Shown: piece after piece, positions 1 to 64,000 of the stretch
Layout: every line of letters starts with the position of its first letter
Position numbering within the stretch: the first letter of the stretch is position 1
From: Hyphomicrobium sp.
GTDB lineage: Bacteria; Pseudomonadota; Alphaproteobacteria; Rhizobiales; Hyphomicrobiaceae
Reading direction: 5' to 3'
Length of the DNA stretch: 64,000 nt
NCBI RefSeq assembly: GCF_003987855.1
Contig: NZ_RXIZ01000001.1
Coordinates: forward strand, 23,772 to 87,771
Position numbers and translations under genes: made by a program
Notes under the pieces: generated by a model
What the model was told of the DNA's origin: nothing
Seen by the model: only the letters and a program-made list of their open reading frames with translations
Database searches by the model: none

Positions 1-35
1 TATCCGCACCGATCAGCCAGCGAGGCAGTCAAAAA

Positions 36-398
36 ATGCAAAGCTATTTCTTTTGGACGTTCCTGCTGATCGTCTTCGCCGTCCTAAGCGTTGGCGGCAC
101 AATCTTCCTGCGCTCGTATCTAACGGGTACGTCGCCGAGCGCGCTGCTCTTTCGGCCAAAGGGCGATCGTCGGCTGGAAGTCGTGGATCACGCCAACATC
201 GACGGCCGGCGTAAGCTGATCTTGATTCGCCGCGATAACGTTGAGCATCTTCTGTTGACCGGCGGTCCGGTTGACGTCGTCGTCGAGACAGGCATTCAAG
301 GCCCGCCGGCTCGTGCGGTCGTACCAAATTCCGAGGCGGAGCCCGCTGCAATCCGACGTGCGCCGATCTTCAGCCGCGCAAACGAGCCTGCGCCGTAA
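36..398 (+). CDS. FliO-like small inner-membrane protein
   Basis: A 120-residue protein with one N-terminal membrane segment (about residues 5-27) followed by a soluble domain (about 44-90). That domain has the FliO layout: a charged RRLEVV strand, a basic RRKLILIRRD stretch, then HLLLTGGPVDVVVE. FliO helps assemble the FliP/FliQ/FliR export gate of the flagellar basal body. The ATG is preceded by a weak GAGG-like sequence. No other flagellar gene lies in the window, and the gene is near the left edge, so its operon cannot be judged. Rhizobial genomes can carry FliO-like proteins away from flagellar operons, so a non-flagellar role is possible. The family call is fairly secure; the role is inference. 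Confidence 0.65.
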   Translation: MQSYFFWTFLLIVFAVLSVGGTIFLRSYLTGTSPSALLFRPKGDRRLEVVDHANIDGRRKLILIRRDNVEHLLLTGGPVDVVVETGIQGPPARAVVPNSEAEPAAIRRAPIFSRANEPAP

Positions 399-415
399 CC
401 TTGCAACGAAATGAA

Positions 416-697
416 TTATTTCTCTGGCTCGACGTCGCCGAAGTCGGCCATCGATATTTTTTTCAGATTGAAATCGCTAACCGCGCTGGACGCATGCGCG
501 GTCTGCATTTGAGAACCCGTCGCCACCTGGCGGGGCGGAGGCGTACGCGAAGCGCGCGACAATGACCCTTGTTCCATATCGCCGGCACGAAATGGCGAAA
601 GGTCGAGTTCGCCAGCTTTCGCCGGCACGCTCGCGCCTAATGCCAGAAGCGCGATAAAATATTTTGCATGCACAGTCACGGACACCACTCCCCGCAA
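416..697 (-). CDS. small secreted protein, unknown function
   Basis: A 93-residue protein with an apparent signal peptide: a basic start, a hydrophobic core (YFIALLALGASV) and an AKA-type cleavage site near residue 28. The mature part is short, polar, rich in Ser and Gln, and has no cysteine pair or motif that I recognise. It converges on the FliO-like gene with a 17-nt gap and ends 97 nt from the dksA stop. The ATG at 697 is the longest start; a GTG a few codons in could also serve. The coding call rests on the signal peptide and the neat fit between neighbours. Confidence 0.5.
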   Translation of the reverse strand: MRGVVSVTVHAKYFIALLALGASVPAKAGELDLSPFRAGDMEQGSLSRASRTPPPRQVATGSQMQTAHASSAVSDFNLKKISMADFGDVEPEK

Positions 698-794
698 TCG
701 CGGATGTGAAAGTGTCCGGCAAATCCCTTAAGAGGTGGTGAACCGCCGTGTCGAAACGACACCCCTCACGCTGCAGGAGCGCGCGCTAACGCAC

Positions 795-1556
795 CTACTC
801 TTCGCGATAGACCTTTTCGCGCCGTTCGTGGCGTTCCTGGGCTTCAACCGACAAGGTGGCGATCGGCCGAGCATCGAGACGCTTCAACCCGATCGGCTCG
901 CCGGTATCTTCACAGTATCCGTACGAGCCATCTTCGATCCGGCCCAGCGCCGCATCGATCTTCGCAATGAGCTTACGCTGCCGGTCGCGCGTTCTGAGCT
1001 CCGTCGCCCGGTCCGTTTCAGACGTCGCGCGATCGGCGAGATCGGCGTGCTGCGTGGAATCCTCGTGAAGAATCGCGAGGGTCTCGCGCGTTTGACGGAG
1101 AATCTCATCCTTCCAGTCGAGCAGGCGCTTTCGAAAGTAGGCCTTGTGCATGTCATTCATGAACGGCTCGCTTTCCGAAGGCTTGTAGCCTGGCGGAAGA
1201 ACGATATCTGCAATCTTTACGCGGGCAGCCATCTTCTTGTTCGTACCCTCTGACTTTTTCGAAGCCGTCGACTTGGCGACCGCTAATGTTCGCGCCGGAG
1301 CTTTCACCTCACTCGGCGGCTCCGCGATAGACCTGCTAACGGCCTGAGCGCCCTTCCCCGTCGGGCCTTTTTTTGGCGTACTCTTTGCGGCAGCCTTTGC
1401 CACCTTAATTTTCGCAGCTGCGAGCTTTTTTGCCTTTGCTGGCTTAGCGATGACTGTGCGCGATACCGCACTTTTGCCCGCGCCACTGGCTTTCGTCGCG
1501 GTCTTCCTGGAGACCGTTTTGGACTTCGCAGCCTTCGTGCCGGTTGCCTTGCTCAT
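795..1556 (-). CDS. dksA: DksA-family RNA polymerase-binding regulator with Lys/Ala-rich N-terminal extension
   Basis: DksA binds in the secondary channel of RNA polymerase and works with ppGpp in the stringent response. The DksA part covers about residues 115-253: a lead-in PPGYKPSESEPF, a coiled coil with ATSETDRATELRTRDRQRK, and a C-terminal finger. The finger keeps only one cysteine (GYCEDTGEPIG, then SVEAQERHE where C-x-x-C would be), the degenerate form common in alphaproteobacteria. Residues 1-108 are an unusual tail rich in Lys, Ala, Ser and Thr, like bacterial histone-H1-like proteins. An internal ATG (Met109, position 1232) would give a normal-sized DksA. The tail is open throughout and begins after a clean intergenic region, so the long form is plausible but unproved. 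Confidence 0.85.
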   Translation of the reverse strand: MSKATGTKAAKSKTVSRKTATKASGAGKSAVSRTVIAKPAKAKKLAAAKIKVAKAAAKSTPKKGPTGKGAQAVSRSIAEPPSEVKAPARTLAVAKSTASKKSEGTNKKMAARVKIADIVLPPGYKPSESEPFMNDMHKAYFRKRLLDWKDEILRQTRETLAILHEDSTQHADLADRATSETDRATELRTRDRQRKLIAKIDAALGRIEDGSYGYCEDTGEPIGLKRLDARPIATLSVEAQERHERREKVYREE

Positions 1557-1846
1557 CGTCCGCCTCTCCAGAGGCTGCGTTCGCTCGAGCCGATCTTCCT
1601 CCGCCGAAAAAAGCTCTACTGTGAGTCGGCCTCGTTCGGCCGCCCCTTATCTATGTGCGATGCCCTCCGAGTCAAGCTCGGCCCGTCGCTATCATAAATT
1701 TTAGGGCTGCGATTTTTACCGAGATAAATCAAGCTTCTAACATATTATCAGGGCAAGGATCGCAATGAGCGGTCCCAGTCTTGATTGTGTGGGAGTGCTC
1801 TTCGGTCACCTTGCGAGGACAAGCCCTCGGAGTTTAGTGACGAACC

Positions 1847-2692
1847 ATGAATTTCGAAGGTACCTCCGCCTATGTCGCGACGCCCGATCTCAAGATCGCG
1901 GTCAACGCCGCTGTAAAGCTACAGCGGCCTCTCCTCATCAAAGGAGAGCCGGGAACTGGCAAATCCGTTCTTGCGGCAGAAGTCGCAAAGGCACTCGGCG
2001 CGCCCCTAATCGAGTGGCATATCAAATCGACGACCAAGGCGCAGCAGGGTCTTTACGAGTACGACGCCGTCTCACGGCTACGTGACGGCCAGCTTGGTGA
2101 CGAACGCGTCAAGAATATCGCCAACTACATCAAGCGCGGAAAACTGTGGGACGCGTTCGCTGCTCCGGAACGCTGCGTCCTGCTGATCGACGAGATCGAC
2201 AAAGCCGACATCGAGTTTCCCAACGATCTTCTGCAAGAACTCGACCGCATGGAGTTCTTCGTCTACGAGACGAGCGAGACGATCAAGGCAACGACACGAC
2301 CAGTCGTTATCATCACTTCGAATAACGAAAAGGAACTGCCCGACGCGTTCCTGCGCCGCTGCTTTTTCCATTTCATCAAGTTCCCCGACACCGAAACGAT
2401 GCGCCAGATCGTCGAAGTGCATTTTCCGGGCCTGAAAAATCGGCTCGTGAGCGATGCGCTCCGCGTCTTCTATGAACTTCGCGAAGTGCCAGGACTGAAG
2501 AAAAAGCCATCCACTTCCGAGCTTCTCGATTGGTTGAAATTGCTTCTTCACGAAGACATCGATCCAGCGCTCGTGCGGGAGAATGATCCTCGCAAACTGG
2601 TGCCGCCGTTGGCCGGCGCACTCATCAAGAACGAGCAGGATGCTCAGCTGCTGGAGCGTCTCGCGTTCATGTCGCGGCGCCGAGGTGAGTAA
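1847..2692 (+). CDS. MoxR-family AAA+ ATPase
   Basis: A 281-residue AAA+ ATPase of the MoxR group, which acts as a chaperone that matures or inserts cofactors into protein complexes. Walker A is GEPGTGKS (33-40), Walker B LLIDEID (112-118), sensor 1 TSNN (157-160), with an arginine pair at 170-171. Most MoxR genes of this type are followed by a von Willebrand factor A (CoxE-like) partner. Here the next gene, 392 nt on, is asparagine synthetase, so no partner is visible. It is divergent from dksA across about 290 nt. The start is ATG after TTTAGTGACGAACC, with a weak ribosome site. The family is certain; the client protein is unknown. Confidence 0.88.
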   Translation: MNFEGTSAYVATPDLKIAVNAAVKLQRPLLIKGEPGTGKSVLAAEVAKALGAPLIEWHIKSTTKAQQGLYEYDAVSRLRDGQLGDERVKNIANYIKRGKLWDAFAAPERCVLLIDEIDKADIEFPNDLLQELDRMEFFVYETSETIKATTRPVVIITSNNEKELPDAFLRRCFFHFIKFPDTETMRQIVEVHFPGLKNRLVSDALRVFYELREVPGLKKKPSTSELLDWLKLLLHEDIDPALVRENDPRKLVPPLAGALIKNEQDAQLLERLAFMSRRRGE

Positions 2693-3084
2693 CAGGCTCA
2701 CAGGCGGTAACTGCCGTTTACGTCGGGAATAAGTCCCCTCGATACTGAACGCCAATGAGGAAATTATCTTGCTCGATCAGAGCTATCGTCCTGGGATGCA
2801 ACCCTTGCGTTCTTCCCGCCCAGTAACAATGTGCTATGAGGCTTTAGGCTGTTCGGTCTAATCCGCGGCGGCAACGTGCGTATTTGTCGCTCGCGGTAAC
2901 CACCATTATGAGCCGGACTGGCAATATAGGTTCCGGCTCGGCAATCAACTGCCCTCAGTGCCTGACGATGTGCCGGCGAGCGCGTCCCTAAAGAAAACCG
3001 GCGGAGTGGGACGCCGCCGAAAGCGATACCTATCTCTGACCGGCAGATTGCCTGCCGTTCAGCTGATGAACCGTTGGAAACCCC
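2693..3084 (+). other. non-coding gap between moxR and asnB
   Basis: I see no credible gene in these 392 bases; the open frames here are antisense extensions of asnB or lack coding character. A short inverted repeat (GTTCA, 5 nt, TGAAC at 3057-3071) lies just upstream of the asnB start. A GGAA ribosome site sits 5 nt before that ATG. The gap is long enough for a promoter and leader for asnB, but I could not identify one with confidence. Confidence 0.5.
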
Positions 3085-5127
3085 ATGTGTGGAATTTTCG
3101 GAATTATCGATCTCAAGGGCCGTCGTTCGGTACCTCTCTCGGTCCTGAAGCGCGCCGCCGATGCGATGCTCCATCGGGGTCCCGATGAAGACGGATACCT
3201 TCAGCGGCCTGGATTTGGATTTGCCGCGCGCCGTTTGAGCATCGTCGGTCTCGCCGACGGTCAACAGCCGGTCTTCAACGAAGACAAGTCGATCGCGGCT
3301 ATCTTCAACGGCGAGATTTTCGATCACGACGATTGGCGCCAGCAACTTCGCGGCCTCGGCCACACACTGACGACCCATTGCGACACCGAACTGTTTCCGC
3401 ACATGTGGGAACAGTACGGAGAAGACATGTTCGAGAAGTTCAACGGCCAGTTCGCCGTTGCCCTGTTCGACGAACGCAAACAGAAGTTCATCCTGGCGCG
3501 AGACCGGTTCGGAATTTGTCCGCTCTACTGGACGCGCACCACCCGCTTCGGCACCGATTGGCTCGTCTTCGGATCAGAGATCAAAACCATTCTGGCGACC
3601 GGCCTCGTAGAACCGAAAGCTGATCCCCGCGGCATCGATGCCCTCTTCAACTTCCTTGCTGTTCCCGGACCCGCAAGCTGCTTTGAAGGCATCAACATCC
3701 TGCCTCCAGGCCATTTCCTGACAATATCGCGAGGCCGCGTAGGCGAAGACGCTCACATCGATGAGCGCACCTACTGGCAGATGAATTTCCCCGACATGGG
3801 GAAAGAGACGCGTTTTGCCGACGAAGAAAAACTCGTCAAAGACTTCGAAGCCGTTCTCTACGACGCTGTGAAGCGTCGCCTGCGCGCCGACGTGCCGGTG
3901 GCCTCTTATCTTTCCGGGGGCGTCGATTCCAGCACTGTCGTCGCCATGGCGAAAGACATTCTTGGAGCGGCTCCCGCGACGTTCACCGTCAAGATCCGCG
4001 ATCCGAAACTGGACGAGACCGAGCAGGCGTCGATCATCTCGAAGCACCTCTCGGCCGATCCTTACGTCGTCGCGTGCGGGTCAGAGGAAATCGTTTCGAA
4101 CTATCAGCGCCTACTCGTCGCAACAGAAGCGCCCGTCACGGATACCTCGTGCACGGCCTTGATGATGCTTGCCGGCAAGGTGCACGAGAAAGGCTTCAAA
4201 GTCGCGCTGACCGGCGAAGGCTCCGACGAATGGCTGGCGGGCTATCCATGGTACAAGTTCGACCGCATTATCGAATGGATGGGCAAGGCGTCCGGCGGAG
4301 CGCTCCCGCCGCGGATGCAGCGGCTTTTCCATCGGTGGCTCGGGTGCAACGACGAAGCGATCGCCTACCTCGATAAGTGCGTGGAATCATCGGGCGGCAT
4401 GCACGCCTTCCAGCGCTTCTACGACCTTCTTGGCGCCTCGCGCTTCCGCTTCTATAGCCCCGGCATGATGGCTGGCCTGAGCAGCCATGATCCCTATCTC
4501 GCGATCGATCCGGACGCCGGCCGCGCCGCGAAATGGCATCCCGTGAACCGCGGTGTCTACTGGGCCGGCAAGATCCACCTTCCCGGCCAGCTCCTGAGCC
4601 TGAAGGGCGATCGCATCGCGATGAGCCAGTCGGTCGAGATGCGCTATCCGTTCCTGGACAACAACGTCTTCGACTTCCTCGCCGGCATCGATCCGAAGTG
4701 GAAGCTCAAGGGCCTGACCGAGAAATACTTGCTCCGCCGCGTGGCCGAGAAGTGGCTACCGAAATCCATCGCCTGGCGTCCGAAAGGCATGTTCCGTGCC
4801 CCGCTCGACGGGTTCTTCCTCGAACAGCGTCTGCCCTACGTCGACGAGCTTCTCAGTGATGAGTCGATCAAGAAGGCCGGATACTTTGATGCCAAGGCGG
4901 TCGCGAAATGGCGCGCCGATTACAAGAACCTTTCCTGGTGGGGCTATCAGCGTCAGTCGGGTGAGTTGGGCCTCGTTGCCGTACTCGCGACCCAGCTTTG
5001 GCACCACACCTACATCGATCCGACCCTCGCGAGCTTGCCAGACTGGCGGGCGCTCTCCGGCGTTCCGGCAGAGTGGAGCGATCTCGATTTTGCAGAAAAG
5101 ACGATGGCGGAGGAAAGCGTCGCCTAA
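3085..5127 (+). CDS. asnB: asparagine synthase (glutamine-hydrolysing)
   Basis: A class II glutamine amidotransferase that converts aspartate, glutamine and ATP to asparagine. The N-terminal glutaminase domain starts MCGIFGI, so Cys2 is the nucleophile, and contains HRGPDEDG (30-37) and a NGEIFDH loop. The C-terminal synthetase domain has the ATP pyrophosphatase loop SGGVDSS (277-283) and a second conserved block, GEGSDEWLAGYPWYKF. At 680 residues it is longer than E. coli AsnB and resembles the longer bacterial AsnB group. Some members of that group amidate cell-envelope substrates instead of free aspartate, so the substrate is not settled. The gene converges on the tetR gene with a 24-nt gap and is probably monocistronic. 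Confidence 0.93.
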   Translation: MCGIFGIIDLKGRRSVPLSVLKRAADAMLHRGPDEDGYLQRPGFGFAARRLSIVGLADGQQPVFNEDKSIAAIFNGEIFDHDDWRQQLRGLGHTLTTHCDTELFPHMWEQYGEDMFEKFNGQFAVALFDERKQKFILARDRFGICPLYWTRTTRFGTDWLVFGSEIKTILATGLVEPKADPRGIDALFNFLAVPGPASCFEGINILPPGHFLTISRGRVGEDAHIDERTYWQMNFPDMGKETRFADEEKLVKDFEAVLYDAVKRRLRADVPVASYLSGGVDSSTVVAMAKDILGAAPATFTVKIRDPKLDETEQASIISKHLSADPYVVACGSEEIVSNYQRLLVATEAPVTDTSCTALMMLAGKVHEKGFKVALTGEGSDEWLAGYPWYKFDRIIEWMGKASGGALPPRMQRLFHRWLGCNDEAIAYLDKCVESSGGMHAFQRFYDLLGASRFRFYSPGMMAGLSSHDPYLAIDPDAGRAAKWHPVNRGVYWAGKIHLPGQLLSLKGDRIAMSQSVEMRYPFLDNNVFDFLAGIDPKWKLKGLTEKYLLRRVAEKWLPKSIAWRPKGMFRAPLDGFFLEQRLPYVDELLSDESIKKAGYFDAKAVAKWRADYKNLSWWGYQRQSGELGLVAVLATQLWHHTYIDPTLASLPDWRALSGVPAEWSDLDFAEKTMAEESVA

Positions 5128-5151
5128 CCCTAGGCGGCGCTTCCGCGCGAA

Positions 5152-5817
5152 TTAGGCCGCGTAGCCTTTGAGGAACATCGCTAGGCCGGAGCTGACGTTC
5201 TTCTCGATATCCTCGCGCGGCGGAGCACCGGCGATAACGCCGTAAAGGCGGGCTTTGCACAACCCGCCTTGTATCACCTCGCACAATTGCGCAGCTGCCA
5301 GCCGGGTGTCGGGAATGTTCAAGCGCCCTGCCGCAACGTGGTGGTCGAGATACTTCGCCACCGCATTGATCACGCGGACCGGTCCCGCCTCATAGAACTC
5401 CGAACCGATTTCCGGCATTCGTTCGGCCACGCTGATGACGATCCGATGCGCCGCAATCACGAAAGGCGCCGCCATCGTCTCGAGCATCTCGATTCCGAAA
5501 CGATACAAGACATCCTCAAGCGGCTGATCGACATCGAGGAGCGCGATCTTTTCAGCGATATGCCGGTCGCGATGCTCCGCGCAGATTGCCGTGAAAAGAT
5601 GTTCCTTGTCCTGAAAGTAGACGTACAGCGTTGCCTTAGAGACCTGCGCCGCACGCGCCACGTCGCTCATGCTCGTGGCATCGAACCCTAGCTCGGAAAA
5701 GATCCTACCCGCGCCGTCGAGAATCTGACGCCGCTTCGCGGGGTCGGTGCCTGCTGCAGGCCGACCGCCGCGCCGTTCATCCTTGGGGCCAGAGCCGGTG
5801 AACTGTGAACCTTCCAT
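5152..5817 (-). CDS. TetR/AcrR-family repressor of the adjacent efflux genes
   Basis: A 221-residue TetR-type regulator. Residues 27-73 form the DNA-binding domain, with a classic helix-turn-helix (TSMSDVARAAQVSKATLYVYF, split here: TSMSDVARAAQ then VSKATLYVYF) at about 48-68. The C-terminal ligand-binding part resembles the AefR-like type. It is transcribed divergently from the emrA/emrB pair. The 170-nt space between them holds two strong and one weaker copy of the same palindrome (GAACC, 4 nt, GGTTC). This arrangement is typical of a repressor that controls itself and the pump. The inducer is unknown. The family call is certain; the target assignment is inferred from position and the repeated sites. 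Confidence 0.92.
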   Translation of the reverse strand: MEGSQFTGSGPKDERRGGRPAAGTDPAKRRQILDGAGRIFSELGFDATSMSDVARAAQVSKATLYVYFQDKEHLFTAICAEHRDRHIAEKIALLDVDQPLEDVLYRFGIEMLETMAAPFVIAAHRIVISVAERMPEIGSEFYEAGPVRVINAVAKYLDHHVAAGRLNIPDTRLAAAQLCEVIQGGLCKARLYGVIAGAPPREDIEKNVSSGLAMFLKGYAA

Positions 5818-5836
5818 AACCTCATCCTACCCGATC

Positions 5837-5850
5837 GAAACCCGCGGTTC
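5837..5850. promoter_or_regulatory. weaker copy of the TetR-type palindrome
   Basis: GAAAC, 4 nt, GGTTC: one mismatch to the two sites downstream. It lies 20 nt from the tetR start, where binding would block tetR transcription or early elongation. Its centre is 35 nt from the next site. Confidence 0.4.
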
Positions 5851-5871
5851 AATTCAAACATCGTAAAAAAC

Positions 5872-5885
5872 GAACCAGACGGTTC
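5872..5885. promoter_or_regulatory. TetR-type operator, site 1
   Basis: A perfect inverted repeat, GAACC-AGAC-GGTTC, in the tetR/emrA divergent region. The same arms recur at 5934-5949 with a different spacer sequence of the same length, which argues for a specific binding site. Confidence 0.7.
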
Positions 5886-5933
5886 AGTTTCATCTTGATC
5901 TCTACCGTTCCAGCCTGTATGTCAAGTGCAAAG

Positions 5934-5949
5934 TGAACCAAATGGTTCA
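5934..5949. promoter_or_regulatory. TetR-type operator, site 2, next to emrA
   Basis: A perfect 16-bp inverted repeat, TGAACC-AAAT-GGTTCA, 38 nt upstream of the emrA start. It is the best copy of the palindrome and lies where it would overlap or follow the emrA promoter. Confidence 0.75.
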
Positions 5950-5987
5950 GTACAACGTTCAATCGTCCATGAAGCGAGGCGGGCGTG

Positions 5988-7274
5988 ATGGGCAGACATA
6001 ACTTGAACAGCGTTTTGAAGAGTTCGCAGGAAGAAGCCGGATCGGCACCGCAGGAGACGAGCGACAGCCATACTGGGCCGGCACCGGCGCGCGTGAGCAG
6101 CATCTCACCGGTATCCACGCCCCGCGGCGCACCGCAGGCAAAGGCTGACGAGGCCGAAGCGCGGGCGCGAAACGCTGAAACCACGACTCCCGCCGATACC
6201 GCCAAGCCGCGCTCGCATCGCAAGCCGATCTTCATCGGTCTCGGGATCCTGGCGCTCCTCGCCGCTGTCTACTTTGGCTACGATTACTTCACCGTCGGCC
6301 GCTTCATGATCTCGACCGATGACGCCTACGTCGGCGCCTATATGTCGATAGTCTCTCCCAAAGTTTCAGCGATCGTGACCGACGTTCCCGTGGTCGACAA
6401 TCAAGCGGTCAAAGCCGGGCAAGTCCTCGTTCATCTTGACGAGGGCGATTACCGCCTCGCGCTCGAGCAGGCTGAATCGAAGCTTGCGACGCAAATGGCG
6501 GTCATCCAGACGTTCGAAGCTCAAATCCGTGCAGCGGAAGCGACCGCCAGCCAAGCGCGCGCTCAACTCGATGCAGCAAAGGCCAACGTCATCAAGACGC
6601 AAGCCGACTTTGAGCGCACGAATGCTCTCACGGCAAAAGACTACGCGTCCAAGTCTACGCTTGATGCGGCGGTCGCCGCGCGCGACTCCGCCACAGCACA
6701 GGTCAAAGCCAACGAAGCCGGCATTCAATCCGCTGACGCGAACGTAGCGTTGCTCCATGCCCAGCGCATCCAGGCGGAAAAGACAGCGAAGGAACTCCAG
6801 GTCGCCGTCGACCAAGCCAAGCGCGATCTTTCCTTCACCACGATCTATGCGCCTTTCGATGGCGTCGTCGGTAACCGCGGTGGCGTCCAAGTCGGCGATT
6901 ACGTCACGCCAGGCAAACGTCTGATGGCCGTGGTGCCGCTCGACAAGGTGTTTGTCGATGCAAACTACAAAGAGACGCAGCTTCCCCCGATCACGGCGGG
7001 CCAGAAAGCGACCGTCTGGGTAGACGCGCTCAACGGCGAGGCACTGAAGGGCACAGTTGAAAGCGTTTCTCCCGCGTCCGGCTCGCAGTTTTCACTTCTC
7101 CCCCCGGAGAACGCGACGGGCAACTTCACCAAGATCGTCCAGCGCGTACCCGTGCGCATCGCGATCCCTGCATCCGAAGCAAAAGGCAAGCTGCGCCCGG
7201 GACTGTCCGTTGTGGTCAGCGTAGATACGCGGTCGGCCGCAGCATCTAAGCCGGACAATACCGCCCAGAACTAG
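5988..7274 (+). CDS. emrA: EmrA-like membrane-fusion (HlyD family) efflux subunit
   Basis: The periplasmic adaptor of a tripartite EmrAB-type drug efflux pump. After a low-complexity cytoplasmic tail (1-79) there is one membrane segment (about 80-98). A biotinyl-lipoyl half (ISTDDAYVGAYMSIVSPKV) follows, then a long Ala/Gln-rich coiled coil (about 165-285), the second lipoyl half (FTTIYAPFDGVVGNRG) and a beta-barrel domain. I chose ATG 5988; an in-frame GTG lies immediately before it. A purine-rich GAAGCGAGGCGG precedes it. The gene is followed 30 nt on by the MFS partner and sits under the palindrome tested above. The 80-residue tail is longer than usual for EmrA. Substrate unknown. Confidence 0.92.
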   Translation: MGRHNLNSVLKSSQEEAGSAPQETSDSHTGPAPARVSSISPVSTPRGAPQAKADEAEARARNAETTTPADTAKPRSHRKPIFIGLGILALLAAVYFGYDYFTVGRFMISTDDAYVGAYMSIVSPKVSAIVTDVPVVDNQAVKAGQVLVHLDEGDYRLALEQAESKLATQMAVIQTFEAQIRAAEATASQARAQLDAAKANVIKTQADFERTNALTAKDYASKSTLDAAVAARDSATAQVKANEAGIQSADANVALLHAQRIQAEKTAKELQVAVDQAKRDLSFTTIYAPFDGVVGNRGGVQVGDYVTPGKRLMAVVPLDKVFVDANYKETQLPPITAGQKATVWVDALNGEALKGTVESVSPASGSQFSLLPPENATGNFTKIVQRVPVRIAIPASEAKGKLRPGLSVVVSVDTRSAAASKPDNTAQN

Positions 7275-7304
7275 GACGGCCTCTGACGAGCCTGAGAGTG
7301 GGCA

Positions 7305-8891
7305 ATGACGATAGCCACCACATATTCGGACGAACCGAAGAAACTCGATTGGATCGGGGTTACGCCGCGCGAACTGGCGGGCTTTCTCGCCATGGTCTTC
7401 GGCATGTTCATGGCGATCCTCGACATTCAAATCGTCTCGGCTTCTCTGAAGGAAATCCAGGCGGGCATTTCGGCGAGTTCCGATGAGATCACCTGGGTTC
7501 AAACGTCCTATCTGATTGCCGAAGTTGTGATGATCCCGCTCTCGGGCTTTCTGGCGCGAGTGTTCTCGACACGGGTCCTGTTCTTCAGTGCGGCCGTGGG
7601 CTTCACGGCGGCCAGCGCGCTGTGCGCGACTGCCACCAACATCAATGAGATGATCGTTTATCGTGCGATCCAGGGCTTCATCGGCGGCGGCATGATCCCG
7701 AGCGTATTTGCCGTGGCCTTTACGCTTTTCCCGCGATCTAAGCAAAGCATCGTCTCACCGATCATCGGCCTTGTCGCGACCCTTGCGCCGACGATCGGCC
7801 CGACCGTCGGTGGTTATCTCACCGACACGTATTCCTGGCACTGGTTATTCCTCATCAATGTCGTGCCGGGTATTCTCGTCGCCATCGCCGTCTTCTTTCT
7901 CGTTGATTTCGACAAACCGAACTACGCGCTCCTCGATCGTTTCGATTTCGTCGGCCTCATCGGGATGGCGATGTTCCTAGGCTCACTCGAATACGTTCTC
8001 GAAGAGGGGCCGCGCTACGATTGGTTCGACGATCAGACGATTGCAGTCTTCGGCGTGCTCACGGTTCTCGGCGCGCTGATCTTCTTCTGGCGCGCGGCGA
8101 CGGCTGAAGATCCGATCGTCGAGCTTCGCGCCTTCAAGAATCGCAATTTCGCATTCGGTTCAGCCTTCAGCTTCACCATGGGCATCGGCCTCTACGGGTT
8201 GACCTACGTCTACCCCGTTTATTTGGGGCAGGTGCGCGGATACGATTCCCTGATGATCGGTCAGACGATGTTCGTGACCGGCGTCGCGATGTTCATGACC
8301 GCGCCGGTCAGCGGCCGGCTCTCAGCACTGATCGATCCCCGATACATGATGCTGATCGGCTTCGCCGGCTTTGCACTCGGAACCTATATCGCGTCTTACA
8401 TCACGCCCGATTGGGACTTCTGGGAACTGATGGTGCCGCAGATTTTGCGTGGCTCGTCGCTCATGTTGTGCATGGTGCCGATTACCAACCTGTCGTTGGG
8501 AACGTTGCCGCACGACCAGATGAAAAATGCGTCGGGATTGTTCAATCTCACCCGCAACCTCGGCGGCGCCGTGGGTCTGGCCGCCATCAACACGCTACTC
8601 AATAAGCGACTCGACTTGCATCTCGCACGCTTGCACGAACAGGTCGCTTGGGGGCATCAAGCTGCCGAAGAACAATTGGCTATGATGCAGCAAAACTTCG
8701 GCATGGCGATGCATTCCGATGGCGATGCCGCGGCGTTGAAGAAGCTCGCGATGCTCGTGCGCAATCAGGCAAACGTGCTCTCGTTCGCCGATCTCTTCAT
8801 CGTGCTCACCGTTCTCTTCGCTGTGACTGGGGTGTTCACGCTCCTCATGCGAAAACCCGGCGCCGTCCCCGCTGGAGCCGGCGGCCACTAA
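7305..8891 (+). CDS. emrB: EmrB-like MFS drug exporter (DHA2 family)
   Basis: A 528-residue, 14-helix major-facilitator exporter of the DHA2 group, the inner-membrane pump partner of the preceding EmrA-like protein. The first helix carries FMAILDIQIVSASL, matching the LDxTIV motif of the group. The proton-coupling motif C region (LAPTIGPTVGGYL) is present. It forms an operon with emrA (30-nt gap). Its stop overlaps by 4 nt the stop of the convergent gene on the other strand. Substrate is unknown; hydrophobic toxic compounds are usual for the family. Confidence 0.93.
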   Translation: MTIATTYSDEPKKLDWIGVTPRELAGFLAMVFGMFMAILDIQIVSASLKEIQAGISASSDEITWVQTSYLIAEVVMIPLSGFLARVFSTRVLFFSAAVGFTAASALCATATNINEMIVYRAIQGFIGGGMIPSVFAVAFTLFPRSKQSIVSPIIGLVATLAPTIGPTVGGYLTDTYSWHWLFLINVVPGILVAIAVFFLVDFDKPNYALLDRFDFVGLIGMAMFLGSLEYVLEEGPRYDWFDDQTIAVFGVLTVLGALIFFWRAATAEDPIVELRAFKNRNFAFGSAFSFTMGIGLYGLTYVYPVYLGQVRGYDSLMIGQTMFVTGVAMFMTAPVSGRLSALIDPRYMMLIGFAGFALGTYIASYITPDWDFWELMVPQILRGSSLMLCMVPITNLSLGTLPHDQMKNASGLFNLTRNLGGAVGLAAINTLLNKRLDLHLARLHEQVAWGHQAAEEQLAMMQQNFGMAMHSDGDAAALKKLAMLVRNQANVLSFADLFIVLTVLFAVTGVFTLLMRKPGAVPAGAGGH

Positions 8892-9277
8892 CCGATCTGC
8901 GCTTCGATGGCCGCCTTGTCGATCACCGACCAGACCCGCGCGATTTTTTCATCACGAAACTCGTAGAAAACGTTTTCCGTGAACGAGACCTGTCTTCCAT
9001 TCACCGCCACTCCGCGAAACGTCGCTTTCGGCGTGCAGTGGAATGCAAGACGGCTCGCGATCAGCGGCGGTTGCGAGACCAGCAGCGCGATCTCGAAACG
9101 GAGATCTGGAATTTCGCTAAAATTTTGCTCGAGCATCTCGCGATAGCCGCGCTCCCCCAGCAAGCGGCCATTATGCTGTACGTCGTCACGAACAAACCGG
9201 TTCAGCGCCTGCCACTCCTGCGCGTTCAGACAATCGATATATGACCGGTAGATGTCGGCGAGCCGTGCTGGGTCCAT
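8888..9277 (-). CDS. SnoaL-like / ester-cyclase fold protein
   Basis: A 129-residue protein of the NTF2-like SnoaL ester-cyclase group. Recognisable blocks are YIDCLNAQEWQAL near the N-terminus, HNGRLLGERGYREMLEQNF in the middle and the strand TENVFYEFRDEKIARVWSVID at the end (quoted in part). I chose ATG 9277, because an AAAAGGAT ribosome site lies about 7 nt before it and the family begins here. The upstream open frame lacks family similarity. Members range from polyketide cyclases to proteins of unknown role, so no reaction can be assigned. It is divergent from the patatin gene across about 196 nt. Confidence 0.75.
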   Translation of the reverse strand: MDPARLADIYRSYIDCLNAQEWQALNRFVRDDVQHNGRLLGERGYREMLEQNFSEIPDLRFEIALLVSQPPLIASRLAFHCTPKATFRGVAVNGRQVSFTENVFYEFRDEKIARVWSVIDKAAIEAQIG

Positions 9278-9473
9278 GCATAGATCCTTTTCATTCCATT
9301 GCCATTCGAACGCTTCTAGGAGCGTCGTAAGCTTCTCTTCATCGTAACTAAATTTCGGTGCCGCCCCCACTTGCCTTTCGGGCCGTTCTGCTGCATCGCA
9401 GCAGAGCCTAACGCGAGGTGCTTCGCGCACTTTCGCTGTCTCCTAGCGTCCCCCAGCTCGGCAGATCGACATA

Positions 9474-10622
9474 ATGGCTCAATCCAACGGCACCTCCGGC
9501 GAAAAAAAGGTTCTGGTCCTCCAAGGCGGCGGAGCGCTCGGCGCTTATCAGGGCGGCGCCTACGAGGCGCTCGCAGCTCAAGGGCTCGAACCGGAGTGGG
9601 TCGCCGGGATATCGATCGGCGCCATCAACTCGGCCCTGATTGCCGGCAATCCGCCCGAGCGGCGCGTGAAGCGTCTCCGCGAATTCTGGGATCGCGTTTC
9701 GAGTCACCTGCTGCTCCCGCCACTCGCGACCGATAACGCGTCGCGCAAGTTGTTCAACGAAACGAGCGCAGCTCTTGTGGCATCCACCGGCGCTCCAGGT
9801 TTCTTCGATCCTCGCTATCCGCCGGCACTTCTGATGCCGCCCGGCACGCCACAGGCGATCAGCATCTACGACACGACTCCCCTGAAGGCGACGCTACTCG
9901 AACTCGTCGACTTCGATCTTCTGAACTCAGGAAAGACGCGGTTCAGTGTCGGCGCAGTGGAAGTCGTGACTGGCAACCAAGTCTATTTCGACAGCGCCAC
10001 CGAGACGATTACGCCGGAACACATCATGGCGAGCGGCGCACTGCCTCCAGGCTTTCCGCCGGTGGAGATCGACGGCAAGCTCTATTGGGACGGTGGAATC
10101 GTCTCGAACACGCCGCTGCAATACGTGCTCGACGGCAGCATCCCGCGCACCGACATGTGCATCTTCCAATTGGATCTGTTCAGCGCGCGGGGCAAGATGC
10201 CGGAGAACCTCTTTGATGTTCACACGCGTGAGAAAGAGATCCGTTATTCAAGCCGCACACGGATGGGCACCGATTATTCGCAACTCATTCAGTCGTTGCG
10301 TCGCGCCGTCCGGCGTCTCGATGGTGTTCTCCCCGACGACATCAAATCGACCTCTGACTGGGAGCTCTTGTCCACCCACAGCTGCAACGCCGCGATCACC
10401 GTGGTCCATCTCATTCATCGCCGCGCGGTTTATTCCACGCAGTCGAACGACTATGAATTCTCTCGCTACACCGTCAACGAGCATTGGCGCGCGGGTATCG
10501 ACGACGTCGAGCACACACTCTCTCACCCTTCCTGGATAAATCGGCAAAAGCCGGATGACGGGTTGATGGTGCTCGACCTCACAAAGGAACTATCCCCCTC
10601 ATCGCCGGAGACCAACTCATGA
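9474..10622 (+). CDS. patatin-like phospholipase with C-terminal DUF3734-type region
   Basis: A 382-residue serine hydrolase of the patatin family. The oxyanion-hole glycine motif is [13 protein letters not shown] (about 17-28). The nucleophile elbow is GISIG (45-49, Ser47) and the catalytic dyad partner is Asp206 in DGGIVSN. The C-terminal part (about 240-350) matches the extension usual in alphaproteobacterial patatins of this context. It is first in an operon: its TGA overlaps the ATG of the decarboxylase gene (ATGA). With acetoacetate decarboxylase and 3-hydroxybutyrate dehydrogenase next, a role in lipid or polyhydroxybutyrate turnover is a reasonable inference. Substrate is not known from sequence. 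Confidence 0.9.
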
Positions 10623-11362
10623 AGATTGCGGACGTCAAGAAACGCGCTTTTGCGATGCCTCTGACAAGTCCTGCGTTCCCTCCTGGCCCCTATCGCTTCA
10701 TCGACCGTGAATACCTGATCATCACCTATCGCACCGACCGCGAAGCCCTCGAGAAAGTCGTTCCCGAACCGCTCACGTTCGACGACCCCATTGTCAAATA
10801 CGAATTCATCCGCATGCCGAACTCAACCGGGTTCGGTGACTATACCGAGTCCGGTCAGGTCATCCCTGTCAAGTTCATTGGCGTGGAAGGCGGCTACACC
10901 CATGCCATGTTCCTCAACGACGGTCCTCCTATCTACGGCGGCCGCGAACTTTGGGGTTTTCCGAAGAAGTTCGCCAAACCAACGCTGGGACCGGACATCG
11001 ATACGCTCGTTGGAACCCTCGACTACGGCAGCGTCCGCATCGCCACGGGAACGATGGGATTCAAGCACAAGGCCCTCGACCCCGCCGCCGTGGCGAAATC
11101 GCTCGCCGTGCCGAACTACCTGCTGAAGATCATCCCGCACGTCGACGGCAGCCCGCGCATTCTCGAGCTTGTCGATTATCGCCTCGAAGATGTGACGATC
11201 AAAGGCGCCTGGACCGGACCAGGAGCGCTCGACCTTCGTCCGCACGCGCTTGCGCCGATAGCCGATCTTCCCGTCCGCGAGATCATCTCCGCGACCCACA
11301 TTCTTGCCGATTTGACGCTAGGCCTCGGCAAGGTCGTCTACGACTACCTCGATGAGAAATAA
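10619..11362 (+). CDS. adc: acetoacetate decarboxylase
   Basis: A 247-residue enzyme that decarboxylates acetoacetate to acetone and CO2 through a Schiff base. The active-site block [15 protein letters not shown] has the paired lysines at 116-117; Lys116 corresponds to the catalytic lysine of the clostridial enzyme. Other family blocks are seen ([32 protein letters not shown]). It is translationally coupled to the patatin gene by a 4-nt overlap and lies 11 nt before the dehydrogenase. Alternative substrates occur among Adc-like proteins, but the neighbouring 3-hydroxybutyrate dehydrogenase favours acetoacetate. Confidence 0.9.
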
Positions 11363-11373
11363 GGAGACGCCTC

Positions 11374-12150
11374 ATGAAACTTGACGGCAAGGTCGCGCTG
11401 ATCACGGGCGCGGCAAGCGGCATTGGCCATCAGATTGCAAGACGCTACGTCGAAGCCGGAGGCCGGGTCGTCATCGCCGACCTGAACCTCGAAGCCGCTA
11501 CGGCCGCGGCCAAGGAGCTCGGTGGCGATAAAGATGCCATCGCCGTCGCTATGGACGTCTCCAATGAGGAACAAGTGAATGCCGGCGTAGAGAAGGCCGC
11601 TGCCACCTTCGGCACGGTCGATATTCTGGTCTCGAACGCGGGCATTCAAATCGTGCATCCGATCGAGGACTTCCCGTTCGCCGATTGGAAGAAGATCATG
11701 GCCATTCACGTCGATGGCGCATTTCTCACGACCAAGGCGTGCGTGAAGTACATGTACAAGCAGAAATCCGGTGCGCTCATTTACATGGGCTCCGTGCATA
11801 GCCACGAAGCCTCACCGTTGAAGTCCGCCTATGTCGCAGCGAAGCACGCTATTCTCGGCCTCGGCCGCGTAATGGCAAAGGAAGGTGCACAGCATAACGT
11901 CCGCGCCAACGTCATTTGTCCGGGGTTCGTACGCACGCCGCTCGTCGACAAGCAGATCCCCGAGCAGGCGAAGGAACTCGGCATCTCCGAAGAACGCGTC
12001 ATCAAGGAAGTGATGCTCGGCGAGACCGTCGACAAAGAATTCACGATGGTCACGGATATCGCCGAAGTTGCCTTGTTCCTTGCCGCGTTCAAGACCAATG
12101 CGATGACAGGCGAAAGCATCATCGTAAGCCACGGCTGGCACATGAACTGA
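11374..12150 (+). CDS. bdhA: D-3-hydroxybutyrate dehydrogenase
   Basis: A 258-residue short-chain dehydrogenase that interconverts 3-hydroxybutyrate and acetoacetate with NAD. The cofactor motif is TGAASGIG (11-18), with NAG ([14 protein letters not shown]) after it. The catalytic residues are Ser140, Tyr153 and Lys157 (YVAAK). The [11 protein letters not shown] and C-terminal SHGWHMN blocks are typical of 3-hydroxybutyrate dehydrogenases. It is last in the patatin-adc-bdhA operon and is followed by a hairpin. Its product is the substrate of the preceding decarboxylase. Confidence 0.93.
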
Positions 12151-12159
12151 CGAGAAGCT

Positions 12160-12182
12160 GCTCTCCGAGCAAATCGGAGAGC
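12160..12182 (+). terminator. hairpin after the bdhA operon
   Basis: A perfect 9-bp stem, GCTCTCCGA / TCGGAGAGC, with a 5-nt loop, 10 nt after the bdhA stop. There is no long T run, so it may be a weak intrinsic terminator or an mRNA end-stabilising hairpin. Confidence 0.55.
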
Positions 12183-12206
12183 TGCATCTTCCCCATCACT
12201 GTCTCA

Positions 12207-13460
12207 TCATTCACCCGCCGCTGTCCGCGGGTGATGTGAGACATTACGCCCATGTTTTGGGTCGGTCGCCATCGAGATCGCCCAAAATACCATGCCTCCA
12301 ATCGCCAGAGCCGTGCCGACGTATCCCGTCGAACTCCATCCATAGCCCTGCGCGATCGCCAGCCCTCCGAGCCACGGGCCGATCGCATTCGCCGTATTGA
12401 AGGCGCTGTGATTGAGCGAGGCGGCAAGCGTCTGTGCATCGTCAGCGACGTCCATCAGCCGCGTTTGCAGCGGTACGCCCAGCGAGCCGCCGCAACCGAT
12501 CATGAATACGACGATCGTCACAGCGTAGATGTTGGTCACCGCGAGAGGGAAGACGGCCAACCAGAACGCACTCCACAGCAGAAGTCCGCCAGCCGTCGCC
12601 ATCAACGCCCGATCCGCGAGCCATGCACTAACGTATGTGCCGACCGTCAGGCCCAAGCCGAAAACCATGAGCACGATTGGCACGACCCACGGCTCAACTC
12701 GCGTCACGTCCATCAGCGTCGAAGCGAGGTATGAATAGACGGCGAACATACCGCCGAAACCGACGGCGCCGATTGCGAGCGTAAGCCAAACCTGACGCCG
12801 TTTCAGAGCGCCCAATTCCCGTGTCATGCTCGCGCCGGGCGTCGGCGCATCAACGGGCACATATTTCCAAACCAGAAATACTGTCAGCGACGCCAGAAGG
12901 CCGACGATGCCAAACCCAAATCGCCACCCGAAAGCCTGGCCCATCCAAGTTGCAGCAGGCACGCCCACAATGGTCGCGATCGTCAATCCGATGAGCACCC
13001 GCGACGCCGCTTGCGTCCGCTGATTGGGCGGCACGAGCGACGCAGCAACGAGCATTGCGACGCCGAAATACGCGCCGTGAGGCAGGCCGCTGATGAATCT
13101 GAACAGAACCATCCACTCATAGCTTGGCGAAAGCGCCGTCATGACGTTGAAAACGGCGAAACAGGCCATCAGCGCCAGCAGCAAGCGTCGACGAGACCAC
13201 CGAGCGGCCAGCACAGCGATAACCGGCGCCCCGATGACAACGCCAAGAGCGTACGCGCTGATTGCGTGACCTGCCGTCGGCTCGGTGATGCCGAAGGTGG
13301 CCGCGAAATAAGGCAGCAGGCTCATGGCTGCAAATTCTGTCGTGCCTATCGCGAATCCGCCCATGCCGAGCGCGAAGAGCACGAGGCGCACCTGCGCCGG
13401 CGTCAGCGCTGCGGATGACTCGGCACGCGGCGGCGCGCTGTCTGCAGATCGTGCGTCCAT
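12207..13460 (-). CDS. MFS exporter, DHA1 / AraJ-like
   Basis: A 417-residue, 12-helix major-facilitator transporter of the sugar-efflux/drug-proton antiporter group. The sequence GGFAIGTTEFAAMSLLP in helix 1 and the loop ARWSRRRLLLAL after helix 2 are characteristic of AraJ/YdhP-like exporters. The C-terminal half repeats the fold with LGVPLQTRLMDVA. It converges on the bdhA operon. The last 8 codons form a hairpin (12211-12234). It seems monocistronic. Substrate unknown. Confidence 0.88.
   Translation of the reverse strand: MDARSADSAPPRAESSAALTPAQVRLVLFALGMGGFAIGTTEFAAMSLLPYFAATFGITEPTAGHAISAYALGVVIGAPVIAVLAARWSRRRLLLALMACFAVFNVMTALSPSYEWMVLFRFISGLPHGAYFGVAMLVAASLVPPNQRTQAASRVLIGLTIATIVGVPAATWMGQAFGWRFGFGIVGLLASLTVFLVWKYVPVDAPTPGASMTRELGALKRRQVWLTLAIGAVGFGGMFAVYSYLASTLMDVTRVEPWVVPIVLMVFGLGLTVGTYVSAWLADRALMATAGGLLLWSAFWLAVFPLAVTNIYAVTIVVFMIGCGGSLGVPLQTRLMDVADDAQTLAASLNHSAFNTANAIGPWLGGLAIAQGYGWSSTGYVGTALAIGGMVFWAISMATDPKHGRNVSHHPRTAAGE
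12211..12234 (-). terminator. hairpin at the end of the MFS gene
   Basis: TCACCCGC / GCGGGTGA, 8-bp perfect stem with an 8-nt loop, overlapping the last codons of the MFS gene. With the hairpin at 12160-12182 it may separate the two convergent units. No T run follows. Confidence 0.4.
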
Positions 13461-13919
13461 TCCGATGTGCCCCTCACGTGACCAGCCTTCGCCGCAGCGC
13501 GCTGTAACAGCCCTGCTTAACTAACGGCAGATCAGGGGGAAATCGTTCTGCGTCGAGGTGTCACCAATTCCCATTTTGCAGGTGCGAGCTGACGTCAGCA
13601 CATAGCTGCGCCCCCGGTTTTGCCGGCTGAGCCGTCGATACGGGCTGTGAGTCGCTACAACGAACGCAAATTGAGGGCTTATTCCCGCTCATTTATCCGA
13701 ATGTTTCCATTTCGATTCCGTGCAATTCGCTCGAAATTGTGAATATGCGTTTATATTTCGCCAAATTTCCAAAAGCAGAGCGGATGCCCTAGTACTTTTG
13801 ACCTAAAATTAATGAAAGCCATTCAGCGTATTCCGAATTCGCAGAAATACGAGCGGAGTCCCTGAAATGCCTCGCGTTTCTCTTTTGACTCTGTCCGAAA
13901 CATTGCGATCAGGAATGGA
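13461..13919. other. gene-free, AT-richer region before the GGDEF-EAL gene
   Basis: I see no gene in these 459 bases. The right half (about 13680-13870) is clearly richer in A and T than its surroundings and should hold the promoter for the cyclic-di-GMP gene. A TTGACC hexamer lies at 13798-13803, but I find no convincing -10 partner. Confidence 0.5.
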
Positions 13920-16900
13920 ATGCGCAGGCGCAAAGACGCCTGTAGGGAAATGAAAGTTTTAGGCATGTCGTCGCCATGGAGAAGCGTCTACACGTCTGAT
14001 CGGAAGGGACTTGCAAAGGCACTCGCCGTTGCCGTCGCCTTTGGCACTGTCGCGTATTTATCGGCAGAATTCACAAAAGATGCTGACGGTATAGCGACCC
14101 TCTGGCCTGCCAACGGAATTACCTATGCGGCGCTCATCATCGCGCGGCGCCCGTGGCGTCGCCACCAGATCCTTGCGCTAAGCTTCCTCGCCAACGTCCT
14201 GGCGAATTATCTCGCCCATCGCGGACTAGCAGCCAACATCGGCTTCGCCGCATCGAACACGTTGGAAGTCTATACCGGCCTCGCGTTGCTGAAACTCCAG
14301 GAAAAGGAGCCATTCGCTTTCCGAAGCGTCCGATTCTTGGGTTCTTTTGCGATCGCTTCTGTGACCGGCGCGCTGCTGTCCTCGACAGTCGCGGCCCTTA
14401 TTGCGTCCCTAACGCTGGCCGCGCCGAGTTGGAGCACTTTTGGGTCATGGTTCTTCGCCGACCTGCTTGGTCTGCTCACCGTGACCCCCGCCGTCGTTCG
14501 TCTTTGCCAAAGTCGACACGTGCGGCCTTCCACATCCGCCGCCGCATGGGAAAGCTATGCTCTTTTCACCGCACTCGCCCTCGCCACTTTCGTGGTCGTC
14601 GTCCTTCCGCAAGCAACGCTCGGGTTTATCGTACTCCCGATCTTGGTAATGATCGCTTATCGGCTTGGACCGGACGCCACTTCAACGGCAATCCTGGTGA
14701 TATCTGCAATCTTTCTCGCAGGAACCGCGGCGGGCTTCCACTACGCACCCGATGCTCCGAACCAAGCTTGGCTGACCGATATCCAGATAATGCAGCTCCG
14801 CATACTCACGGTCTTCATTATCGTGATGTTGCTTGCGGAAGTAATCGATACCCAGGCTCGGCTGAGAGAGCGGCTTTCGGCAGAGATTGCGCTTCGCGAC
14901 CAACTCAACGAACATCTGAAAGCCCAAGAGCAAGCGATATCCGTTAAGAAGGCCGAGCTCGAGAAGGCGCACAATCGCCTGAAGGAAGCAATCGACATCC
15001 TCCCTGAAGGCATTGTCATTCTCGACGCTGACAATCGCTACGTCGCTTGGAATGAACGTTACGCCCAGATCTATCATCGCGCGCTCGACACGATTGTCGT
15101 TGGCGGAAGCTTGGAAGACGCCGTTCGCGTAGGCCTCGAACGCCAGATGTATCCCCAGGCGTTCGGCCGTGAACAAGCTTGGCTCGCGGAGCGCCTGAAG
15201 AATCTGAACACCCCGGCTGCGCCGCACGAACAGTTGCTCGACAATGGCCGCTGCTATCTCATCGAAGAATGCCGGACAAGTGAAGGCGGCCTTATCAGCC
15301 TCCGCATCGACATCACTGAATTGAAACAGCGCGAAGCTTCCATTCGCCTCCTGTTCGAAAACAATCCGCTCCCGATGTTCGTGGTCGGCCGAGACAAGTA
15401 CGCAATCCTTGCCGTGAATAACGCCGCTGTGGCGCACTACGGCTATACCCGCAAGGATTTCTCACTGATGTCATTGCGCGACATCCAGAAGGGCGAACTC
15501 GTCCTGCCGCGCGAGCACGGCATCCAGCACATCACACCGACCGACGAAGCGCAGCTGTTCAAGCATTACCGCCGTGACGGACGCTCAATCGAAGTTGAAG
15601 TCTACGTTCGACCGCTCATCCACGAAGGTCAGGACGCGCTGTTGATCGCCGCCATCGACGTGACGGAGCGGCGCAAAGCAGACCGCAAGGCCGCCTACAT
15701 GGCGCGCCACGATCCATTGACCTCGTTGCCCAACCGCCATCTCCTCGCCGAACGAATGCAGCTTGCCACCGCGCGCGCCAAACGGGGCGAGCGAATGGCG
15801 CTGCTGTTGCTTGACCTCGATAACTTCAAGCTTGTGAATGACACGCTTGGCCACGCTGCAGGCGACGAGCTCTTGCAGACCGTTGCTGATCGGCTGACGT
15901 CCGCGGTACGCGAAACCGATACCGTGGCTCGGCTCGGAGGCGACGAGTTCGCAGTGCTGGTCGTCGACCTAGATCAGGATGGGAGTGCGTTACGACTTGC
16001 CCAGCGGCTGATCTCGATCATCAATGAGCCGATCCGAATTCGCAGCAAGAACGTGACTTGTAGCGGCAGCATCGGCATCGCAATGGCGCCCGACCACAGC
16101 TGTGACCCGGACGAACTCTTCCGCTTGGCCGATCTAGCACTTTACGCTGCCAAGGAAGAGCAACGCGGGACGGTTCGTCTATTCGAGCCCGAATTGGACG
16201 CGAAGGTCCGGGCACGCACGCTGCTCGAAGGTGAAGTGCGCGAGGCAATCCTAAGCAACGACTTCGAACTTCACTATCAGCCCATCTTCTGTCTCAAGAC
16301 GATGAAGCCGGTCGGCGCGGAAGCTCTGCTGCGCTGGCGCCACCCGCGGCTCGGCCTCGCCTCACCTGCTGATTTCATCCCGATCGCAGAGGAAATCGGC
16401 ATGATTGCCGAACTCGGAGCGAAGGTTCTGCGTCAAGCATGCATCGAAGCGATGTCATGGCCGGACGACACGAGCGTATCGGTGAACGTCAGTGCCATCG
16501 AACTCGAGGCCGAGAGTTTCGTCGATACGGTGAAGGCCGCGCTCGCCGAATCCGGCCTGCCGTCGCATCGATTGACGATCGAAGTCACTGAATCGATGAT
16601 CATGAAAGACCTCCAGCATTCCCGCAACGTACTGGGGCAGATCTGCGATCTGGGCGTTGAAATTGCGATGGACGATTTCGGCACCGGGTACTCGTCGTTG
16701 AGTTCACTCACCAACGTGCCCTTCCAAAAGATCAAGATCGATCGGTCGTTCGTTCGTGATCTTGCTGTCTCGATGGAGGCGCGAGCGATCTTGGCGACGA
16801 TTGTCGATCTCGCCCGAACACTCGGCATGCGCACCACGGCCGAAGGCGTCGAGACCACCGAGCAGCTTGAAATCGTGAAAGAATACGGCTGCACCCTGGT

Positions 16901-16991
16901 CCAGGGATTTCTGTTGAATCGCCCGGGACCAGCCGACGTCATTCGAAAAATTTTGCACGACGGCATCGCAGGACAACGCGACGCCGCGTGA
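13920..16991 (+). CDS. MASE1-PAS-GGDEF-EAL cyclic-di-GMP enzyme
   Basis: A 1023-residue membrane sensor that both makes and degrades cyclic di-GMP by domain content. Residues about 30-320 are a MASE1 membrane domain (ATLWPANGITYAALIIARR), followed by a short coiled coil and two PAS domains (about 360-480 and 485-600). The GGDEF motif is intact at 673-677 with an RETD inhibitory site just before it (664-667). The EAL domain has its E801-A802-L803 and DDFGTGYS (918-925), so both activities look possible. ATG 13920 has an AGGA site; ATGs at 13950 and 13965 are alternatives. A regulatory LuxR-like gene follows after about 200 nt. Confidence 0.93.
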   Translation: MRRRKDACREMKVLGMSSPWRSVYTSDRKGLAKALAVAVAFGTVAYLSAEFTKDADGIATLWPANGITYAALIIARRPWRRHQILALSFLANVLANYLAHRGLAANIGFAASNTLEVYTGLALLKLQEKEPFAFRSVRFLGSFAIASVTGALLSSTVAALIASLTLAAPSWSTFGSWFFADLLGLLTVTPAVVRLCQSRHVRPSTSAAAWESYALFTALALATFVVVVLPQATLGFIVLPILVMIAYRLGPDATSTAILVISAIFLAGTAAGFHYAPDAPNQAWLTDIQIMQLRILTVFIIVMLLAEVIDTQARLRERLSAEIALRDQLNEHLKAQEQAISVKKAELEKAHNRLKEAIDILPEGIVILDADNRYVAWNERYAQIYHRALDTIVVGGSLEDAVRVGLERQMYPQAFGREQAWLAERLKNLNTPAAPHEQLLDNGRCYLIEECRTSEGGLISLRIDITELKQREASIRLLFENNPLPMFVVGRDKYAILAVNNAAVAHYGYTRKDFSLMSLRDIQKGELVLPREHGIQHITPTDEAQLFKHYRRDGRSIEVEVYVRPLIHEGQDALLIAAIDVTERRKADRKAAYMARHDPLTSLPNRHLLAERMQLATARAKRGERMALLLLDLDNFKLVNDTLGHAAGDELLQTVADRLTSAVRETDTVARLGGDEFAVLVVDLDQDGSALRLAQRLISIINEPIRIRSKNVTCSGSIGIAMAPDHSCDPDELFRLADLALYAAKEEQRGTVRLFEPELDAKVRARTLLEGEVREAILSNDFELHYQPIFCLKTMKPVGAEALLRWRHPRLGLASPADFIPIAEEIGMIAELGAKVLRQACIEAMSWPDDTSVSVNVSAIELEAESFVDTVKAALAESGLPSHRLTIEVTESMIMKDLQHSRNVLGQICDLGVEIAMDDFGTGYSSLSSLTNVPFQKIKIDRSFVRDLAVSMEARAILATIVDLARTLGMRTTAEGVETTEQLEIVKEYGCTLVQGFLLNRPGPADVIRKILHDGIAGQRDAA

Positions 16992-17195
16992 GACCCGTCT
17001 CGTGCGATCCTTATGAACGACGATCACTCAGCAAAGACAATGCGACGTACAAGGAGCAACAATCCGACTACCGAATGAACAAAAGCGGCGTCTATTATTC
17101 AAACGGATGATGCCAAACCTATTTAGCCTTGCTCAAAGACGATGTATTGCAACTACCTTTCAATATTACCGCGCTTATTTTGGAAGGGGTCCGCC

Positions 17196-18317
17196 TTGGC
17201 AGATGTCGATTGCACTGCTGCACAACGCGGCCCCTTCGATTTTATCGGCGACATCTACGATAGCGCGCTTGACCCCTCGCGCTGGAGCGACGTTCTCTAC
17301 AAGACCTCGAAGCTTGTGCAGGGTTGCGCGGCGGCACTGATCGTCTACAGCCCGAGCGAAGACAATCTGCGGGTTGCTGGCCGCTGGAATATCAACTCGC
17401 AATTCGAAAAAGCAATGACTGCGGCGGCGCCATTGAACCCGGCGGTTCCCGCTATATGGCTTCTCGGCATCGAACGGCCGATCATAACAAGTGCGTTTCT
17501 TCACATTGGCCAGCGGGATCATTCGATCTGGCGACAAAAGATCATGCAGCCCCACGGGTTGCTTGACACCGCCATCGTTCCGCTCGCGCGCACCGCGCGA
17601 GCCTTCTCAGCAGTCATGATCATGCGGCCGCACCGAGCCGGAACGTTCGACCATGCCGACACAGCACTTCTCGCTGAGCTCACGCCCTATTTTCGCGAAG
17701 CGGCAAGCGTCGCGGCGCTCCTCGACTACAATCCGTCAACTATGCAAAGCACCTCGACCGCAATGATACTGACGAATGCGCAGGGCCGTATTCTTCACGC
17801 CAATGCGGCTGGGCAATGTGCTCTCGACGGCTGCGCGCTGCTCTGCCTCGACGAGGAACTCGCCGCGCGAGAACGGGCATCGGATATGAGACTCAGAACG
17901 GCGATTGCCAGGGCCGCCTGCCTGCCCGACAGCGCCCCGGGTCCTCGCGTCGCCTCGCTTGCGATCAAGGGGATCGACACCTCTGCCTTGGCAGTGCGCG
18001 TCATGCCCATCAGCAAGGACGTTTCACGCTCTGTTGCTGGTTCGGATCTGGCGCGTGTCGCCGTTTTCGCCAACTCGGCACGACGGATGGAACGCCCTGC
18101 CCATGAGATGAACTCCGGTCATCGCGCCGTTGCAGTTGAAGACGAGCGCCTTCTCGCCTTGCTTGTCCAAGGATTGAATTTCGAACGCGCGGCTTGGACA
18201 CTATCGATGTCCCAGCCCGCGGCTGACGCTTCACTCGCGCGACTGCTCGCCAGGATGAAAGCTCATAACGCAACGGAACTGGTCGCCCGTATCAAGGGGC
18301 CACCATCGTTCGCTTGA
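17196..18317 (+). CDS. LuxR-like regulator with degenerate helix-turn-helix
   Basis: About 373 residues. Residues about 10-180 resemble the PAS/GAF-like input region of alphaproteobacterial LuxR-type orphans (FIGDIYDSALDPSRWSDVL; FDHADTALLAELTPYFREA). The last 55 residues (EDERLLALLVQGLNFERAAW and onward) follow the pattern of a LuxR HTH, but the recognition helix lacks the usual Thr/Val-Lys pattern. I prefer the TTG start at 17196, since GGAAGGGG lies 6 nt before it; an ATG at 17142 would add 18 residues. DNA binding may be weakened or lost. It follows the GGDEF-EAL gene and could be a companion, but the 204-nt gap suggests its own promoter. Confidence 0.6.
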   Translation: MADVDCTAAQRGPFDFIGDIYDSALDPSRWSDVLYKTSKLVQGCAAALIVYSPSEDNLRVAGRWNINSQFEKAMTAAAPLNPAVPAIWLLGIERPIITSAFLHIGQRDHSIWRQKIMQPHGLLDTAIVPLARTARAFSAVMIMRPHRAGTFDHADTALLAELTPYFREAASVAALLDYNPSTMQSTSTAMILTNAQGRILHANAAGQCALDGCALLCLDEELAARERASDMRLRTAIARAACLPDSAPGPRVASLAIKGIDTSALAVRVMPISKDVSRSVAGSDLARVAVFANSARRMERPAHEMNSGHRAVAVEDERLLALLVQGLNFERAAWTLSMSQPAADASLARLLARMKAHNATELVARIKGPPSFA

Positions 18318-18332
18318 CCGGCGCGTGTCCGC

Positions 18333-18686
18333 TCAGTTTCCGCCTTCCACGGCCGTGAGTTTCACGCCCGGAGCTTCCGGGTCGACACGCGGCGTGCTGC
18401 AATTCGCTTTAGCGATATAGACCCTGACGCCATCCGGCCGGACGCCAGCAACCGCATCACCCGCTGCCACCGAAGAGGACACCTGCTCGCAGATCTCCCT
18501 CGGCACCCATTCCATTTCCAGTTGACCGTCCGCCATCGTGGCGACGAGGAGAGAAGTGCTTGCAGGAACAACGGGTTTTTGGATACGAGCAGCCTCGCTC
18601 GTCTTTTCCCCACTCGCGGGCCCGCCGGCGGCAGCAACGACGAGCACCAGGGACGTGATCAGCTTCGACGCGGTCGCACCATACAT
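18333..18686 (-). CDS. secreted protein, unknown function
   Basis: A 117-residue protein with an N-terminal signal peptide (ITSLVLVVAAAGGPASG, cleavage near residue 26). The mature part has two cysteines (in REICEQ and KANCSTP) that could form a disulphide. I recognise no family. It converges on the LuxR-like gene with a 15-nt gap. Confidence 0.5.
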   Translation of the reverse strand: MYGATASKLITSLVLVVAAAGGPASGEKTSEAARIQKPVVPASTSLLVATMADGQLEMEWVPREICEQVSSSVAAGDAVAGVRPDGVRVYIAKANCSTPRVDPEAPGVKLTAVEGGN

Positions 18687-18776
18687 AAATCAACCCTCCG
18701 ACAACGCGCTTTAAGCACCATACTGAGTCGGGGCGGGCCAAGAGGCGGCCGCCAGAGCATCCACACAAAACGAGTA

Positions 18777-18796
18777 TTGCACAGCTGGCTGTGCAA
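18777..18796. repeat. perfect hairpin in the 18687-18878 gap
   Basis: TTGCACAG, 4-nt loop, CTGTGCAA: an 8-bp perfect inverted repeat in the space between two minus-strand genes, about 90 nt before the start of the secreted-protein gene. It could be an operator for that gene or part of an RNA structure; there is no T run for termination. Confidence 0.4.
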
Positions 18797-18820
18797 AACG
18801 CCCGGTTCAGCCCCCCAAAC

Positions 18821-18848
18821 GAAAAGCCCCGGCTGGTGAGCCGAGGCT
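18821..18848 (-). terminator. intrinsic terminator of the Gly/Tyr-rich protein gene
   Basis: On the minus strand a 10-bp stem (AGCCTCGGCT / AGCCGGGGCT, one G-T pair) with a 4-nt loop is followed directly by TTTT. It lies 30 nt after the stop of the gene at 18879-19175. Confidence 0.75.
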
Positions 18849-18878
18849 GAACTTTAAGGTGCGTTGGTTTACGACGGC

Positions 18879-19175
18879 CTAATCGCAGTAGCGATAGCCA
18901 TCGCGGTAGTAGCAGTCGCCGCCGTAGTAGCGGTCCGCCGCGGCTGCACCGAGAATGGCAGCGCCTACGCCGAGGGCAATCCAGCGGCCATTGTGCCAGT
19001 GTCCACGGCCGCGATGATAACCGCGACCGTATCCGCCGCCGTAATGGCCACGGTAACCGTGTCCACCGTTCCAACCATGACCGCCTCTATAGCCCGCATC
19101 TGCGGTTGCGGCGCCGAGCGTTGCCAGCGGAAGCGCCGTGGCGAGCGCCGCTGCAAGCCCAATAAGCTTTCTCAT
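18879..19175 (-). CDS. small Gly/His/Tyr-rich secreted or membrane-anchored protein
   Basis: 98 residues from ATG 19175, chosen because a full GGAGGAAAC ribosome site ends immediately before it. A signal peptide (LIGLAAALATALPLATLGAATADA) is followed by a Gly-rich stretch with many Tyr, His and Arg (GGHGYRGHYGGGYGRGYHRG). A hydrophobic segment (WIALGVGAAILGAAAADRYY) comes next, and the end has two cysteines in a CYYRDGYRYC loop. Such glycine-rich proteins are frequent in Hyphomicrobiales, but their function is not known. A clear terminator follows. Confidence 0.72.
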   Translation of the reverse strand: MRKLIGLAAALATALPLATLGAATADAGYRGGHGWNGGHGYRGHYGGGYGRGYHRGRGHWHNGRWIALGVGAAILGAAAADRYYGGDCYYRDGYRYCD

Positions 19176-19457
19176 GTTTCCTCCAATCGGCGGTCGTGCG
19201 CGACGCGCCATTTCGATACCCGCCAAACGCGACGGCCCGCAGTTAGTTTCACGACTGCAGAGATGCCGCGCTTGATTAGGAGATGGAGGTCAAAACGTGA
19301 GCGAGAAGGGATACTCGGACATGCCTGCGACGCCGGAAAAAACGGCGATATTCACGAGCCATTCAGTCCCACTTCGATCTCGCGCGGAGTGTAAAAAGCC
19401 TCGTTCATCCGCCATTCACAGTAAGATCGCGGCGAGCGTTCGTGCGAGCGATGCAAT

Positions 19458-19883
19458 TCACTCGGAGATCATCTCGCCGGACCCACCCGCCTCGGCTGGA
19501 AAATCTTTGAACTTCGGCAACCCATCCTTCATGGGCAGGACAGTTTCGGCGTAGTTGACATGGATCGCTGGCTGGAAGGGCAATGCCGGCAGCATGGCGG
19601 CAAAAACATCGACGAGACCCATGCCCGGGTGGTTGGTCATGATATGGCCGCCGCACTTGGAGCAATACTTCCTCTCGCTTGCGGCCGTCTTCTGATACAT
19701 GGCGATGAACCCTTCGCCCTCGGTTACCCGTACATGTTCCGGCTTCCAAAGCGTGAATGCGTTGACCGGCGACGCTGACCACGAACGGCAGGATTGGCAA
19801 TGACAGTAGCCGCTCGCTTCCGGCGATCCGCTCGCCTCGATCTTCACTGCCCCGCAAAAACATGCGCCGCTGTAAGTTGCCAT
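19458..19883 (-). CDS. GFA-family (glutathione-dependent formaldehyde-activating-like) zinc protein
   Basis: A 141-residue protein of the GFA/CENP-V fold. Zinc ligands are seen as C8-x-C10 (GACFCGAV), C27-x-C29-x2-C32 (YCHCQSCR) and C74-x2-C77 (YCSKCGGH). Family members bind glutathione adducts, but many are not true formaldehyde-activating enzymes, so the reaction stays open. It appears monocistronic, with cysQ on the same strand about 160 nt upstream by transcription order of the map but not obviously linked. Confidence 0.85.
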   Translation of the reverse strand: MATYSGACFCGAVKIEASGSPEASGYCHCQSCRSWSASPVNAFTLWKPEHVRVTEGEGFIAMYQKTAASERKYCSKCGGHIMTNHPGMGLVDVFAAMLPALPFQPAIHVNYAETVLPMKDGLPKFKDFPAEAGGSGEMISE

Positions 19884-20047
19884 CGCCTTAGCCTTCTCAC
19901 GATCTCACGATGCCGAGGTTATATCGCCAAGTCGCGCGAGAATGGAGCCTCGAGCGGGCAATATCAGCTCTTAGCTTTCGTCATGACTGGAGCCGCAAAT
20001 CGCAAATTCGCGTGGAATGAGCAGAATACGATGCCCGGAAAGGCCGC

Positions 20048-20893
20048 TTAGTCCTGGAGCACAGCCGGTTCCGCAGGTCGGAGTGCAGGCGCCGCCATAA
20101 GCGCGCGCAAAACATCCGCATGTCCCCCGTACGAGACAAAATAAGGATTGTCGAACGTGCCGTTCGCGCGCAGCACACCATATTCGAGTTCCTCGCCATC
20201 TCGAGTCAACGTGCAGCCGCCTGCCCCGCGCAACACGGCATCGCCCGCGGCGGTGTCCCACTGCATCGTTCGTCCGAACCGCGGATAGATATGAGCGTCG
20301 GCAGCGGCAACAAGACAGAACTTCAACGACGACCCGACCGATATCTTCCTATCGACCGGCAGCGTTTGCAGGAACTCGTCGGTCTCAACTCCAGCATGAG
20401 AAGCGCTCGCAACGGCCGTCAGCTTGTCTGGCGAACAGCGCGAGCGGATCGTAACCCGCTCTACGATAGATGCATCCTGGGCAAGGCGGCAGCGGTATGA
20501 TGCCGAACCATCGCCGCTAAAAAGCTCATGCCGCGCGGGCGCAAAAACCACCCCGAGCTTTGGTCGCCGATTTTCAACGAGGCAGATGTTCACGGTGAAG
20601 TCGTCTCTACCGCGAATGAATTCCTTGGTCCCGTCGAGCGGATCGACAAGGAAAACCGCCCCACACGAAACTGGATCGATCGCACCCGAAGCAGTTGCCT
20701 CTTCGGCGATGATCGGAATTCCCGGCGCGAGCTTGTGCAATTCGCGCAGGATCAACGCCTCCGCTGCCTCGTCCGCATTGGTAACTGGGCTGCCGTCGGA
20801 CTTCTGGACGACGCTCGGGCCCGACGCACGATATTGCGAAATCAGCTTTCCCGCTTCGATAGCGATCGCTTCGAGCTGGCTCAGCATCCGCAT
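20048..20893 (-). CDS. cysQ: CysQ-like 3'(2'),5'-bisphosphate nucleotidase
   Basis: A 281-residue inositol-monophosphatase-family enzyme that hydrolyses 3'-phosphoadenosine 5'-phosphate (PAP). Metal ligands are in SPVTNADEAAE (Asp41), IIAEEA (Glu64/65) and DPLDGTKEF (Asp84, Asp87), with a later WDTAAGDAVL block (Asp in WD). I chose ATG 20893: it overlaps the stop of the upstream sulfotransferase-like gene (TGATG), which implies translational coupling. A longer reading frame upstream is antisense noise inside that gene. Sulfotransferases release PAP, so the pair makes biochemical sense. Confidence 0.9.
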   Translation of the reverse strand: MRMLSQLEAIAIEAGKLISQYRASGPSVVQKSDGSPVTNADEAAEALILRELHKLAPGIPIIAEEATASGAIDPVSCGAVFLVDPLDGTKEFIRGRDDFTVNICLVENRRPKLGVVFAPARHELFSGDGSASYRCRLAQDASIVERVTIRSRCSPDKLTAVASASHAGVETDEFLQTLPVDRKISVGSSLKFCLVAAADAHIYPRFGRTMQWDTAAGDAVLRGAGGCTLTRDGEELEYGVLRANGTFDNPYFVSYGGHADVLRALMAAPALRPAEPAVLQD

Positions 20894-21711
20894 CAACCGA
20901 ACATGCGCGCGAGGCGACGTTCGCACTGATAGCGTGGCCGAACGATTTCTGTCTGCACGAACCTCCGCGCAGGCTCGGGCCGGAACGGAGCACCATCCTT
21001 CAGGACCCACCGGCGCCAGAGATACCGATCGAGATTGGTTCGCGCCTTTAGCTCGATGCGGTCCGCTTCGGAAATTTCTCCCGCACGAAGAATTTTCCAC
21101 CCGGTCATCTGTTGATTTGCTTCAGCCGTGTTCCGGCGTTGCGCCAGAGGCGAAATGCCGAGTTCCTCCGAGATCGTCCCGACGAGTTGATCGGTCTCGC
21201 CAATGTGCGAAACGTGATCGACCGAAGCCATGATTTCGTCGAGCAGCGCGGCCTTCTGCTCATCCCGCATGTGGATCAGCTGGATCCACGGAAGCTCGAG
21301 CCAACGCTCAAGCAGAAAATGAGTGATGAAGTTCTGCCGTGTGGCGCGCAGGAACAGCGAAAACCCATATGCGTTCTGCCCACGCGTCATGTACCGCATC
21401 ATGCGGTAATTGTAGTACGACAGCAGCAGGGCTTCCGGCTCGCGCAGAATGATGGACCGAACGATCCGGCGGTCGGGAAACATGTCTTCGACCGAACGCC
21501 CAACGAAGTGACCGGATATGGCTCTGATATCTTTGACCGCGGCACGCGGCGTCGCATTGTATTTGCGACCAAACCAGCCAAGAGGAAATTTCCTCGTCCG
21601 CTTTCCAGGCGCCCAAAAACCGTTTTCGCCGAGTTCGGCGTGCAAGTGGTTCTCGACGGTTGTTCCGGCGCACTTCGGAACATGGATATGGATGAGCAGA
21701 GGCTCGGACAT
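20893..21711 (-). CDS. sulfotransferase family protein
   Basis: 272 residues from ATG 21711, which has GGAGGG 6 nt upstream. The N-terminal PAPS-binding loop is HVPKCAGTTVEN (10-21), matching HIPKTAGT of the Golgi-type sulfotransferases. The 3'-phosphate motif is ILREPEALLLSYYNY (near 88-102). Such enzymes transfer sulfate from PAPS to sugars or lipids. The overlap with cysQ (which removes the by-product PAP) supports a true PAPS-dependent activity. The acceptor is unknown; exopolysaccharide or lipid are candidates. Confidence 0.78.
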   Translation of the reverse strand: MSEPLLIHIHVPKCAGTTVENHLHAELGENGFWAPGKRTRKFPLGWFGRKYNATPRAAVKDIRAISGHFVGRSVEDMFPDRRIVRSIILREPEALLLSYYNYRMMRYMTRGQNAYGFSLFLRATRQNFITHFLLERWLELPWIQLIHMRDEQKAALLDEIMASVDHVSHIGETDQLVGTISEELGISPLAQRRNTAEANQQMTGWKILRAGEISEADRIELKARTNLDRYLWRRWVLKDGAPFRPEPARRFVQTEIVRPRYQCERRLARMFG

Positions 21712-21890
21712 ATGAATCCCTCCGTCCGGATGCACATCAGTGCATAGGCTGATCGGCCGAGGGTGAGGCTAGCCGCGCAGGCGCCGCGCGCCTAATCCAA
21801 ATGGCATATTGGACGAATTTCTAAGATGGTGTGCCAGCGCAGCCACAGTGGGCGCACCGGGGTTCTGAAAGCGGACTTATTCTTGCGCGT

Positions 21891-22286
21891 TCAAGGTTTT
21901 GCAGGAGGTGTGTGGTGGTAGGCTATCACGAGCAGGCTTGTGAGGATCGATGATAGCAGCCCGGCCAGCGCTCCGATCCAGACGGGGAAGGACTCGCCGA
22001 TCAGGAGAGCGACTTCCAGTCCGGCCAGACTTCCGACCACCGACGCCACCGCAGCGAAGATCAGAATAGGCGTCGGCAGCGCCGCTTCATATTCGCCAAC
22101 AGCAATCCCCTGGTCGACGAGAAAATTGCGGACGACGGCGCCGAGCACGGTGCCCGCCAACCCAGCGAGAATGGCAAGCCATGGCCCGGGCGGAATTGAG
22201 TTACCGAGGAACATGCCGACCAAAGCGCCGATGATCGTTCCAACGAACATGACCACCAGCAAGCTTGCTGTTGTAATACCGGCCAT
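21891..22286 (-). CDS. small multi-spanning membrane protein
   Basis: A 131-residue protein with about four hydrophobic helices. The sequence is rich in Gly and Ala in the helices (FVGTIIGALVGMFLGNS; LAILAGLAGTVLGAVV), with an Asp/Glu-containing loop between. No domain recognised. It is monocistronic. A stress or envelope role is only a guess from its neighbours. Confidence 0.6.
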   Translation of the reverse strand: MAGITTASLLVVMFVGTIIGALVGMFLGNSIPPGPWLAILAGLAGTVLGAVVRNFLVDQGIAVGEYEAALPTPILIFAAVASVVGSLAGLEVALLIGESFPVWIGALAGLLSSILTSLLVIAYHHTPPAKP

Positions 22287-22396
22287 CGTGCGCCCTCGTC
22301 GATATTCGTCTGGCGAGCGCCTTTATGCGCTGCGCTTGCAATCGGCGCCAAGCCTTTTGTAGCACGAGCTTCCGTGACCGGCCTGGACTGAAGAGT

Positions 22397-22419
22397 TGGC
22401 GGCCCGATCAGAGCCGCCA
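22397..22419 (-). terminator. hairpin after the small secreted protein gene
   Basis: A perfect 7-bp stem (TGGCGGC / GCCGCCA) with a 9-nt loop lies 18 nt past the stop of the gene at 22437-22652. There is no T run, so termination strength is uncertain. Confidence 0.4.
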
Positions 22420-22436
22420 GGTATGCGGGCGGGATC

Positions 22437-22652
22437 TCAAACGTGCTTGCAGCTAATCCAGCCGAATACGCGGTCGCCGAACCGGACCGTCCGGTCGGCA
22501 ACGCGTTTGACGAAGGTCGTCGTGCCGTCAACGGTGGAAGCGACATCGGATCGGAAGTGCTTGTATCCAAGGCAATGCGCTTCGGATGCAGCTGGCATAG
22601 AGATCAAGGCAGCAAGTCCCAATGCGGCGCCGACTACAGATTGTTTCGACAT
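22437..22652 (-). CDS. small secreted protein, unknown function
   Basis: A 71-residue protein with a signal peptide (VVGAALGLAALISMPAASEA, cleavage near residue 25). The 46-residue mature part is basic, with cysteines near each end (HCLGY and ISCKH) that could form a disulphide. A GGAG-like site (CAAAGGAGTTC) precedes the ATG. No family recognised. Confidence 0.6.
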   Translation of the reverse strand: MSKQSVVGAALGLAALISMPAASEAHCLGYKHFRSDVASTVDGTTTFVKRVADRTVRFGDRVFGWISCKHV

Positions 22653-22782
22653 GCGAGAACTCCTTTGGGCTTCAACGATCCAGGGAATCTACGCCGGCTG
22701 CGCGCACGAGCGAGCACCACCTCGCGAACTGGTTAGCCTGAGATGAAGGAGGAAGGCGGCGTTTGAAAACACGTATCGCGGT

Positions 22783-22807
22783 TGAACTTATTCGCATGTT
22801 GAGCGTT
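22783..22807 (+). promoter_or_regulatory. EcfG-type general-stress promoter (one mismatch)
   Basis: TGAAC, exactly 16 nt, CGTT, against the alphaproteobacterial general-stress consensus GGAAC-N16/17-CGTT. It lies 28 nt upstream of the GlsB-like gene, with space for a start point near 22813 and an AAGGGGAG ribosome site. Confidence 0.55.
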
Positions 22808-22834
22808 TAGGCTTAGCGCAAGGGGAGAACCAAC

Positions 22835-23113
22835 ATGCCCATCCTGACGACGGCCATCACCACCTTCATCCTGCTTGTCTTGATCGGAATTGTCGTCGGC
22901 ATCTTCATGAACCGTGGCGGCCGCAGCTGGCTGGGACGACGGGTTGCCGAAGCAACGGGCATTGGCGACGTAACTTATGCCCTCGTCGGCATCGCCGGTT
23001 CGTTCATGGGCTTCCACATTGGAGTCATCTTGGAGCTTCTACCGAGCCTGCTCCTCTACATCGCCGCAATCGCCGGCGCCTTCCTGACGATCATTCTTTG
23101 GCGCAGAGCTTAA
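22835..23113 (+). CDS. GlsB/YeaQ/YmgE-family small membrane protein
   Basis: A 92-residue protein with three membrane helices and glycine pairs typical of the transglycosylase-associated (GlsB/YeaQ) family: LIGIVVGIFMNRG, then VGIAGSFMGFHIG. Family members are small, often stress-induced envelope proteins; the old name does not imply enzyme activity. The AAGGGGAG ribosome site is strong. An EcfG-like promoter sits directly upstream, which fits stress induction. Confidence 0.8.
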   Translation: MPILTTAITTFILLVLIGIVVGIFMNRGGRSWLGRRVAEATGIGDVTYALVGIAGSFMGFHIGVILELLPSLLLYIAAIAGAFLTIILWRRA

Positions 23114-23291
23114 GACCGCCTGTTCTTCGAAAAAGTTCGTCTCGTTCTTCTAAGAGCGTGAACCTTGAGTGGTTCGGCACGTTGACTAAGTAGTACGTGC
23201 CCGGTGCCAACCGGCCGTAACGGAGAATGATGGACGCAGCTATTTTGCCGGTTTCTCGCTGCGACACCAACGCATTGGTACGCGTGGACAT
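23091..23291 (-). CDS. possible small protein, unknown
   Basis: A 66-residue frame from ATG 23291 that reads like protein (GKIAASIILRYGRLAPGTYYLV) but matches nothing I know. Its end overlaps the end of the GlsB-like gene by 23 nt. The ribosome site (AGGTC) is weak. If it is not a gene, the region 23114-23383 is empty apart from the radical-SAM upstream sequence. Confidence 0.33.
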   Translation of the reverse strand: MSTRTNALVSQRETGKIAASIILRYGRLAPGTYYLVNVPNHSRFTLLEERDELFRRTGGLKLCAKE

Positions 23292-23383
23292 CTGACCTGT
23301 TCCGGGCACGTGCACTCCCTTTTTCGCGCAGGACCTACCCGATTTAACTTGCGCGAGAGGCCAGGAACATTTAGTGAACGAAA

Positions 23384-24595
23384 ATGCCTTTCACGTTGTT
23401 CGACAAGCTGAAGGTTCTAGCTGACGCCGCCAAATACGACGCCTCTTGCGCGTCTTCCGGTGCACCGAAGCGAAAAGCGAGAAGTGGTGGCCTCGGATCA
23501 AGCACCGGCGCTGGTATCTGTCACGCCTTCACGCCTGACGGACGGTGCGTGTCGCTTCTCAAGATTCTGCTGACGAACTATTGCCTGTTCGACTGCTCGT
23601 ACTGCATCAACCGCCGCTCATCGAACGTGCCGCGCGCCCGGTTCTCGGTCGACGAGGTCGTTAAACTCACCATCGAATTCTATAAACGCAATTACATCGA
23701 AGGACTTTTTCTATCATCGGGCATCATCCGCTCTGCCGACTATACGATGGAGCAGATGATGCTCGTCGCGAAGAAGTTGCGGCGCGACCACGGCTTTGCC
23801 GGCTACATCCATCTCAAGAGCATCCCCGAGGCCAGCCCTTGGCTTATTGAGCAGGCAGGGTTGTGGGCTGACCGGCTCTCGATCAACGTTGAACTTCCCA
23901 AACAAGCAAGCCTGCAGAAGCTTGCTCCAGAAAAGAATGGCGCCACGATCAAGCACGCCATGGGGCAGATGCGGGAACGGATCGCTGAAGCCAAGGAAGA
24001 GAAGCGTTGGTTTTCGCCCGCTGGACAAAGCACCCAGATCATCATCGGCGCCGACAGTTCAACCGACTTGGACGTACTGAAATCAAGCACCGATCTCTAT
24101 GGCACCTATAAGCTGAAGCGCGTCTACTATTCTGCTTTCAGCCCTATCTCGGATGCGAGCAGCATCTTGCCGGTGGAAGCACCACCGCTCGCCCGCGAAC
24201 ACCGCCTCTATCAGGCCGACTGGCTGTTGCGGCACTACGAATTCTCTATTGGTGACCTCACCGACGCCGCCGATGACGGCATGCTTGATCTTGCTATAGA
24301 TCCCAAGCTCGCGTGGGCGTTGAAGCATCGCGCGCAGTTTCCACTGGATGTGAACCGCGCAGCCCGCGAGATGCTTTTGCGCGTGCCGGGTCTCGGCAAA
24401 CGCGCGGTCGATCAGATCATTTCCTCTCGCCGTCATCAACGGCTTCGAGCCGAAGATATCCGCCGCCTGTCGCCCGGATTTAAACGGGCGATGCCCTTCC
24501 TCGTCACAGCCGATCATCGACCGACGATGACCTTGGATCGCCTCGATCTGCGACAGCGAATTGTGCCACCGCGACAGCTCGAACTTTTTGGATGA
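23384..24595 (+). CDS. putative DNA modification/repair radical SAM protein
   Basis: A 403-residue radical SAM enzyme. The iron-sulfur motif is C67-x3-C71-x2-C74 (CLFDCSYC). The C-terminus has a helix-hairpin-helix (LLRVPGLGKRAVDQIISSRR, about 333-353) for DNA binding. This matches the family annotated as putative DNA modification/repair radical SAM protein, distantly like spore photoproduct lyase. The stop overlaps the start of the UdgX-type gene (ATGA), so the two are made together. The lesion or substrate is not established. The N-terminal GSSTGAGICHAF block is also typical of the family. Confidence 0.9.
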   Translation: MPFTLFDKLKVLADAAKYDASCASSGAPKRKARSGGLGSSTGAGICHAFTPDGRCVSLLKILLTNYCLFDCSYCINRRSSNVPRARFSVDEVVKLTIEFYKRNYIEGLFLSSGIIRSADYTMEQMMLVAKKLRRDHGFAGYIHLKSIPEASPWLIEQAGLWADRLSINVELPKQASLQKLAPEKNGATIKHAMGQMRERIAEAKEEKRWFSPAGQSTQIIIGADSSTDLDVLKSSTDLYGTYKLKRVYYSAFSPISDASSILPVEAPPLAREHRLYQADWLLRHYEFSIGDLTDAADDGMLDLAIDPKLAWALKHRAQFPLDVNRAAREMLLRVPGLGKRAVDQIISSRRHQRLRAEDIRRLSPGFKRAMPFLVTADHRPTMTLDRLDLRQRIVPPRQLELFG

Positions 24596-26004
24596 CAACG
24601 ATCGAACTAAAACCCGGTGCCGACCTCGATGGCTTCCGAAGTGCCATTCGGTGGCTCACGACAAAAGATGTGTCGCCGGCGGAGGTGAATTGGCGAGTCT
24701 CCGCCCTGCCCGATACGGTACTGAAGTTGAACGGCGCCGACGCGCCCCCCGTTGTCCTTCCGGCTGCCGTCCTGCAACTCTCCAAAATCATCGTGTGCCA
24801 CAGCGATCCCGAACGGTATGCCCTTCTTCATAGTTTGATTTGGCGCATTCGCCATGGCGAACGGCACCTTCTCGAGGTCGCGAGCGATCCCATCGTCAAC
24901 CGGCTTTCGCGAATGCGCAAAGCTGTCGCCCGCGACATCCACCACATGCATGCATATTTGCGCTTTCATCGCGTTCGCAATGAGGGAAGCGAGAGGTTCG
25001 TCGCATGGTTCGAGCCTCAACACTTCATCCTCGATGAGGCCGTTCCGTTCTTTGTCTCGCGATTTCCAAGTTTCGAATGGTCGATCCTGACGCCCATCGG
25101 GGCGCGGCATTGGAATCTTCATGCTCTCACGTGCGGCGGCCCCGCGCAAAAGCCTGACCTCTCCGCGCAAGACGATTTCGAAAATGCCTGGATCGATTAT
25201 TATCGCAGCACCTTCAATCCCGCACGCACCAACGTCAAACTCATGCAAGCGGAGATGCCGAAGAAATACTGGGCCAACATGCCAGAAGCGGCCGCCATTC
25301 CCGAATTGGTGCGCGGCGCGGCAGACCGGGTGCAAAGCATGTTGGCCGCGAGCCCATCCATGTCAAACACGCGCATTCCCGATCGCGCTGTCAAACGCTC
25401 CACGAACACAACGCCCGCTTCTCTCGAAGAACTGAATGCCATCATCAAGGCCACCGAACCTTTCGTCGCCGGAGGCCGAACAGCTGTCTTGGGCGAAGGT
25501 CCCATGAGGCCGGCGATTGCATTCGTTGGCGAGCAGCCCGGCGATCAAGAAGACCTGCAGGGGCGGCCCTTCGTTGGCCCCGCCGGCCAAGTATTCGATC
25601 GCGCGTTAGCCGAAGCCGGCATCGCGCGCGAAGAAGCCTACGTCACCAATGCGGTAAAGCATTTCAAGTTCACCGAAAGGGGAAAACGGCGCATCCATCA
25701 AAAACCCACGATGGGTGAGATCAAGCATTACCGCTGGTGGCTTCAGGAGGAACTGTCGTTCGTTCAACCCAAATTGGTCGTAGCGCTCGGCGCCAGCGCT
25801 GCATTCGCGCTAGCCGGCCGTCCCGTCGCGATTACACGGGAACGCGGCCCCATGACATTTTCCTCTTGGCCGGGAGTGGTGACGATCCACCCATCCTTCA
25901 TTTTACGCGTTGAGGACTCGGGCGCGGCCGACCAAGAGTTTAAGCGCTTTGTCGCCGATTTGCGCGTGGCCGCCGAGCTTTCAAGCCCGGCTCCTAGCGC
26001 TTAG
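24592..26004 (+). CDS. udgX: DUF4130-UdgX fusion, uracil-DNA cross-linking glycosylase family
   Basis: A 470-residue two-domain protein. Residues about 50-260 are the DUF4130-type domain that commonly accompanies the radical SAM partner. Residues about 290-465 are a uracil-DNA glycosylase fold of the UdgX type. Motif A is GEQPGDQED (313-321), the R-loop is KRRIHQKP with His369, and the distal motif is HPSF (433-436). In mycobacterial UdgX the His of KRRIH forms a covalent link to the abasic site after uracil removal; His369 is the equivalent. It overlaps the radical SAM gene by 4 nt, so the two proteins likely act on the same lesions. Confidence 0.92.
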   Translation: MTTIELKPGADLDGFRSAIRWLTTKDVSPAEVNWRVSALPDTVLKLNGADAPPVVLPAAVLQLSKIIVCHSDPERYALLHSLIWRIRHGERHLLEVASDPIVNRLSRMRKAVARDIHHMHAYLRFHRVRNEGSERFVAWFEPQHFILDEAVPFFVSRFPSFEWSILTPIGARHWNLHALTCGGPAQKPDLSAQDDFENAWIDYYRSTFNPARTNVKLMQAEMPKKYWANMPEAAAIPELVRGAADRVQSMLAASPSMSNTRIPDRAVKRSTNTTPASLEELNAIIKATEPFVAGGRTAVLGEGPMRPAIAFVGEQPGDQEDLQGRPFVGPAGQVFDRALAEAGIAREEAYVTNAVKHFKFTERGKRRIHQKPTMGEIKHYRWWLQEELSFVQPKLVVALGASAAFALAGRPVAITRERGPMTFSSWPGVVTIHPSFILRVEDSGAADQEFKRFVADLRVAAELSSPAPSA

Positions 26005-26188
26005 CTGACTTCTTCGCCTTGGACTTCTTCGCAACGCGCATATTGTCGACGAGATTGGGATAGGGCCGTCCGGCTTTCTTTGCGGTCTTCTTAGCGCGCG
26101 CTTTCTGAGAAGCTGTCAAATGACGAGACTTGCCCGCTTTCGCTCTTGGATTTTTCTTATCCCAAGGTGCCTTTCGGGCGGTCGCCAT
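25994..26188 (-). CDS. small Lys/Ala-rich basic protein
   Basis: A 64-residue, very basic protein (APWDKKNPRAKAGKSRHL; AKKTAKKAGRPYPNLVDNM). The KAGRPYPNLVDNM block is, to my memory, conserved in small rhizobial proteins of unknown role; nucleic acid binding is a fair guess from charge. Its ATG overlaps the stop of the PPOX gene (TGATG), so it is the second gene of that operon. It converges on udgX with an 11-nt overlap. Confidence 0.72.
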   Translation of the reverse strand: MATARKAPWDKKNPRAKAGKSRHLTASQKARAKKTAKKAGRPYPNLVDNMRVAKKSKAKKSAKR

Positions 26189-26670
26189 CAGAACGTTACC
26201 TTCGCTACGTTGTCCTTGTAGTCCTGCTTCGGATCCGCGCCGAAAAGAAGCTTGATGCCCGCCAACAGGTTCGAGGCGTTGAGCCAGATTTCCGCGTGAT
26301 CGGGATCGAGCCGAACCAGAGCCAGCTTCGGATCATCTTTGCCGCCCTCGTACCAGGCTGCAATGAAGCTGTTCCACAGCGCATCGATCACCCGCCGGTC
26401 ATTATCGACTTGGATCTGTCCGTGAACTGCGGCGAAGAGGTCGTGCCCTTTCGATGTGAACGTCGCAACGGTGCGCTTTGGCTTGTCGAGCCGCTGCACC
26501 AGTTCGCTATCCCTCGAGGTGAAGAACCAGATAGGCCCGCCATCGTGTTCGATCTGTGCCGTTAAAGGGCGCGTATGGCTGTCGTCCTCACCACTGAGCC
26601 CGACCATCATGGTCATGTCGGACTTCAGCGTCTTCCAGAAGCGCGCTTCCAATTCCTGCGGTGTTGGCAT
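26188..26670 (-). CDS. pyridoxamine 5'-phosphate oxidase-like general stress protein
   Basis: A 160-residue split-barrel flavin-binding protein of the general stress protein 26 type. Typical blocks are HTRPLTAQIEHDGGPIWFFT near the N-terminus and WNSFIAAWYEGGKDDPKLALVR in the second half (quoted in part). These proteins bind FMN, and their reaction is usually unknown. A strong AGGAG ribosome site lies 9 nt before the ATG. The gene is first in an operon with the small basic protein, and a stress-type promoter is found just upstream. Confidence 0.85.
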   Translation of the reverse strand: MPTPQELEARFWKTLKSDMTMMVGLSGEDDSHTRPLTAQIEHDGGPIWFFTSRDSELVQRLDKPKRTVATFTSKGHDLFAAVHGQIQVDNDRRVIDALWNSFIAAWYEGGKDDPKLALVRLDPDHAEIWLNASNLLAGIKLLFGADPKQDYKDNVAKVTF

Positions 26671-26695
26671 GGTATCTATTCTCCTAAACCTGCAA

Positions 26696-26720
26696 AACCC
26701 GCAGTGCCTTGGACTGTTCC
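26696..26720 (-). promoter_or_regulatory. EcfG-type promoter (GGAAC, 16 nt, GGTT)
   Basis: On the minus strand a perfect -35 GGAAC is followed after 16 nt by GGTT, one base from CGTT. It is 26 nt upstream of the PPOX stress-protein gene, leaving a short leader with its AGGAG site. Confidence 0.55.
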
Positions 26721-26784
26721 AAAAACTTCTAATGAGACTTCGAAAGCGCGCTTGAAAGCGATCAAATCCGCTCGCTGCCTAGGA

Positions 26785-28812
26785 TCACGGCTGATCAAGG
26801 ACGTGCCGCACCTTCGCGGCAAGCTGTTCGAGCGCGAAGGGTTTCCTCAAGAAATGCGAGGCTCCCAGTTGCGCGCCATTATGCAGATGCTCATCGCGCG
26901 CGTAGCCGCTGGTGAAGAGAATTTTGATTTCCGGGAAAAGTTGGTTGACGCGATCCGCAAGCTCGCGACCCGACATGTCGGGCATGACGAGATCCGTAAA
27001 GAGCAGGTTCGGCTTTTTACCCTCACCTATGACTTTGAGCGCCTCCATGCCATTCGCAGCCTGAAGCACCGTGTATCCAAGATCGCCCAGTGCATCGACC
27101 GCCATGAGTCGGACCCGATCCTCGTCTTCAACGACAAGTACGATTTCGCTCGGGCTCCCCACCGCCGCTTGTTTGCTTGGCGCTTTGGCGGCGATATCTT
27201 CACCGCCGCCATAGCGCGGCAAGAAAATTTTAACGCAGGTGCCTGCGTTCACCTCGGAAATGATCCTCACGTGTCCGCCCGATTGCCGGACAAAACCAAA
27301 GACCTGGCTTAATCCCAAGCCGGTCCCTTTACCCACGCCTTTGGTTGTGAAGAATGGATCGAACGCCTTCGCGATCACCTCGGGCGGCATGCCCGAGCCG
27401 GTATCGCTGACCGCGAGCATCACGTACTCACCAGGCGAGAATTCGTTACGTCGCGCATATTCGGCGTCGATCACGGCATTTTCCGTCTCGATCGTCAGCA
27501 CCCCGCCGCTCTCCATGGCATCGCGGGCATTGACGGCAAGGTTCAGAAGTGCGCTTTCGAGCTGGGTCGTATCGATCCGTGTCCGCCATAGACATTCATC
27601 GAGCGACGTGCGGATCTTGATGTTTTCGCCCAACGTCCGGCCAAGCAGGTCGGCCAGACGCGTGACGAGCTGGTTCGCATCGGTGGGCTCCGGCGTCAGG
27701 GGCTGCTGACGCGAAAACGCCAGAAGCCTTTGCGTGAGGTCCGCCGCACGCTTAGCGCTCTCCATAACGCCTTGCGTGTATTTCGAGATGTCTTTTTCCC
27801 CGCGAGCGACTTGGCGATCGATCAGCCCGAGCCCGGCCATCACGACCGCCAGCATATTGTTGAAGTCATGCGCGATCCCGCCGGTGAGCTGACCCAGCGC
27901 ATCCATCTTGTCGCGCTGATGCAGAAGCTCCTCGGCGCGGGCACGGTCTTCCATCTCCCTTTTCAGGAGATCGTTCGCAGTCTGAAGTTCCTGCGTCCGC
28001 TCGGCGACGCGAACCTCAAGGCTCGCGGCAAGCTCGTGCAACGCTCGTTCCGTCTCGAACTGCGAGGTTTGATCGCGCAGAATTTTCAGAAAGCCAGGGG
28101 CCGCGGGAGGCGATAGCCGGGTCATCACGCCATTGGCGAAGAAAAGCGAACCATCTTTCTTGATCTGCCAGCGCTTGTCGTCCGACCGGCCAGTTGCGCG
28201 AGCTTGCTCCCGTTCCTGCTCAGCCGCATCGGCGGCTCGATCTTCACTCGTGAAAATCAAGTTGATGTCTTGCCCGAGCGCTTCCGTCTGGGACCAACCG
28301 AAGATGGCTGTCGCGCCTTCATTCCAGCCTGATATCTTGCCTTTTTCATCAAGACGGATGATCGCGTAATCGATTGCACTGGCAAGAACGCCTTGCAGAT
28401 GCGCCTCGCTCGCGCGCAGAGCTTCTTCCGCGGTTCTGATGCGCAGCAATGCTCGTACGGAGGCAACGAGCTCGTTAGGCGCAATTGGCTGCGCAAGATA
28501 GGCGTCCGCGCCGCCATCGAGTCCCCGCACGCGGTCCCCTTCGGTAACGCGGGAAGCCGAAATCTGCAGGACAAAGATTTTCGGATAATCGTTTTTCAGA
28601 ATGCGGCAGACTTCCAGCCCGCTTATGTCGGGCAATCTTACATCGAGCAACACCAGGTCCGGTTGCTTCTCTCGTGTAAGTTCTATGGCTTCTTGCCCGT
28701 TTCGCGCCTCGATGATCTCGAAACCCGCATGGCGCAGTATTCGCGACTTCGTGTATCGGCCGACATCGTTGTCGTCCACGTTGAGAAGCAGCCTCGGCCC
28801 GCTATTCGGCAT
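26785..28812 (-). CDS. hybrid histidine kinase, REC-PAS-HisKA-HATPase-REC
   Basis: A 675-residue cytoplasmic kinase. The N-terminal receiver has its phosphorylation site at Asp57 (LVLLDVRLP). A PAS domain covers about 130-255, followed by a coiled coil (260-300). The kinase has His315 (GGIAHDFNN) and an ATPase domain with NARDAM and GTGLGLSQVFGF. The C-terminal receiver has Asp607 (LLFTDLVMPDMSG). There is no membrane segment. It is last in the stressosome operon; its ATG overlaps the previous stop (TGATG). The N-terminal receiver suggests that it takes a phosphate from another kinase, probably its neighbour. Its output partner is not in the operon. Confidence 0.93.
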   Translation of the reverse strand: MPNSGPRLLLNVDDNDVGRYTKSRILRHAGFEIIEARNGQEAIELTREKQPDLVLLDVRLPDISGLEVCRILKNDYPKIFVLQISASRVTEGDRVRGLDGGADAYLAQPIAPNELVASVRALLRIRTAEEALRASEAHLQGVLASAIDYAIIRLDEKGKISGWNEGATAIFGWSQTEALGQDINLIFTSEDRAADAAEQEREQARATGRSDDKRWQIKKDGSLFFANGVMTRLSPPAAPGFLKILRDQTSQFETERALHELAASLEVRVAERTQELQTANDLLKREMEDRARAEELLHQRDKMDALGQLTGGIAHDFNNMLAVVMAGLGLIDRQVARGEKDISKYTQGVMESAKRAADLTQRLLAFSRQQPLTPEPTDANQLVTRLADLLGRTLGENIKIRTSLDECLWRTRIDTTQLESALLNLAVNARDAMESGGVLTIETENAVIDAEYARRNEFSPGEYVMLAVSDTGSGMPPEVIAKAFDPFFTTKGVGKGTGLGLSQVFGFVRQSGGHVRIISEVNAGTCVKIFLPRYGGGEDIAAKAPSKQAAVGSPSEIVLVVEDEDRVRLMAVDALGDLGYTVLQAANGMEALKVIGEGKKPNLLFTDLVMPDMSGRELADRVNQLFPEIKILFTSGYARDEHLHNGAQLGASHFLRKPFALEQLAAKVRHVLDQP

Positions 28813-30623
28813 CAGGGGCTACTCTCGAGAACACGGTTTAATGCAGACGCGATGGTATCACGAGACAACCCGCGCTTCGTGAGGAAACCACGCGCCGCCG
28901 CAATGCGCTCATGCGACAACGTCTCGTAGTCGGCAGACGTGAGGAGCAGCACCGGCACCCTGCTCGTCTCAGGATCGGAAGAAAGATCGCTCAGCACCTG
29001 GTAGCCGTCGCGACGGGGCATTTGCAGATCCAGCACAATGACGTCGGGATGCAGATCTCGCGCCTTCACAACGCCTTCGGCGCCGTCAGGCGCTTCGATG
29101 ACGTTGTAAGCACTGTTGTGGCCAGCGATCATCTGGCGAAGCGCATACCGGAACGCAGCGTCATCATCGACAATGAGCACGGTGATCTGTCCCTGCTTCT
29201 GCAGTGGGCTCAATTGAGGAAAACGATCTCTTTCAACGTACGTTGCACCCTCATCTGCCTCTGGGCCAGCCGCCTCGGCAAGCTCCGGTATGTCTAAGGT
29301 AAATGTCGAGCCTTTTCCCACCTTACTCTCAAGTAGAATTCTTCCTCCCAGCAGATCAGCCAATTTACGGCACAGCGACAAGCCGAGGCCCGTCCCCTTT
29401 ACCATTCGCTGCGTCGGGCTATCGATTTGCGAGAATTCCTCGAAAATCCTCTCTCGATCGTTCGGCGCGATGCCGATCCCGGTATCGTTTACCGAAAACA
29501 GCAGATGCTTGGTTTCGGGGTCGCGCGAGACGCTGACGCGAACCTCGCCCTCAATGGTAAATTTCAGCGCATTCGCGACGAAATTGCGAATGATCTGAAC
29601 GAGCTTGCCCTCGTCTGAAGTAATCGAAACAACATCCGGTGGAGGATCTTCAAATACGAGTCGGACCTTATCGTCCCTCTGCAGAGGCTTCATCACCCCG
29701 CGCAAGCCGCCCAGCAGATCACGGGCCGTGAACGTCGAGACGTGAAGATCAAGCCGCCCCGCCTCGAGCTTCGCGATGTCGAGAAGGTCGTTGACCATCT
29801 CATACAGGCTTTCGGCCGAGCGCTTGATAAAGCTGACCTGCGTTTCCTGTTCTTCCGTCAGCTGCCCGTCGACGCGTTTGATAAGCAGATCCGACAGCGC
29901 GAGAATGGAATTCAAAGGCGTGCGAAACTCGTGGCTCATGTGCGACAGGAATCGCGTCTTTAGCTCGCTGGCTTGCTTGAGCTCGTCAGCTTTCTGCTCG
30001 AGCTCCCCATAGAGCGCCACAACTCCCCGATTGGTGTCTTCCAGCTCCCGGTTGAGACGGCCCAGCTCCTCCTGGCGATTGGTGATTTCATCGAGACTGA
30101 GCGCCAGCTCCTGGTTCTGCAGCGCCATGGCGGCATGCGGATCGCTCTCCGGCCGTTCCTTGGCCAACAAGGCAGCGATTTCTGCAAATCGCTCACGCGT
30201 CAACAACGCCTGGCGACGTGTGAAGGGTTTGCCGATCTCGACGACAGTGCCACCTTCTTTGCTCTCGACGCGGAACTTCTCCATCAGTCGCCGAGCGCCG
30301 GTTATGCCAATTCCAAGCCCGTGCGAGGAAGCGTATCGACCGTCCAGAATCTCTTGCAGGTTCTCGATACCAGGACCTTCGTCCTTGATCGTTATGTAGA
30401 GAATTTGAAGCTTGTCCTTCCCGGCATCCAATCGGAAGCTGGCGGTCCCCCGTCCGGCATACTCGAAGGCGTTGCGGGCAATCTCCGACACCGCAGTCGC
30501 AATGCGCGTCTGCTCTTGATTGTCGAAGCCGACGAGGTCTGCAATCCGCTTTGCCCGCTGGCGCACGGCCACGACATCGGACTGGCTGGTGATTTGCATC
30601 GACAGGATCGGCCAAGAGGTCAT
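28812..30623 (-). CDS. RsbT-like ATPase fused to hybrid histidine kinase and receiver
   Basis: 603 residues. Residues 1-130 form a GHKL ATPase of the RsbT/RsbW type (VSEIARNAFEYAGRG with Asn51; DEGPGI; GLGIGITGARRLMEKF). A linker and a coiled coil (about 165-225) lead to a histidine kinase with His231 (SHEFRTPLNS) and a second ATPase (GTGLGLSLCRKLADLL). The C-terminal receiver has Asp532 (VLDLQMPRRDG). The arrangement links serine-kinase-type partner switching with a histidine phosphorelay in one chain. It overlaps the SpoIIE-type gene by 4 nt (ATGA). Whether the first domain binds the stressosome is inference from the operon. Confidence 0.93.
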   Translation of the reverse strand: MTSWPILSMQITSQSDVVAVRQRAKRIADLVGFDNQEQTRIATAVSEIARNAFEYAGRGTASFRLDAGKDKLQILYITIKDEGPGIENLQEILDGRYASSHGLGIGITGARRLMEKFRVESKEGGTVVEIGKPFTRRQALLTRERFAEIAALLAKERPESDPHAAMALQNQELALSLDEITNRQEELGRLNRELEDTNRGVVALYGELEQKADELKQASELKTRFLSHMSHEFRTPLNSILALSDLLIKRVDGQLTEEQETQVSFIKRSAESLYEMVNDLLDIAKLEAGRLDLHVSTFTARDLLGGLRGVMKPLQRDDKVRLVFEDPPPDVVSITSDEGKLVQIIRNFVANALKFTIEGEVRVSVSRDPETKHLLFSVNDTGIGIAPNDRERIFEEFSQIDSPTQRMVKGTGLGLSLCRKLADLLGGRILLESKVGKGSTFTLDIPELAEAAGPEADEGATYVERDRFPQLSPLQKQGQITVLIVDDDAAFRYALRQMIAGHNSAYNVIEAPDGAEGVVKARDLHPDVIVLDLQMPRRDGYQVLSDLSSDPETSRVPVLLLTSADYETLSHERIAAARGFLTKRGLSRDTIASALNRVLESSP

Positions 30624-31639
30624 GATATAACCCCCTTGCAGACCAGAACGGTGGCATCGTCGCGTCCGCGCGTGAAGTCGCGATAGAGGACCGAGGCAAG
30701 CAGAATGGGAGCCCTCCCGATGAGACCGGGATAGGCGCTGGACTGCCAGCTTGTCCCAATTCCATCGGAGTGCATGACGATCATCGTATCTTCGGGACGG
30801 TCCATCGCGTATTGGAGCTGCTGAACGTTGCGGGCATTGTGACCGATTGTTCCATTGTACGACATCATCCGTCGCATATCGCCGTTACTCGAGCAGATCG
30901 CGCCAGAAATATTCCCCACGCCTGAATAAGTAACGCGCTTGGCCGCAGGCTCGACGCGCGCTACCGCAACTGCGCCGCCGCGGGTGGAGCGCAAACCCGC
31001 ATGGAGGCAACGAACGACCTCGGATGGATCTTCCTGCCAGTATTTGTCAAACAGACGCAAAGCTTCATTCGAGACCTTGGCAGCGTCCGGCCCATGGCCC
31101 AGACCGTCAATGACCATCAGAGTTTGAACACCGCCCTCGGCCCGCGCTGCCCATCCGTCGCCGCAGACTGACTCCCCGGGATAAGGCACGGAAACGCAAG
31201 CGGGTCTGGCATCCGATATTCCTAACCCCCTTTTTCCATTTTCCGGTTTGGCGTACAGCCGTGCGACGAGAACAGTGCCGCGGCCGGATTGGGAGAAGAT
31301 TTCGAAGCAATTCGACTGTCGCTTGATCGCGCCAAGACCGGCTCCAGCAGTTCCTGCCGTTGAAACCCCATCACGCAAAGCCGATTCCAGATCGGCGATC
31401 CCGCCACCTTTGTCGATCGCAATGACCTCTATTGCAGGTCCGCCTTGCTCATCCTCGACGATGCCGACGAGAATCTGTCCGCCTGTCCCGTGCTTCACGA
31501 GATTGGTCGAAAGCTCCGTGGCGACGATCGCCACGCGGCCGCCAGCTTCTTCGTCGAAGCCGTTACGTTGGGATAGCTCCACACAGGTCCTGCGTGCTTC
31601 GGCCACCTGACTGGCTTCCGTGACCGAGACGGCGATCAT
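30620..31639 (-). CDS. RsbT-like ATPase fused to SpoIIE-type PP2C phosphatase (RsbX-like)
   Basis: 339 residues from ATG 31639, 7 nt after the rsbT stop; a longer frame would run deep into rsbT. Residues 1-130 are a GHKL anti-sigma-type ATPase (ATELSTNLVKHGTGG; DKGGGI; AGAGLGAIKRQSNCFEIF). The rest (about 145-339) is a PP2C phosphatase of the SpoIIE/RsbX group, with metal ligands in CGDGWA (Asp161) and VIDGLGHGPDA (Asp178) and a late DDATVLV block. RsbX resets the stressosome by dephosphorylating RsbR and RsbS; that is the likely job here. Confidence 0.92.
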   Translation of the reverse strand: MIAVSVTEASQVAEARRTCVELSQRNGFDEEAGGRVAIVATELSTNLVKHGTGGQILVGIVEDEQGGPAIEVIAIDKGGGIADLESALRDGVSTAGTAGAGLGAIKRQSNCFEIFSQSGRGTVLVARLYAKPENGKRGLGISDARPACVSVPYPGESVCGDGWAARAEGGVQTLMVIDGLGHGPDAAKVSNEALRLFDKYWQEDPSEVVRCLHAGLRSTRGGAVAVARVEPAAKRVTYSGVGNISGAICSSNGDMRRMMSYNGTIGHNARNVQQLQYAMDRPEDTMIVMHSDGIGTSWQSSAYPGLIGRAPILLASVLYRDFTRGRDDATVLVCKGVIS

Positions 31640-31646
31640 TTTTTTC

Positions 31647-32051
31647 TCACTTCCACCGAACGATCGTAACGCGCGTCCCCTGCCCGGGGTTCGAAGTGAT
31701 GGAGAATTCGTTGGAGAGCCGCTTTGCTCCGCCAAGTCCAAGCCCAAGGCCGCCACCCGACGTGTAGCCATCGCTAAGCGCGCGCTCGATATCGGGAATG
31801 CCTGGCCCCTGATCCTCGAACGTCAGCCGTACTCCTCGCCGCCGGCCATCATCCACACACTCGATGAGCATGGTTCCTCCGCCGCCGTATTCCAGCGTGT
31901 TGCGTGCAAGCTCACTGGCCGCCGTGATGATCTTTGTCTGATCCACGAGGGAGAAGCCGGACTCTATCGCCCGGACGCGTACTTGTTGGCGCGCCCGGAC
32001 AACGTCATCGCCGCTTCTGATCTCGAAGACTTCACTCGTCGTAACGGTCAT
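31647..32051 (-). CDS. rsbT: RsbT serine kinase of the stressosome
   Basis: 134 residues from ATG 32051, chosen because GGGGAGAA sits 7 nt before it; the gene thereby overlaps rsbS by 20 nt. It is a GHKL-fold serine/threonine kinase with SELARNTLEYGGGG (N box), EDQGPGIPDIERAL and the glycine-rich GGGLGLGLGGAKRL. RsbT phosphorylates RsbS and RsbR and is then released to act on a target. In Bacillus the target is the phosphatase RsbU; there is no rsbU here, so the kinases downstream are candidate targets. Confidence 0.93.
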   Translation of the reverse strand: MTVTTSEVFEIRSGDDVVRARQQVRVRAIESGFSLVDQTKIITAASELARNTLEYGGGGTMLIECVDDGRRRGVRLTFEDQGPGIPDIERALSDGYTSGGGLGLGLGGAKRLSNEFSITSNPGQGTRVTIVRWK

Positions 32052-32433
32052 CGAGTTCTCCCCGACTGACCGCGTCGGCATCGATCCTCCGGCTGATCAG
32101 CGCCATGCCGCGCTCGACGTTGAGCGCAGTTTTCACCCCCGGGAGAGACAGTCCAAGTTCCACAAGCGTAATAGCCACAGCCGGGCGCATGCCGACCACA
32201 ACCGTCTCGGCATCGAGTACGCGCGAGACGGCTGCGATGTTGTCGAGCATGCGGCCGATGAAGGAATCGACGATCTCGAGCGCCGAAATGTCGATCAGAA
32301 CCCCTTTCGCGGCCGTGGCCGCGATCTTGGCTGTCAGATCTTCTTCGAGCGCTATGGCAAGGCGGTCGTGCATGTCGACCTGAATGGTAACCAGCAGCGC
32401 GCTACCAAGCTTCAGGATGGGGATGCGATCCAT
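32032..32433 (-). CDS. rsbS: RsbS, stressosome STAS scaffold protein
   Basis: A 133-residue single STAS-domain protein. The phosphorylatable serine is Ser57 in VDSFIGRML, the exact context of the RsbS site in Bacillus. RsbS binds RsbT in the unstressed state and, with RsbR, builds the large icosahedral stressosome. It lies 2 nt after rsbR and overlaps rsbT. The ISALEIVDSFIGR block and GMRPAVAITLVELG loop leave no doubt about the family. Confidence 0.94.
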   Translation of the reverse strand: MDRIPILKLGSALLVTIQVDMHDRLAIALEEDLTAKIAATAAKGVLIDISALEIVDSFIGRMLDNIAAVSRVLDAETVVVGMRPAVAITLVELGLSLPGVKTALNVERGMALISRRIDADAVSRGELDDRYDE

Positions 32434-32435
32434 CG

Positions 32436-33335
32436 TTAGCCGCGGTCCTCTGTTGAGGCGGCTCTCGATATCCGGGGTTGGCCGGCCTTCAGCGATACGA
32501 CGGTCTTGTTGAGACGCTGCAGCGCCAGCGCGAACGCATCGGCGAGGTTCGCTTTCGAAACAACGTTGAGTTCGACGCCGAGGTGCACCATCGTCTGCGC
32601 AATCTGCGGCCGAATTCCCGATATCACGCAGTCAGCACCCATGAGCCGGGCGGCCGCAACGGTCTTGAGAAGGTGCTGAGCGGTAAGCGTATCGACGGTG
32701 GGAACGCCCGTGATGTCGATGATCGCGATCTCAGCCGACTGATCGACGATTGTCTGAAGCAGGTTCTCCATGACCGTTTGCGTGCGCTCGCTATCGAGGG
32801 TGCCGATGATCGGAAGCGCCAATATGCCGTCCCAGAGCTTCACGACGGGCGTCGACAGTTCGGCAATTTCACGACTCTGGCGCGCGATGACCTCCTCGCG
32901 CGTCTTCGAATAGATCTCGATCGTGTACAGGCCAAGCTCGTCCAACAGAGCGGAAGTCTTCCAAATAAACGACGCTTTGTCGGTGACGCCGCCGGATTCC
33001 TGGTTGATGGCGTTGAACAGCGGTTGCTTGAGGGAGAAAACGAAGTTGGCCGTCTCGGTTGGCGTGAAACCCAGAATGGCGCGCGAACGCGAGACGTCCG
33101 CCAGCATCGATTTCAGGCCTTCGAAAGAACTCGCGGAGCGGTCGACAGAGCCGTCAGACTGCATCGCTTGCTTTAGCTGGGACAGAAACCCACGACATTG
33201 CGTCTCGAGTTCCGCTTCCTTAATCCGTCCGGTTTGCAATACGCCGGAAGACTTCAACAGTCGTAGCCACTCCGTTAGTATCTCTTGTTCATGTGCAGTG
33301 AACAGCTGATTTAGGCCACCTGCCGATGGGGACAT
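32436..33335 (-). CDS. rsbR: RsbR-type stressosome sensor (RsbRD-like N-terminus plus STAS)
   Basis: 299 residues. The N-terminal all-helical domain (about 5-150) resembles the RsbRD N-terminal domain and is the probable sensor; there is no haem or flavin motif that I can see. The C-terminal STAS domain (about 160-275) holds Thr216 in VPTVDTLTAQH, matching the phosphorylated threonine of RsbR, and Thr248 in GIRPQIAQTMV as a second candidate. The ATG has an AAGG site. It is first in a six-gene operon with an EcfG-type promoter about 110 nt upstream. The signal sensed is unknown. Confidence 0.93.
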   Translation of the reverse strand: MSPSAGGLNQLFTAHEQEILTEWLRLLKSSGVLQTGRIKEAELETQCRGFLSQLKQAMQSDGSVDRSASSFEGLKSMLADVSRSRAILGFTPTETANFVFSLKQPLFNAINQESGGVTDKASFIWKTSALLDELGLYTIEIYSKTREEVIARQSREIAELSTPVVKLWDGILALPIIGTLDSERTQTVMENLLQTIVDQSAEIAIIDITGVPTVDTLTAQHLLKTVAAARLMGADCVISGIRPQIAQTMVHLGVELNVVSKANLADAFALALQRLNKTVVSLKAGQPRISRAASTEDRG

Positions 33336-33446
33336 GATAAGTACCTTATTGTGGAATGCCTGTAGCGAGGCTTGGCCAAAAACGAAAAGACGGGATAGCG
33401 CGTCATCGCAACACGGTTAACCCCCACTTGAACGCCGACAGCGCAA

Positions 33447-33471
33447 AACGCACGCACAGAGGTTTTGTTCC
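33447..33471 (-). promoter_or_regulatory. perfect EcfG-type promoter of the stressosome operon
   Basis: On the minus strand GGAAC is followed by exactly 16 nt and CGTT, the full alphaproteobacterial general-stress consensus. Transcription would start near 33440, giving rsbR a leader of about 105 nt. Confidence 0.78.
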
Positions 33472-33579
33472 GCAACGGTGAAGAAAAAAATTTGTGCGAG
33501 GTATCAATCTTTCCAGGCAACTTCGGAGTTCTGGCCCGGCGTGTAAGTACGCTGGGATTGTCGTGGGGTGCGGCCTGAG

Positions 33580-36500
33580 ATGAGCGCGCAAGAATGTGCG
33601 GATTTTTCAGCCGGCGGCGTCTTCCTCGGCGAGGGCGAACTTGCGCAACGCATGAGGCAATTCGATTGGTCCAGTACCGAACTTGGATCACCCGACACTT
33701 GGCCTGACAGTCTCAAATCTGTCATCCGCATGCTCCTCACCACCCGTTATCAGATGTGGATGGCCTGGGGGCCTAGCCTGACCTTCTTTTGCAATGACGC
33801 TTACCGGCCAACTCTTGGCGTCAAGTTCCCATGGGCGCTCGGGCAGCCCGCCTCGAAAGTTTGGTCCGAAATCTGGCCTGACATCGATCCGCTCATCCAA
33901 CACGTGATGACCACTGGTGAAGCTACCTACTCGGAAAAGATGCTTCTGTTCCTCGAACGCAGTGGCTTTGCCGAAGAAACGTATCACACCTTTTCGTACA
34001 GTCCGCTCTTCGGCGATAATGGCAAAATCGCCGGCATGCTCTGCGTGGTCGTGGAGGAAACCGAACGCGTCATCAGCGAGCGCCGTCTCGCAACCCTCAG
34101 CGAACTCGCATCCAAGAGCAGCACCGCGAAGACCGAACCCGAATTGTTCAAGAACATATGCTCCAGCCTCGCTGACAATAGCCGCGACCTACCCTTCACC
34201 CTCACCTACGTCTTCAGTGGAGATGAAGCACATCTCGCTTGCGCGACAGGCATCGAAGCTGGCCATCCTGCGGCGCCGCCCATACTGACGATGCAAAATT
34301 CGCCTTGGCCGCTTTCCGAAGCCTATGCCAACGGCGAAATTTTTCTCGATGAAGCCCTCGCGGAACGCCACGCCAATCTCCCCTCTCCATATTGGAGACG
34401 CTCATCCCGGCAGGCGCTAATATCTCCTATTTCCTCTTCAGGCGGGAAAGGCGGAATTGCCGGCTTTTTTATAGTTGGCCTTAATCCCTTCCGTCCTGTC
34501 GATGAGAACTACCGCTCCTTCATCGAACTTGTGTCAGGCCAGATCTCCGCTGCCCTCGCCAGCGTAAGATCCTACGAAGCGGAACGAAAGCGCGCCGAAG
34601 CTCTCGCCGAAATCGATCGAGCCAAGACGAATTTCTTTTCCAATGTCAGTCACGAATTCCGCACGCCGCTGACGTTGATGTTGGGCCCGCTTGAGGAGTT
34701 GCTTGCCCAAGCCGCCCCAGAGGCGAAACAACAGATCGAACTCGCTCATCGGAATGGATTAAGGCTTCTTAGGCTCGTCAACGCGCTCCTCGATTTTTCC
34801 CGCATCGAAGCGGGCCGCACACAGGCCCGATTTGCCCCGACGGATATCGCCGAGACCACGGCTGAAATAGCCTCGGAATTTCGTTCCGCATTCGAGCGAG
34901 CGGGGCTTTATCTCAAGGTCGAGAGTGAGCCCCTACCCGAGCCGGTCTTCGTCGATGCCGATATGTGGGAGAAGGTTGTTCTGAACCTGCTCTCCAACGC
35001 ATTCAAATACACCTTCGTCGGAGGCGCCACCGTCAGAATCCGCCGCGCCCCCAACGCGGAGGCCGTCGATATTGAAGTGCGGGATACCGGCACGGGCATT
35101 GCCCCTCACCAGCTTCCAAAATTGTTCGAGCGCTTTCATCGGATCGAGGGTGCTCGTAGCAGAAGCATCGAAGGCACCGGCATCGGCCTTGCACTGGTTC
35201 AGGAACTCGTGAAGCTTCATGGCGGCTCGATATCTGTTTCCAGTGAGCCTGAGAACGGCACCGCATTTACGATCCGCCTCCCATTCGGCTCTGACCACCT
35301 GCCTCAGAACAGCGTCTTCGCTGAGAGCCTGCCCAAAAGCCCGCAAATTGGCCGCGCCTATATGGAGGAAGCGCTGAGATGGCTTCCCGATGGCGAAGCC
35401 GACGAAAACATGCTCGAAATTGTCAATGCGTCGCCCATTGAGCAGCGGGACGGGATCGTTCACCGTGTCATCCTTGCCGACGACAATGGTGACATGCGCG
35501 ATTACGTCAGCCGCTTGCTTGAGACGCGCGGCTTCCGCGTAGATGCCTTCCCTAACGGCGTCGAGGCGCTCGAGGCGGCGCGCGCACAAAGGCCGGACCT
35601 CATCCTTTCCGACGTCATGATGCCTGGAATGGACGGCTTCGCGCTCCTGCACGCCATTCGCGCCGACTCGGCGTTGGCTGGCGTTCCCGTGATTTTGCTA
35701 TCAGCGAGAGCAGGAGAGGAAGCGCGGATCGAAGGCCTTGAAGAAGGCGCCGACGATTATCTCACTAAGCCATTCACCGCCCGAGAGCTCATTGCTCGCG
35801 TCACAGCGAACATCCAGCTTGCCCAAATGCGCCGTGACGTCGAGCGCGAGTTGCTCCGCAATGAGACCAAATTGCAGATGACGCAGGATCGGCTCGAACT
35901 CGCGCTGTCGAGCGGCCGCATCACTGTTTTTGAAACGGACGTCCAAGCAGATCGCGCAATTATGCTTGGGCCGCTCACGTCCGCTTTCGGTGTTGGCGAA
36001 ATAGCCGCATCCAAGGGCCTACAAGTCAACGCCTACCTCCCAGCGATCCATGAGGATGATAGGGCGCGGGTCGATCAAGCCGTTCGCCAGGCAATCGAGA
36101 CGGGTTCCAACCTGGAGGAAGAATATCGCGTCGGCCCTGAAGACGATCTGCGGCACGTCGCTGTGCGTGGCAAAGTCATACAAGGCCCCGATGGCCCGAG
36201 ACTTGTCGGAGCCATCATCGACATCACTCAGGAAAAATCCGTCGAACGCGAGTTGCGCAATCAGAAGCAGGCTCTTGAGATCCTCAACAAGTCGTCATCC
36301 ACGGTTGCGGCCGATATTGAGCTGGAGCAAATCGTCCAAACGATCACGGAAGCAGGCCTCGCTCTAAGTGCCGCCGAATTCGGCGCATTTTTTTACAACG
36401 TTCTCAATGATGCAGGCGAGAGCTACATGCTTTACACGCTCGCCGGCGTTCCAAAAGATTCATTTGACGACTTCCCGATGCCCCGCAACACGTCCGTGTT

Positions 36501-38034
36501 TGCGCCAACGTTCAACGGCGAAGGCATCGTCCGATCAGACGACATAACGAAAGATCCGCGTTACGGTAAGAACGACCCTCATAATGGCATGCCGAACGGA
36601 CATCTTCCCGTTCGCAGCTACCTCGCGAGCCCGGTGCGTTCGCGTTCCGGAGAGGTGTTGGGCGGGCTCTTCTTTGGTCATTCCAGCCCGGCCATGTTCT
36701 CGTCCCGCACCGAAGATCTCATCGGGACACTCGCTGCTCAGGCCGCCGTGGCGATCGACAACGCGCGGCTCTTCCAAGCCTCCGAACGCGAATTGCATCA
36801 GCGCCGGAAAGCCGAGCGCGAACTCTCCGAACTCAACGCCGGGCTGGAGAAGAGAGTCAATGAGGAAGTTGGTAATCGACTACAAGCCGAGGCTGCACTG
36901 CGCCAAGCTCAAAAAATGGAAGCTGTCGGGCAGCTCACTGGCGGCGTAGCGCACGACTTCAACAATTTGCTGACAGTCATCCTCGGTGGTCTCGATACGC
37001 TCCGCCGAGGCGGCGTTGCCGACAATCCGCGATGGTCACGGGCGCTCGCAACGTCCATGCAGGGAGTGCAGCGCGCGGCAACGTTGACGGCGCGGCTTCT
37101 CGCCTTTTCACGCAGGCAGCCCCTCGATCCAAAGCCCCTTGACCTCAACACAGTGGTCCGCGACAGCACCGATCTGCTCCATCGCACAATGGGCGAACTA
37201 GTGGAGATCGAGGGCGTCCTTGCCCCTCGCCTCTGGCTCGTCGAGGCGGATCAAAATCAGTTGGAAACGGCGATTGTCAATCTGGCGATCAACGCTCGCG
37301 ATGCCATGCCGTCGGGCGGCAAGATGACGATCGAAACCGGCAACGTTTACCTCGATGAGGCCTACGCGGCGACCGACGCGGAGGTGGTGCCGGGCCAGTA
37401 TGTGATGATCGCTGTCAGCGACAATGGCGAAGGCATGTCGGAGGAGGTGCTCGCCCGCGCGTTCGAGCCCTTCTTCACAACCAAGGAGACCGGCAAGGGC
37501 ACGGGCCTCGGTCTCAGCATGATCTACGGCTTCGTCAAGCAATCCGGCGGCCACATCACGATCTATAGCGAGGAAAATCACGGCACGACCGTGAAGATGT
37601 ATTTCCCTCGCTACACTGGCACCCTGCCCCTTCCTTCTCCGACACAGGAAACCAAAACACCTCAAGGCAGCAAGGACGAATGCATTCTCGTTGTCGAGGA
37701 TAACGCCGAGGTGCGCGCCAATAGCGTGATGATCTTGAGCGAGTTGGGCTACTCGATCCTTGAAGCCGCCGAGGCCGAAGCTGCACTCGAAATCATTTCG
37801 GGCCCCCAGAAGATCGATTTGCTGTTCACCGACGTGGTGCTGCCAGGAAAAAGCGGCCGGCAACTGAGTGATGAAGCGCGCAAGCTCCGCCCCGACCTCA
37901 AGGTGCTTTTCACGACCGGCTATTCCCGGAATGCTCTCGTCCACCAGGGGCGGCTGGATACGGGCGTCAACCTCATCTCTAAGCCCTTCACGTTCGAACA
38001 ACTCGCGGCGCGCATACGTGCAATCCTCGATTGA
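33580..38034 (+). CDS. large double hybrid histidine kinase
   Basis: About 1484 residues in two kinase modules, without membrane segments. Order: PAS-like (15-160), GAF (165-340), HisKA with His358 (SHEFRTPLT), HATPase (GTGIGLALVQELVKLHGG), receiver with Asp678 (LILSDVMMPGMDG), PAS (775-885), GAF (900-1060), coiled coil, second HisKA with His1125 (GGVAHDFNN), HATPase (GTGLGLSMIYGFVKQSGG) and a terminal receiver with Asp1418 (LLFTDVVLPGKSG). I chose ATG 33580 after TGGGGTG; a GTG 12 nt earlier is possible. It is divergent from the stressosome operon, so both may share regulation. Two complete His-Asp relays in one chain suggest signal integration. Confidence 0.92.
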   Translation: MSAQECADFSAGGVFLGEGELAQRMRQFDWSSTELGSPDTWPDSLKSVIRMLLTTRYQMWMAWGPSLTFFCNDAYRPTLGVKFPWALGQPASKVWSEIWPDIDPLIQHVMTTGEATYSEKMLLFLERSGFAEETYHTFSYSPLFGDNGKIAGMLCVVVEETERVISERRLATLSELASKSSTAKTEPELFKNICSSLADNSRDLPFTLTYVFSGDEAHLACATGIEAGHPAAPPILTMQNSPWPLSEAYANGEIFLDEALAERHANLPSPYWRRSSRQALISPISSSGGKGGIAGFFIVGLNPFRPVDENYRSFIELVSGQISAALASVRSYEAERKRAEALAEIDRAKTNFFSNVSHEFRTPLTLMLGPLEELLAQAAPEAKQQIELAHRNGLRLLRLVNALLDFSRIEAGRTQARFAPTDIAETTAEIASEFRSAFERAGLYLKVESEPLPEPVFVDADMWEKVVLNLLSNAFKYTFVGGATVRIRRAPNAEAVDIEVRDTGTGIAPHQLPKLFERFHRIEGARSRSIEGTGIGLALVQELVKLHGGSISVSSEPENGTAFTIRLPFGSDHLPQNSVFAESLPKSPQIGRAYMEEALRWLPDGEADENMLEIVNASPIEQRDGIVHRVILADDNGDMRDYVSRLLETRGFRVDAFPNGVEALEAARAQRPDLILSDVMMPGMDGFALLHAIRADSALAGVPVILLSARAGEEARIEGLEEGADDYLTKPFTARELIARVTANIQLAQMRRDVERELLRNETKLQMTQDRLELALSSGRITVFETDVQADRAIMLGPLTSAFGVGEIAASKGLQVNAYLPAIHEDDRARVDQAVRQAIETGSNLEEEYRVGPEDDLRHVAVRGKVIQGPDGPRLVGAIIDITQEKSVERELRNQKQALEILNKSSSTVAADIELEQIVQTITEAGLALSAAEFGAFFYNVLNDAGESYMLYTLAGVPKDSFDDFPMPRNTSVFAPTFNGEGIVRSDDITKDPRYGKNDPHNGMPNGHLPVRSYLASPVRSRSGEVLGGLFFGHSSPAMFSSRTEDLIGTLAAQAAVAIDNARLFQASERELHQRRKAERELSELNAGLEKRVNEEVGNRLQAEAALRQAQKMEAVGQLTGGVAHDFNNLLTVILGGLDTLRRGGVADNPRWSRALATSMQGVQRAATLTARLLAFSRRQPLDPKPLDLNTVVRDSTDLLHRTMGELVEIEGVLAPRLWLVEADQNQLETAIVNLAINARDAMPSGGKMTIETGNVYLDEAYAATDAEVVPGQYVMIAVSDNGEGMSEEVLARAFEPFFTTKETGKGTGLGLSMIYGFVKQSGGHITIYSEENHGTTVKMYFPRYTGTLPLPSPTQETKTPQGSKDECILVVEDNAEVRANSVMILSELGYSILEAAEAEAALEIISGPQKIDLLFTDVVLPGKSGRQLSDEARKLRPDLKVLFTTGYSRNALVHQGRLDTGVNLISKPFTFEQLAARIRAILD

Positions 38035-38129
38035 ACTAGCAATCCCTTCAAAGCTGCTCATTCCATCAGGAACAAGTCCGCCGCGGTCTAGTATCCAAAG
38101 AGCGCCGTTCGTCGCCGCAAGGAAAACAG

Positions 38130-38660
38130 ATGTCCACGAACGAAGGCCCGATCTACTACTGCGTCGACCGCACGGACACCATCGTGGAAATAGGAGGCTC
38201 GTGGGACCGTTTCGCAGAGATGAGCGGCGCAATGGATCTCTTCGCGCATAAGGTGATCGGAACGGGCTTGCTGAGCCACATCAGTGGAGATGTTACTCAA
38301 AGCTTCGTCGCTGCCGCGCTCGATGCCGCGCGTGTGCTCAACGCGCGCCGCGTCATGCCCTACCGTTGCGATGCCCCGCGATTCAAACGCTTCATGGAAA
38401 TGAAAGTTGAGCCGGTCCCGTCGGGCTTACTGCGGGTTTCCCACCGCCTGATCCGAACCGAACGGTTCCCATACGAACTCAATTTCAAGGCTTCCGCGAC
38501 GGGTGGGAGCCCCACCATTCGCTGCAGTCTTTGCGGCCGCATTTCCGGAGCGGACGGGTGGCTCGAGCCCGAGGAAGCTTCTCTTTTGGGGTTGGTCCGG
38601 ACGGGAGACGTCAATCAGGTCATCTACACCGTTTGCGAACCTTGTAAGTCAGTCAGATAG
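38130..38660 (+). CDS. PAS-like protein with C-terminal Cys pairs
   Basis: A 176-residue protein. The first 115 residues look like a PAS-type sensor (CVDRTDTIVEIGGSWDRFAE; VSHRLIRTERF). The C-terminal part has C132-x2-C135 (CSLCG) and C169-x2-C172 (CEPC), a four-cysteine set that fits a zinc ribbon or iron-sulfur site. It lies about 95 nt after the double hybrid kinase and 14 nt from the convergent response regulator. It has no output domain, so it may act by binding one of the kinases. I do not know a named family. Confidence 0.72.
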   Translation: MSTNEGPIYYCVDRTDTIVEIGGSWDRFAEMSGAMDLFAHKVIGTGLLSHISGDVTQSFVAAALDAARVLNARRVMPYRCDAPRFKRFMEMKVEPVPSGLLRVSHRLIRTERFPYELNFKASATGGSPTIRCSLCGRISGADGWLEPEEASLLGLVRTGDVNQVIYTVCEPCKSVR

Positions 38661-38674
38661 CATCGAAGACAGCT

Positions 38675-39061
38675 CTAGGCGGCCTTTCCGAGCACCACTC
38701 CCAACGCCTCCGACAGACTTTGCTGATCGTAGGGCTTGGCGACGCAAACGGCGTCGACGGGCTCGAAGTCGTTCCGCCGATCCAAATTATAGCCACTCGC
38801 AAAGATGAAGGGCCGGCCCCTCTTCTTCAGCATGTCGGCGAGCGGAAAACTCGTCACGCCATTGAGATTGACGTCGAGGATCGCCAGATCGAAATCGTTG
38901 CGCTCGATCCGCACGACAGCCTCATCGAAGGTGCCGGCAACCTGAACGTCGCCAGCCTCCAGCCCTCGAAGCATATCCTCAATGTCGAGCGCTATGAGAT
39001 ATTCGTCTTCGACGACAAGGACTTTCTTGCCGGCGAGAGAGAACGGTTGCTGCTCATTCAA
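38675..39061 (-). CDS. single-domain response regulator (FAT-GUY-like)
   Basis: 128 residues from a TTG at 39061, whose last bases overlap the stop of the kinase gene (TTGA), with GAGGTG about 5 nt upstream; an ATG at 39082 is the alternative. It is a lone receiver with Asp63 (AILDVNLNG) and FIFASGYN plus KP(YD), close to the FAT-GUY single-domain regulators that work with HWE kinases. In other alphaproteobacteria such regulators feed the PhyR general stress pathway. The overlap with the HWE kinase makes a direct kinase-regulator pair likely. Confidence 0.85.
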   Translation of the reverse strand: MNEQQPFSLAGKKVLVVEDEYLIALDIEDMLRGLEAGDVQVAGTFDEAVVRIERNDFDLAILDVNLNGVTSFPLADMLKKRGRPFIFASGYNLDRRNDFEPVDAVCVAKPYDQQSLSEALGVVLGKAA

Positions 39062-42000
39062 AACGGCACCTCGAGTGTACATTTTACACCATCCTGTTCG
39101 AGCGTGTAGGTGCATTTCCCGCCCAGATCGTGGGCGACGGCATTCTTGATCAACCGCGTGCCAAAACTCTGCCTCGTGTTCTCTGTCTTTTCTATCGGCA
39201 CCCCGGTTTCCCACCAACTGATCGTCAGCTGTCGCCCTGAGGCGGTCAGCATGATCGCCCATTCCACACGCAAGCGGCCAGATTCGTGCGCGATGGCCCC
39301 GTATTTGGCGGCGTTAGTCGCAAGTTCATGGAACGTCATTGTCAGCGTCAACGCGTGCTTTGGGGGAAGGGCAACCGGCGGACCTGACATCTCGATGCGA
39401 TCCCGATGATCGAACGGGCGCAGTTCCGTATTAAGGATGTCCATCAGCGAGACTTCTCGCCAGTCCTTCGACGTCAACAGGTGGTGGGTCGCCGCCAATG
39501 CCCCGACGCGTCGCCTCAGCGTGTCGATAATATCGGGCACAACCTTGCCGCTGGACGCCGTTTGATTGATGACGGAAGAAACAGTGGCAAGGGTATTCTT
39601 CACCCGATGCTGAAGCTCGTCCATCAGACGCCTCAGCTCTCTTTCGAGAACGCGGACCTCCGTTACGTCTTTGACGATGATGCCCACTGCGGTGACGCGG
39701 TCGTCCTCGAGATAGGGGTAGCTGTCGACGAGGAAGTCGCGATATTCGTCTTCTTCGACGCGGAGGCTGACATCGAGGTCCGGAACGCTTTTGCCCGTTT
39801 CGAAGACCTCCTCGATGGGGCGGCTCAGGCGCTCGGCCAAACGCGGCGTCATAACGTCGAGCGAGCGCCCAAGATGATCCTCGATCGTTGCGCCATTCAA
39901 GTCGGCGAACAGCTGATTGATTTTCAAGAATCTTCTGTTTCGGTCGACAAGCGCCATCCCAACGGTCGCGGTCTGGTATAGCGTCTCGATCTCATGACTG
40001 CTGCGGCGTGCGATCTCGATGTTCTTGGCAAGTTCGAATTGAGCCTGACGAATTTTTGTGACGTCGTTGAATACCAGGATGACGCCGTCAATGGTTTGCG
40101 AGACGTTCCGATAGGGCAGCGCGCGCAGGACGAACTGCTCCGTCCCCTCGTCGACGGCAAGCTCTTCCTCGACGACTTGCCCACTATCCAGAACGCGCCT
40201 GGTAAGACTTTCGAGCTGTTTAAGGTCTGCTCGCGATACCACGTCCGAGAATAGCCGCCCCTTATCCTGTTCCTGGAAACGAAACAGCCGCCGAACCGCG
40301 GGCGTGAAGCTGCGAATGCGCAGCTTCTTGTCGAGGAAGATCGTCGGAATCTGCGTACTCTCGATGAAGTTCTGAAGATCGCTATTCGCGTTGCCCAGCT
40401 GATCGACCTTGTTCTTCAGCTCTTCATTGACCGTCGCGAGCTCTTCGTTTGTCGATTGCAGCTCCTCGTTCATCGACATCATTTCTTCGTTGGAACTCTT
40501 CAGCTCCTCGTTCGAAGTTTCCAATTCTTCGACGGTGGTTCGCAGCTTTGTTTTCGTCTCGCCGAGTTCGTCCTCTAGCTCCTTGATGCGCTGGTCGTCC
40601 GAATAGCCATCGGCATTGGCTTCTAAGTCCCCATCCAATTCGCGCGCTCCGCCTGGAGCATCGCGAAACACGAGAAGCAGGTGGCCGTTGCTGAGCCGCT
40701 CGGCGCAGACGTCGACGAGAACTGCCTCTTCGTCTCCGTCCATCCTGACGTCGTGCTTGACCGTGCGCTGTCCAGTCCGACGAGCCGTATCCAGGACCGA
40801 CCGGACAGCGGATCGCAGACCCCGCCGCGTCAGATCAACGATGCGGTTGCTCGGCGCGCCCGGAGCAAATTCGAGATATTTGCCGGTTCGCGACGAAACA
40901 TATGTAACGCTATTTCCGGAATCGACGACGACATGCGCGGGCGCATACCGCTCGAGAACACGGCGCGCGATTTCTTCGCTCTGCTCCACCTGATTAAGTT
41001 CTGGACGCACCGGTCGCGTGGTGTGCGGATGAACTTGCAGGGGCATAGTCACCGACTGGCGTGAGGATCCTCTACGCCGATAGATCTTGGCGCTCAACTC
41101 GACCGTCTCAAAGAGATCGTTTCTCGTCGCGATGTTTTCCGCGGAGCCGAGAAACAGCCAACCGTCCTTCTTGAGCGCGTAGTGAAAGACCGGAATGAGC
41201 CGCTGCTGCAAGTTGCTATTGAGATAGATCAGCAGGTTGCGGCAAACGATCAAATCGCAGCGCGAGAACGGCGGATCTTTGATCAGGTTGTGATTTGAAA
41301 CGCGAACCATGTCTCGTATTGGCTGCGACAGGACATAGTCGTCTTCATTCGAATAGAAGTAGCGGTCGAGGAGTTCGATCGGCACTTCGCGCACTGCCGA
41401 GTGCGGATATCGGGCCGCTCTCGCTTTTTGCAGCATCGGCTCATCGATATCGGTGGCGAAAATCTGAACGTGGGGGTGCTCCTTCTCGCGGGAGAGAACT
41501 TCCGCGATGAGGATTGCGAGACTATAGGCCTCCTCGCCGCTGGAGCAGCCGGGCGTCCAAATACGGACGGTGTCAGAGGCGCCTTTGCCCTTCAAAATTC
41601 CGGGGATGACCTCGCGCCGTAAAAAGTCGAACGCTTCAGCATCTCGGAAGAAGCAAGTGACGTTGATCAGCAGATCTCGAAAGAGCAGCTCGGGTTCTTC
41701 CGATCCTTCCTTCAGAAGCGCGATATAGTCGGCGCCGTTCGACGCGCCCACCACCTGCATGCGGCGCTGAACGCGACGAAGCATGGTGCTGCTCTTGTAT
41801 TGACTGAAATCGTGGCCGAGCCTGCTTCTGACCTCCTCGCACACCTGCGAAAGAAAATCATCGATGTCGGGGAGCTTTAAAGATTCCTGCCCGCGATCGA
41901 AATAGTCGCGAATGGCCGCTGGCATCTCATCGACCCGCAGCACTTTATCAACGAGACCCGTCGCAACGGCATTCTTTGGCATCCCGTCGTACTTGGCCGT

Positions 42001-42516
42001 TTCCGGCTCCTGCACGATGGTGAGCCCGCCCGCTTCCTTGACGGCGCGAAGGCCCTCACTGCCGTCACCCCCCGTTCCGGAAAGCACCACGCACGCCGCG
42101 TTTGGCCCCTGATCGATGGCCAAGCTGCGAAAAAACACGTCGATGGGACGGCGGAATCCTCGCGGCTCGGAGAAGTCGGACAGCCGAAGCTCGGCCTTCT
42201 CGACGATCAAGCTGGCGTTCGGAGGGATCAGATAGACGTTATTGGGCTCTATCGGCATTCCGTCAGAAACCTGACGAACCTGCATTTCGGTGCGGCGGCT
42301 CAGAAGCTCCGCGAGCATGCTTTCGTGGTTGGGATCAAGGTGTTGGACCAGGACGTAGGCGTATCCCGAATCCGCCGGTACGGCCGCGAGGAGGTTCTGG
42401 AAGGCCTCTAGACCACCCGCCGAGGCGCCGACGCCGACGACCGGACAGGGCGCAGGATGCGCCCCAATACCCGGCTTATCGGGCGAAATGTTTCGGTCAT
42501 GAAGTTCTTCAGACAA
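39058..42516 (-). CDS. CheB-CheR-PAS-HWE histidine kinase fusion
   Basis: About 1152 residues from a TTG at 42516 (GGTGGA before it); an ATG at 42660 would add 48 residues of non-family sequence. Order: CheB methylesterase (Ser32 in GASAGGLEA, His59, Asp151 in GTGGDGSEG), CheR methyltransferase (WTPGCSSGEEAYSLA), a long Glu/Asn-rich coiled coil (EELETSNEELKSSNEEMMSM), PAS domains, then an HWE kinase with His970 (HRVKNTLATV), FHELATNAAKYGA and the WWE motif. There is no chemotaxis operon nearby. Such fusions are thought to sense stress; both enzymatic heads appear to keep catalytic residues. It is coupled to the lone receiver. Confidence 0.92.
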   Translation of the reverse strand: MSEELHDRNISPDKPGIGAHPAPCPVVGVGASAGGLEAFQNLLAAVPADSGYAYVLVQHLDPNHESMLAELLSRRTEMQVRQVSDGMPIEPNNVYLIPPNASLIVEKAELRLSDFSEPRGFRRPIDVFFRSLAIDQGPNAACVVLSGTGGDGSEGLRAVKEAGGLTIVQEPETAKYDGMPKNAVATGLVDKVLRVDEMPAAIRDYFDRGQESLKLPDIDDFLSQVCEEVRSRLGHDFSQYKSSTMLRRVQRRMQVVGASNGADYIALLKEGSEEPELLFRDLLINVTCFFRDAEAFDFLRREVIPGILKGKGASDTVRIWTPGCSSGEEAYSLAILIAEVLSREKEHPHVQIFATDIDEPMLQKARAARYPHSAVREVPIELLDRYFYSNEDDYVLSQPIRDMVRVSNHNLIKDPPFSRCDLIVCRNLLIYLNSNLQQRLIPVFHYALKKDGWLFLGSAENIATRNDLFETVELSAKIYRRRGSSRQSVTMPLQVHPHTTRPVRPELNQVEQSEEIARRVLERYAPAHVVVDSGNSVTYVSSRTGKYLEFAPGAPSNRIVDLTRRGLRSAVRSVLDTARRTGQRTVKHDVRMDGDEEAVLVDVCAERLSNGHLLLVFRDAPGGARELDGDLEANADGYSDDQRIKELEDELGETKTKLRTTVEELETSNEELKSSNEEMMSMNEELQSTNEELATVNEELKNKVDQLGNANSDLQNFIESTQIPTIFLDKKLRIRSFTPAVRRLFRFQEQDKGRLFSDVVSRADLKQLESLTRRVLDSGQVVEEELAVDEGTEQFVLRALPYRNVSQTIDGVILVFNDVTKIRQAQFELAKNIEIARRSSHEIETLYQTATVGMALVDRNRRFLKINQLFADLNGATIEDHLGRSLDVMTPRLAERLSRPIEEVFETGKSVPDLDVSLRVEEDEYRDFLVDSYPYLEDDRVTAVGIIVKDVTEVRVLERELRRLMDELQHRVKNTLATVSSVINQTASSGKVVPDIIDTLRRRVGALAATHHLLTSKDWREVSLMDILNTELRPFDHRDRIEMSGPPVALPPKHALTLTMTFHELATNAAKYGAIAHESGRLRVEWAIMLTASGRQLTISWWETGVPIEKTENTRQSFGTRLIKNAVAHDLGGKCTYTLEQDGVKCTLEVPF

Positions 42517-43094
42517 GTCTATCCACCGCGCCTTGGAGCACGTTTTCACTGAGCGACATTGGGGAATTTTCCCGCAGCACGGGTAACTCTGAACGGCTTG
42601 GCTGGGTTCCAAGCAGTGGCGCCTTCCCATAGTTGGCAAACGGGAAAACACGCCGGGCAATATTTAGGAATAATCTGAGGATGTTCCACCCTGTCTGAAT
42701 GCCGTACCCACCTCCCTCGGAACACGAGACCAGCAGGGCGGTGCCTCAGCCAGACGCGGCCAGAACTCGATCATGACCCAACGATGGACTTCGTCGCTTG
42801 CCTCCCAGCGCGTACTCGCCCCGTCGCAATGAGCGCAGTCCTGGAACGGCACCCATTCAAAGGGGCACTTGAGCAATGGCGGCGGCGATGGGTCGACCAG
42901 AGTCCGAAATTTGGAACCAGAGACGGTCAAATGCTGTTGAAGCTCGCAGATCAAATAATCCCCGAGCTCAGCAATGGACGGCCATCAGAAATTTCAGTGC
43001 ACCTTCCACTTGCGCATGTATAGGGCAAGGTCCGAGGCACCGATCGCATCAAAGCCGCCGACCGCGCCCGATGGAAGAGATGACCGCAAAGCAG
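42517..43094. other. region without a confident gene
   Basis: Between the CheB-CheR kinase and the autotransporter I see no gene I can defend. A minus-strand frame at 42664-42954 contains CPFEWVPFQDCAHCDG with a Cys pair and could be a short protein, but it needs a TTG start and matches nothing I know. A plus-strand frame at 42784-43023 has no support. Confidence 0.35.
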
Positions 43095-43122
43095 AAGCGC
43101 CCGCCAATTAAAGCGGGCGCTT
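43095..43122 (-). terminator. hairpin after the autotransporter gene
   Basis: A perfect 10-bp stem (AAGCGCCCGC / GCGGGCGCTT) with an 8-nt loop, 17 nt beyond the autotransporter stop. On the minus strand it is followed by CTGCTTTG, a poor T run, so it is a moderate candidate. Confidence 0.6.
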
Positions 43123-43138
43123 AGTCATGACCGATGCT

Positions 43139-46039
43139 TCAGAAGTTTATGTCGATCCGCGCGGAGCCGACATGCGCAACGAAGTCCTCGCGCAGGTTGG
43201 CGTCGTAATTCAACTGAAACGTCGAATTATATCCGATATCCGCTAGAATGCCGATGCCGAGGTTGGCCGTATCTCTTCCAACACCGGGACCGGCCGCAGT
43301 GAAGGTGCCGCCGCCAGCAGCAAAGCTTGCTGACACGTCTTGCGCATCGTCCAAAAATTCATGCAACCACAGCGCCCGGCCCTCGATGACCGTATCAGCG
43401 GCAATCGGTACCAAGCCCTTGAGACCCAATCCTGAGACGAGCGAATTGTTGGTCTGGCTCGCGACATCGAGGGCCATGCCGTTGTCGCTCGATTCCGAAT
43501 AAGCGGCCTGGTGCAGGCGAGAATAGGTGAGCGAAGCGACCGGCGTGACGATCAATCCCGAATAGTGCACCGGCGCGCCGATTTCGAAAGCCGCGTTGAA
43601 TTGATCGCCGTCGTGACTTCCCTTCGCCTGATCGCTGAAGGGAACGGTCAGCGTCCGAGTCGTATCGTAATCATGCCAAGTGAAGCCCGTGCGGCCCGTG
43701 GCATACCAGCCCGTACCTTTGAATGCGCCATAAGCCTCGATGAGATAGCTGTCGATCGCCGTCGCGTTCTGCGAGGTGTCGCCCTTGCCGTCGATGTTGG
43801 TGTTGGCATAGCCTCCAGCGACGCCAAGCCGGACGTTTGGCGAGATCCAATTATCGTAGCCAGCGATGAAGCCATAGAGGCGCGCGTTGTAGCCGTCGAC
43901 TCCGTCGATATTTCCCTGATCCATGCCGGCGCCAAATCCTTGCGCCCACACGGCCGCGCTGCGTGGCATGACGAAATCCTGGTCGCTATCCTTCAGGCTG
44001 CCACCGAGATTGGAGCGGTTTGGATCGGCTTTTTGCCCCATGCCAAGTCCATACGGCGCCGGCGTTCCTGACCCGGAATAAGCCCCCGTAGCACCGACTG
44101 CATTGAGCCGCGTATCGATATGCTGGCCAATCGCGTTGTTGAGCGTAATAGCAGCCTGCTGCGTTGCGTAATTCGTTTCCGGCGCAAGCTGATTGGCCGC
44201 TTTCGCGACGTCGGCGTCATCCTGCAGATTTTGCACGGCACCACCCAGAGCGTCGAGTCCGGCGTCAGCTCCCGCCGCTCCAAGAAGTGCATTGATGGTG
44301 GAAGCACCGGGCCTTGAGATGCCATCGACGTCGAATGCATCCCTGACGTTCGATCCGATCACAAGTGCGCCGGAGGTGTTCTTCTGTACCTCCCAGCTGA
44401 CGAGGGCGGTGCCCGCTACCGTGGGCAGATCACCGACGTTACCCGCATCATCTAACGAGTTGGCGACCTTGTACCATTCGCCGGATGCCACGGTGGAATC
44501 GATGACCGGAGCAATCGTCGTCGTCCGGCCGAGAGAGCTTGTTCCGCCGGAACCATTGTGGATACCGTCAGCAACTCTCAGCGTGCCGCCGATGAAGCCG
44601 CTGTTGTTGTTTGGATTGTCGGCATCGTGCGAGCCCGCGCCGAAAATATGCGGCAAGATCGTCACTTTGCTGTCGGGTACGGAGAAACCATTGATGGTTG
44701 TGGCCGGCGCGGTCAGGACGGTCAGACTGCCCGACATTGAACCAGCGTTTTCAAAGGTAAAATCCTTCGTGCCCCAAAGGCTATACGTGTAGGTCGTCGG
44801 CGACCCAACGTTCGCGCCCGTCGTGATCAGCGTTGAGCCGTTCTGGCTCGCCTCCTCCGAGGCGGGATTGCCAACGGCCACATCACCTGTAGTCGTGTTC
44901 GAGCTGAAGCATTCGCTAGCACCAACGGTGCACGTGCGCCCAGGGATGTACATCGGCCGCTGGTCAACCTCGATATTGCCCGTAATCGTCGCTCCGGACT
45001 GGTTGGTCAGCACGTGTGTGCCGTTCGAATAATAGAAATTGCCGGTGATGGTGCCTGCGTTTTCGATGTTGGAGTCGAGCTGCCCGAACTGACTGTTGAT
45101 GTTGAGGCGGTTGTCGATGGCCGTGCCGCCGATCACGGGACCTGTTGACTGGTTCCCGCGTCCGTCGCCCTTTGAGAGCAACCACCAGCGCAGCGCGTGC
45201 CCATCAACCATCAGGACGTCGCCAGTGATGGTGCCGTTGTTGACGACTGTCGCCTGCGTGAGGTTACCCGAGTCCGCCACAGCCGCAACTGCGATGCCGT
45301 TACCGGCTCCTGCCAGATGCTCGATCGTACCATTGTTGGTAAGGGTGAATTCGGCTGCTCGACTGTACACGCCAGTGGCGAACTTGCCCTGCGCCTGAAT
45401 GACTCCGCTGGCGGTGTTGGTAACGCTCAGCTTATCAAGCTCTTCCTCCGAGAACACACCCGCCGCAATCGAGAGACTGTTCGTGGTGGCGTTGTTGCCA
45501 GTCGTGCCGTTGTTGGGATTGTTCGTTATATTGATGGCCGCGGAGGTTATCTGTCTGACATCCGAGTCCGACAGCGTTCGATTGACTTTGATGGATCCCG
45601 AGTTGGTTACTGTGAGAGATTCCACGTCACCGTTGCCCGTAATGCCGTATGCCTGTCCTCTTGCTCCGCTCGTGATGTTGATATTGCCCGAGTTGTTGAC
45701 GGCGTACTCACCCTCCGCCTCGGTATCGATACCGATGATGTTGTTGCCGGTCGTCGGAGCAGTGGTATGCGTAATTGTAATATCCGCGCTGTTATTGAGA
45801 CTTCCAGCTTCGCCGACCGGCGACAGAAGGATGCCCGTTTTAGCGGCCGTTCCGGAAAAGGAGATTGCTGGCGAGGAGTAAACATTATCTTCGCCGGTGC
45901 ATTCGACAATCGCCGGCGCGGTACCCGAGCCGCACGCCGCCATTGCTTGATGCGAAACACCGAGGCTTAACACTGCGGCGAGAGAGCCCAGCAAATAGAC
46001 AGACGCCGGGCGTGACGTATGATGAACCTTTACAGACAT
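43139..46039 (-). CDS. autotransporter with beta-barrel domain
   Basis: A 966-residue secreted outer-membrane protein. A signal peptide (LLGSLAAVLSLGVSHQAMA, cleavage near 34) is followed by a passenger (about 35-620) made of short Asn/Thr/Gly-rich strands such as VTNSGSIKVNR and VVNNGTITGDV, typical of a beta-helix. A junction segment (AAVWAQGFGAGMDQGN) leads into the autotransporter barrel (about 700-966), ending SARIDINF with a terminal aromatic. A strong ribosome site (GGAGGGAGGGG) precedes the ATG. Function of the passenger, adhesion or otherwise, is not known. An exact palindrome lies about 250 nt upstream. Confidence 0.93.
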   Translation of the reverse strand: MSVKVHHTSRPASVYLLGSLAAVLSLGVSHQAMAACGSGTAPAIVECTGEDNVYSSPAISFSGTAAKTGILLSPVGEAGSLNNSADITITHTTAPTTGNNIIGIDTEAEGEYAVNNSGNINITSGARGQAYGITGNGDVESLTVTNSGSIKVNRTLSDSDVRQITSAAINITNNPNNGTTGNNATTNSLSIAAGVFSEEELDKLSVTNTASGVIQAQGKFATGVYSRAAEFTLTNNGTIEHLAGAGNGIAVAAVADSGNLTQATVVNNGTITGDVLMVDGHALRWWLLSKGDGRGNQSTGPVIGGTAIDNRLNINSQFGQLDSNIENAGTITGNFYYSNGTHVLTNQSGATITGNIEVDQRPMYIPGRTCTVGASECFSSNTTTGDVAVGNPASEEASQNGSTLITTGANVGSPTTYTYSLWGTKDFTFENAGSMSGSLTVLTAPATTINGFSVPDSKVTILPHIFGAGSHDADNPNNNSGFIGGTLRVADGIHNGSGGTSSLGRTTTIAPVIDSTVASGEWYKVANSLDDAGNVGDLPTVAGTALVSWEVQKNTSGALVIGSNVRDAFDVDGISRPGASTINALLGAAGADAGLDALGGAVQNLQDDADVAKAANQLAPETNYATQQAAITLNNAIGQHIDTRLNAVGATGAYSGSGTPAPYGLGMGQKADPNRSNLGGSLKDSDQDFVMPRSAAVWAQGFGAGMDQGNIDGVDGYNARLYGFIAGYDNWISPNVRLGVAGGYANTNIDGKGDTSQNATAIDSYLIEAYGAFKGTGWYATGRTGFTWHDYDTTRTLTVPFSDQAKGSHDGDQFNAAFEIGAPVHYSGLIVTPVASLTYSRLHQAAYSESSDNGMALDVASQTNNSLVSGLGLKGLVPIAADTVIEGRALWLHEFLDDAQDVSASFAAGGGTFTAAGPGVGRDTANLGIGILADIGYNSTFQLNYDANLREDFVAHVGSARIDINF

Positions 46040-46443
46040 AACCCCTCCCTCCGGTTCAGATGCCCTGACCAGATGTTTTCGACTTTTATTTTTCGGTAGC
46101 TTTCAGCCGCCGTTATAGGAGCTGAGAAGGAATGCGGCGACGAATGTCGGCTTTATTCTATGAAACCGTTGGTCACTGCCGTCCCCCTGGTCTGACCTTG
46201 TGTCCGGATCCTGTCACTCTTCTTCGCGGTTCTTTGGCGGCACTTAATTCGTGCACGGGATATTGCTAGCGATATGCAAGCCTGGGCGGATATGGGACTA
46301 ATTCCCATAACGTAAATTAGGCAACAAATATCCCAAGCCGTTGCAACTCAGCGACAGCGAATTTTTCCCGCGCGTAATTCGAGCCCCGGATTTCCCTAAA
46401 GCCAATAAGCGCGAAGTTATCCACAGGAGGCAATGCGAACGCG
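46040..46443. other. non-coding region upstream of the autotransporter
   Basis: This stretch holds the autotransporter leader and a 19-bp perfect inverted repeat (46291-46309). I see no gene in it. Confidence 0.5.
46291..46309. promoter_or_regulatory. 19-bp perfect palindrome, candidate operator
   Basis: TATGGGA-CTAAT-TCCCATA: seven-base arms with a five-base spacer, in the non-coding region between the autotransporter and the small-RNA unit. The symmetry and spacing suit a dimeric regulator. Confidence 0.5.
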
Positions 46444-46468
46444 GGAACCGCAGCATTGGGCCAGTGTT
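46444..46468 (+). promoter_or_regulatory. EcfG-type promoter of a small-RNA unit
   Basis: GGAAC, 16 nt, TGTT: perfect -35 and one mismatch at the -10. Transcription from here would begin near 46474 and meet a strong terminator about 90 nt on, with no gene between. Confidence 0.55.
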
Positions 46469-46473
46469 TTATG

Positions 46474-46570
46474 GTCAGTTCAGCCGCGTAACTGGTACCG
46501 CGTTTTGTATGGCTGATGACGCCCCCCGTCTAACGGTCCGGCAGGCTACTGCCGGACCGTAATTTGTTTT
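46474..46570 (+). ncRNA. candidate stress-induced small RNA
   Basis: An orphan unit of about 97 nt. It starts just after an EcfG-type promoter, contains a weak 5' hairpin (CAGTT / AACTG at 46476-46494), a single-stranded C-run (CCCCCC near 46522-46527), and ends in a perfect 12-bp terminator hairpin. C-rich loops are the usual seed of alphaproteobacterial trans-acting small RNAs. There is no reading frame with a ribosome site inside. The ends are estimates from the promoter and terminator. Confidence 0.5.
46533..46560 (+). terminator. strong intrinsic terminator
   Basis: A perfect 12-bp stem (ACGGTCCGGCAG / CTGCCGGACCGT) with a GCTA loop, followed by AATTTGTTTT. The T-rich tail is on the plus strand only; no plus-strand gene lies directly upstream, which is what points to a small RNA. 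Confidence 0.8.
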
Positions 46571-46757
46571 CGCCTATGAGCGCGGGGAGGGAATGCATAA
46601 TCGCGTGCGATGCATCCTGAATATTGGATCGTTTCTCCCGAGTTACCCGCGAGAGGAATTAGCATCCGCACCAAGCTCTATTGGCCAGGCATTCCGGCGT
46701 CATCCGCCGGCATTTGGACAAGATCGGCTGCATCGCCGATTGCGCAATCGGATTGCA

Positions 46758-47444
46758 TTAGTCATGCGTATTTGCGCCGACCATACTAAGTCCGCTCACT
46801 CCGCCAGCGTACGTAGCTGAACAACTTCGAACCAGCGTGCCGGGCAAGGAAGCCTTCACCGGACCCGCAACGAAATAGGGAGATAGGTGGCGAACCACCG
46901 CAGCGCTCGCGGCTTCACCCCACAGGATGCCAGTGTCGAAGGGCTCCGGGGTGATATCCCCCGCCGCCTTTATGCAATTGATGCCGTCCTGGTTCAGCAT
47001 CGAATACCGGACTGTCCCAGACATCAGCAGCGCAATGCGCTGCTGGGCTCTCTGATAAAGCTCGGTGGTGACCTCGAACGGTCCCCACGATTGGACTTTG
47101 CGCCGCGCCTCGCAGGCCATGCGGAGTGTCTCGTCCAGCGAAAAGTTGCGCCCACGCTCGCTTCCAAGAACTTGAACCGAACCGGTCGCTGGCAGCCAGC
47201 TTATCGTCGAAGGCTTCACTACACCCCGCGCGAGATCGTCGCCGCTATAGAAGCTCGTGAACGTATGAGCGTGCACTAGATCGTCGTCCGGACCTTGGTA
47301 AGACCAAACGACCACGAAATATCGGCCGCGCAGCAAATCGGGACTCACCTTTTCGCTCGCTTGCGTCGGCGCAACGATGAAAAGCATCATCATCAAACTG
47401 AGGGCTAGCGCATACGCTGCGTGGATATCTATGATCTTCCGCAT
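46758..47444 (-). CDS. secreted protein, unknown function
   Basis: 228 residues from ATG 47444, the likely start because the signal peptide (ALALSLMMMLFIVAPTQAS) begins shortly after and GAGAAG precedes it. The mature part is about 200 residues with blocks such as GRYFVVVWSYQGPDDDLVHAH and TFTSFYSGDDLARG; I do not recognise a family. Two or three cysteines are present. It is downstream of the OpgD-like gene on the same strand, about 120 nt away, probably as a separate unit. Confidence 0.65.
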   Translation of the reverse strand: MRKIIDIHAAYALALSLMMMLFIVAPTQASEKVSPDLLRGRYFVVVWSYQGPDDDLVHAHTFTSFYSGDDLARGVVKPSTISWLPATGSVQVLGSERGRNFSLDETLRMACEARRKVQSWGPFEVTTELYQRAQQRIALLMSGTVRYSMLNQDGINCIKAAGDITPEPFDTGILWGEAASAAVVRHLSPYFVAGPVKASLPGTLVRSCSATYAGGVSGLSMVGANTHD

Positions 47445-47561
47445 GGTGCTTCTCGACTGGATGACGCGCACTCAAACGGCACAAGTCGACGCCGTGCAGT
47501 TCGGCGCGTTAAAGTCTCGAACAGCGTTGGAAGTTCCCGTCGGCACGCGCGACGCTAAGGC

Positions 47562-49142
47562 TCAACTCGTTAGCGGGTTGAGTTGGTAGATCCACGTCTC
47601 GCTGAGCGCTCTATCGCCTCGTCTGAGGTACGCGCGCAAATCCACCGCGTCGATCCCCGACGCGTCGAGATCGAAGAGCGCCCGCCAACGATTCCGTTCG
47701 CCGACAACTGGATAGCTCGATGGATTCGATATCCGTCCGCGCGATACATTGAGGACGAGTTCCACCCCAGACGATCCGTCGAGGCCCTCGAAGCACGCTC
47801 CCTCGAAGTCGATCACGATCTTGACTTTGTTCGGGCTGCGCTCCTTGAAGGATAAGCCGGGAGGACCACCGATACCGATCCAAGTGCCGATCGTGCGCGC
47901 AAGCGTGTCAGGAAATGGAGGCTGATCGCACCAGCTCAGCTTGTAGGCAAATGTCTTGTTCTGGCCGGCTCGATTGAAGTCTGCGGGACACCAATAGGCT
48001 ACGACGTTGTCCCACGTTTCTTCGCCCGTCGGCATCTCGACGAGGTGCACAGCACCCGCCCCCCACTCCCCCACTGGCTCGACCCATACCGAGGGACGCT
48101 TATCGTAGAAAACGCCGTCGTCGAGATAATGCTCAAAATCTCGGTCGCGCTGCAGAAGCCCGAAGCCCCTCGGGTTTGTGTCGACGAACGCGTTGGTGGA
48201 AACGTGCGGAGGATTTCGCAAAGGTCGCCAGATGCGCTCGCCGCTTCCTGTCAACAATGCCAGACCATCGCTGTCGTGAATCTCGGGGCGCCAATCCTTT
48301 GGCTGCTGAACCGGAGCTTCCCCATACCAGAACATGCTCGAGAACGGAGCAATCCCGACCCGATCGACCGAAGCCCTGAGATGAAGGTCAGCTTCGATCA
48401 ACATCTCTGTCTCGAGGAGTTTCTTCGCGTTCTCAACACGCCGGATTTCCATCCGGTACGCACCGACGATGCTTGGGCCATTGAGCAGCGCGTAGACCCG
48501 GAGCGGACTAGTCTGCCCGTCGCTATCCTCCAACCAAAAACGCTCGAAGCGTGGAAACTCTTCCGCCATCGGTGAAGCGGTATTCACGGCAATGCCACGG
48601 GCCGATAGCCCATACTGATCGAATGGACTGCCGCTTCGGAAGTAGGATGCCCCGATGGCGGAGAACCAATCCGATTTCAACCCGTCTTCCATCAGGCGAA
48701 AGCCGGCGAAGCCGGAACCATGGCTAAGTTGAGCTGCGGGATTGGAGGAAGGGATATCGAACAGCGATTGATCGTAGATGATCTCCCTGGCCTCGCCGTT
48801 CTTCACGAGGGCCATCTTGACGGGATGCGGCGCATACCGTCCCAAATGAAAGAGTTGCACCTGATCGTGGCCGCCAACGAGCGCGATAGTGCGATCGGGA
48901 CGATACTTGATCTGCTGGTAGGCGTCGTAAGTGATCTGATCGATGACGAATGGGTCGGCAGCTTTCGCCTCGGCATAGCTTTGCTCGGCCATGGCGCGAG
49001 CTTGCGCTCTGAGATGATCGAAAGAGAAAGGCGACCCCGGCCCCATCTCGATATCCCGCAGCTCGCTTCGAGCATACTTGCCGAGAATTGTGGCGGCAGG
49101 CACGCTCCCGAGACTAGCGACGACATGGCGACGGCTGAGCAT
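47562..49142 (-). CDS. opgD: OpgD/MdoD-like periplasmic glucan biosynthesis protein
   Basis: 526 residues from ATG 49142. The N-terminus is a Tat-type signal with twin arginine (SRRHVVASLG), as in OpgD. The body matches the MdoG/OpgD family: YDAYQQIKYRPDRTIAL near the start, FPRFERFWLE, YALLNGPSIVGAYRM, and the SVWVEPVGEWGAGAVHLVEMP block. These proteins shape the backbone of osmoregulated periplasmic glucans in the periplasm. A longer start at 49202 has no signal peptide at its front. A perfect EcfG-type promoter faces it 130 nt upstream, which suggests stress control. Confidence 0.9.
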   Translation of the reverse strand: MLSRRHVVASLGSVPAATILGKYARSELRDIEMGPGSPFSFDHLRAQARAMAEQSYAEAKAADPFVIDQITYDAYQQIKYRPDRTIALVGGHDQVQLFHLGRYAPHPVKMALVKNGEAREIIYDQSLFDIPSSNPAAQLSHGSGFAGFRLMEDGLKSDWFSAIGASYFRSGSPFDQYGLSARGIAVNTASPMAEEFPRFERFWLEDSDGQTSPLRVYALLNGPSIVGAYRMEIRRVENAKKLLETEMLIEADLHLRASVDRVGIAPFSSMFWYGEAPVQQPKDWRPEIHDSDGLALLTGSGERIWRPLRNPPHVSTNAFVDTNPRGFGLLQRDRDFEHYLDDGVFYDKRPSVWVEPVGEWGAGAVHLVEMPTGEETWDNVVAYWCPADFNRAGQNKTFAYKLSWCDQPPFPDTLARTIGTWIGIGGPPGLSFKERSPNKVKIVIDFEGACFEGLDGSSGVELVLNVSRGRISNPSSYPVVGERNRWRALFDLDASGIDAVDLRAYLRRGDRALSETWIYQLNPLTS

Positions 49143-49270
49143 TGCGAAGAATTCCACACCTTTGTGGGCTAACAACGGCGAGCGAGCCGCCACCGTTCCC
49201 AAAAGCTGCGATGTTCCTCCTCCGTGGTGGCGCTGCCGAGGATTTGTCCCCTGCGCTTGGGGTCCCTATG

Positions 49271-49295
49271 AACGCGGAAACGTATAAGATGTTCC
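49271..49295 (-). promoter_or_regulatory. perfect EcfG-type promoter facing opgD
   Basis: Minus strand: GGAAC, 16 nt, CGTT, with no mismatch. Its -35 abuts the -35 of the divergent ku promoter, forming GTTCCGGAAC. Start of transcription would be near 49264. Confidence 0.82.
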
Positions 49296-49320
49296 GGAAC
49301 TTGCAATTCGACGGCACGTT
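49296..49320 (+). promoter_or_regulatory. perfect EcfG-type promoter of the ku gene
   Basis: Plus strand: GGAAC, 16 nt, CGTT, with no mismatch. Transcription would start near 49327, about 20 nt before the ku ATG at 49347, leaving its GGAG ribosome site. Confidence 0.85.
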
Positions 49321-49346
49321 ACGACCGATCGTTCATGGAGATCACG

Positions 49347-50219
49347 ATGGCAAGCGCGCGGGCATATTGGAAGGGGCATCTAAAACTATCTCTCGTCACA
49401 TGCCCTGTAGCGCTCTTTCCCGCCTCGTCGACTTCAGAAAAAACGCACTTTCATCAAATCAACCGCAAGACGGGTCATAGGCTTCGCCAGCAGATGGTCG
49501 ACGAGGTGACGGGCGACGTCGTCGAGGGCGACGACAAAGGCAGGGGATACGAACTGGACTCCGGCAAGTATGTCGAAATCGAACCCGAGGAACTCGAAGC
49601 GGTCGAACTTGAAAGCACACGCACGATCGATATCGACAAGTTCGTACCCGAAAGCGAGATCGACAAACGCTATTACGACAAGCCCTACTACATCGTGCCT
49701 GACGACAAGAGCGGCGAAGAGGCGTTCGCCGTCATCCGCGATGCCATGAAGAACAAAGGCCGCGTTGCTTTGGCCCGGATCGTATTCGCCAACCGCGAAC
49801 ATATCCTTGCGATGGAAGCCTGGGGAAAGGGTATCCTAGGCACGACGCTGCGCTACGACTACGAAGTGCGCGACGACAAGGCGGCCTTCAAAGATATACC
49901 CAGTCCCCGCGTTCCCAAGGATATGATCGAGCTCGCAGGCCATATCCTGGACAGCAAGGCCGGACATTTCGATCCCAGCGAATTCAAGGACAAATACGAA
50001 GAAGCGCTTCGCAAGCTTGTGAAGAAAAAGGCCAGCGGTAAGGCCATAGAGCCGGTGGAACGCCAGTCGGAACCGTCCAACATCGTCAATCTCATGGATG
50101 CGTTGCGCCGGAGCGTTGGCTCGTCCGCGAAACCGAAAAAACGCGCGCCAAAAGCCGCTAAGAAAACGAAGGGCGCCGTCAAGAAGCGGCGCGCGTCAGG
50201 CTCCAAACGCGCCGCGTGA
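49347..50219 (+). CDS. ku: Ku protein, non-homologous end joining (first copy)
   Basis: 290 residues from ATG 49347 (GGAG 7 nt upstream; the ATG 12 nt earlier would sit almost at the transcription start). The N-terminal block ARAYWKGHLKLSLVTCPVAL and the FHQINRKTGHRLRQQ-type core are those of bacterial Ku, the ring-shaped dimer that holds broken DNA ends. A Lys-rich tail (KKRAPKAAKKTKGAVKKRR) ends the protein, as often seen in Ku. It has a perfect stress promoter. The ligase LigD is not in the window. Confidence 0.95.
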   Translation: MASARAYWKGHLKLSLVTCPVALFPASSTSEKTHFHQINRKTGHRLRQQMVDEVTGDVVEGDDKGRGYELDSGKYVEIEPEELEAVELESTRTIDIDKFVPESEIDKRYYDKPYYIVPDDKSGEEAFAVIRDAMKNKGRVALARIVFANREHILAMEAWGKGILGTTLRYDYEVRDDKAAFKDIPSPRVPKDMIELAGHILDSKAGHFDPSEFKDKYEEALRKLVKKKASGKAIEPVERQSEPSNIVNLMDALRRSVGSSAKPKKRAPKAAKKTKGAVKKRRASGSKRAA

Positions 50220-50225
50220 CCTGCA

Positions 50226-50471
50226 ATGCCGAAAACAACGAAGCGCAAGACCTTCAACATCGATGCCGATGTCGCCTATGCGCTGGAAACCTATTCGCGC
50301 GAGTCCGGCGCACGCATTGATGAACTCGCCAACGAAGCTTTAAGCGCTCTTTTGCGCAAGCGTCACCAGCCCATAACCGTCGCAGAGGCGTTGCGCGAAA
50401 GCGTGAGGAGCATTCCGGCGAACGACCGTTCCCCGCCCACCAAACCCAAACGACGCAAGCGGAAGAGCTAG
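50226..50471 (+). CDS. small ribbon-helix-helix-like protein
   Basis: An 81-residue protein 6 nt after ku, so in the same operon. The start KRKTFNIDADVAYALETYSR followed by GARIDELANEALSALLRK reads like a ribbon-helix-helix DNA-binding protein, with a very basic tail (PTKPKRRKRKS). No toxin gene is next to it. It may regulate the ku unit or bind DNA ends; no function is known. Confidence 0.65.
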   Translation: MPKTTKRKTFNIDADVAYALETYSRESGARIDELANEALSALLRKRHQPITVAEALRESVRSIPANDRSPPTKPKRRKRKS

Positions 50472-51322
50472 GCGGATCGCTTTTTCGTCGGCTTTCCTGA
50501 CGGCTTGGAGGACTTGGTCTTGGCCGGCGGCTTTGCCCCGCCGCTCACGCTGCGTCGGAGCGCTTCCATGAGATCGACGACGTTGCTTCCCTTCGGCCGC
50601 GTGTCCTCGGAAGGAGCAATGATCTTGCGCCCCTTCAGCTTCTCTTGCACCAGATTGCGAAGAGCAGTCGCGTAATGATCTTCGAACGATTCTGGTTTGA
50701 ACGCTCCCGACTTCTTGCCGATCAACTGCACGGCAAGATCGACCATCTCTTTCTCGGGCTTGAGGCTTGGTATCTCGTCGAAGAAGTCTTGCGGATTGCG
50801 CAACTCCTCAGAATAGCGAAGCATCTCCATGACGAGCCCGTCTTGTAGAGGCGCGATCGCAACGAGCCATTCGCGGCCCGCGATCGTCACCTGGGCGAGC
50901 CCAACCTTGCCGGTCTTTCGCAATGCTTCGCGAATGACGACGTAGCCTTCCCCGGCCAATTCGTCGGCGGGCACCAGGAAATAGGGACGCTCAAAAAACC
51001 GATAATCGATATCCTTGGCATCGACGAATTGCACGAGATCGATCGTCTTGCGGCTTTCGAGTTTCACCGCGTCGATCTCGTCGGGCTCAAGGGTCACATA
51101 AGTATCCGGTTCGACCTCATAGCCCTTGACGATGTCGGAGCTGTCGATCTCGCCAATACCCTGCACGATCTTCTGATAGTTCACGCGCCGGCCGGAGGGC
51201 TTGTGAATCTGGCGAAAGGAAATCTCCGACTTGCTCTCGACCGCGTTATAGACTTCGACGGCAATCGAAACGAGGGAGAGGCGGAGAAAGCCTTTCCAGT
51301 ACGTCCTGGCTCGCTTGGGCAT
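50468..51322 (-). CDS. ku: Ku protein (second copy)
   Basis: A 284-residue Ku homologue, convergent with the first ku unit (4-nt overlap of ends with the small RHH-like gene). N-terminus ARTYWKGFLRLSLVSIAVEV and the ISFRQIHKPSGRRVNYQK block match the family; the tail is Lys/Ser/Pro-rich. It has diverged well from the first copy. In Sinorhizobium paired Ku proteins can form heterodimers, so this pair may too. I found no EcfG-type promoter upstream, so control differs. Confidence 0.94.
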   Translation of the reverse strand: MPKRARTYWKGFLRLSLVSIAVEVYNAVESKSEISFRQIHKPSGRRVNYQKIVQGIGEIDSSDIVKGYEVEPDTYVTLEPDEIDAVKLESRKTIDLVQFVDAKDIDYRFFERPYFLVPADELAGEGYVVIREALRKTGKVGLAQVTIAGREWLVAIAPLQDGLVMEMLRYSEELRNPQDFFDEIPSLKPEKEMVDLAVQLIGKKSGAFKPESFEDHYATALRNLVQEKLKGRKIIAPSEDTRPKGSNVVDLMEALRRSVSGGAKPPAKTKSSKPSGKPTKKRSA

Positions 51323-51474
51323 GATCTACTCGTTACGCTGACTTGCACCAACACCAGATATGGTATGGGCACGAACCGTAACGCGTAAATAGGCGTATTG
51401 TTCGACGTCGGAGCTAAATCTGGTTACCGAACGTCTTCTCTCTCGCCTGTTATCGGTTTGTTCTGGATCTTCGC

Positions 51475-52260
51475 TTGAAAATCGCGACTTTCAACGTCAA
51501 TGGCATCAATGGCCGTCTCGATGTGCTCCTCGAGTGGCTGAAAACGTCGAAGCCCGACGTTGCGTGCCTGCAAGAGTTGAAGGCTCCCGACGAGAAGTTT
51601 CCATTGCGCGAGATCGAAAAGGCCGGATACGGCGCCATTTGGCATGGACAGAAATCGTGGAACGGCGTCGCCATCCTCGCCCGCGGTGCCCAGCCGGAAG
51701 AGCGACGGCGCGGCCTTCCCGGCGACCCGGAAGACACCCATAGCCGCTATCTGGAAGCCGAGGTTTCCGGCAAGATTGTCGGATGCCTATATCTGCCCAA
51801 CGGCAACCCGGCGCCAGGACCGAAATTCGACTACAAGCTCGCGTGGTTCAAGCGGCTCTCGCGTTACGCTAAGACCCTGCTGAAGAGCGGTGCTCCGGTG
51901 GTGCTGGCTGGCGATTACAATGTCATGCCCACAGACCTCGATGTCTACGCACCAGAGCGATGGAGAGATGACGCCTTATTTCGCCCCGAAGTCCGCGATG
52001 CCTACCACCGACTCATCGAGCAGGGCTGGACCGACGCCATTCGCACCCTTCACCCCGATGAGCGCATCTATACGTTCTGGAAATATTGGCGCAATTCATT
52101 CGCGCGTGACGCGGGTCTGCGCATCGACCATCTCCTGCTAAGCCCGAACTTGACTGGAAGCCTAACGAAAGCTGGCGTCGACCGCCGGATCCGGGGCTTG
52201 CCTGGATCAAGCGATCACGCACCGGCGTGGATCGAACTCAAGACGTCTCGCCGCAAATAA
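51475..52260 (+). CDS. xthA: exodeoxyribonuclease III
   Basis: A 261-residue AP endonuclease/3' exonuclease. The start is TTG, placed by the family's MKIATFNVNG beginning. Catalytic blocks: FNVNGI (6-11), CLQELK (Glu34), GDYNVMP, and SSDHAPAW with the catalytic His. It repairs abasic sites and 3' blocked ends. The gene is divergent from the second ku and close to other repair genes. Confidence 0.93.
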   Translation: MKIATFNVNGINGRLDVLLEWLKTSKPDVACLQELKAPDEKFPLREIEKAGYGAIWHGQKSWNGVAILARGAQPEERRRGLPGDPEDTHSRYLEAEVSGKIVGCLYLPNGNPAPGPKFDYKLAWFKRLSRYAKTLLKSGAPVVLAGDYNVMPTDLDVYAPERWRDDALFRPEVRDAYHRLIEQGWTDAIRTLHPDERIYTFWKYWRNSFARDAGLRIDHLLLSPNLTGSLTKAGVDRRIRGLPGSSDHAPAWIELKTSRRK

Positions 52261-52289
52261 GCGGGCTCGAAGCAATGTCAGGCGATCAT

Positions 52290-52820
52290 TCACGGCCGCT
52301 TGACGATCCGATTCAGCGCATCCAGCCATTCCATGCGCCCATTGACCGCAAACCGTTCGACCTTTCCTGAAGACCGTGTGACGGCAATTCCATTAGGAAT
52401 GATCTTGAAAATCCGCACGGGTCGCACATTCGCAATCTCCGCAAGCGGAATATCCACGCTCCGCCTCTGAAGATTAACCGCATGGGGCAAGAAGCGAAGA
52501 TGCGTGCTAGTCAGCGCCAGCCGTCCGCCTCGCCCCTCGAAGTTCAAAAAATGATTTGCTAACCCCGTATGGACCAGCGTCTCACCCGGCTCGAGGGGCA
52601 GGTCCGCGGCCTTGGGAATGATGGGTGACCGCAGAAAAAGCCAGATCAGCACCGCGAAGAAAAGCGCATTGCCGGCATATTCTCGAATGAGGGCTGCGCT
52701 TCCCCCCTGACTGATCGACGGAAACCGCCCCTCGATCACCGCCATGATCAGGCCATAGAAAACCCCAAATGCCAATCCGGCGCAGGCGGCGGTCCGAAAG
52801 GATTGCAGACGTTCGCTCAT
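52290..52820 (-). CDS. membrane protein with GRAM/PH-like domain
   Basis: A 176-residue protein. Two membrane helices lie in the first 70 residues (AGLAFGVFYGLIMAVIEG; ALFFAVLIWLFLRS). The rest resembles a bacterial PH/GRAM domain (GETLVHTG, then GGRLALTSTHLRFLP). The role is unknown; lipid or protein binding at the membrane is a guess. The strong GAGGAGGAGAT ribosome site precedes the ATG. Confidence 0.62.
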   Translation of the reverse strand: MSERLQSFRTAACAGLAFGVFYGLIMAVIEGRFPSISQGGSAALIREYAGNALFFAVLIWLFLRSPIIPKAADLPLEPGETLVHTGLANHFLNFEGRGGRLALTSTHLRFLPHAVNLQRRSVDIPLAEIANVRPVRIFKIIPNGIAVTRSSGKVERFAVNGRMEWLDALNRIVKRP

Positions 52821-52933
52821 GATCTCCTCCTCTGAATGAACTCAGGACCATGGCCCGCAGCGGTCGTAATTTCGGTCACCGGGGAAACACTTCGGCTGAC
52901 ATTAGCCACGTCCCGAAATGCGATATCAACGAT

Positions 52934-52958
52934 GCCTCAAGACGCTGAGGCAGGCGTC
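52934..52958 (+). promoter_or_regulatory. overlapping alternative hairpins upstream of the cyclase gene
   Basis: GCCTCA/TGAGGC (52934-52951) and GACGC/GCGTC (52941-52958) share bases, so only one can form at a time. They lie about 70 nt before the TTG start of the cyclase gene. This may be chance. Confidence 0.3.
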
Positions 52959-53025
52959 AGAAAAGGATGCTAACAAGAATCCGACGATCGGCTGATGATG
53001 CCGACCCACCTGCGCGGAGGCTCCC

Positions 53026-54522
53026 TTGAATCGCAAGCTCACTGTCATCCTTGCCGCCGATCTTGCGGGATACAGCCGGCTTATCGCCGAAGACGAAGAG
53101 GAAACTTTGAGACGCTTGGCGGTCTACCGAGGCGTCTTTGAAGACCTTGTCGCGCATTCCCGGGGTCGCGTATTCAACACGGCCGGCGACGCCATCTTGG
53201 CGGAATTTCCCAGCGCAGTTGACGCATTAAGATGCGCAATCGACGTGCAGGAAAGTCTGCGCACACGCAACCTCGCGTATCCTCCAAGCCGGCAGATGTG
53301 CTTCCGGATGGGAATGACGGTGGGCGACGTCGTCGAACGCGACGGCGATCTGCTGGGCGATGGGGTGAACATCGCCGCGCGCCTCCAAACTCTGGCGCAA
53401 CCGGGCGGCATTTGCATCTCGAAAAGCATGCACGACGCTGTGTCCAACAAGCTCTCCGCGAGCTACTCGGATATGGGTCTTCACACGGTCAAGAACATTC
53501 CCAATCCCGTGCACGTCTACAACGTTGGGCTGACGTCGGCTGCGCCGCCACCTCCGCCAGCGCGCAGTATGCCGCTCGTTCGTGCAGGGCTGATCTTGAG
53601 CTTCGCCGTCGCTTTGATTGCTGGCGTAGCGTTCGCTTACCTTGCGGGCGTCCGTAGCCCACTTCCCGATACAACGATCAAGAGTGCTCCCAATGCGGCG
53701 GATTCCTCTAGCGAGAAAGCAGCGACGGTGGTGACGCCACCGGCAGTCACAAAGGAAGCGTCGGCATCTGATCGTCCACCAGCTTCGCCTGCGGCCACTT
53801 CTCCGAACAATCCGCCCGAATCTGCCTCACCGCGCGCTACAATAGCAGAGCCGGACAAATCCGCCGCCGCACCTGACGTTTCAACCTCCCAGCCGCCCGA
53901 GAAACAAATCGCAGCGATCACCCCGCCGAAGACGGATCTCGGAAGCCAGGATGCCGAGCAGCTCTCCCGTCTTCGGTCCATGCAGTGGACCAGCTGCCGC
54001 GGAGAGGATACCTCCGCCGCTATCGCGGCCTGCACGCGTCTGGTGGATGCTGCGGATGTTCAAGGGTCCGATCTCGCGTTGGCGCACGAGAGGCTCGCTT
54101 ATGCGCTCCGCAAACAGGGAAAAATCGATGAAGCGATAGCGGCCTTCACAAAGTCGCTGGACCTCGCCAAGTCATCCGACGCTTACAACGAACGCGGCAC
54201 GGCTTACTTTATCAAGGGCCAGATCGACAATTCGATAGCGGATTACAATCGCGCCATTGCCGAAGACGCAAACAATGGGGAAGCTTTCAACAACCGCGCG
54301 TGGGCGTACTACACGGTGGGTAAAACAAAGGAGGCGCTGGTCGATGCCGATAAGGCAGTCGCGCTCAGCCCCGACAAGGCCTACGTCTGGGATACGCACG
54401 GCCACATTGAGGAAAAGCTCACGAACCGCGACGCGGCGATCGAAGATTTCAGAAAGGCGCTCTCGCTCGATCCGAAACTGCAATCGAGCGAGGTCGGCCT
54501 GAAGCGACTGCGCGCCGACTGA
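53026..54522 (+). CDS. class III adenylate/guanylate cyclase with C-terminal TPRs
   Basis: A 498-residue membrane-linked cyclase. The TTG start has GGAGG 5 nt upstream. The catalytic domain (1-165) has the metal-binding aspartates Asp12 (AADLAGYSR) and Asp55 (TAGDAILAEF), and Asn115/Arg119 in GVNIAARL for the transition state. A membrane helix follows at about 186-208, then a long Pro/Ser/Ala-rich linker (210-310) and TPR repeats (about 340-498). Whether it makes cAMP or cGMP cannot be read safely. The layout puts the cyclase in the cytoplasm and the TPRs in the periplasm. Confidence 0.9.
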   Translation: MNRKLTVILAADLAGYSRLIAEDEEETLRRLAVYRGVFEDLVAHSRGRVFNTAGDAILAEFPSAVDALRCAIDVQESLRTRNLAYPPSRQMCFRMGMTVGDVVERDGDLLGDGVNIAARLQTLAQPGGICISKSMHDAVSNKLSASYSDMGLHTVKNIPNPVHVYNVGLTSAAPPPPPARSMPLVRAGLILSFAVALIAGVAFAYLAGVRSPLPDTTIKSAPNAADSSSEKAATVVTPPAVTKEASASDRPPASPAATSPNNPPESASPRATIAEPDKSAAAPDVSTSQPPEKQIAAITPPKTDLGSQDAEQLSRLRSMQWTSCRGEDTSAAIAACTRLVDAADVQGSDLALAHERLAYALRKQGKIDEAIAAFTKSLDLAKSSDAYNERGTAYFIKGQIDNSIADYNRAIAEDANNGEAFNNRAWAYYTVGKTKEALVDADKAVALSPDKAYVWDTHGHIEEKLTNRDAAIEDFRKALSLDPKLQSSEVGLKRLRAD

Positions 54523-54525
54523 CGG

Positions 54526-55143
54526 CTATTCCCCGAGATTGACAATCCGAACGCGACGGTTTTCAGGAGAGTCGGGTTGCTGCGGGTTTTTCAGATGTTG
54601 CGGACCATAGCCGACGGCGATGAGTTGCTCGTTCGTGAGGTGGAACTCCTTGATGAGCACTTCGCGCACCGCTGCAGCCCGCCGCTCCGAAAGCGTCTGA
54701 TTGTATGGGAGCGTCCCGGATACATCGGTGTGTCCGGCGAGCAGGAAGCTCGCCCCTTTCAGCTGATTGTCTTGCAGCGCCTTGCCCAGCGCCTGAATGT
54801 TGGGCCGCGCGCGGTCGGTGATCTCGGCTGAGTTGAGATCGAAGGGAATATCCATGTCGTAGGCCGGCATCGCCTTAGTCGCCTCGGCGAGGCGCTCACG
54901 CTCCTCCGACGTAATGGCAATCCCCCGCGACGTCTTTACCTTGAGCGCCTTGATGAGCTCGCTGTCTTGCGACGATGTCAGCCCTCGAGACGGCCCCTTC
55001 GCTTTCAGCGCATCGATCAGGCTCGCTGCGCTTGGCGCGGACGCTTGCTCACCAACGGCGCCGGCAGTGGTCAACAAGATGGTGACGCATGCGAAGGCGG
55101 CGGCTTTAATGAGACTTGAACGATCAAGCAGACTGTCAGTCAT
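54526..55143 (-). CDS. OmpA-family outer-membrane/peptidoglycan-linking protein
   Basis: 205 residues from ATG 55143 (GGAG 9 nt upstream). A signal peptide (AAAFACVTILLTTAGAVG) is followed by a linker and an OmpA C-terminal domain (about 100-205) with GHTDVSGTLPYNQTLSERRA, the peptidoglycan-binding signature, and NRRVRI near the end. It converges on the cyclase gene with a 3-nt gap and is divergent from the TPR-CHAT gene. It probably anchors the outer membrane to the cell wall; a specific partner is not known. Confidence 0.88.
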   Translation of the reverse strand: MTDSLLDRSSLIKAAAFACVTILLTTAGAVGEQASAPSAASLIDALKAKGPSRGLTSSQDSELIKALKVKTSRGIAITSEERERLAEATKAMPAYDMDIPFDLNSAEITDRARPNIQALGKALQDNQLKGASFLLAGHTDVSGTLPYNQTLSERRAAAVREVLIKEFHLTNEQLIAVGYGPQHLKNPQQPDSPENRRVRIVNLGE

Positions 55144-55283
55144 GGGAACGCTCCGTAGGCGCAATGTAGGTTGGATCTTCATCCTAGCAAAATAAGGAAG
55201 TAAGGCTGTATCCAAAGTGACAGTCGAACGGAACACCAGGCCTTAAATCCCGGGGCACATGCTCAAATTCGGCCGATGGAATA

Positions 55284-58013
55284 ATGAGAAGATTAATACT
55301 TTCACTGATCATCGCGCTTGCTCTCGTCGCGCCGTCCTTCGCGGCGGACGATGCGTCGTCGATTATTTCCGGACTGGCGGCGGCGGCGAAGTATGACGAG
55401 GCGCTGGCCGCTGCTCAGGAATTGGAAAGAAAAACCCGCGGCGCCGAAGGCGGCAATACCGCCGACCACGCCGTCGCCATTTCCTGGATCGCATTTTTAA
55501 AGAGCGTGCTGGGAGACCGCCAGGGCGCAACGCCCTTCTATGAAAAGGCCGTCGAAATCTATTCCAAGATAAAACCACCGCGCCAAGCTGACTACGCGAC
55601 GAGCCTCAACAATCTTGGTTACAACCGGGCGGAAACCGGCCATCCCGACGATGCGGAGCAGCTCTATCTGCGCGCGCTCGATATCCGGGAAAAAGTGCTG
55701 CCGCCAAACGCTCCGGAAATTGCCGACACCCTGAATAATCTGGCGCAACTGTATAAATCTCAGGGCCGACTCGATGAAGCGATCACCCTTCTCAACCGGT
55801 CTCTGGAAATTCGGACCAGAAGTCTGCCACCCACCGATCCGAGGATTGCATCGAGCCTTCAAAATCTAGCCGGCGCCCTCGAATTGGATCCGCGCGGCGA
55901 CAAGTTCGTGGCTGCCCAGCACATGCTCGAAAAGGCCCTTGAAATTCGCCGCCAATCGCAGACGGCAAACCATCCCGAGATCGCGGGCGTGATCAGCAAG
56001 CTCGCCACCAACCTTTTCAATCAAGGCAAATATCGCGAAGCCGAAAAGCGGTTTGATGAAGCGCTCGAAATCCGGCGCAAATCGCAGCCGGCAAACCATC
56101 CCGACATTGCCGGCACCCTCGTCGGCCTCGGCATGACGGATCTCGAGCTGAAGCATTATTCGGCAGCCGAGTCTGAGTTCCGCGAGGCCCTTGCCATCCG
56201 CCAGATCGCGCTTGCGCCCGGCTCGACGGGGATTGCCGATACGTTCGATCTCCTTGCCCGCGCCCTCGATGGCCAGGGGCACTTGGTGCAAGCGCTTGAG
56301 ATGACGCGGACCGCAACAAAAATGCGGTTACAGGCGCGCAACATCACGGCCAAAGATCAGGAGTATCTCTACCACCATCTCGATATGCTGGCGCGCGTCA
56401 CACCTCTCCTGCAGCCAGCCATTGTGGAAGAGAGCTTCATGCTCGGCCAGAATGCCGAGCAAAGCGAAGCGGCAACCGCCGTCGCGAAGATGGCAGCACG
56501 GTTTGCAACGAGCGATCCGGCATTACAAGATCTCGTGCGAGAGCGTGACCAGCAGGACGCGATGCTCACGGCCTTGGAGCGTCAATTCAGTGATGACCTG
56601 AGCCAGCCCCCGGAAAAGCGGAATCCCGATATCCGGCGCGATATGGAAAAGCTGCAGGCGCGGCGCACCGCGATCGATGCAGAGTTGAAGAAGAGCTTTC
56701 CCAAGTACTTCGAGCTCGTGAAAGCCGAAGCAGTGAACATCAACGCTCTTCGTGAAGTTCTCAAACCGGACGAAGCGCTGATAAGCATCGCCTCTGGTCC
56801 GGACTTCACATACGTCTGGGCGATTTCGAAGGATACCGCCGCATGGCAAAAGGTTGACGTCTCGCGCGACTGGCTGACGTCCTCAGTCCGGTCGCTTCGC
56901 CCGACCCTTGATACGGAGGATTTGAAAGCGGGACTCTCGAACGGCGCGTCCCTCTTCGATCTCGGCCTGTCTTATGAGCTCTACGCCAAGTTGCTGCAGC
57001 CGCTGGAAACCGTGTTCGACGGCAAAAAGCATTTGATCATCGTACCCTCAGGCGCGTTGACGAGCCTTCCCTTCCAGGTGCTCGTCACTAAGGCCCCGGT
57101 GAACCCCCATCCAAAACTCGAAGACCTCGGCGTCTATCGCGAAGCCGACTGGCTCATTCGAAAGCACGCACTGTCGGTCCTGCCATCCGTCAACAGCTTG
57201 CGCTCGCTGCGCCGACTGGCTTCCGCTGCCGCCACCACAAAACCGATGATCGGCTTCGGCAATCCGAGCCTGAAAAAGCGCGTGGCCTCAAACGGAATTC
57301 CGTCGGCTTCCATCCAGGTATCGCAAATGGAAACCCGCGGCCTGAGCCGTAGCCCGCGAGAGCTCTTGGCCGAGGATCAGATCTTTGATCGGCTCGATGA
57401 ACTACCGACGACCGAGCAGGAGCTTCGTAGCATCGCCAAGGATCTGGGCGCTTCCAATGACGATTTGGAAATGGGCCCCGCCGCAACGGAAACGCGGGTA
57501 AAGGAAGCCAACCTCTCCATATATAATGTCGTCTATTTCGCGACCCACGGCCTGGTCGCGGACGACCTGAAGGGCAGCCTGGACGAACCGGCACTCGTAC
57601 TGTCCAGACCCGAACACCCGAATGCCTTCGACGACGGCTTCCTAACCGCATCCGAGATTTCGGAAGATCTGAAGCTCAATGCCGATTGGGTCGTTCTGGC
57701 CGCGTGCAACACAGCGGCGGCGGACGCGAAGCCCGGCGCCGAGGCACTTTCCGGATTGGCGAAGGCCTTTTTCCACGCCGGAGCCCGCACGCTTCTCGTC
57801 TCGCACTGGCGTGTTGAATCGGAAGCAGCGACCCGGCTGACGACGAGCACGTTCGCCTTCAAGAGCAAAGACAAAACGCTTGGGCGCGCCGAAGCACTTC
57901 GCGAAGCCATGCTCGCCGAGATTGATCGCAAACCCGAGACGATCGCCGATATGTGGAACGCATATCCGGCTTTCTGGGCACCGTTCTCAGTCGTTGGCGA
58001 GGGCGGCGAATAG
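55284..58013 (+). CDS. secreted TPR-CHAT protein (caspase-like fold)
   Basis: 909 residues. A signal peptide (ILSLIIALALVAPSFAAD) puts it in the periplasm or outside. Residues about 30-400 are TPR repeats of the kinesin-light-chain type (YATSLNNLGYNRAETGHPDD; IAGVISKLATNLFNQGKYRE). The C-terminal CHAT domain (about 590-905) has the caspase-like dyad His755 (YFATHGL) and Cys808 (LAACNT), both present, so it may be an active protease. Next to it are an OmpA-domain protein and an autotransporter. Targets and trigger are unknown. Confidence 0.9.
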   Translation: MRRLILSLIIALALVAPSFAADDASSIISGLAAAAKYDEALAAAQELERKTRGAEGGNTADHAVAISWIAFLKSVLGDRQGATPFYEKAVEIYSKIKPPRQADYATSLNNLGYNRAETGHPDDAEQLYLRALDIREKVLPPNAPEIADTLNNLAQLYKSQGRLDEAITLLNRSLEIRTRSLPPTDPRIASSLQNLAGALELDPRGDKFVAAQHMLEKALEIRRQSQTANHPEIAGVISKLATNLFNQGKYREAEKRFDEALEIRRKSQPANHPDIAGTLVGLGMTDLELKHYSAAESEFREALAIRQIALAPGSTGIADTFDLLARALDGQGHLVQALEMTRTATKMRLQARNITAKDQEYLYHHLDMLARVTPLLQPAIVEESFMLGQNAEQSEAATAVAKMAARFATSDPALQDLVRERDQQDAMLTALERQFSDDLSQPPEKRNPDIRRDMEKLQARRTAIDAELKKSFPKYFELVKAEAVNINALREVLKPDEALISIASGPDFTYVWAISKDTAAWQKVDVSRDWLTSSVRSLRPTLDTEDLKAGLSNGASLFDLGLSYELYAKLLQPLETVFDGKKHLIIVPSGALTSLPFQVLVTKAPVNPHPKLEDLGVYREADWLIRKHALSVLPSVNSLRSLRRLASAAATTKPMIGFGNPSLKKRVASNGIPSASIQVSQMETRGLSRSPRELLAEDQIFDRLDELPTTEQELRSIAKDLGASNDDLEMGPAATETRVKEANLSIYNVVYFATHGLVADDLKGSLDEPALVLSRPEHPNAFDDGFLTASEISEDLKLNADWVVLAACNTAAADAKPGAEALSGLAKAFFHAGARTLLVSHWRVESEAATRLTTSTFAFKSKDKTLGRAEALREAMLAEIDRKPETIADMWNAYPAFWAPFSVVGEGGE

Positions 58014-58018
58014 CGCGT

Positions 58019-59437
58019 CTACCAGTGATAGCGAACGCCGAGTTGCCCATCCACGCCAACCACGTCTTCGCCGCCATAGACTTCCGTCATAAGCAGGTAA
58101 GACCACCCGCCACCCGCATCGAGCTGCGTCGTGAGCTGCCCTAGTCCGCGGATCTTGCCCTCGTCCACGGGACCAACCGTATTGAGCGATCCGCCCGGCG
58201 CGACGATGCCCGTCTGCGTGTTGAAGCCGGTGATCAGCACATCGCTGTAGAGGAACGCACCGACCGTCGTGGTCACGTGATATCCCTGGGGCGTCTGCCA
58301 AATCTCCCCATAGCGAACGCCGCCCTGCAGACGCAGCGACGTACCATCGTCCAGCCCAAGCGAGCCGCCGTTGATGTTCAACGTCGTGCCCTGCACGGTA
58401 CCGAAGTTCGCCGAATTGGTATCATTGCTAAAATTCGTAGCCGTGAAGCGGATGCCGAAAGCCGGTTCGATCCAGCTCGTCGCGCTAAGTGGTGTGCGAT
58501 GCGACGCCTCGCCCGCGATGATGTAATCGTTGACCGAGGCGCTTCCGTGCTGCGAACCGTTGAGAAAGACGTCGGCACCGCACGTCGTATTCGCCGACAG
58601 CGAACTGCGCTGCGACAGATCGAAGAAATCCGCCTTGAAGGCGAGATCGAAGGTCCACGCGCCGGTCGCATACGCCAGATAGGCGCCGACAAACGGGCCA
58701 TTGACGTCCTGGCTGTTGTTGGTGCGCGAGAATGTAACGTCGTTGGTCGTATCGACCGTGCCGCGGAAGCTCGTGTTGGAGAAATTGTCGTTCGTTTCGC
58801 TGAAGCCCGAAAAGACGCCGAACTGGAAGGCTTGCAGGGTCTCACCACGCTTGATGACGGTCCAGTCCATGCCGGCCATGCCGCCGCCAGAGACCTGGTT
58901 GCGTGTGGGGTTCTCATCGTTGCCGGGTGCGAGATTGCTGTGGCGTTCGTAGCCGCCGAAGCCCTGGGCCCAGGTTGCCGTGCTGCGAATGGTCTGGCCT
59001 TCATAGACCGCGTCGGTCGCGGTACCATAATCCTTCAGGCTCGCGTAACGCGGGTTGGCAGCATAATCGCTGCTCGCAACCGCACGCTTGGATTTCAGCG
59101 TCGCAGAATTGCTCACCTGTCCGGCTTGGGCCTGAGCGGCGGACGTCGTAGCCTGCTGCTCGACAGATGTACCAGACGAGGATCCCGGCTCCGCCATCGC
59201 AACCGTATTGGAGACCGGAATCGGCGCCTGCTGTGCCACCTGCACGCGCCGGCGGATCTGCTCGAGCACCTCGGTCGTCGAGGTCTCAGTTTCCGAAATC
59301 GATGGAGGTCCGGAGCCACCGGCCGCAGAAGCCATGCCGCACGGAAGTCCCTGGGCAGCGGCAATCGCCGACCAACTCGTCGCCATCCCGGCGGCAAGCA
59401 GTCCAACTTTGCCAAAATCTGAAAAACGATGGCGCAT
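58019..59437 (-). CDS. autotransporter-type beta-barrel protein (second)
   Basis: 472 residues from ATG 59437. A signal peptide (KVGLLAAGMATSWSAIAAAQ) is followed by a short, low-complexity passenger (about 30-170) and a barrel from TATWAQGFGGYERHS (about 150) to the end, QLGVRYHW. It shares the WAQGFG junction with the first autotransporter. It converges on the CHAT gene with a 5-nt gap. The small passenger suggests a barrel with little exposed domain. Confidence 0.85.
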   Translation of the reverse strand: MRHRFSDFGKVGLLAAGMATSWSAIAAAQGLPCGMASAAGGSGPPSISETETSTTEVLEQIRRRVQVAQQAPIPVSNTVAMAEPGSSSGTSVEQQATTSAAQAQAGQVSNSATLKSKRAVASSDYAANPRYASLKDYGTATDAVYEGQTIRSTATWAQGFGGYERHSNLAPGNDENPTRNQVSGGGMAGMDWTVIKRGETLQAFQFGVFSGFSETNDNFSNTSFRGTVDTTNDVTFSRTNNSQDVNGPFVGAYLAYATGAWTFDLAFKADFFDLSQRSSLSANTTCGADVFLNGSQHGSASVNDYIIAGEASHRTPLSATSWIEPAFGIRFTATNFSNDTNSANFGTVQGTTLNINGGSLGLDDGTSLRLQGGVRYGEIWQTPQGYHVTTTVGAFLYSDVLITGFNTQTGIVAPGGSLNTVGPVDEGKIRGLGQLTTQLDAGGGWSYLLMTEVYGGEDVVGVDGQLGVRYHW

Positions 59438-59622
59438 AAACGAGCATTCCCGCGCAGATGGCACCGGCTTCGGATACGCGATCAACTGAAAAGTGATTCC
59501 CCGCTAATGCTTTAACAGGGCGAGGTGGGAGGGTCGATACGGTCCACACAGACCGGATTATGATTTGTGTAAGTGCACGGGCGAGCGTGCCTCCCGAGAC
59601 ACACGCAATTGAACAGTATTCA

Positions 59623-59913
59623 CTAATTTATCTTTCGAAAACGGCTCAACATATCTGTGACATGCGCGACGAAAGCCGCGAGCAGCAAAGCCGCGACCAA
59701 GAACACCGAGCCCCCCTCCAGAGCCGCTTTCAACACCAAGATCAAAAAGAGTCCCGGAAGAATGATAACGACGGCCTCGCGCGCGGTCGGCCCCTTCCCC
59801 GTGAACCGGCGATAGGCCGCGAGCGCCAACGGCTCGACGAGCATCACGACCAGCACGATGTCGGCGAGCGTCGACAACGCCTGCGGCTCTGTGAGATGAC
59901 GGATCATATCCAT
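59623..59913 (-). CDS. small membrane protein, last gene of the bch operon
   Basis: A 96-residue protein with three hydrophobic helices (TLADIVLVVMLVEPLAL; AVVIILPGLFLILVLKAAL; VFLVAALLLAAFVAHV). ATG 59913 or the ATG at 59907 (ATGA overlap with the tspO stop) can start it, so it is coupled to tspO. I do not know a family for it. Confidence 0.62.
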   Translation of the reverse strand: MDMIRHLTEPQALSTLADIVLVVMLVEPLALAAYRRFTGKGPTAREAVVIILPGLFLILVLKAALEGGSVFLVAALLLAAFVAHVTDMLSRFRKIN

Positions 59914-60398
59914 AGAGCGTGGTATCCGTTGAGCCTGACCACTTCGAAGTTCAGCGCCATCGCGAACGCGACCCATAACAAATACGGGACGAGCAGCAGG
60001 CTCGCCGTTCTAGAATACCGCCAGAAGACGATCGCCGGCACCAACACGGAGAGCCAGAGGAAGATCGCCTCGATGAGCGCTAGGTCGGGGCGCTGAAATT
60101 TGAAAAAGAGCGCGCTCCAGACCACGTTGAGGATGCCGTTGACCGCGAACATCCCGATAATCCACTCGCGGCTGGCGTCATCCGGCGCGTTTCGCCAAGC
60201 GGTAATCCCGGAGATTGCCGCCAGAGCGAAAATCAACGTCCACGCTGGTCCGAAGGCCCAATCTGGCGGCTGCCAGTCGGGCTTCTTTAGCGCCTCGTAC
60301 CACGCACCGATCTCGGTCATCGAAGCGCCGAGCGCAGCCACGACAATCGCCGCCGCGCCGGCGATGATCACCGGAAGCCACAAACTCGATCTACTCAC
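59904..60398 (-). CDS. tspO: TspO/MBR family tryptophan-rich sensory protein
   Basis: A 164-residue, five-helix membrane protein with the family signature WYEALKKPDWQPPDWAFGPA and many Trp and Pro. In Rhodobacter TspO binds porphyrins and tunes photosystem gene expression with oxygen and light. Its ATG overlaps the bchP stop (ATGA). The position behind bchP is known from other purple bacteria. Confidence 0.92.
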   Translation of the reverse strand: MSRSSLWLPVIIAGAAAIVVAALGASMTEIGAWYEALKKPDWQPPDWAFGPAWTLIFALAAISGITAWRNAPDDASREWIIGMFAVNGILNVVWSALFFKFQRPDLALIEAIFLWLSVLVPAIVFWRYSRTASLLLVPYLLWVAFAMALNFEVVRLNGYHALWI

Positions 60399-61618
60399 GG
60401 CGCAACAAGTCCCAGCAAGTGCGCCATATCCTTGAAGAAAATCCGTACATGCGCGAGTGGCGCCTGCCGAACGAGTTTCTTTCGCATGTAAGATTCCCAG
60501 GTCAGACGCTGCACGTCACGATCACTGCACATGCTTACAAACCGTTCGCGTCGCCGATCGTTGCGGTACCAAAACCACTGCATGATCCCGAGGACCCAAA
60601 AGACGCGTCCGTGTTCGCGCATGAAGCGCTTGCGCGCCGTCGCCAACGCACGTGCGTCACCAGTGACAAGGAACTGATCGACCGCATCGGCAGCAAGCCG
60701 ACCGCCTGTCATTGCATAGTAGATGCCTTCGCCCGAGGCGGGCGCAACAACGCCGGCCGCGTCTCCAGCGAGGACGACATCTCGTCCGTTGTCCCATTTC
60801 TTCAATGGGCGGAGCGGAATTGGCGCGCCTTCCTTCCGGATGGTCTCTGCCGTATCTAGGCCCGAGTTGATGCGCAAATTCCGAACCGCACCCTTCAGCG
60901 AAAAGCCCTTGTGCGCGCTTCCTGTCCCGATGCTCGCGGTCTCGCCGTGCGGGAAAACCCAGGCATAGAAATCCGGCGATAGCGAACCTTTATAGAAAAT
61001 ATCGCAGCGAAACCGGTCATACATCGCCGCTGGTTCCACACTCCGGTCAGGTTGGTCGGCTGGAATTCGGATGACCTCGTGGTAGGCAAAGACGTGGGGA
61101 ACACGCCCAGCGTTCGGAATGGCCTGCCGAGCCACCGCGGAGACAGCACCGTCCGCACCAATGACCGACTTCGCGCGCAACGTCCTGACCTCTGCCGCCC
61201 CTTCTGAACCCTTGCTGCGATAGCTCACCAGCGCAACGTCATCCGCATCCCGCGCCAGCGAAACGAACGTCCCCTCGATCCGCAAAGCTCCCGAGGATCT
61301 GGCGCGCTCGCGCAGCCACTCATCGAAAACATCGCGATCAACCATGCCGACATATCCATTGCTCTGGATCGGCATGTCGACGCGCCGCGCGGACGGAGAA
61401 AAGATGCACGCACCCCGAACGCGCGCGACCAGAAGATGATCGGGGATCGCGAACTCTTCGACGAGCTTGGGTGGCACAGCGCCCCCGCAAGGTTTGATGC
61501 GGCCGGCGCGATCAAGAAGAGCAACGGACCAGCCTTTTCTCGCCAGATCGTGTGCTGCGGTAGCGCCCGCAGGTCCACCACCAACGACTACGACATCGAA
61601 CGTGGTGTTCTCCTGCAT
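60395..61618 (-). CDS. bchP: geranylgeranyl diphosphate/bacteriochlorophyll reductase
   Basis: A 407-residue flavoprotein that reduces the geranylgeranyl tail of bacteriochlorophyll to phytyl. The FAD motif is VVVGGGPAGATAAHDLA (10-26), then RIKPCGGAVPPKL and a late GDAAGVVAPASGEGIYYAM (FAD C-terminal block). The family call over other GG reductases is supported by the operon (bchG, pucC-like, tspO). The gap to the upstream transporter gene is 5 nt. Confidence 0.92.
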   Translation of the reverse strand: MQENTTFDVVVVGGGPAGATAAHDLARKGWSVALLDRAGRIKPCGGAVPPKLVEEFAIPDHLLVARVRGACIFSPSARRVDMPIQSNGYVGMVDRDVFDEWLRERARSSGALRIEGTFVSLARDADDVALVSYRSKGSEGAAEVRTLRAKSVIGADGAVSAVARQAIPNAGRVPHVFAYHEVIRIPADQPDRSVEPAAMYDRFRCDIFYKGSLSPDFYAWVFPHGETASIGTGSAHKGFSLKGAVRNLRINSGLDTAETIRKEGAPIPLRPLKKWDNGRDVVLAGDAAGVVAPASGEGIYYAMTGGRLAADAVDQFLVTGDARALATARKRFMREHGRVFWVLGIMQWFWYRNDRRRERFVSMCSDRDVQRLTWESYMRKKLVRQAPLAHVRIFFKDMAHLLGLVAP

Positions 61619-61623
61619 GACCG

Positions 61624-62967
61624 TTACCCTTTGACTGGTTCACCATTTGCGAGAGTTGCGGGCGCGCGCCAATGACTTGCGGCGCGATCATCGCCTCGCG
61701 GCATCCCAACGACCAAAAGAGAAGCGCCTAGGAACAGCAGAGCCTCGAGGCAAAACGCGCTGGCGTAGGAAAACTCTACCGATCCGCTCATCAAGCGCGC
61801 CACGTCGACGATAACCGTGCCGAGAAAGCCGCCGATGCCGAAAGCGAGACCCTGTGCGGCGCCCCATACGCCCATCCGAACGCCTTCGGATTTATGCCGC
61901 CCCGCCTTGGCAAGCGCCATCATCGTGCCGATGGTGGCGACAGCGAACGCACCGTTCGAAAAACCCAGCGCCCAGACGTTGAGGGACATCGGCCAGCTTT
62001 CACCCCTGAAAGCCGCAACTGATAATCCCAGGAGCGCCACGCTCGAAGCAATGCACCCCAACACGGCCCATGTGGCAAGCGGGATCGAGCGAACCTTCAT
62101 GCCGAGAAAACCGATGAGCAGCATTCCGGCGAACACGCCGCCGTGTTGAATGCCGGACAGCTCCGTTGATTGCCCCGGCGTATAGCCGAAGACGGAACCC
62201 GAAAATGGCTCTAGGATGAGATCTTGGGCGTTGTAAGCCAGCATTGAAACGAACACGAAGATTGTCAGTCGGCGTGCCGGCCCGTCGGACCAGACATCCA
62301 GCACAGCGGCCTTGAACCCGACCGGAGTTTGCCGCGCCAAATCGCGAACTGGCGCGTTGTCCGAGTTTTGTGTCTCAAGACCCCAGAGCGCGACGCTCGC
62401 AAGCCCGACCGCGATGGCTCCGACGATCAGCGTCACGACGACGAGTCGCTGCGCAGAATAAGGGTCGAGCACTTTACCCACGCTGATGGCCGTGATTGCG
62501 ATCCCGGCAATCATCATCAGCCAGACGAGAGTTGCAGCGCCCGAGCGCTTATCTTCGCCCGCCTTCGCGGCAAGCAGCGCCAGCAGAGAAGTGCCGGCGG
62601 CACCGACGCCAAGCCCGATCATCGTGAAAGCGACGACCGCCAATAGAAGGCCGGCAGTCGTACTCGATGAAAGCAACAGAATGGAGAGCGAAGCTAGCAA
62701 AGCACCGAGCGCGAGCATCGTCATCCCACCGATGATCCAGGGCGTTCGCCGCCGGCTTACGTCCGAGCTATGCCCCCAATATGGACGCAGCAACTGCACC
62801 GCGTAATGCAAGCCGACCAGCGCGCCGGGCACCACCGCAGGAAGCGCGAGTTCAACGACCATCACGCGGTTCATGGTCGATGTCGAAAGCACGACGATCG
62901 AGCCGATCGCGGATTGGACCAAGCCCAGGCGTACAATCTGGAACCAGCTTAGGTAGGGAGCGCTCAT
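61624..62967 (-). CDS. BCD-family MFS transporter (Bch2/PucC/LhaA type)
   Basis: 447 residues from ATG 62967, which overlaps the bchG stop (ATGA). It has about 12 membrane helices and PucC-family blocks: FQIVRLGLVQSAIGSIVVL at the start, LVGLHYAVQLLRPYWGHSSD and GAAGTSLLALLAAKA. Members (Orf428/Bch2, PucC, LhaA) help bacteriochlorophyll delivery or light-harvesting assembly. The position between bchG and bchP matches Orf428 of Rhodobacter. The exact substrate is unknown. Confidence 0.9.
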   Translation of the reverse strand: MSAPYLSWFQIVRLGLVQSAIGSIVVLSTSTMNRVMVVELALPAVVPGALVGLHYAVQLLRPYWGHSSDVSRRRTPWIIGGMTMLALGALLASLSILLLSSSTTAGLLLAVVAFTMIGLGVGAAGTSLLALLAAKAGEDKRSGAATLVWLMMIAGIAITAISVGKVLDPYSAQRLVVVTLIVGAIAVGLASVALWGLETQNSDNAPVRDLARQTPVGFKAAVLDVWSDGPARRLTIFVFVSMLAYNAQDLILEPFSGSVFGYTPGQSTELSGIQHGGVFAGMLLIGFLGMKVRSIPLATWAVLGCIASSVALLGLSVAAFRGESWPMSLNVWALGFSNGAFAVATIGTMMALAKAGRHKSEGVRMGVWGAAQGLAFGIGGFLGTVIVDVARLMSGSVEFSYASAFCLEALLFLGASLLVVGMPRGDDRAASHWRAPATLANGEPVKG

Positions 62968-63872
62968 AGCATCGCTCCGTTGATCGAGCGGAGCGCGAAC
63001 GCCGCGATGAGCATTCCACTCACGTAGAGGCTCACGCCCGTCGCGTTGTACCATGGCGCAAGCTCTCGAGGTGATTTCACCAGCCGCGTCATGAGATAGA
63101 GCTGCACTGCGAGCGAGACCGCAATCAGCGCCGCATGGATTGGACGATTCCAATCAAACAGCAGTCCGATGACCACGATCTGCGGGATAGCCATCATCAC
63201 GCAGGCAATAAGTCCCGCGCGCTCGGCGCCATGCTGGACCGGCAACGATGCGATCCCGAAGCGTTTGTCACCTTCGATCGACTTGAAGTCGTTGAGTGTC
63301 ATGATCCCGTGCGCGCCGAAACTGTAAAGCAGGGGAACGACAAGTCCGGGCCAATTCGGAAGCGCGCCGGCCATGACGCTTGCACCGGTGATCCAGGGCA
63401 AGCCTTCATAACAAAGAGCAACTGCCGAGTTTCCCCACCAGCCGTTGGTCTTCAACCGCACGGGAGGTGCGCTATAGGCCCATGCTAAAACCAGTCCGAT
63501 AATGGTGGCGACAAAAACGATGTTGCCGAGGGTGGACGCGACAGCAAGCGAGACCGCGCTCCAGAGCACCGCGAAGTAGAGGCCCCAATCGCCGGGCACA
63601 CGCCCTGACGGAATTGGCCGATACGGCTCGTTGATGGCGTCGACTCCGCGATCGAACCAATCATTGACGATCTGGCTCGTCGCGCACACCAGCGGACCAG
63701 TTAGAATGGCGCCGAGCGCTACGAAGGACCAGCGTCCCTCGACGGACGTCCCGGCAGAAACGACGCCGCACATGAACGCCCACATTGGCGGAAACCAAGT
63801 GACGGGTTTCATGAGCTCGAGGAGAGCCGAGGCGGTTACGCCGATGTGCGTCGCTTCGATGGATCGTTTCAT
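62964..63872 (-). CDS. bchG: bacteriochlorophyll synthase (prenyl transferase)
   Basis: A 302-residue UbiA-type membrane enzyme that attaches the geranylgeranyl tail to bacteriochlorophyllide. The diphosphate-binding motif is NDWFDRGVDAINEPYRPIPS, with PVTWFPPMWAFMCG near the N-terminus and a second aspartate motif MTLNDFKSIEGDKRFG. It has nine or so helices. It is the first gene of the operon here and is preceded by a palindrome 2 nt before the start codon. Confidence 0.94.
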   Translation of the reverse strand: MKRSIEATHIGVTASALLELMKPVTWFPPMWAFMCGVVSAGTSVEGRWSFVALGAILTGPLVCATSQIVNDWFDRGVDAINEPYRPIPSGRVPGDWGLYFAVLWSAVSLAVASTLGNIVFVATIIGLVLAWAYSAPPVRLKTNGWWGNSAVALCYEGLPWITGASVMAGALPNWPGLVVPLLYSFGAHGIMTLNDFKSIEGDKRFGIASLPVQHGAERAGLIACVMMAIPQIVVIGLLFDWNRPIHAALIAVSLAVQLYLMTRLVKSPRELAPWYNATGVSLYVSGMLIAAFALRSINGAML

Positions 63873-63874
63873 TG

Positions 63875-63892
63875 CGTCAATTTACATTGACA
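63875..63892. promoter_or_regulatory. PpsR/CrtJ-like palindrome at the bchG start
   Basis: CGT-N12-ACA on the plus strand, one base from the PpsR consensus TGT-N12-ACA, with a perfect inner inverted repeat GTCAAT-TTAC-ATTGAC (63876-63891). It lies immediately before the bchG ATG, which is close for a repressor site but fits blocking of a short leader. Confidence 0.45.
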
Positions 63893-63961
63893 CTTCGACG
63901 CGAACAAGCAGGAATTCTGCTTTTCTCGATTCAGTCGATCAGGCTCGAGATGAAATTGAAA

Positions 63962-64000
63962 TCAGTCGCCGTCGTCGTCGACGTCGCTGATGCCGAAGCG
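63962..64000 (-). CDS. possible C-terminus of a gene entering from the right edge
   Basis: The last 39 bases read on the minus strand as RFGISDVDDDGD and a TGA stop. The acidic end after an RFGI block is reminiscent of Fis-type regulators such as PpsR/CrtJ, which often lie next to bch genes. Two other frames are also open here, so this is only a lead. A short AGCAG/CTGCT hairpin follows at about 63908-63922. Confidence 0.25.
   Translation of the reverse strand, partial: RFGISDVDDDGD

Follow-up and report, generated by a model that had tools for sequence, protein, structure and literature searches.

RsbT-type ATPase domains on a phosphatase and a hybrid histidine kinase in a stressosome operon of Hyphomicrobium sp. 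and in related loci of several bacterial phyla

The analysed window, a 64,000-nucleotide stretch of a Hyphomicrobium sp. genome, carries a stressosome module that appears to be connected to histidine kinases, probably by way of RsbT-type ATPases. Six co-directional genes on the minus strand (26785-33335; Table 1) encode RsbR, RsbS, RsbT, a fusion of an RsbT-like ATPase with a phosphatase (T-PP2C, in the window Tx-PP2C), and the hybrid kinases H1 and H2. Gene and domain calls agree on this composition, as it had been given in the first-pass annotation. The RsbT-type module is present three times in the operon, as a free protein, fused to the phosphatase, and fused to a kinase. Overlaps of 1-20 nt between the genes, also noted earlier, exist at three junctions (20, 4, and 1 nt), but short gaps separate rsbR from rsbS (2 nt) and rsbT from Tx-PP2C (7 nt). 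RsbU, RsbV, RsbW, and SigB are not encoded within the operon, and Pfam detected no RsbU_N domain in any of the six proteins, which bears out the earlier remark that rsbU and a sigB-like target are absent. The operon also encodes no DNA-binding or enzymatic output. The genome as a whole contains one gene with RsbRD_N, two genes for NepR, the partner of EcfG, and one for a ChpT-type HPTransfase.

Table 1. Features of the stressosome operon. The starts of rsbT and Tx-PP2C are the likely, later ones, and junction lengths refer to these.
Feature	Position	Strand	Description
rsbR	32436..33335	-	RsbRD_N sensor domain and STAS (Pfam)
rsbS	32032..32433	-	Single STAS (Pfam)
rsbT	31647..32051	-	Free serine-kinase switch protein (predicted), 134 aa; ORF open from 32081
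Tx-PP2C	30620..31639	-	RsbT-like ATPase and RsbX-like phosphatase, 339 aa; ORF open from 31771
H1	28812..30623	-	HATPase_c_2 (= Th), linker, HisKA, HATPase_c, REC; 603 aa (Pfam)
Th, RsbT-type ATPase domain of H1	30219..30623	-	Residues 1-135; single clade in both trees
Helical linker of H1, Th to dimerisation helix	29979..30218	-	Residues 136-215; conserved
H2	26785..28812	-	REC, PAS, HisKA, HATPase_c, REC; 675 aa (Pfam)
EcfG-type promoter-like motif GGAAC-N16-CGTT	33447..33471	-	112-136 nt upstream of rsbR

A survey of public genomes, which had been suggested as a check, revealed that 66 of the 82 compared loci carry the first five genes co-directionally and in the same order, and that these loci are spread over eight phyla. 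The ATPase and phosphatase halves of T-PP2C lie within one ORF in 82/82 loci, and a kinase with Th is present in 71/82. Thus, the double ATPase fusions, which had been singled out as the most striking feature, are not peculiar to this genome. Of the 85 loci with a recognised H1, 62 have a receiver domain at the start of the following gene and 20 do not, while a contig end cuts the remaining 3. A gene order conserved this widely rules out chance or a gene-calling artefact as the source of the arrangement and, together with the receiver-first gene, supports a coupling of stressosome and kinase. Within the order Rhizobiales, H1 was found in at least three of 397 genomes, its own included, at E 1e-120 with three candidates scored per genome.

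The adjacent genes for an RsbR with sensor and STAS domains, a single-STAS RsbS, and the GHKL kinase RsbT constitute an RsbRST module, and the predicted phospho-acceptors are in place, a single Ser on RsbS and a pair of Thr on RsbR. In the alignments, Thr216 of RsbR is Thr in 88 of 91 sequences and Ser in the other 3, Thr248 is Thr in 89 of 91, and the residue at position 57 of RsbS is Ser (89 of 94), Thr (4), or Gly (1). The N-box residues Glu47 and Asn51 and the G1 residue Asp80 of RsbT are each kept in 96/96 sequences, and in the tree the RsbT of the window groups with RsbT from SigB-type gene orders.

By sequence and by fold, the phosphatase half of Tx-PP2C is nearest to RsbX and to a stressosome phosphatase of Moorella thermoacetica (PDB 3zt9), which we take to be MtX of Quin et al. 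2012, as the PDB title supports; the match to 3zt9 covers this half only. The aspartates conserved in the PP2C domain (Asp178, Asp292, and Asp328) are present in 94/94 sequences each. RsbX is a single-domain protein, however, whereas an RsbT-like domain forms the N-terminus of Tx-PP2C, which is hence termed RsbX-like. A role as an RsbU-like output was considered and rejected because of these nearest structures and because Pfam found no N-terminal RsbU_N on Tx-PP2C, while two positive controls scored 106.9 (L198) and 101.2 bits (L205). The ATPase/SpoIIE fusion described in the first-pass annotation does exist, but the similarity of its SpoIIE half to 3zt9 and RsbX makes an eraser more likely than an output. 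In two loci, L121 and L130, T-PP2C is fused to the kinase in one ORF. Such ORFs were given little weight, as the frames in L130 and L115 are split, possibly by sequencing errors.

H1 has the hallmarks of a hybrid histidine kinase, a HisKA histidine, a HATPase_c domain, and a C-terminal receiver aspartate. The residues predicted earlier, Asn51, His231, and Asp532 of H1 and Asp57 of H2, were all found at these positions in the alignments; His231 is kept in 75/75 and Asp532 in 61/61 sequences. Th is monophyletic in two trees (99/93 and 100/99; the latter tree left out L105, one long-branched Th) and, when rooted on RsbW, branches from within the RsbT family (support 95/92, and 91/95 at the next fork). 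Variability was compared region by region, as the entropy ratio of Th to RsbT, over the 77 loci that have RsbT, Tx, and Th. Helix 1 of Th is conserved like helix 1 of RsbT (ratio 0.86). More variable in Th are the G1 ATP box (3.1x), helix 2 with the N-box (2.15x), the ATP lid (2.04x), helix 4 (1.55x), and the C-terminal strands (1.49x), so that a putative docking face stands out by helix 1 only. Asp16, Arg21, Arg40, Ala44, and Arg50 of Th have a frequency of 1.00 (rounded), and Arg21 is aligned with Arg20 of SpoIIAB, a residue that contacts the STAS partner.

If Th were an active serine kinase for STAS proteins, H1 would be a double kinase under mutual control. The N-box Glu (76/77), the N-box Asn (72/77), and the G1 Asp (68/77) are indeed mostly kept, but this explanation is unlikely in view of the 11/77 Th domains with at least one changed catalytic residue, compared with 0/96 RsbT and 0/92 Tx. 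Three of these changes are merely Asp to Glu, while eight are non-conservative and occur in Planctomycetes, a cyanobacterium, Archangium, Heliobacterium, and alphaproteobacteria. Catalytic loss in relatives had been named in advance as an outcome contrary to the proposal that RsbT or a fused ATPase passes the stressosome signal to the kinases. That proposal agrees with the conserved gene order and the receiver-first gene, and most Th keep their residues; the losses that do occur speak against an essential kinase activity of Th, not against docking. In our reading, Th serves for docking, and its kinase activity is dispensable.

RsbU_N is the known receptor of RsbT. Pfam found none on the kinases of the operon, and 65 Th-kinases gave 31 Pfam families, of which the 25 listed do not include it. 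Three of five kinases beside single-domain or split phosphatases carry it (L148, L149, and L202, with control scores of 32.9, 26.7, and 36.8 bits at a cut-off of 25.5; not L150 and L151). The linker behind Th is conserved, with many nearly invariant positions among residues 169-208 (65-sequence alignment including the window), and a single helix predicted for residues 162-248 spans its end. Alternatively, free RsbT might be the messenger, as in Bacillus subtilis, and after its release bind this linker in trans and activate H1, leaving Th with a dimer-building or regulatory role only; we regard this as possible but doubtful. Asp94 is retained by RsbT in at least 95% of the 77 loci, whereas its equivalent is retained by Th in 3%, and the aligned residue in RsbT of five SigB-type gene orders is Asp, numbered 92 (four) or 90 (one). 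For B. subtilis RsbT, contact of Asp92 with the linker of RsbU has been demonstrated (PMC12143880, excerpt), and conservation of this residue suggests that RsbT still acts on a linker in trans. However, only 15 of 34 Bacillota RsbT have this Asp, which is thus no sure mark of linker binding; no RsbU_N appears among the families listed for the Th-kinases, and a single Th clade retained in so many loci calls for a function of its own. Coupling can work without Th, because kinases lacking a recognised Th follow T-PP2C in eight loci (six betaproteobacterial, two of Schlesneria), in G577, and in three Bacillota loci (L191, L192, and L206); such loci also agree with RsbT as the messenger.

H2 contains the receiver residue Asp57, His315, and a C-terminal Asp607. 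Its best NCBIfam matches, PRK13557 and CckA models, are far below the cut-offs, and its closest copy in the same genome is the C-terminal part of a neighbouring 1488-aa kinase (48% identity). A candidate reading is that H2 may be a CckA paralogue feeding ChpT, for which the genome has a gene of the right type. In Kitasatospora (L111), the gene after H1 codes for a REC-PP2C protein, and STAS and sigma-70 genes lie within ~4 kb. The PAS domain and N-terminal receiver of H2 could also mean that signals flow in reverse, with the kinases sensing and setting stressosome activity through Th. We consider this very improbable, since an RsbRD_N sensor domain is found on RsbR in 67 of the 68 Th loci where this protein could be seen, and since H1 is mostly followed by a gene that begins with a receiver, an acceptor.

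The docking reading of Th can be extended to a stressosome whose three RsbT-type copies divide the labour, a model we consider evenly balanced between right and wrong. RsbR as sensor and RsbS would form the STAS core, and free RsbT would act as the trigger kinase on Ser57 of RsbS and Thr216 and Thr248 of RsbR. Tx would bring the RsbX-like phosphatase to the same sites for reset, while Th would either dock H1 on the core or compete with RsbT for it. Phosphorylation of the core may then release or reorient H1, so that the helical linker switches His231, and phosphate could pass from there to Asp532, to Asp57 of H2, or to both, and via His315 and Asp607 to a target encoded outside the operon. This docking model is favoured by the conserved gene order, the near-invariant phospho-sites and RsbT catalytic residues, the Th clade, and its helix 1. 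Further points in its favour are the distribution of RsbU_N among the kinases, the phosphatase match to 3zt9 and RsbX, the receiver-first gene after H1, and the REC-PP2C gene of Kitasatospora. Points against it are the variability of Th outside helix 1, the catalytic residues kept in most Th, the loci without Th, the conserved Asp94 of RsbT, the 20 loci in which no receiver opens the gene after H1, and the absence of an output from the operon. More tentatively, the stressosome may serve as a docking platform for histidine kinases in many bacteria, where an RsbT-type domain, in some lineages probably a pseudokinase, would hold H1 on the STAS core. RsbT as trigger, T-RsbX as eraser, and T-kinase as reporter would then compete for shared sites on a single megadalton particle, which would hold kinases much as chemoreceptor arrays do.

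Stressosome loci followed by two-component genes, including kinases with RsbU_N, have been published (PMC9237108 and PMC12143880, both excerpts). The RSTX modules of Vibrio vulnificus, Ruegeria, and others share rsbR-rsbS-rsbT, an RsbX-like phosphatase, and subsequent kinase or receiver genes with the window, and that of V. vulnificus likewise has no sigB. They differ in a globin-coupled RsbR and an RsbX described as single-domain, in place of the RsbRD-type RsbR and the RsbT-like domains on phosphatase and kinase. The excerpted text adds that most of their downstream signalling proteins are without RsbU_N and that V. vulnificus RsbT gave no positive interaction with the two-component protein of the adjacent gene (PMC9237108). 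Kinases with RsbU_N in rsbT operons (PMC12143880, citing Heinz et al. 2022) resemble H1 in their helical linker and in an N-terminal input that is related to RsbT. In H1, an RsbT-type domain takes the place of their receptor. The B. subtilis RsbRST-RsbU-SigB system with RsbX shares the core proteins with their phospho-sites and the catalytic residues of RsbT, but the window operon is without RsbU, RsbV, RsbW, and SigB and has a histidine kinase as its apparent output, as opposed to the diguanylate cyclase on which the Moorella stressosome acts (PMC4976288, excerpt). RsbK of the Bacillus cereus RsbK-RsbY system is, like H1, a hybrid kinase that contains a signalling helix and ends in a receiver, and the Kitasatospora REC-PP2C resembles RsbY. 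Unlike H1, RsbK is a transmembrane sensor kinase. Its partner is the methyltransferase RsbM, and the excerpted text mentions neither a stressosome nor an RsbT domain (PMC4574943). A literature search over titles and the openings of abstracts named no RsbT-fused kinase, and priority of the arrangement is not claimed. For signals to leave stressosomes that have no RsbU or SigB, an RsbT-domain kinase offers a concrete, testable route. Th names the domain to assay, and the arrangement, which is not special to the Hyphomicrobium genome and recurs in several phyla, is carried by megaplasmid MP1 of Deinococcus radiodurans R1 (DR_RS15570-DR_RS15595), a laboratory organism in which such a test would be feasible.

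The first-pass annotation had further proposed that a perfect EcfG-type promoter lets the general stress response raise its own sensor. A promoter at this place is plausible, but the analysis found nothing that leads from the kinase relay back to EcfG, and H1 and H2 are both of the HisKA type, unlike the HWE/HisKA2 kinases of the alphaproteobacterial general stress response (PMC12148442, excerpt). As proof, the perfect motif was rejected: GGAAC-N16-CGTT has 94 matches in the genome compared with 80 for a reversed control pattern and is thus weak by itself. Support comes from relatives, where a GGAAC-N16/17-CGTT motif of the EcfG regulon recurs upstream. In the 400 bp upstream of rsbR, the pattern is present in 5/42 alphaproteobacterial loci, the window and its two nearest relatives among them, and in 0/51 others, while random windows gave a mean of 0.15 loci and a maximum of 3 in 3001 draws. 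EcfG is the probable sigma factor of the operon in this lineage.

The stressosome operon of the window, reported in the first-pass annotation, is real and conserved, and more telling than could be seen there. Stressosomes with two-component output are a known general kind; what is new is the presence of an RsbT-type domain in both the eraser and the kinase, as Tx in the phosphatase fusion Tx-PP2C (T-PP2C in other loci) and as Th (residues 1-135) in the first hybrid kinase, H1, and conservation at the sequence level points more to docking than to catalysis. Six genes make up the operon, among them the only RsbRD_N gene of the genome. With the likely starts of rsbT and the Tx-PP2C gene the junctions are +2, -20, +7, -4 and -1 nt; the overlaps of 1-20 nt described earlier are thus found at three junctions (-20, -4, -1 nt), and the other two are gaps. 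His231 and Asp532 of H1 and Asp57 of the second kinase, H2, lie where they had been placed, and H2 additionally has His315 and Asp607.

Features of the operon and its surroundings (window positions)
Feature	Position	Strand	Description
Stressosome operon	33335 to 26785	-	six genes
RsbR		-	operon gene 1; RsbRD_N + STAS
RsbS		-	operon gene 2; STAS
RsbT	likely start 32051	-	operon gene 3
Tx-PP2C	likely start 31639	-	operon gene 4; RsbT-like ATPase + SpoIIE/PP2C phosphatase fusion
H1 hybrid kinase		-	operon gene 5; Th (RsbT-like ATPase), linker, HisKA, HATPase, REC
H2 kinase		-	operon gene 6; REC, PAS, HisKA, HATPase, REC
Pyridoxamine-oxidase-like gene	26188-26670	-	directly downstream of operon
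GGAAC-N17-GTT	26696-26720	-	26 nt before start of pyridoxamine-oxidase-like gene
Double hybrid kinase	33568-38034	+	1488 aa; start divergent from rsbR
CheB-CheR-PAS-HWE kinase fusion	39058-42660	-	near operon
MdoG gene and two Ku genes	47562-51322
EcfG-type motif	49271-49295	-	between MdoG and first Ku; divergent from next
EcfG-type motif	49296-49320	+	between MdoG and first Ku

A survey of this gene order in public genomes, proposed in the first-pass annotation, covered 82 loci: the best 80 of at least 204 relatives among 594 stretches gathered with an RsbT query, which leans to close kin of this RsbT, plus two same-order loci found via H1 (L034, L035). According to custom domain profiles, all 82 contain a T-PP2C; 71 have a kinase with Th (Th-kinase), 8 a Th-less kinase, and 3 none in view. 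The genes for RsbR, RsbS, RsbT, T-PP2C and Th-kinase are ordered on one strand in 66 of these 82 loci, from eight phyla (Alphaproteobacteria 28/28, Cyanobacteria 20/23, Acidobacteria 8/9, Planctomycetes 4/7, Chloroflexi 2/2, Gammaproteobacteria 1/1, Delta/Myxo 1/2, Bacillota 1/1, Actinobacteria 1/1, Betaproteobacteria 0/6, Gemmatimonadota 0/2; labels are from record titles, with two 'Proteobacteria bacterium' loci, L059 and L073, counted under Alphaproteobacteria). Some loci that fail this order are cut by a contig end, and L071 and L123 have their last two genes on the opposite strand. Two further samples were independent of these close kin. RsbS matched 14 of 385 class-level genomes, of which 10 encode a T-PP2C, 3 a single-domain phosphatase, and one (G117) a second RsbT-like protein and a phosphatase on separate genes; Th with a kinase or linker occurs in 8 of the 14, including two that are truncated at a contig end. 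RsbT matched 124 of 348 Bacillota genomes at E 1e-8, many at scores expected for RsbW/SpoIIAB, and in 34 Bacillota stretches, mostly around the stronger matches, the custom profiles detected a clear T-PP2C in 6 and a Th-kinase in 2 (L190, L193), in which Pfam did not recognise HATPase_c_2. Plasmid MP1 of Deinococcus radiodurans R1 carries a six-gene cassette (L224, 3131-8935; DR_RS15570-DR_RS15595) that ends with a 411-aa REC-HK and is annotated merely as STAS, anti-sigma regulatory factor and ATP-binding proteins. A Sphingomonas aliaeris plasmid has the cassette without H2. Methylobacterium platani (L102/L138) and Methylobacterium sp. J-070 (L122/L136) each contain two copies on different contigs.

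The PP2C half of Tx-PP2C matches 3zt9 (2.3e-13) and RsbX (3w40; 3.7e-10), the reset-type phosphatase of stressosomes, in sequence. Both are also the best fold matches of the predicted model (mean pLDDT 93.3; TM by target 0.87 and 0.83), whose N-terminal half matches SpoIIAB chains (0.75-0.77). We read Tx-PP2C as an eraser that, we infer, is docked.

The expectation that the fused ATPases keep their catalytic residues in relatives holds for Tx and only partly for Th. Among domains matching >75% of the custom profiles, the N-box Glu, the Asn and the G1 Asp are each present in 96/96 free RsbT and 92/92 Tx; in Th they occur in 76/77, 72/77 and 68/77, respectively, and 11 Th have a changed catalytic residue, 8 of them non-conservatively. 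Mean column entropy relative to RsbT, in 77 loci holding all three domains, gave ratios for Th and Tx of 0.86 and 1.10 in helix 1, 2.15 and 2.98 in helix 2/N-box, 3.12 and 2.54 in the G1 box, 2.04 and 1.41 in the ATP lid, 1.55 and 1.99 in helix 4, and 1.49 and 1.16 in the C-terminal strands. Th is therefore relaxed nearly everywhere, the ATP box most of all, with helix 1 as the exception. Arg21 of this helix (frequency 0.99 in RsbT, 1.00 in Tx, 1.00 in Th) aligns with SpoIIAB Arg20, a residue that touches the STAS partner. The best explanation, with roughly even chances of being right, is that a core-docking Th holds H1, Tx carries the eraser, RsbT is the trigger, and H1 relays to H2. More tentatively, the stressosome might be a platform where RsbT, T-RsbX and T-kinase compete for the same sites. 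That Th is instead an active serine kinase on STAS proteins, making H1 a double kinase, is unlikely given the non-conservative changes; however, the other three (L062, L064, L085) are conservative, Asp to Glu only, and together with the relaxation of helix 2 they slightly weaken the docking readings and strengthen the active-kinase one.

Five RsbT classed as SigB-type by gene order have an Asp aligned with RsbT Asp94, numbered 92 in four of them and 90 in the other; RsbU_N, the domain that receives RsbT, was confirmed for two of the five. Asp92 touches the RsbU linker (PMC12143880). In the 77 loci, at least 95% of RsbT, 100% of Tx and 3% of Th have Asp at this position, as if Th no longer had to grip a linker in trans; its presence in only 15 of 34 Bacillota RsbT counts against this simple linker reading. 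Five kinases adjoin single-domain or split phosphatases; RsbU_N (cut-off 25.5 bits) was found on those of L148 (32.9), L149 (26.7) and L202 (36.8) and not on those of L150 and L151. HATPase_c_2 was recognised in 62 of 65 Th-kinases, and RsbU_N is absent from the 25 of 31 families listed for these 65, of which at most one member could have it. Neither domain was found on five Th-less kinases (L088, L125, L126, L132, L137) or on the kinases of G577 (L143), L191, L192 and L206. RsbU_N-bearing kinases of stressosome operons, already noted in PMC12143880, carry the receptor, whereas in the cassette an RsbT-type domain occupies the receptor's place. In two Th-less loci (L121, 9430-11382; L130, 9366-11768) the T-PP2C reading frame runs on through the kinase, an arrangement that would put a T domain on the kinase in cis; in L130 this may be an error, because other frames there are broken.

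In a tree of 154 domains, with few columns and several long branches, Tx (53 rows, 100/99) and Th (43 rows, 99/93) each form one clade, and free RsbT requires two changes, L151 standing apart. In a second tree (101 rows, RsbW root, long-branched Th of L105 excluded, bootstrap not settled), Th (19 rows, 100/99) is nested in a group (95/92; 91/95 at the next fork) to which RsbT of SigB-type gene orders also belong, and Tx (28 rows, 94/67) lies outside it. Because of these clades, each fusion looks like a single old event. Six Bacillota loci (L211, L213, L216, L217, L220, L221) encode a T-PP2C fusion of ~320 aa with a weakly matching T domain; the three of these included in a tree sit together on a long branch of their own, which may reflect an independent fusion.

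H1 was recognised in 85 loci; the first recognised gene after it starts with REC in 62 and does not in 20 (14 Methylobacteriaceae, L071, L105, L115, L130, L144, L145); 3 are cut before the next gene, and 11 further loci have no recognised H1. In the window, H2 would be the phosphate acceptor. In Kitasatospora (L111) a REC-PP2C gene follows H1; a STAS gene and a sigma-70 gene lie no more than about 4 kb away, with a PLD-like gene in between. Anaerolineae loci encode a REC-REC-GAF-HD_5 protein after H1, directly (L128) or behind a single-REC protein (L112). In the predicted H1 model (mean pLDDT 88.3), a single helix (162-248) connects linker and kinase, domain placement being unsure (pTM 0.52). 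The C-terminal part of the 1488-aa kinase shares 48% identity with H2 residues 255-674, and a relative adjoins the cassette in L060.

Of 42 alphaproteobacterial loci, five (the window, L059, L060, L035 and L076) have the motif GGAAC-N16/17-CGTT in the 400 bp ahead of the rsbR ORF, against 0 of 51 others, excluding three loci without RsbR in view; some upstream stretches were short or began from an over-long ORF. For 400-bp windows drawn at random from these loci (3001 draws) the mean was 0.15 and the highest count 3, and 0 of 3000 base shuffles reached five loci. The motif is present, with unrelated spacers, in the window and in L059 and L060, the two relatives nearest to it, and absent from all 14 Methylobacterium loci, so the predicted EcfG control (by the alphaproteobacterial general stress sigma factor) would belong to this lineage rather than to the cassette. 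EcfG-type motifs are also found in the window at a Ku gene and at the pyridoxamine-oxidase-like gene, which we take to be 'general stress protein 26', although 3 of 100 shuffles reach the looser form of the pattern. Genes for Ku and for 'general stress protein 26' are listed as EcfG-regulated in PMC6599016. The motif of the operon lies 112-136 nt upstream of rsbR, slightly farther out than in Sphingomonas melonis, where such motifs gather in the first 100 bp (PMC6599016).
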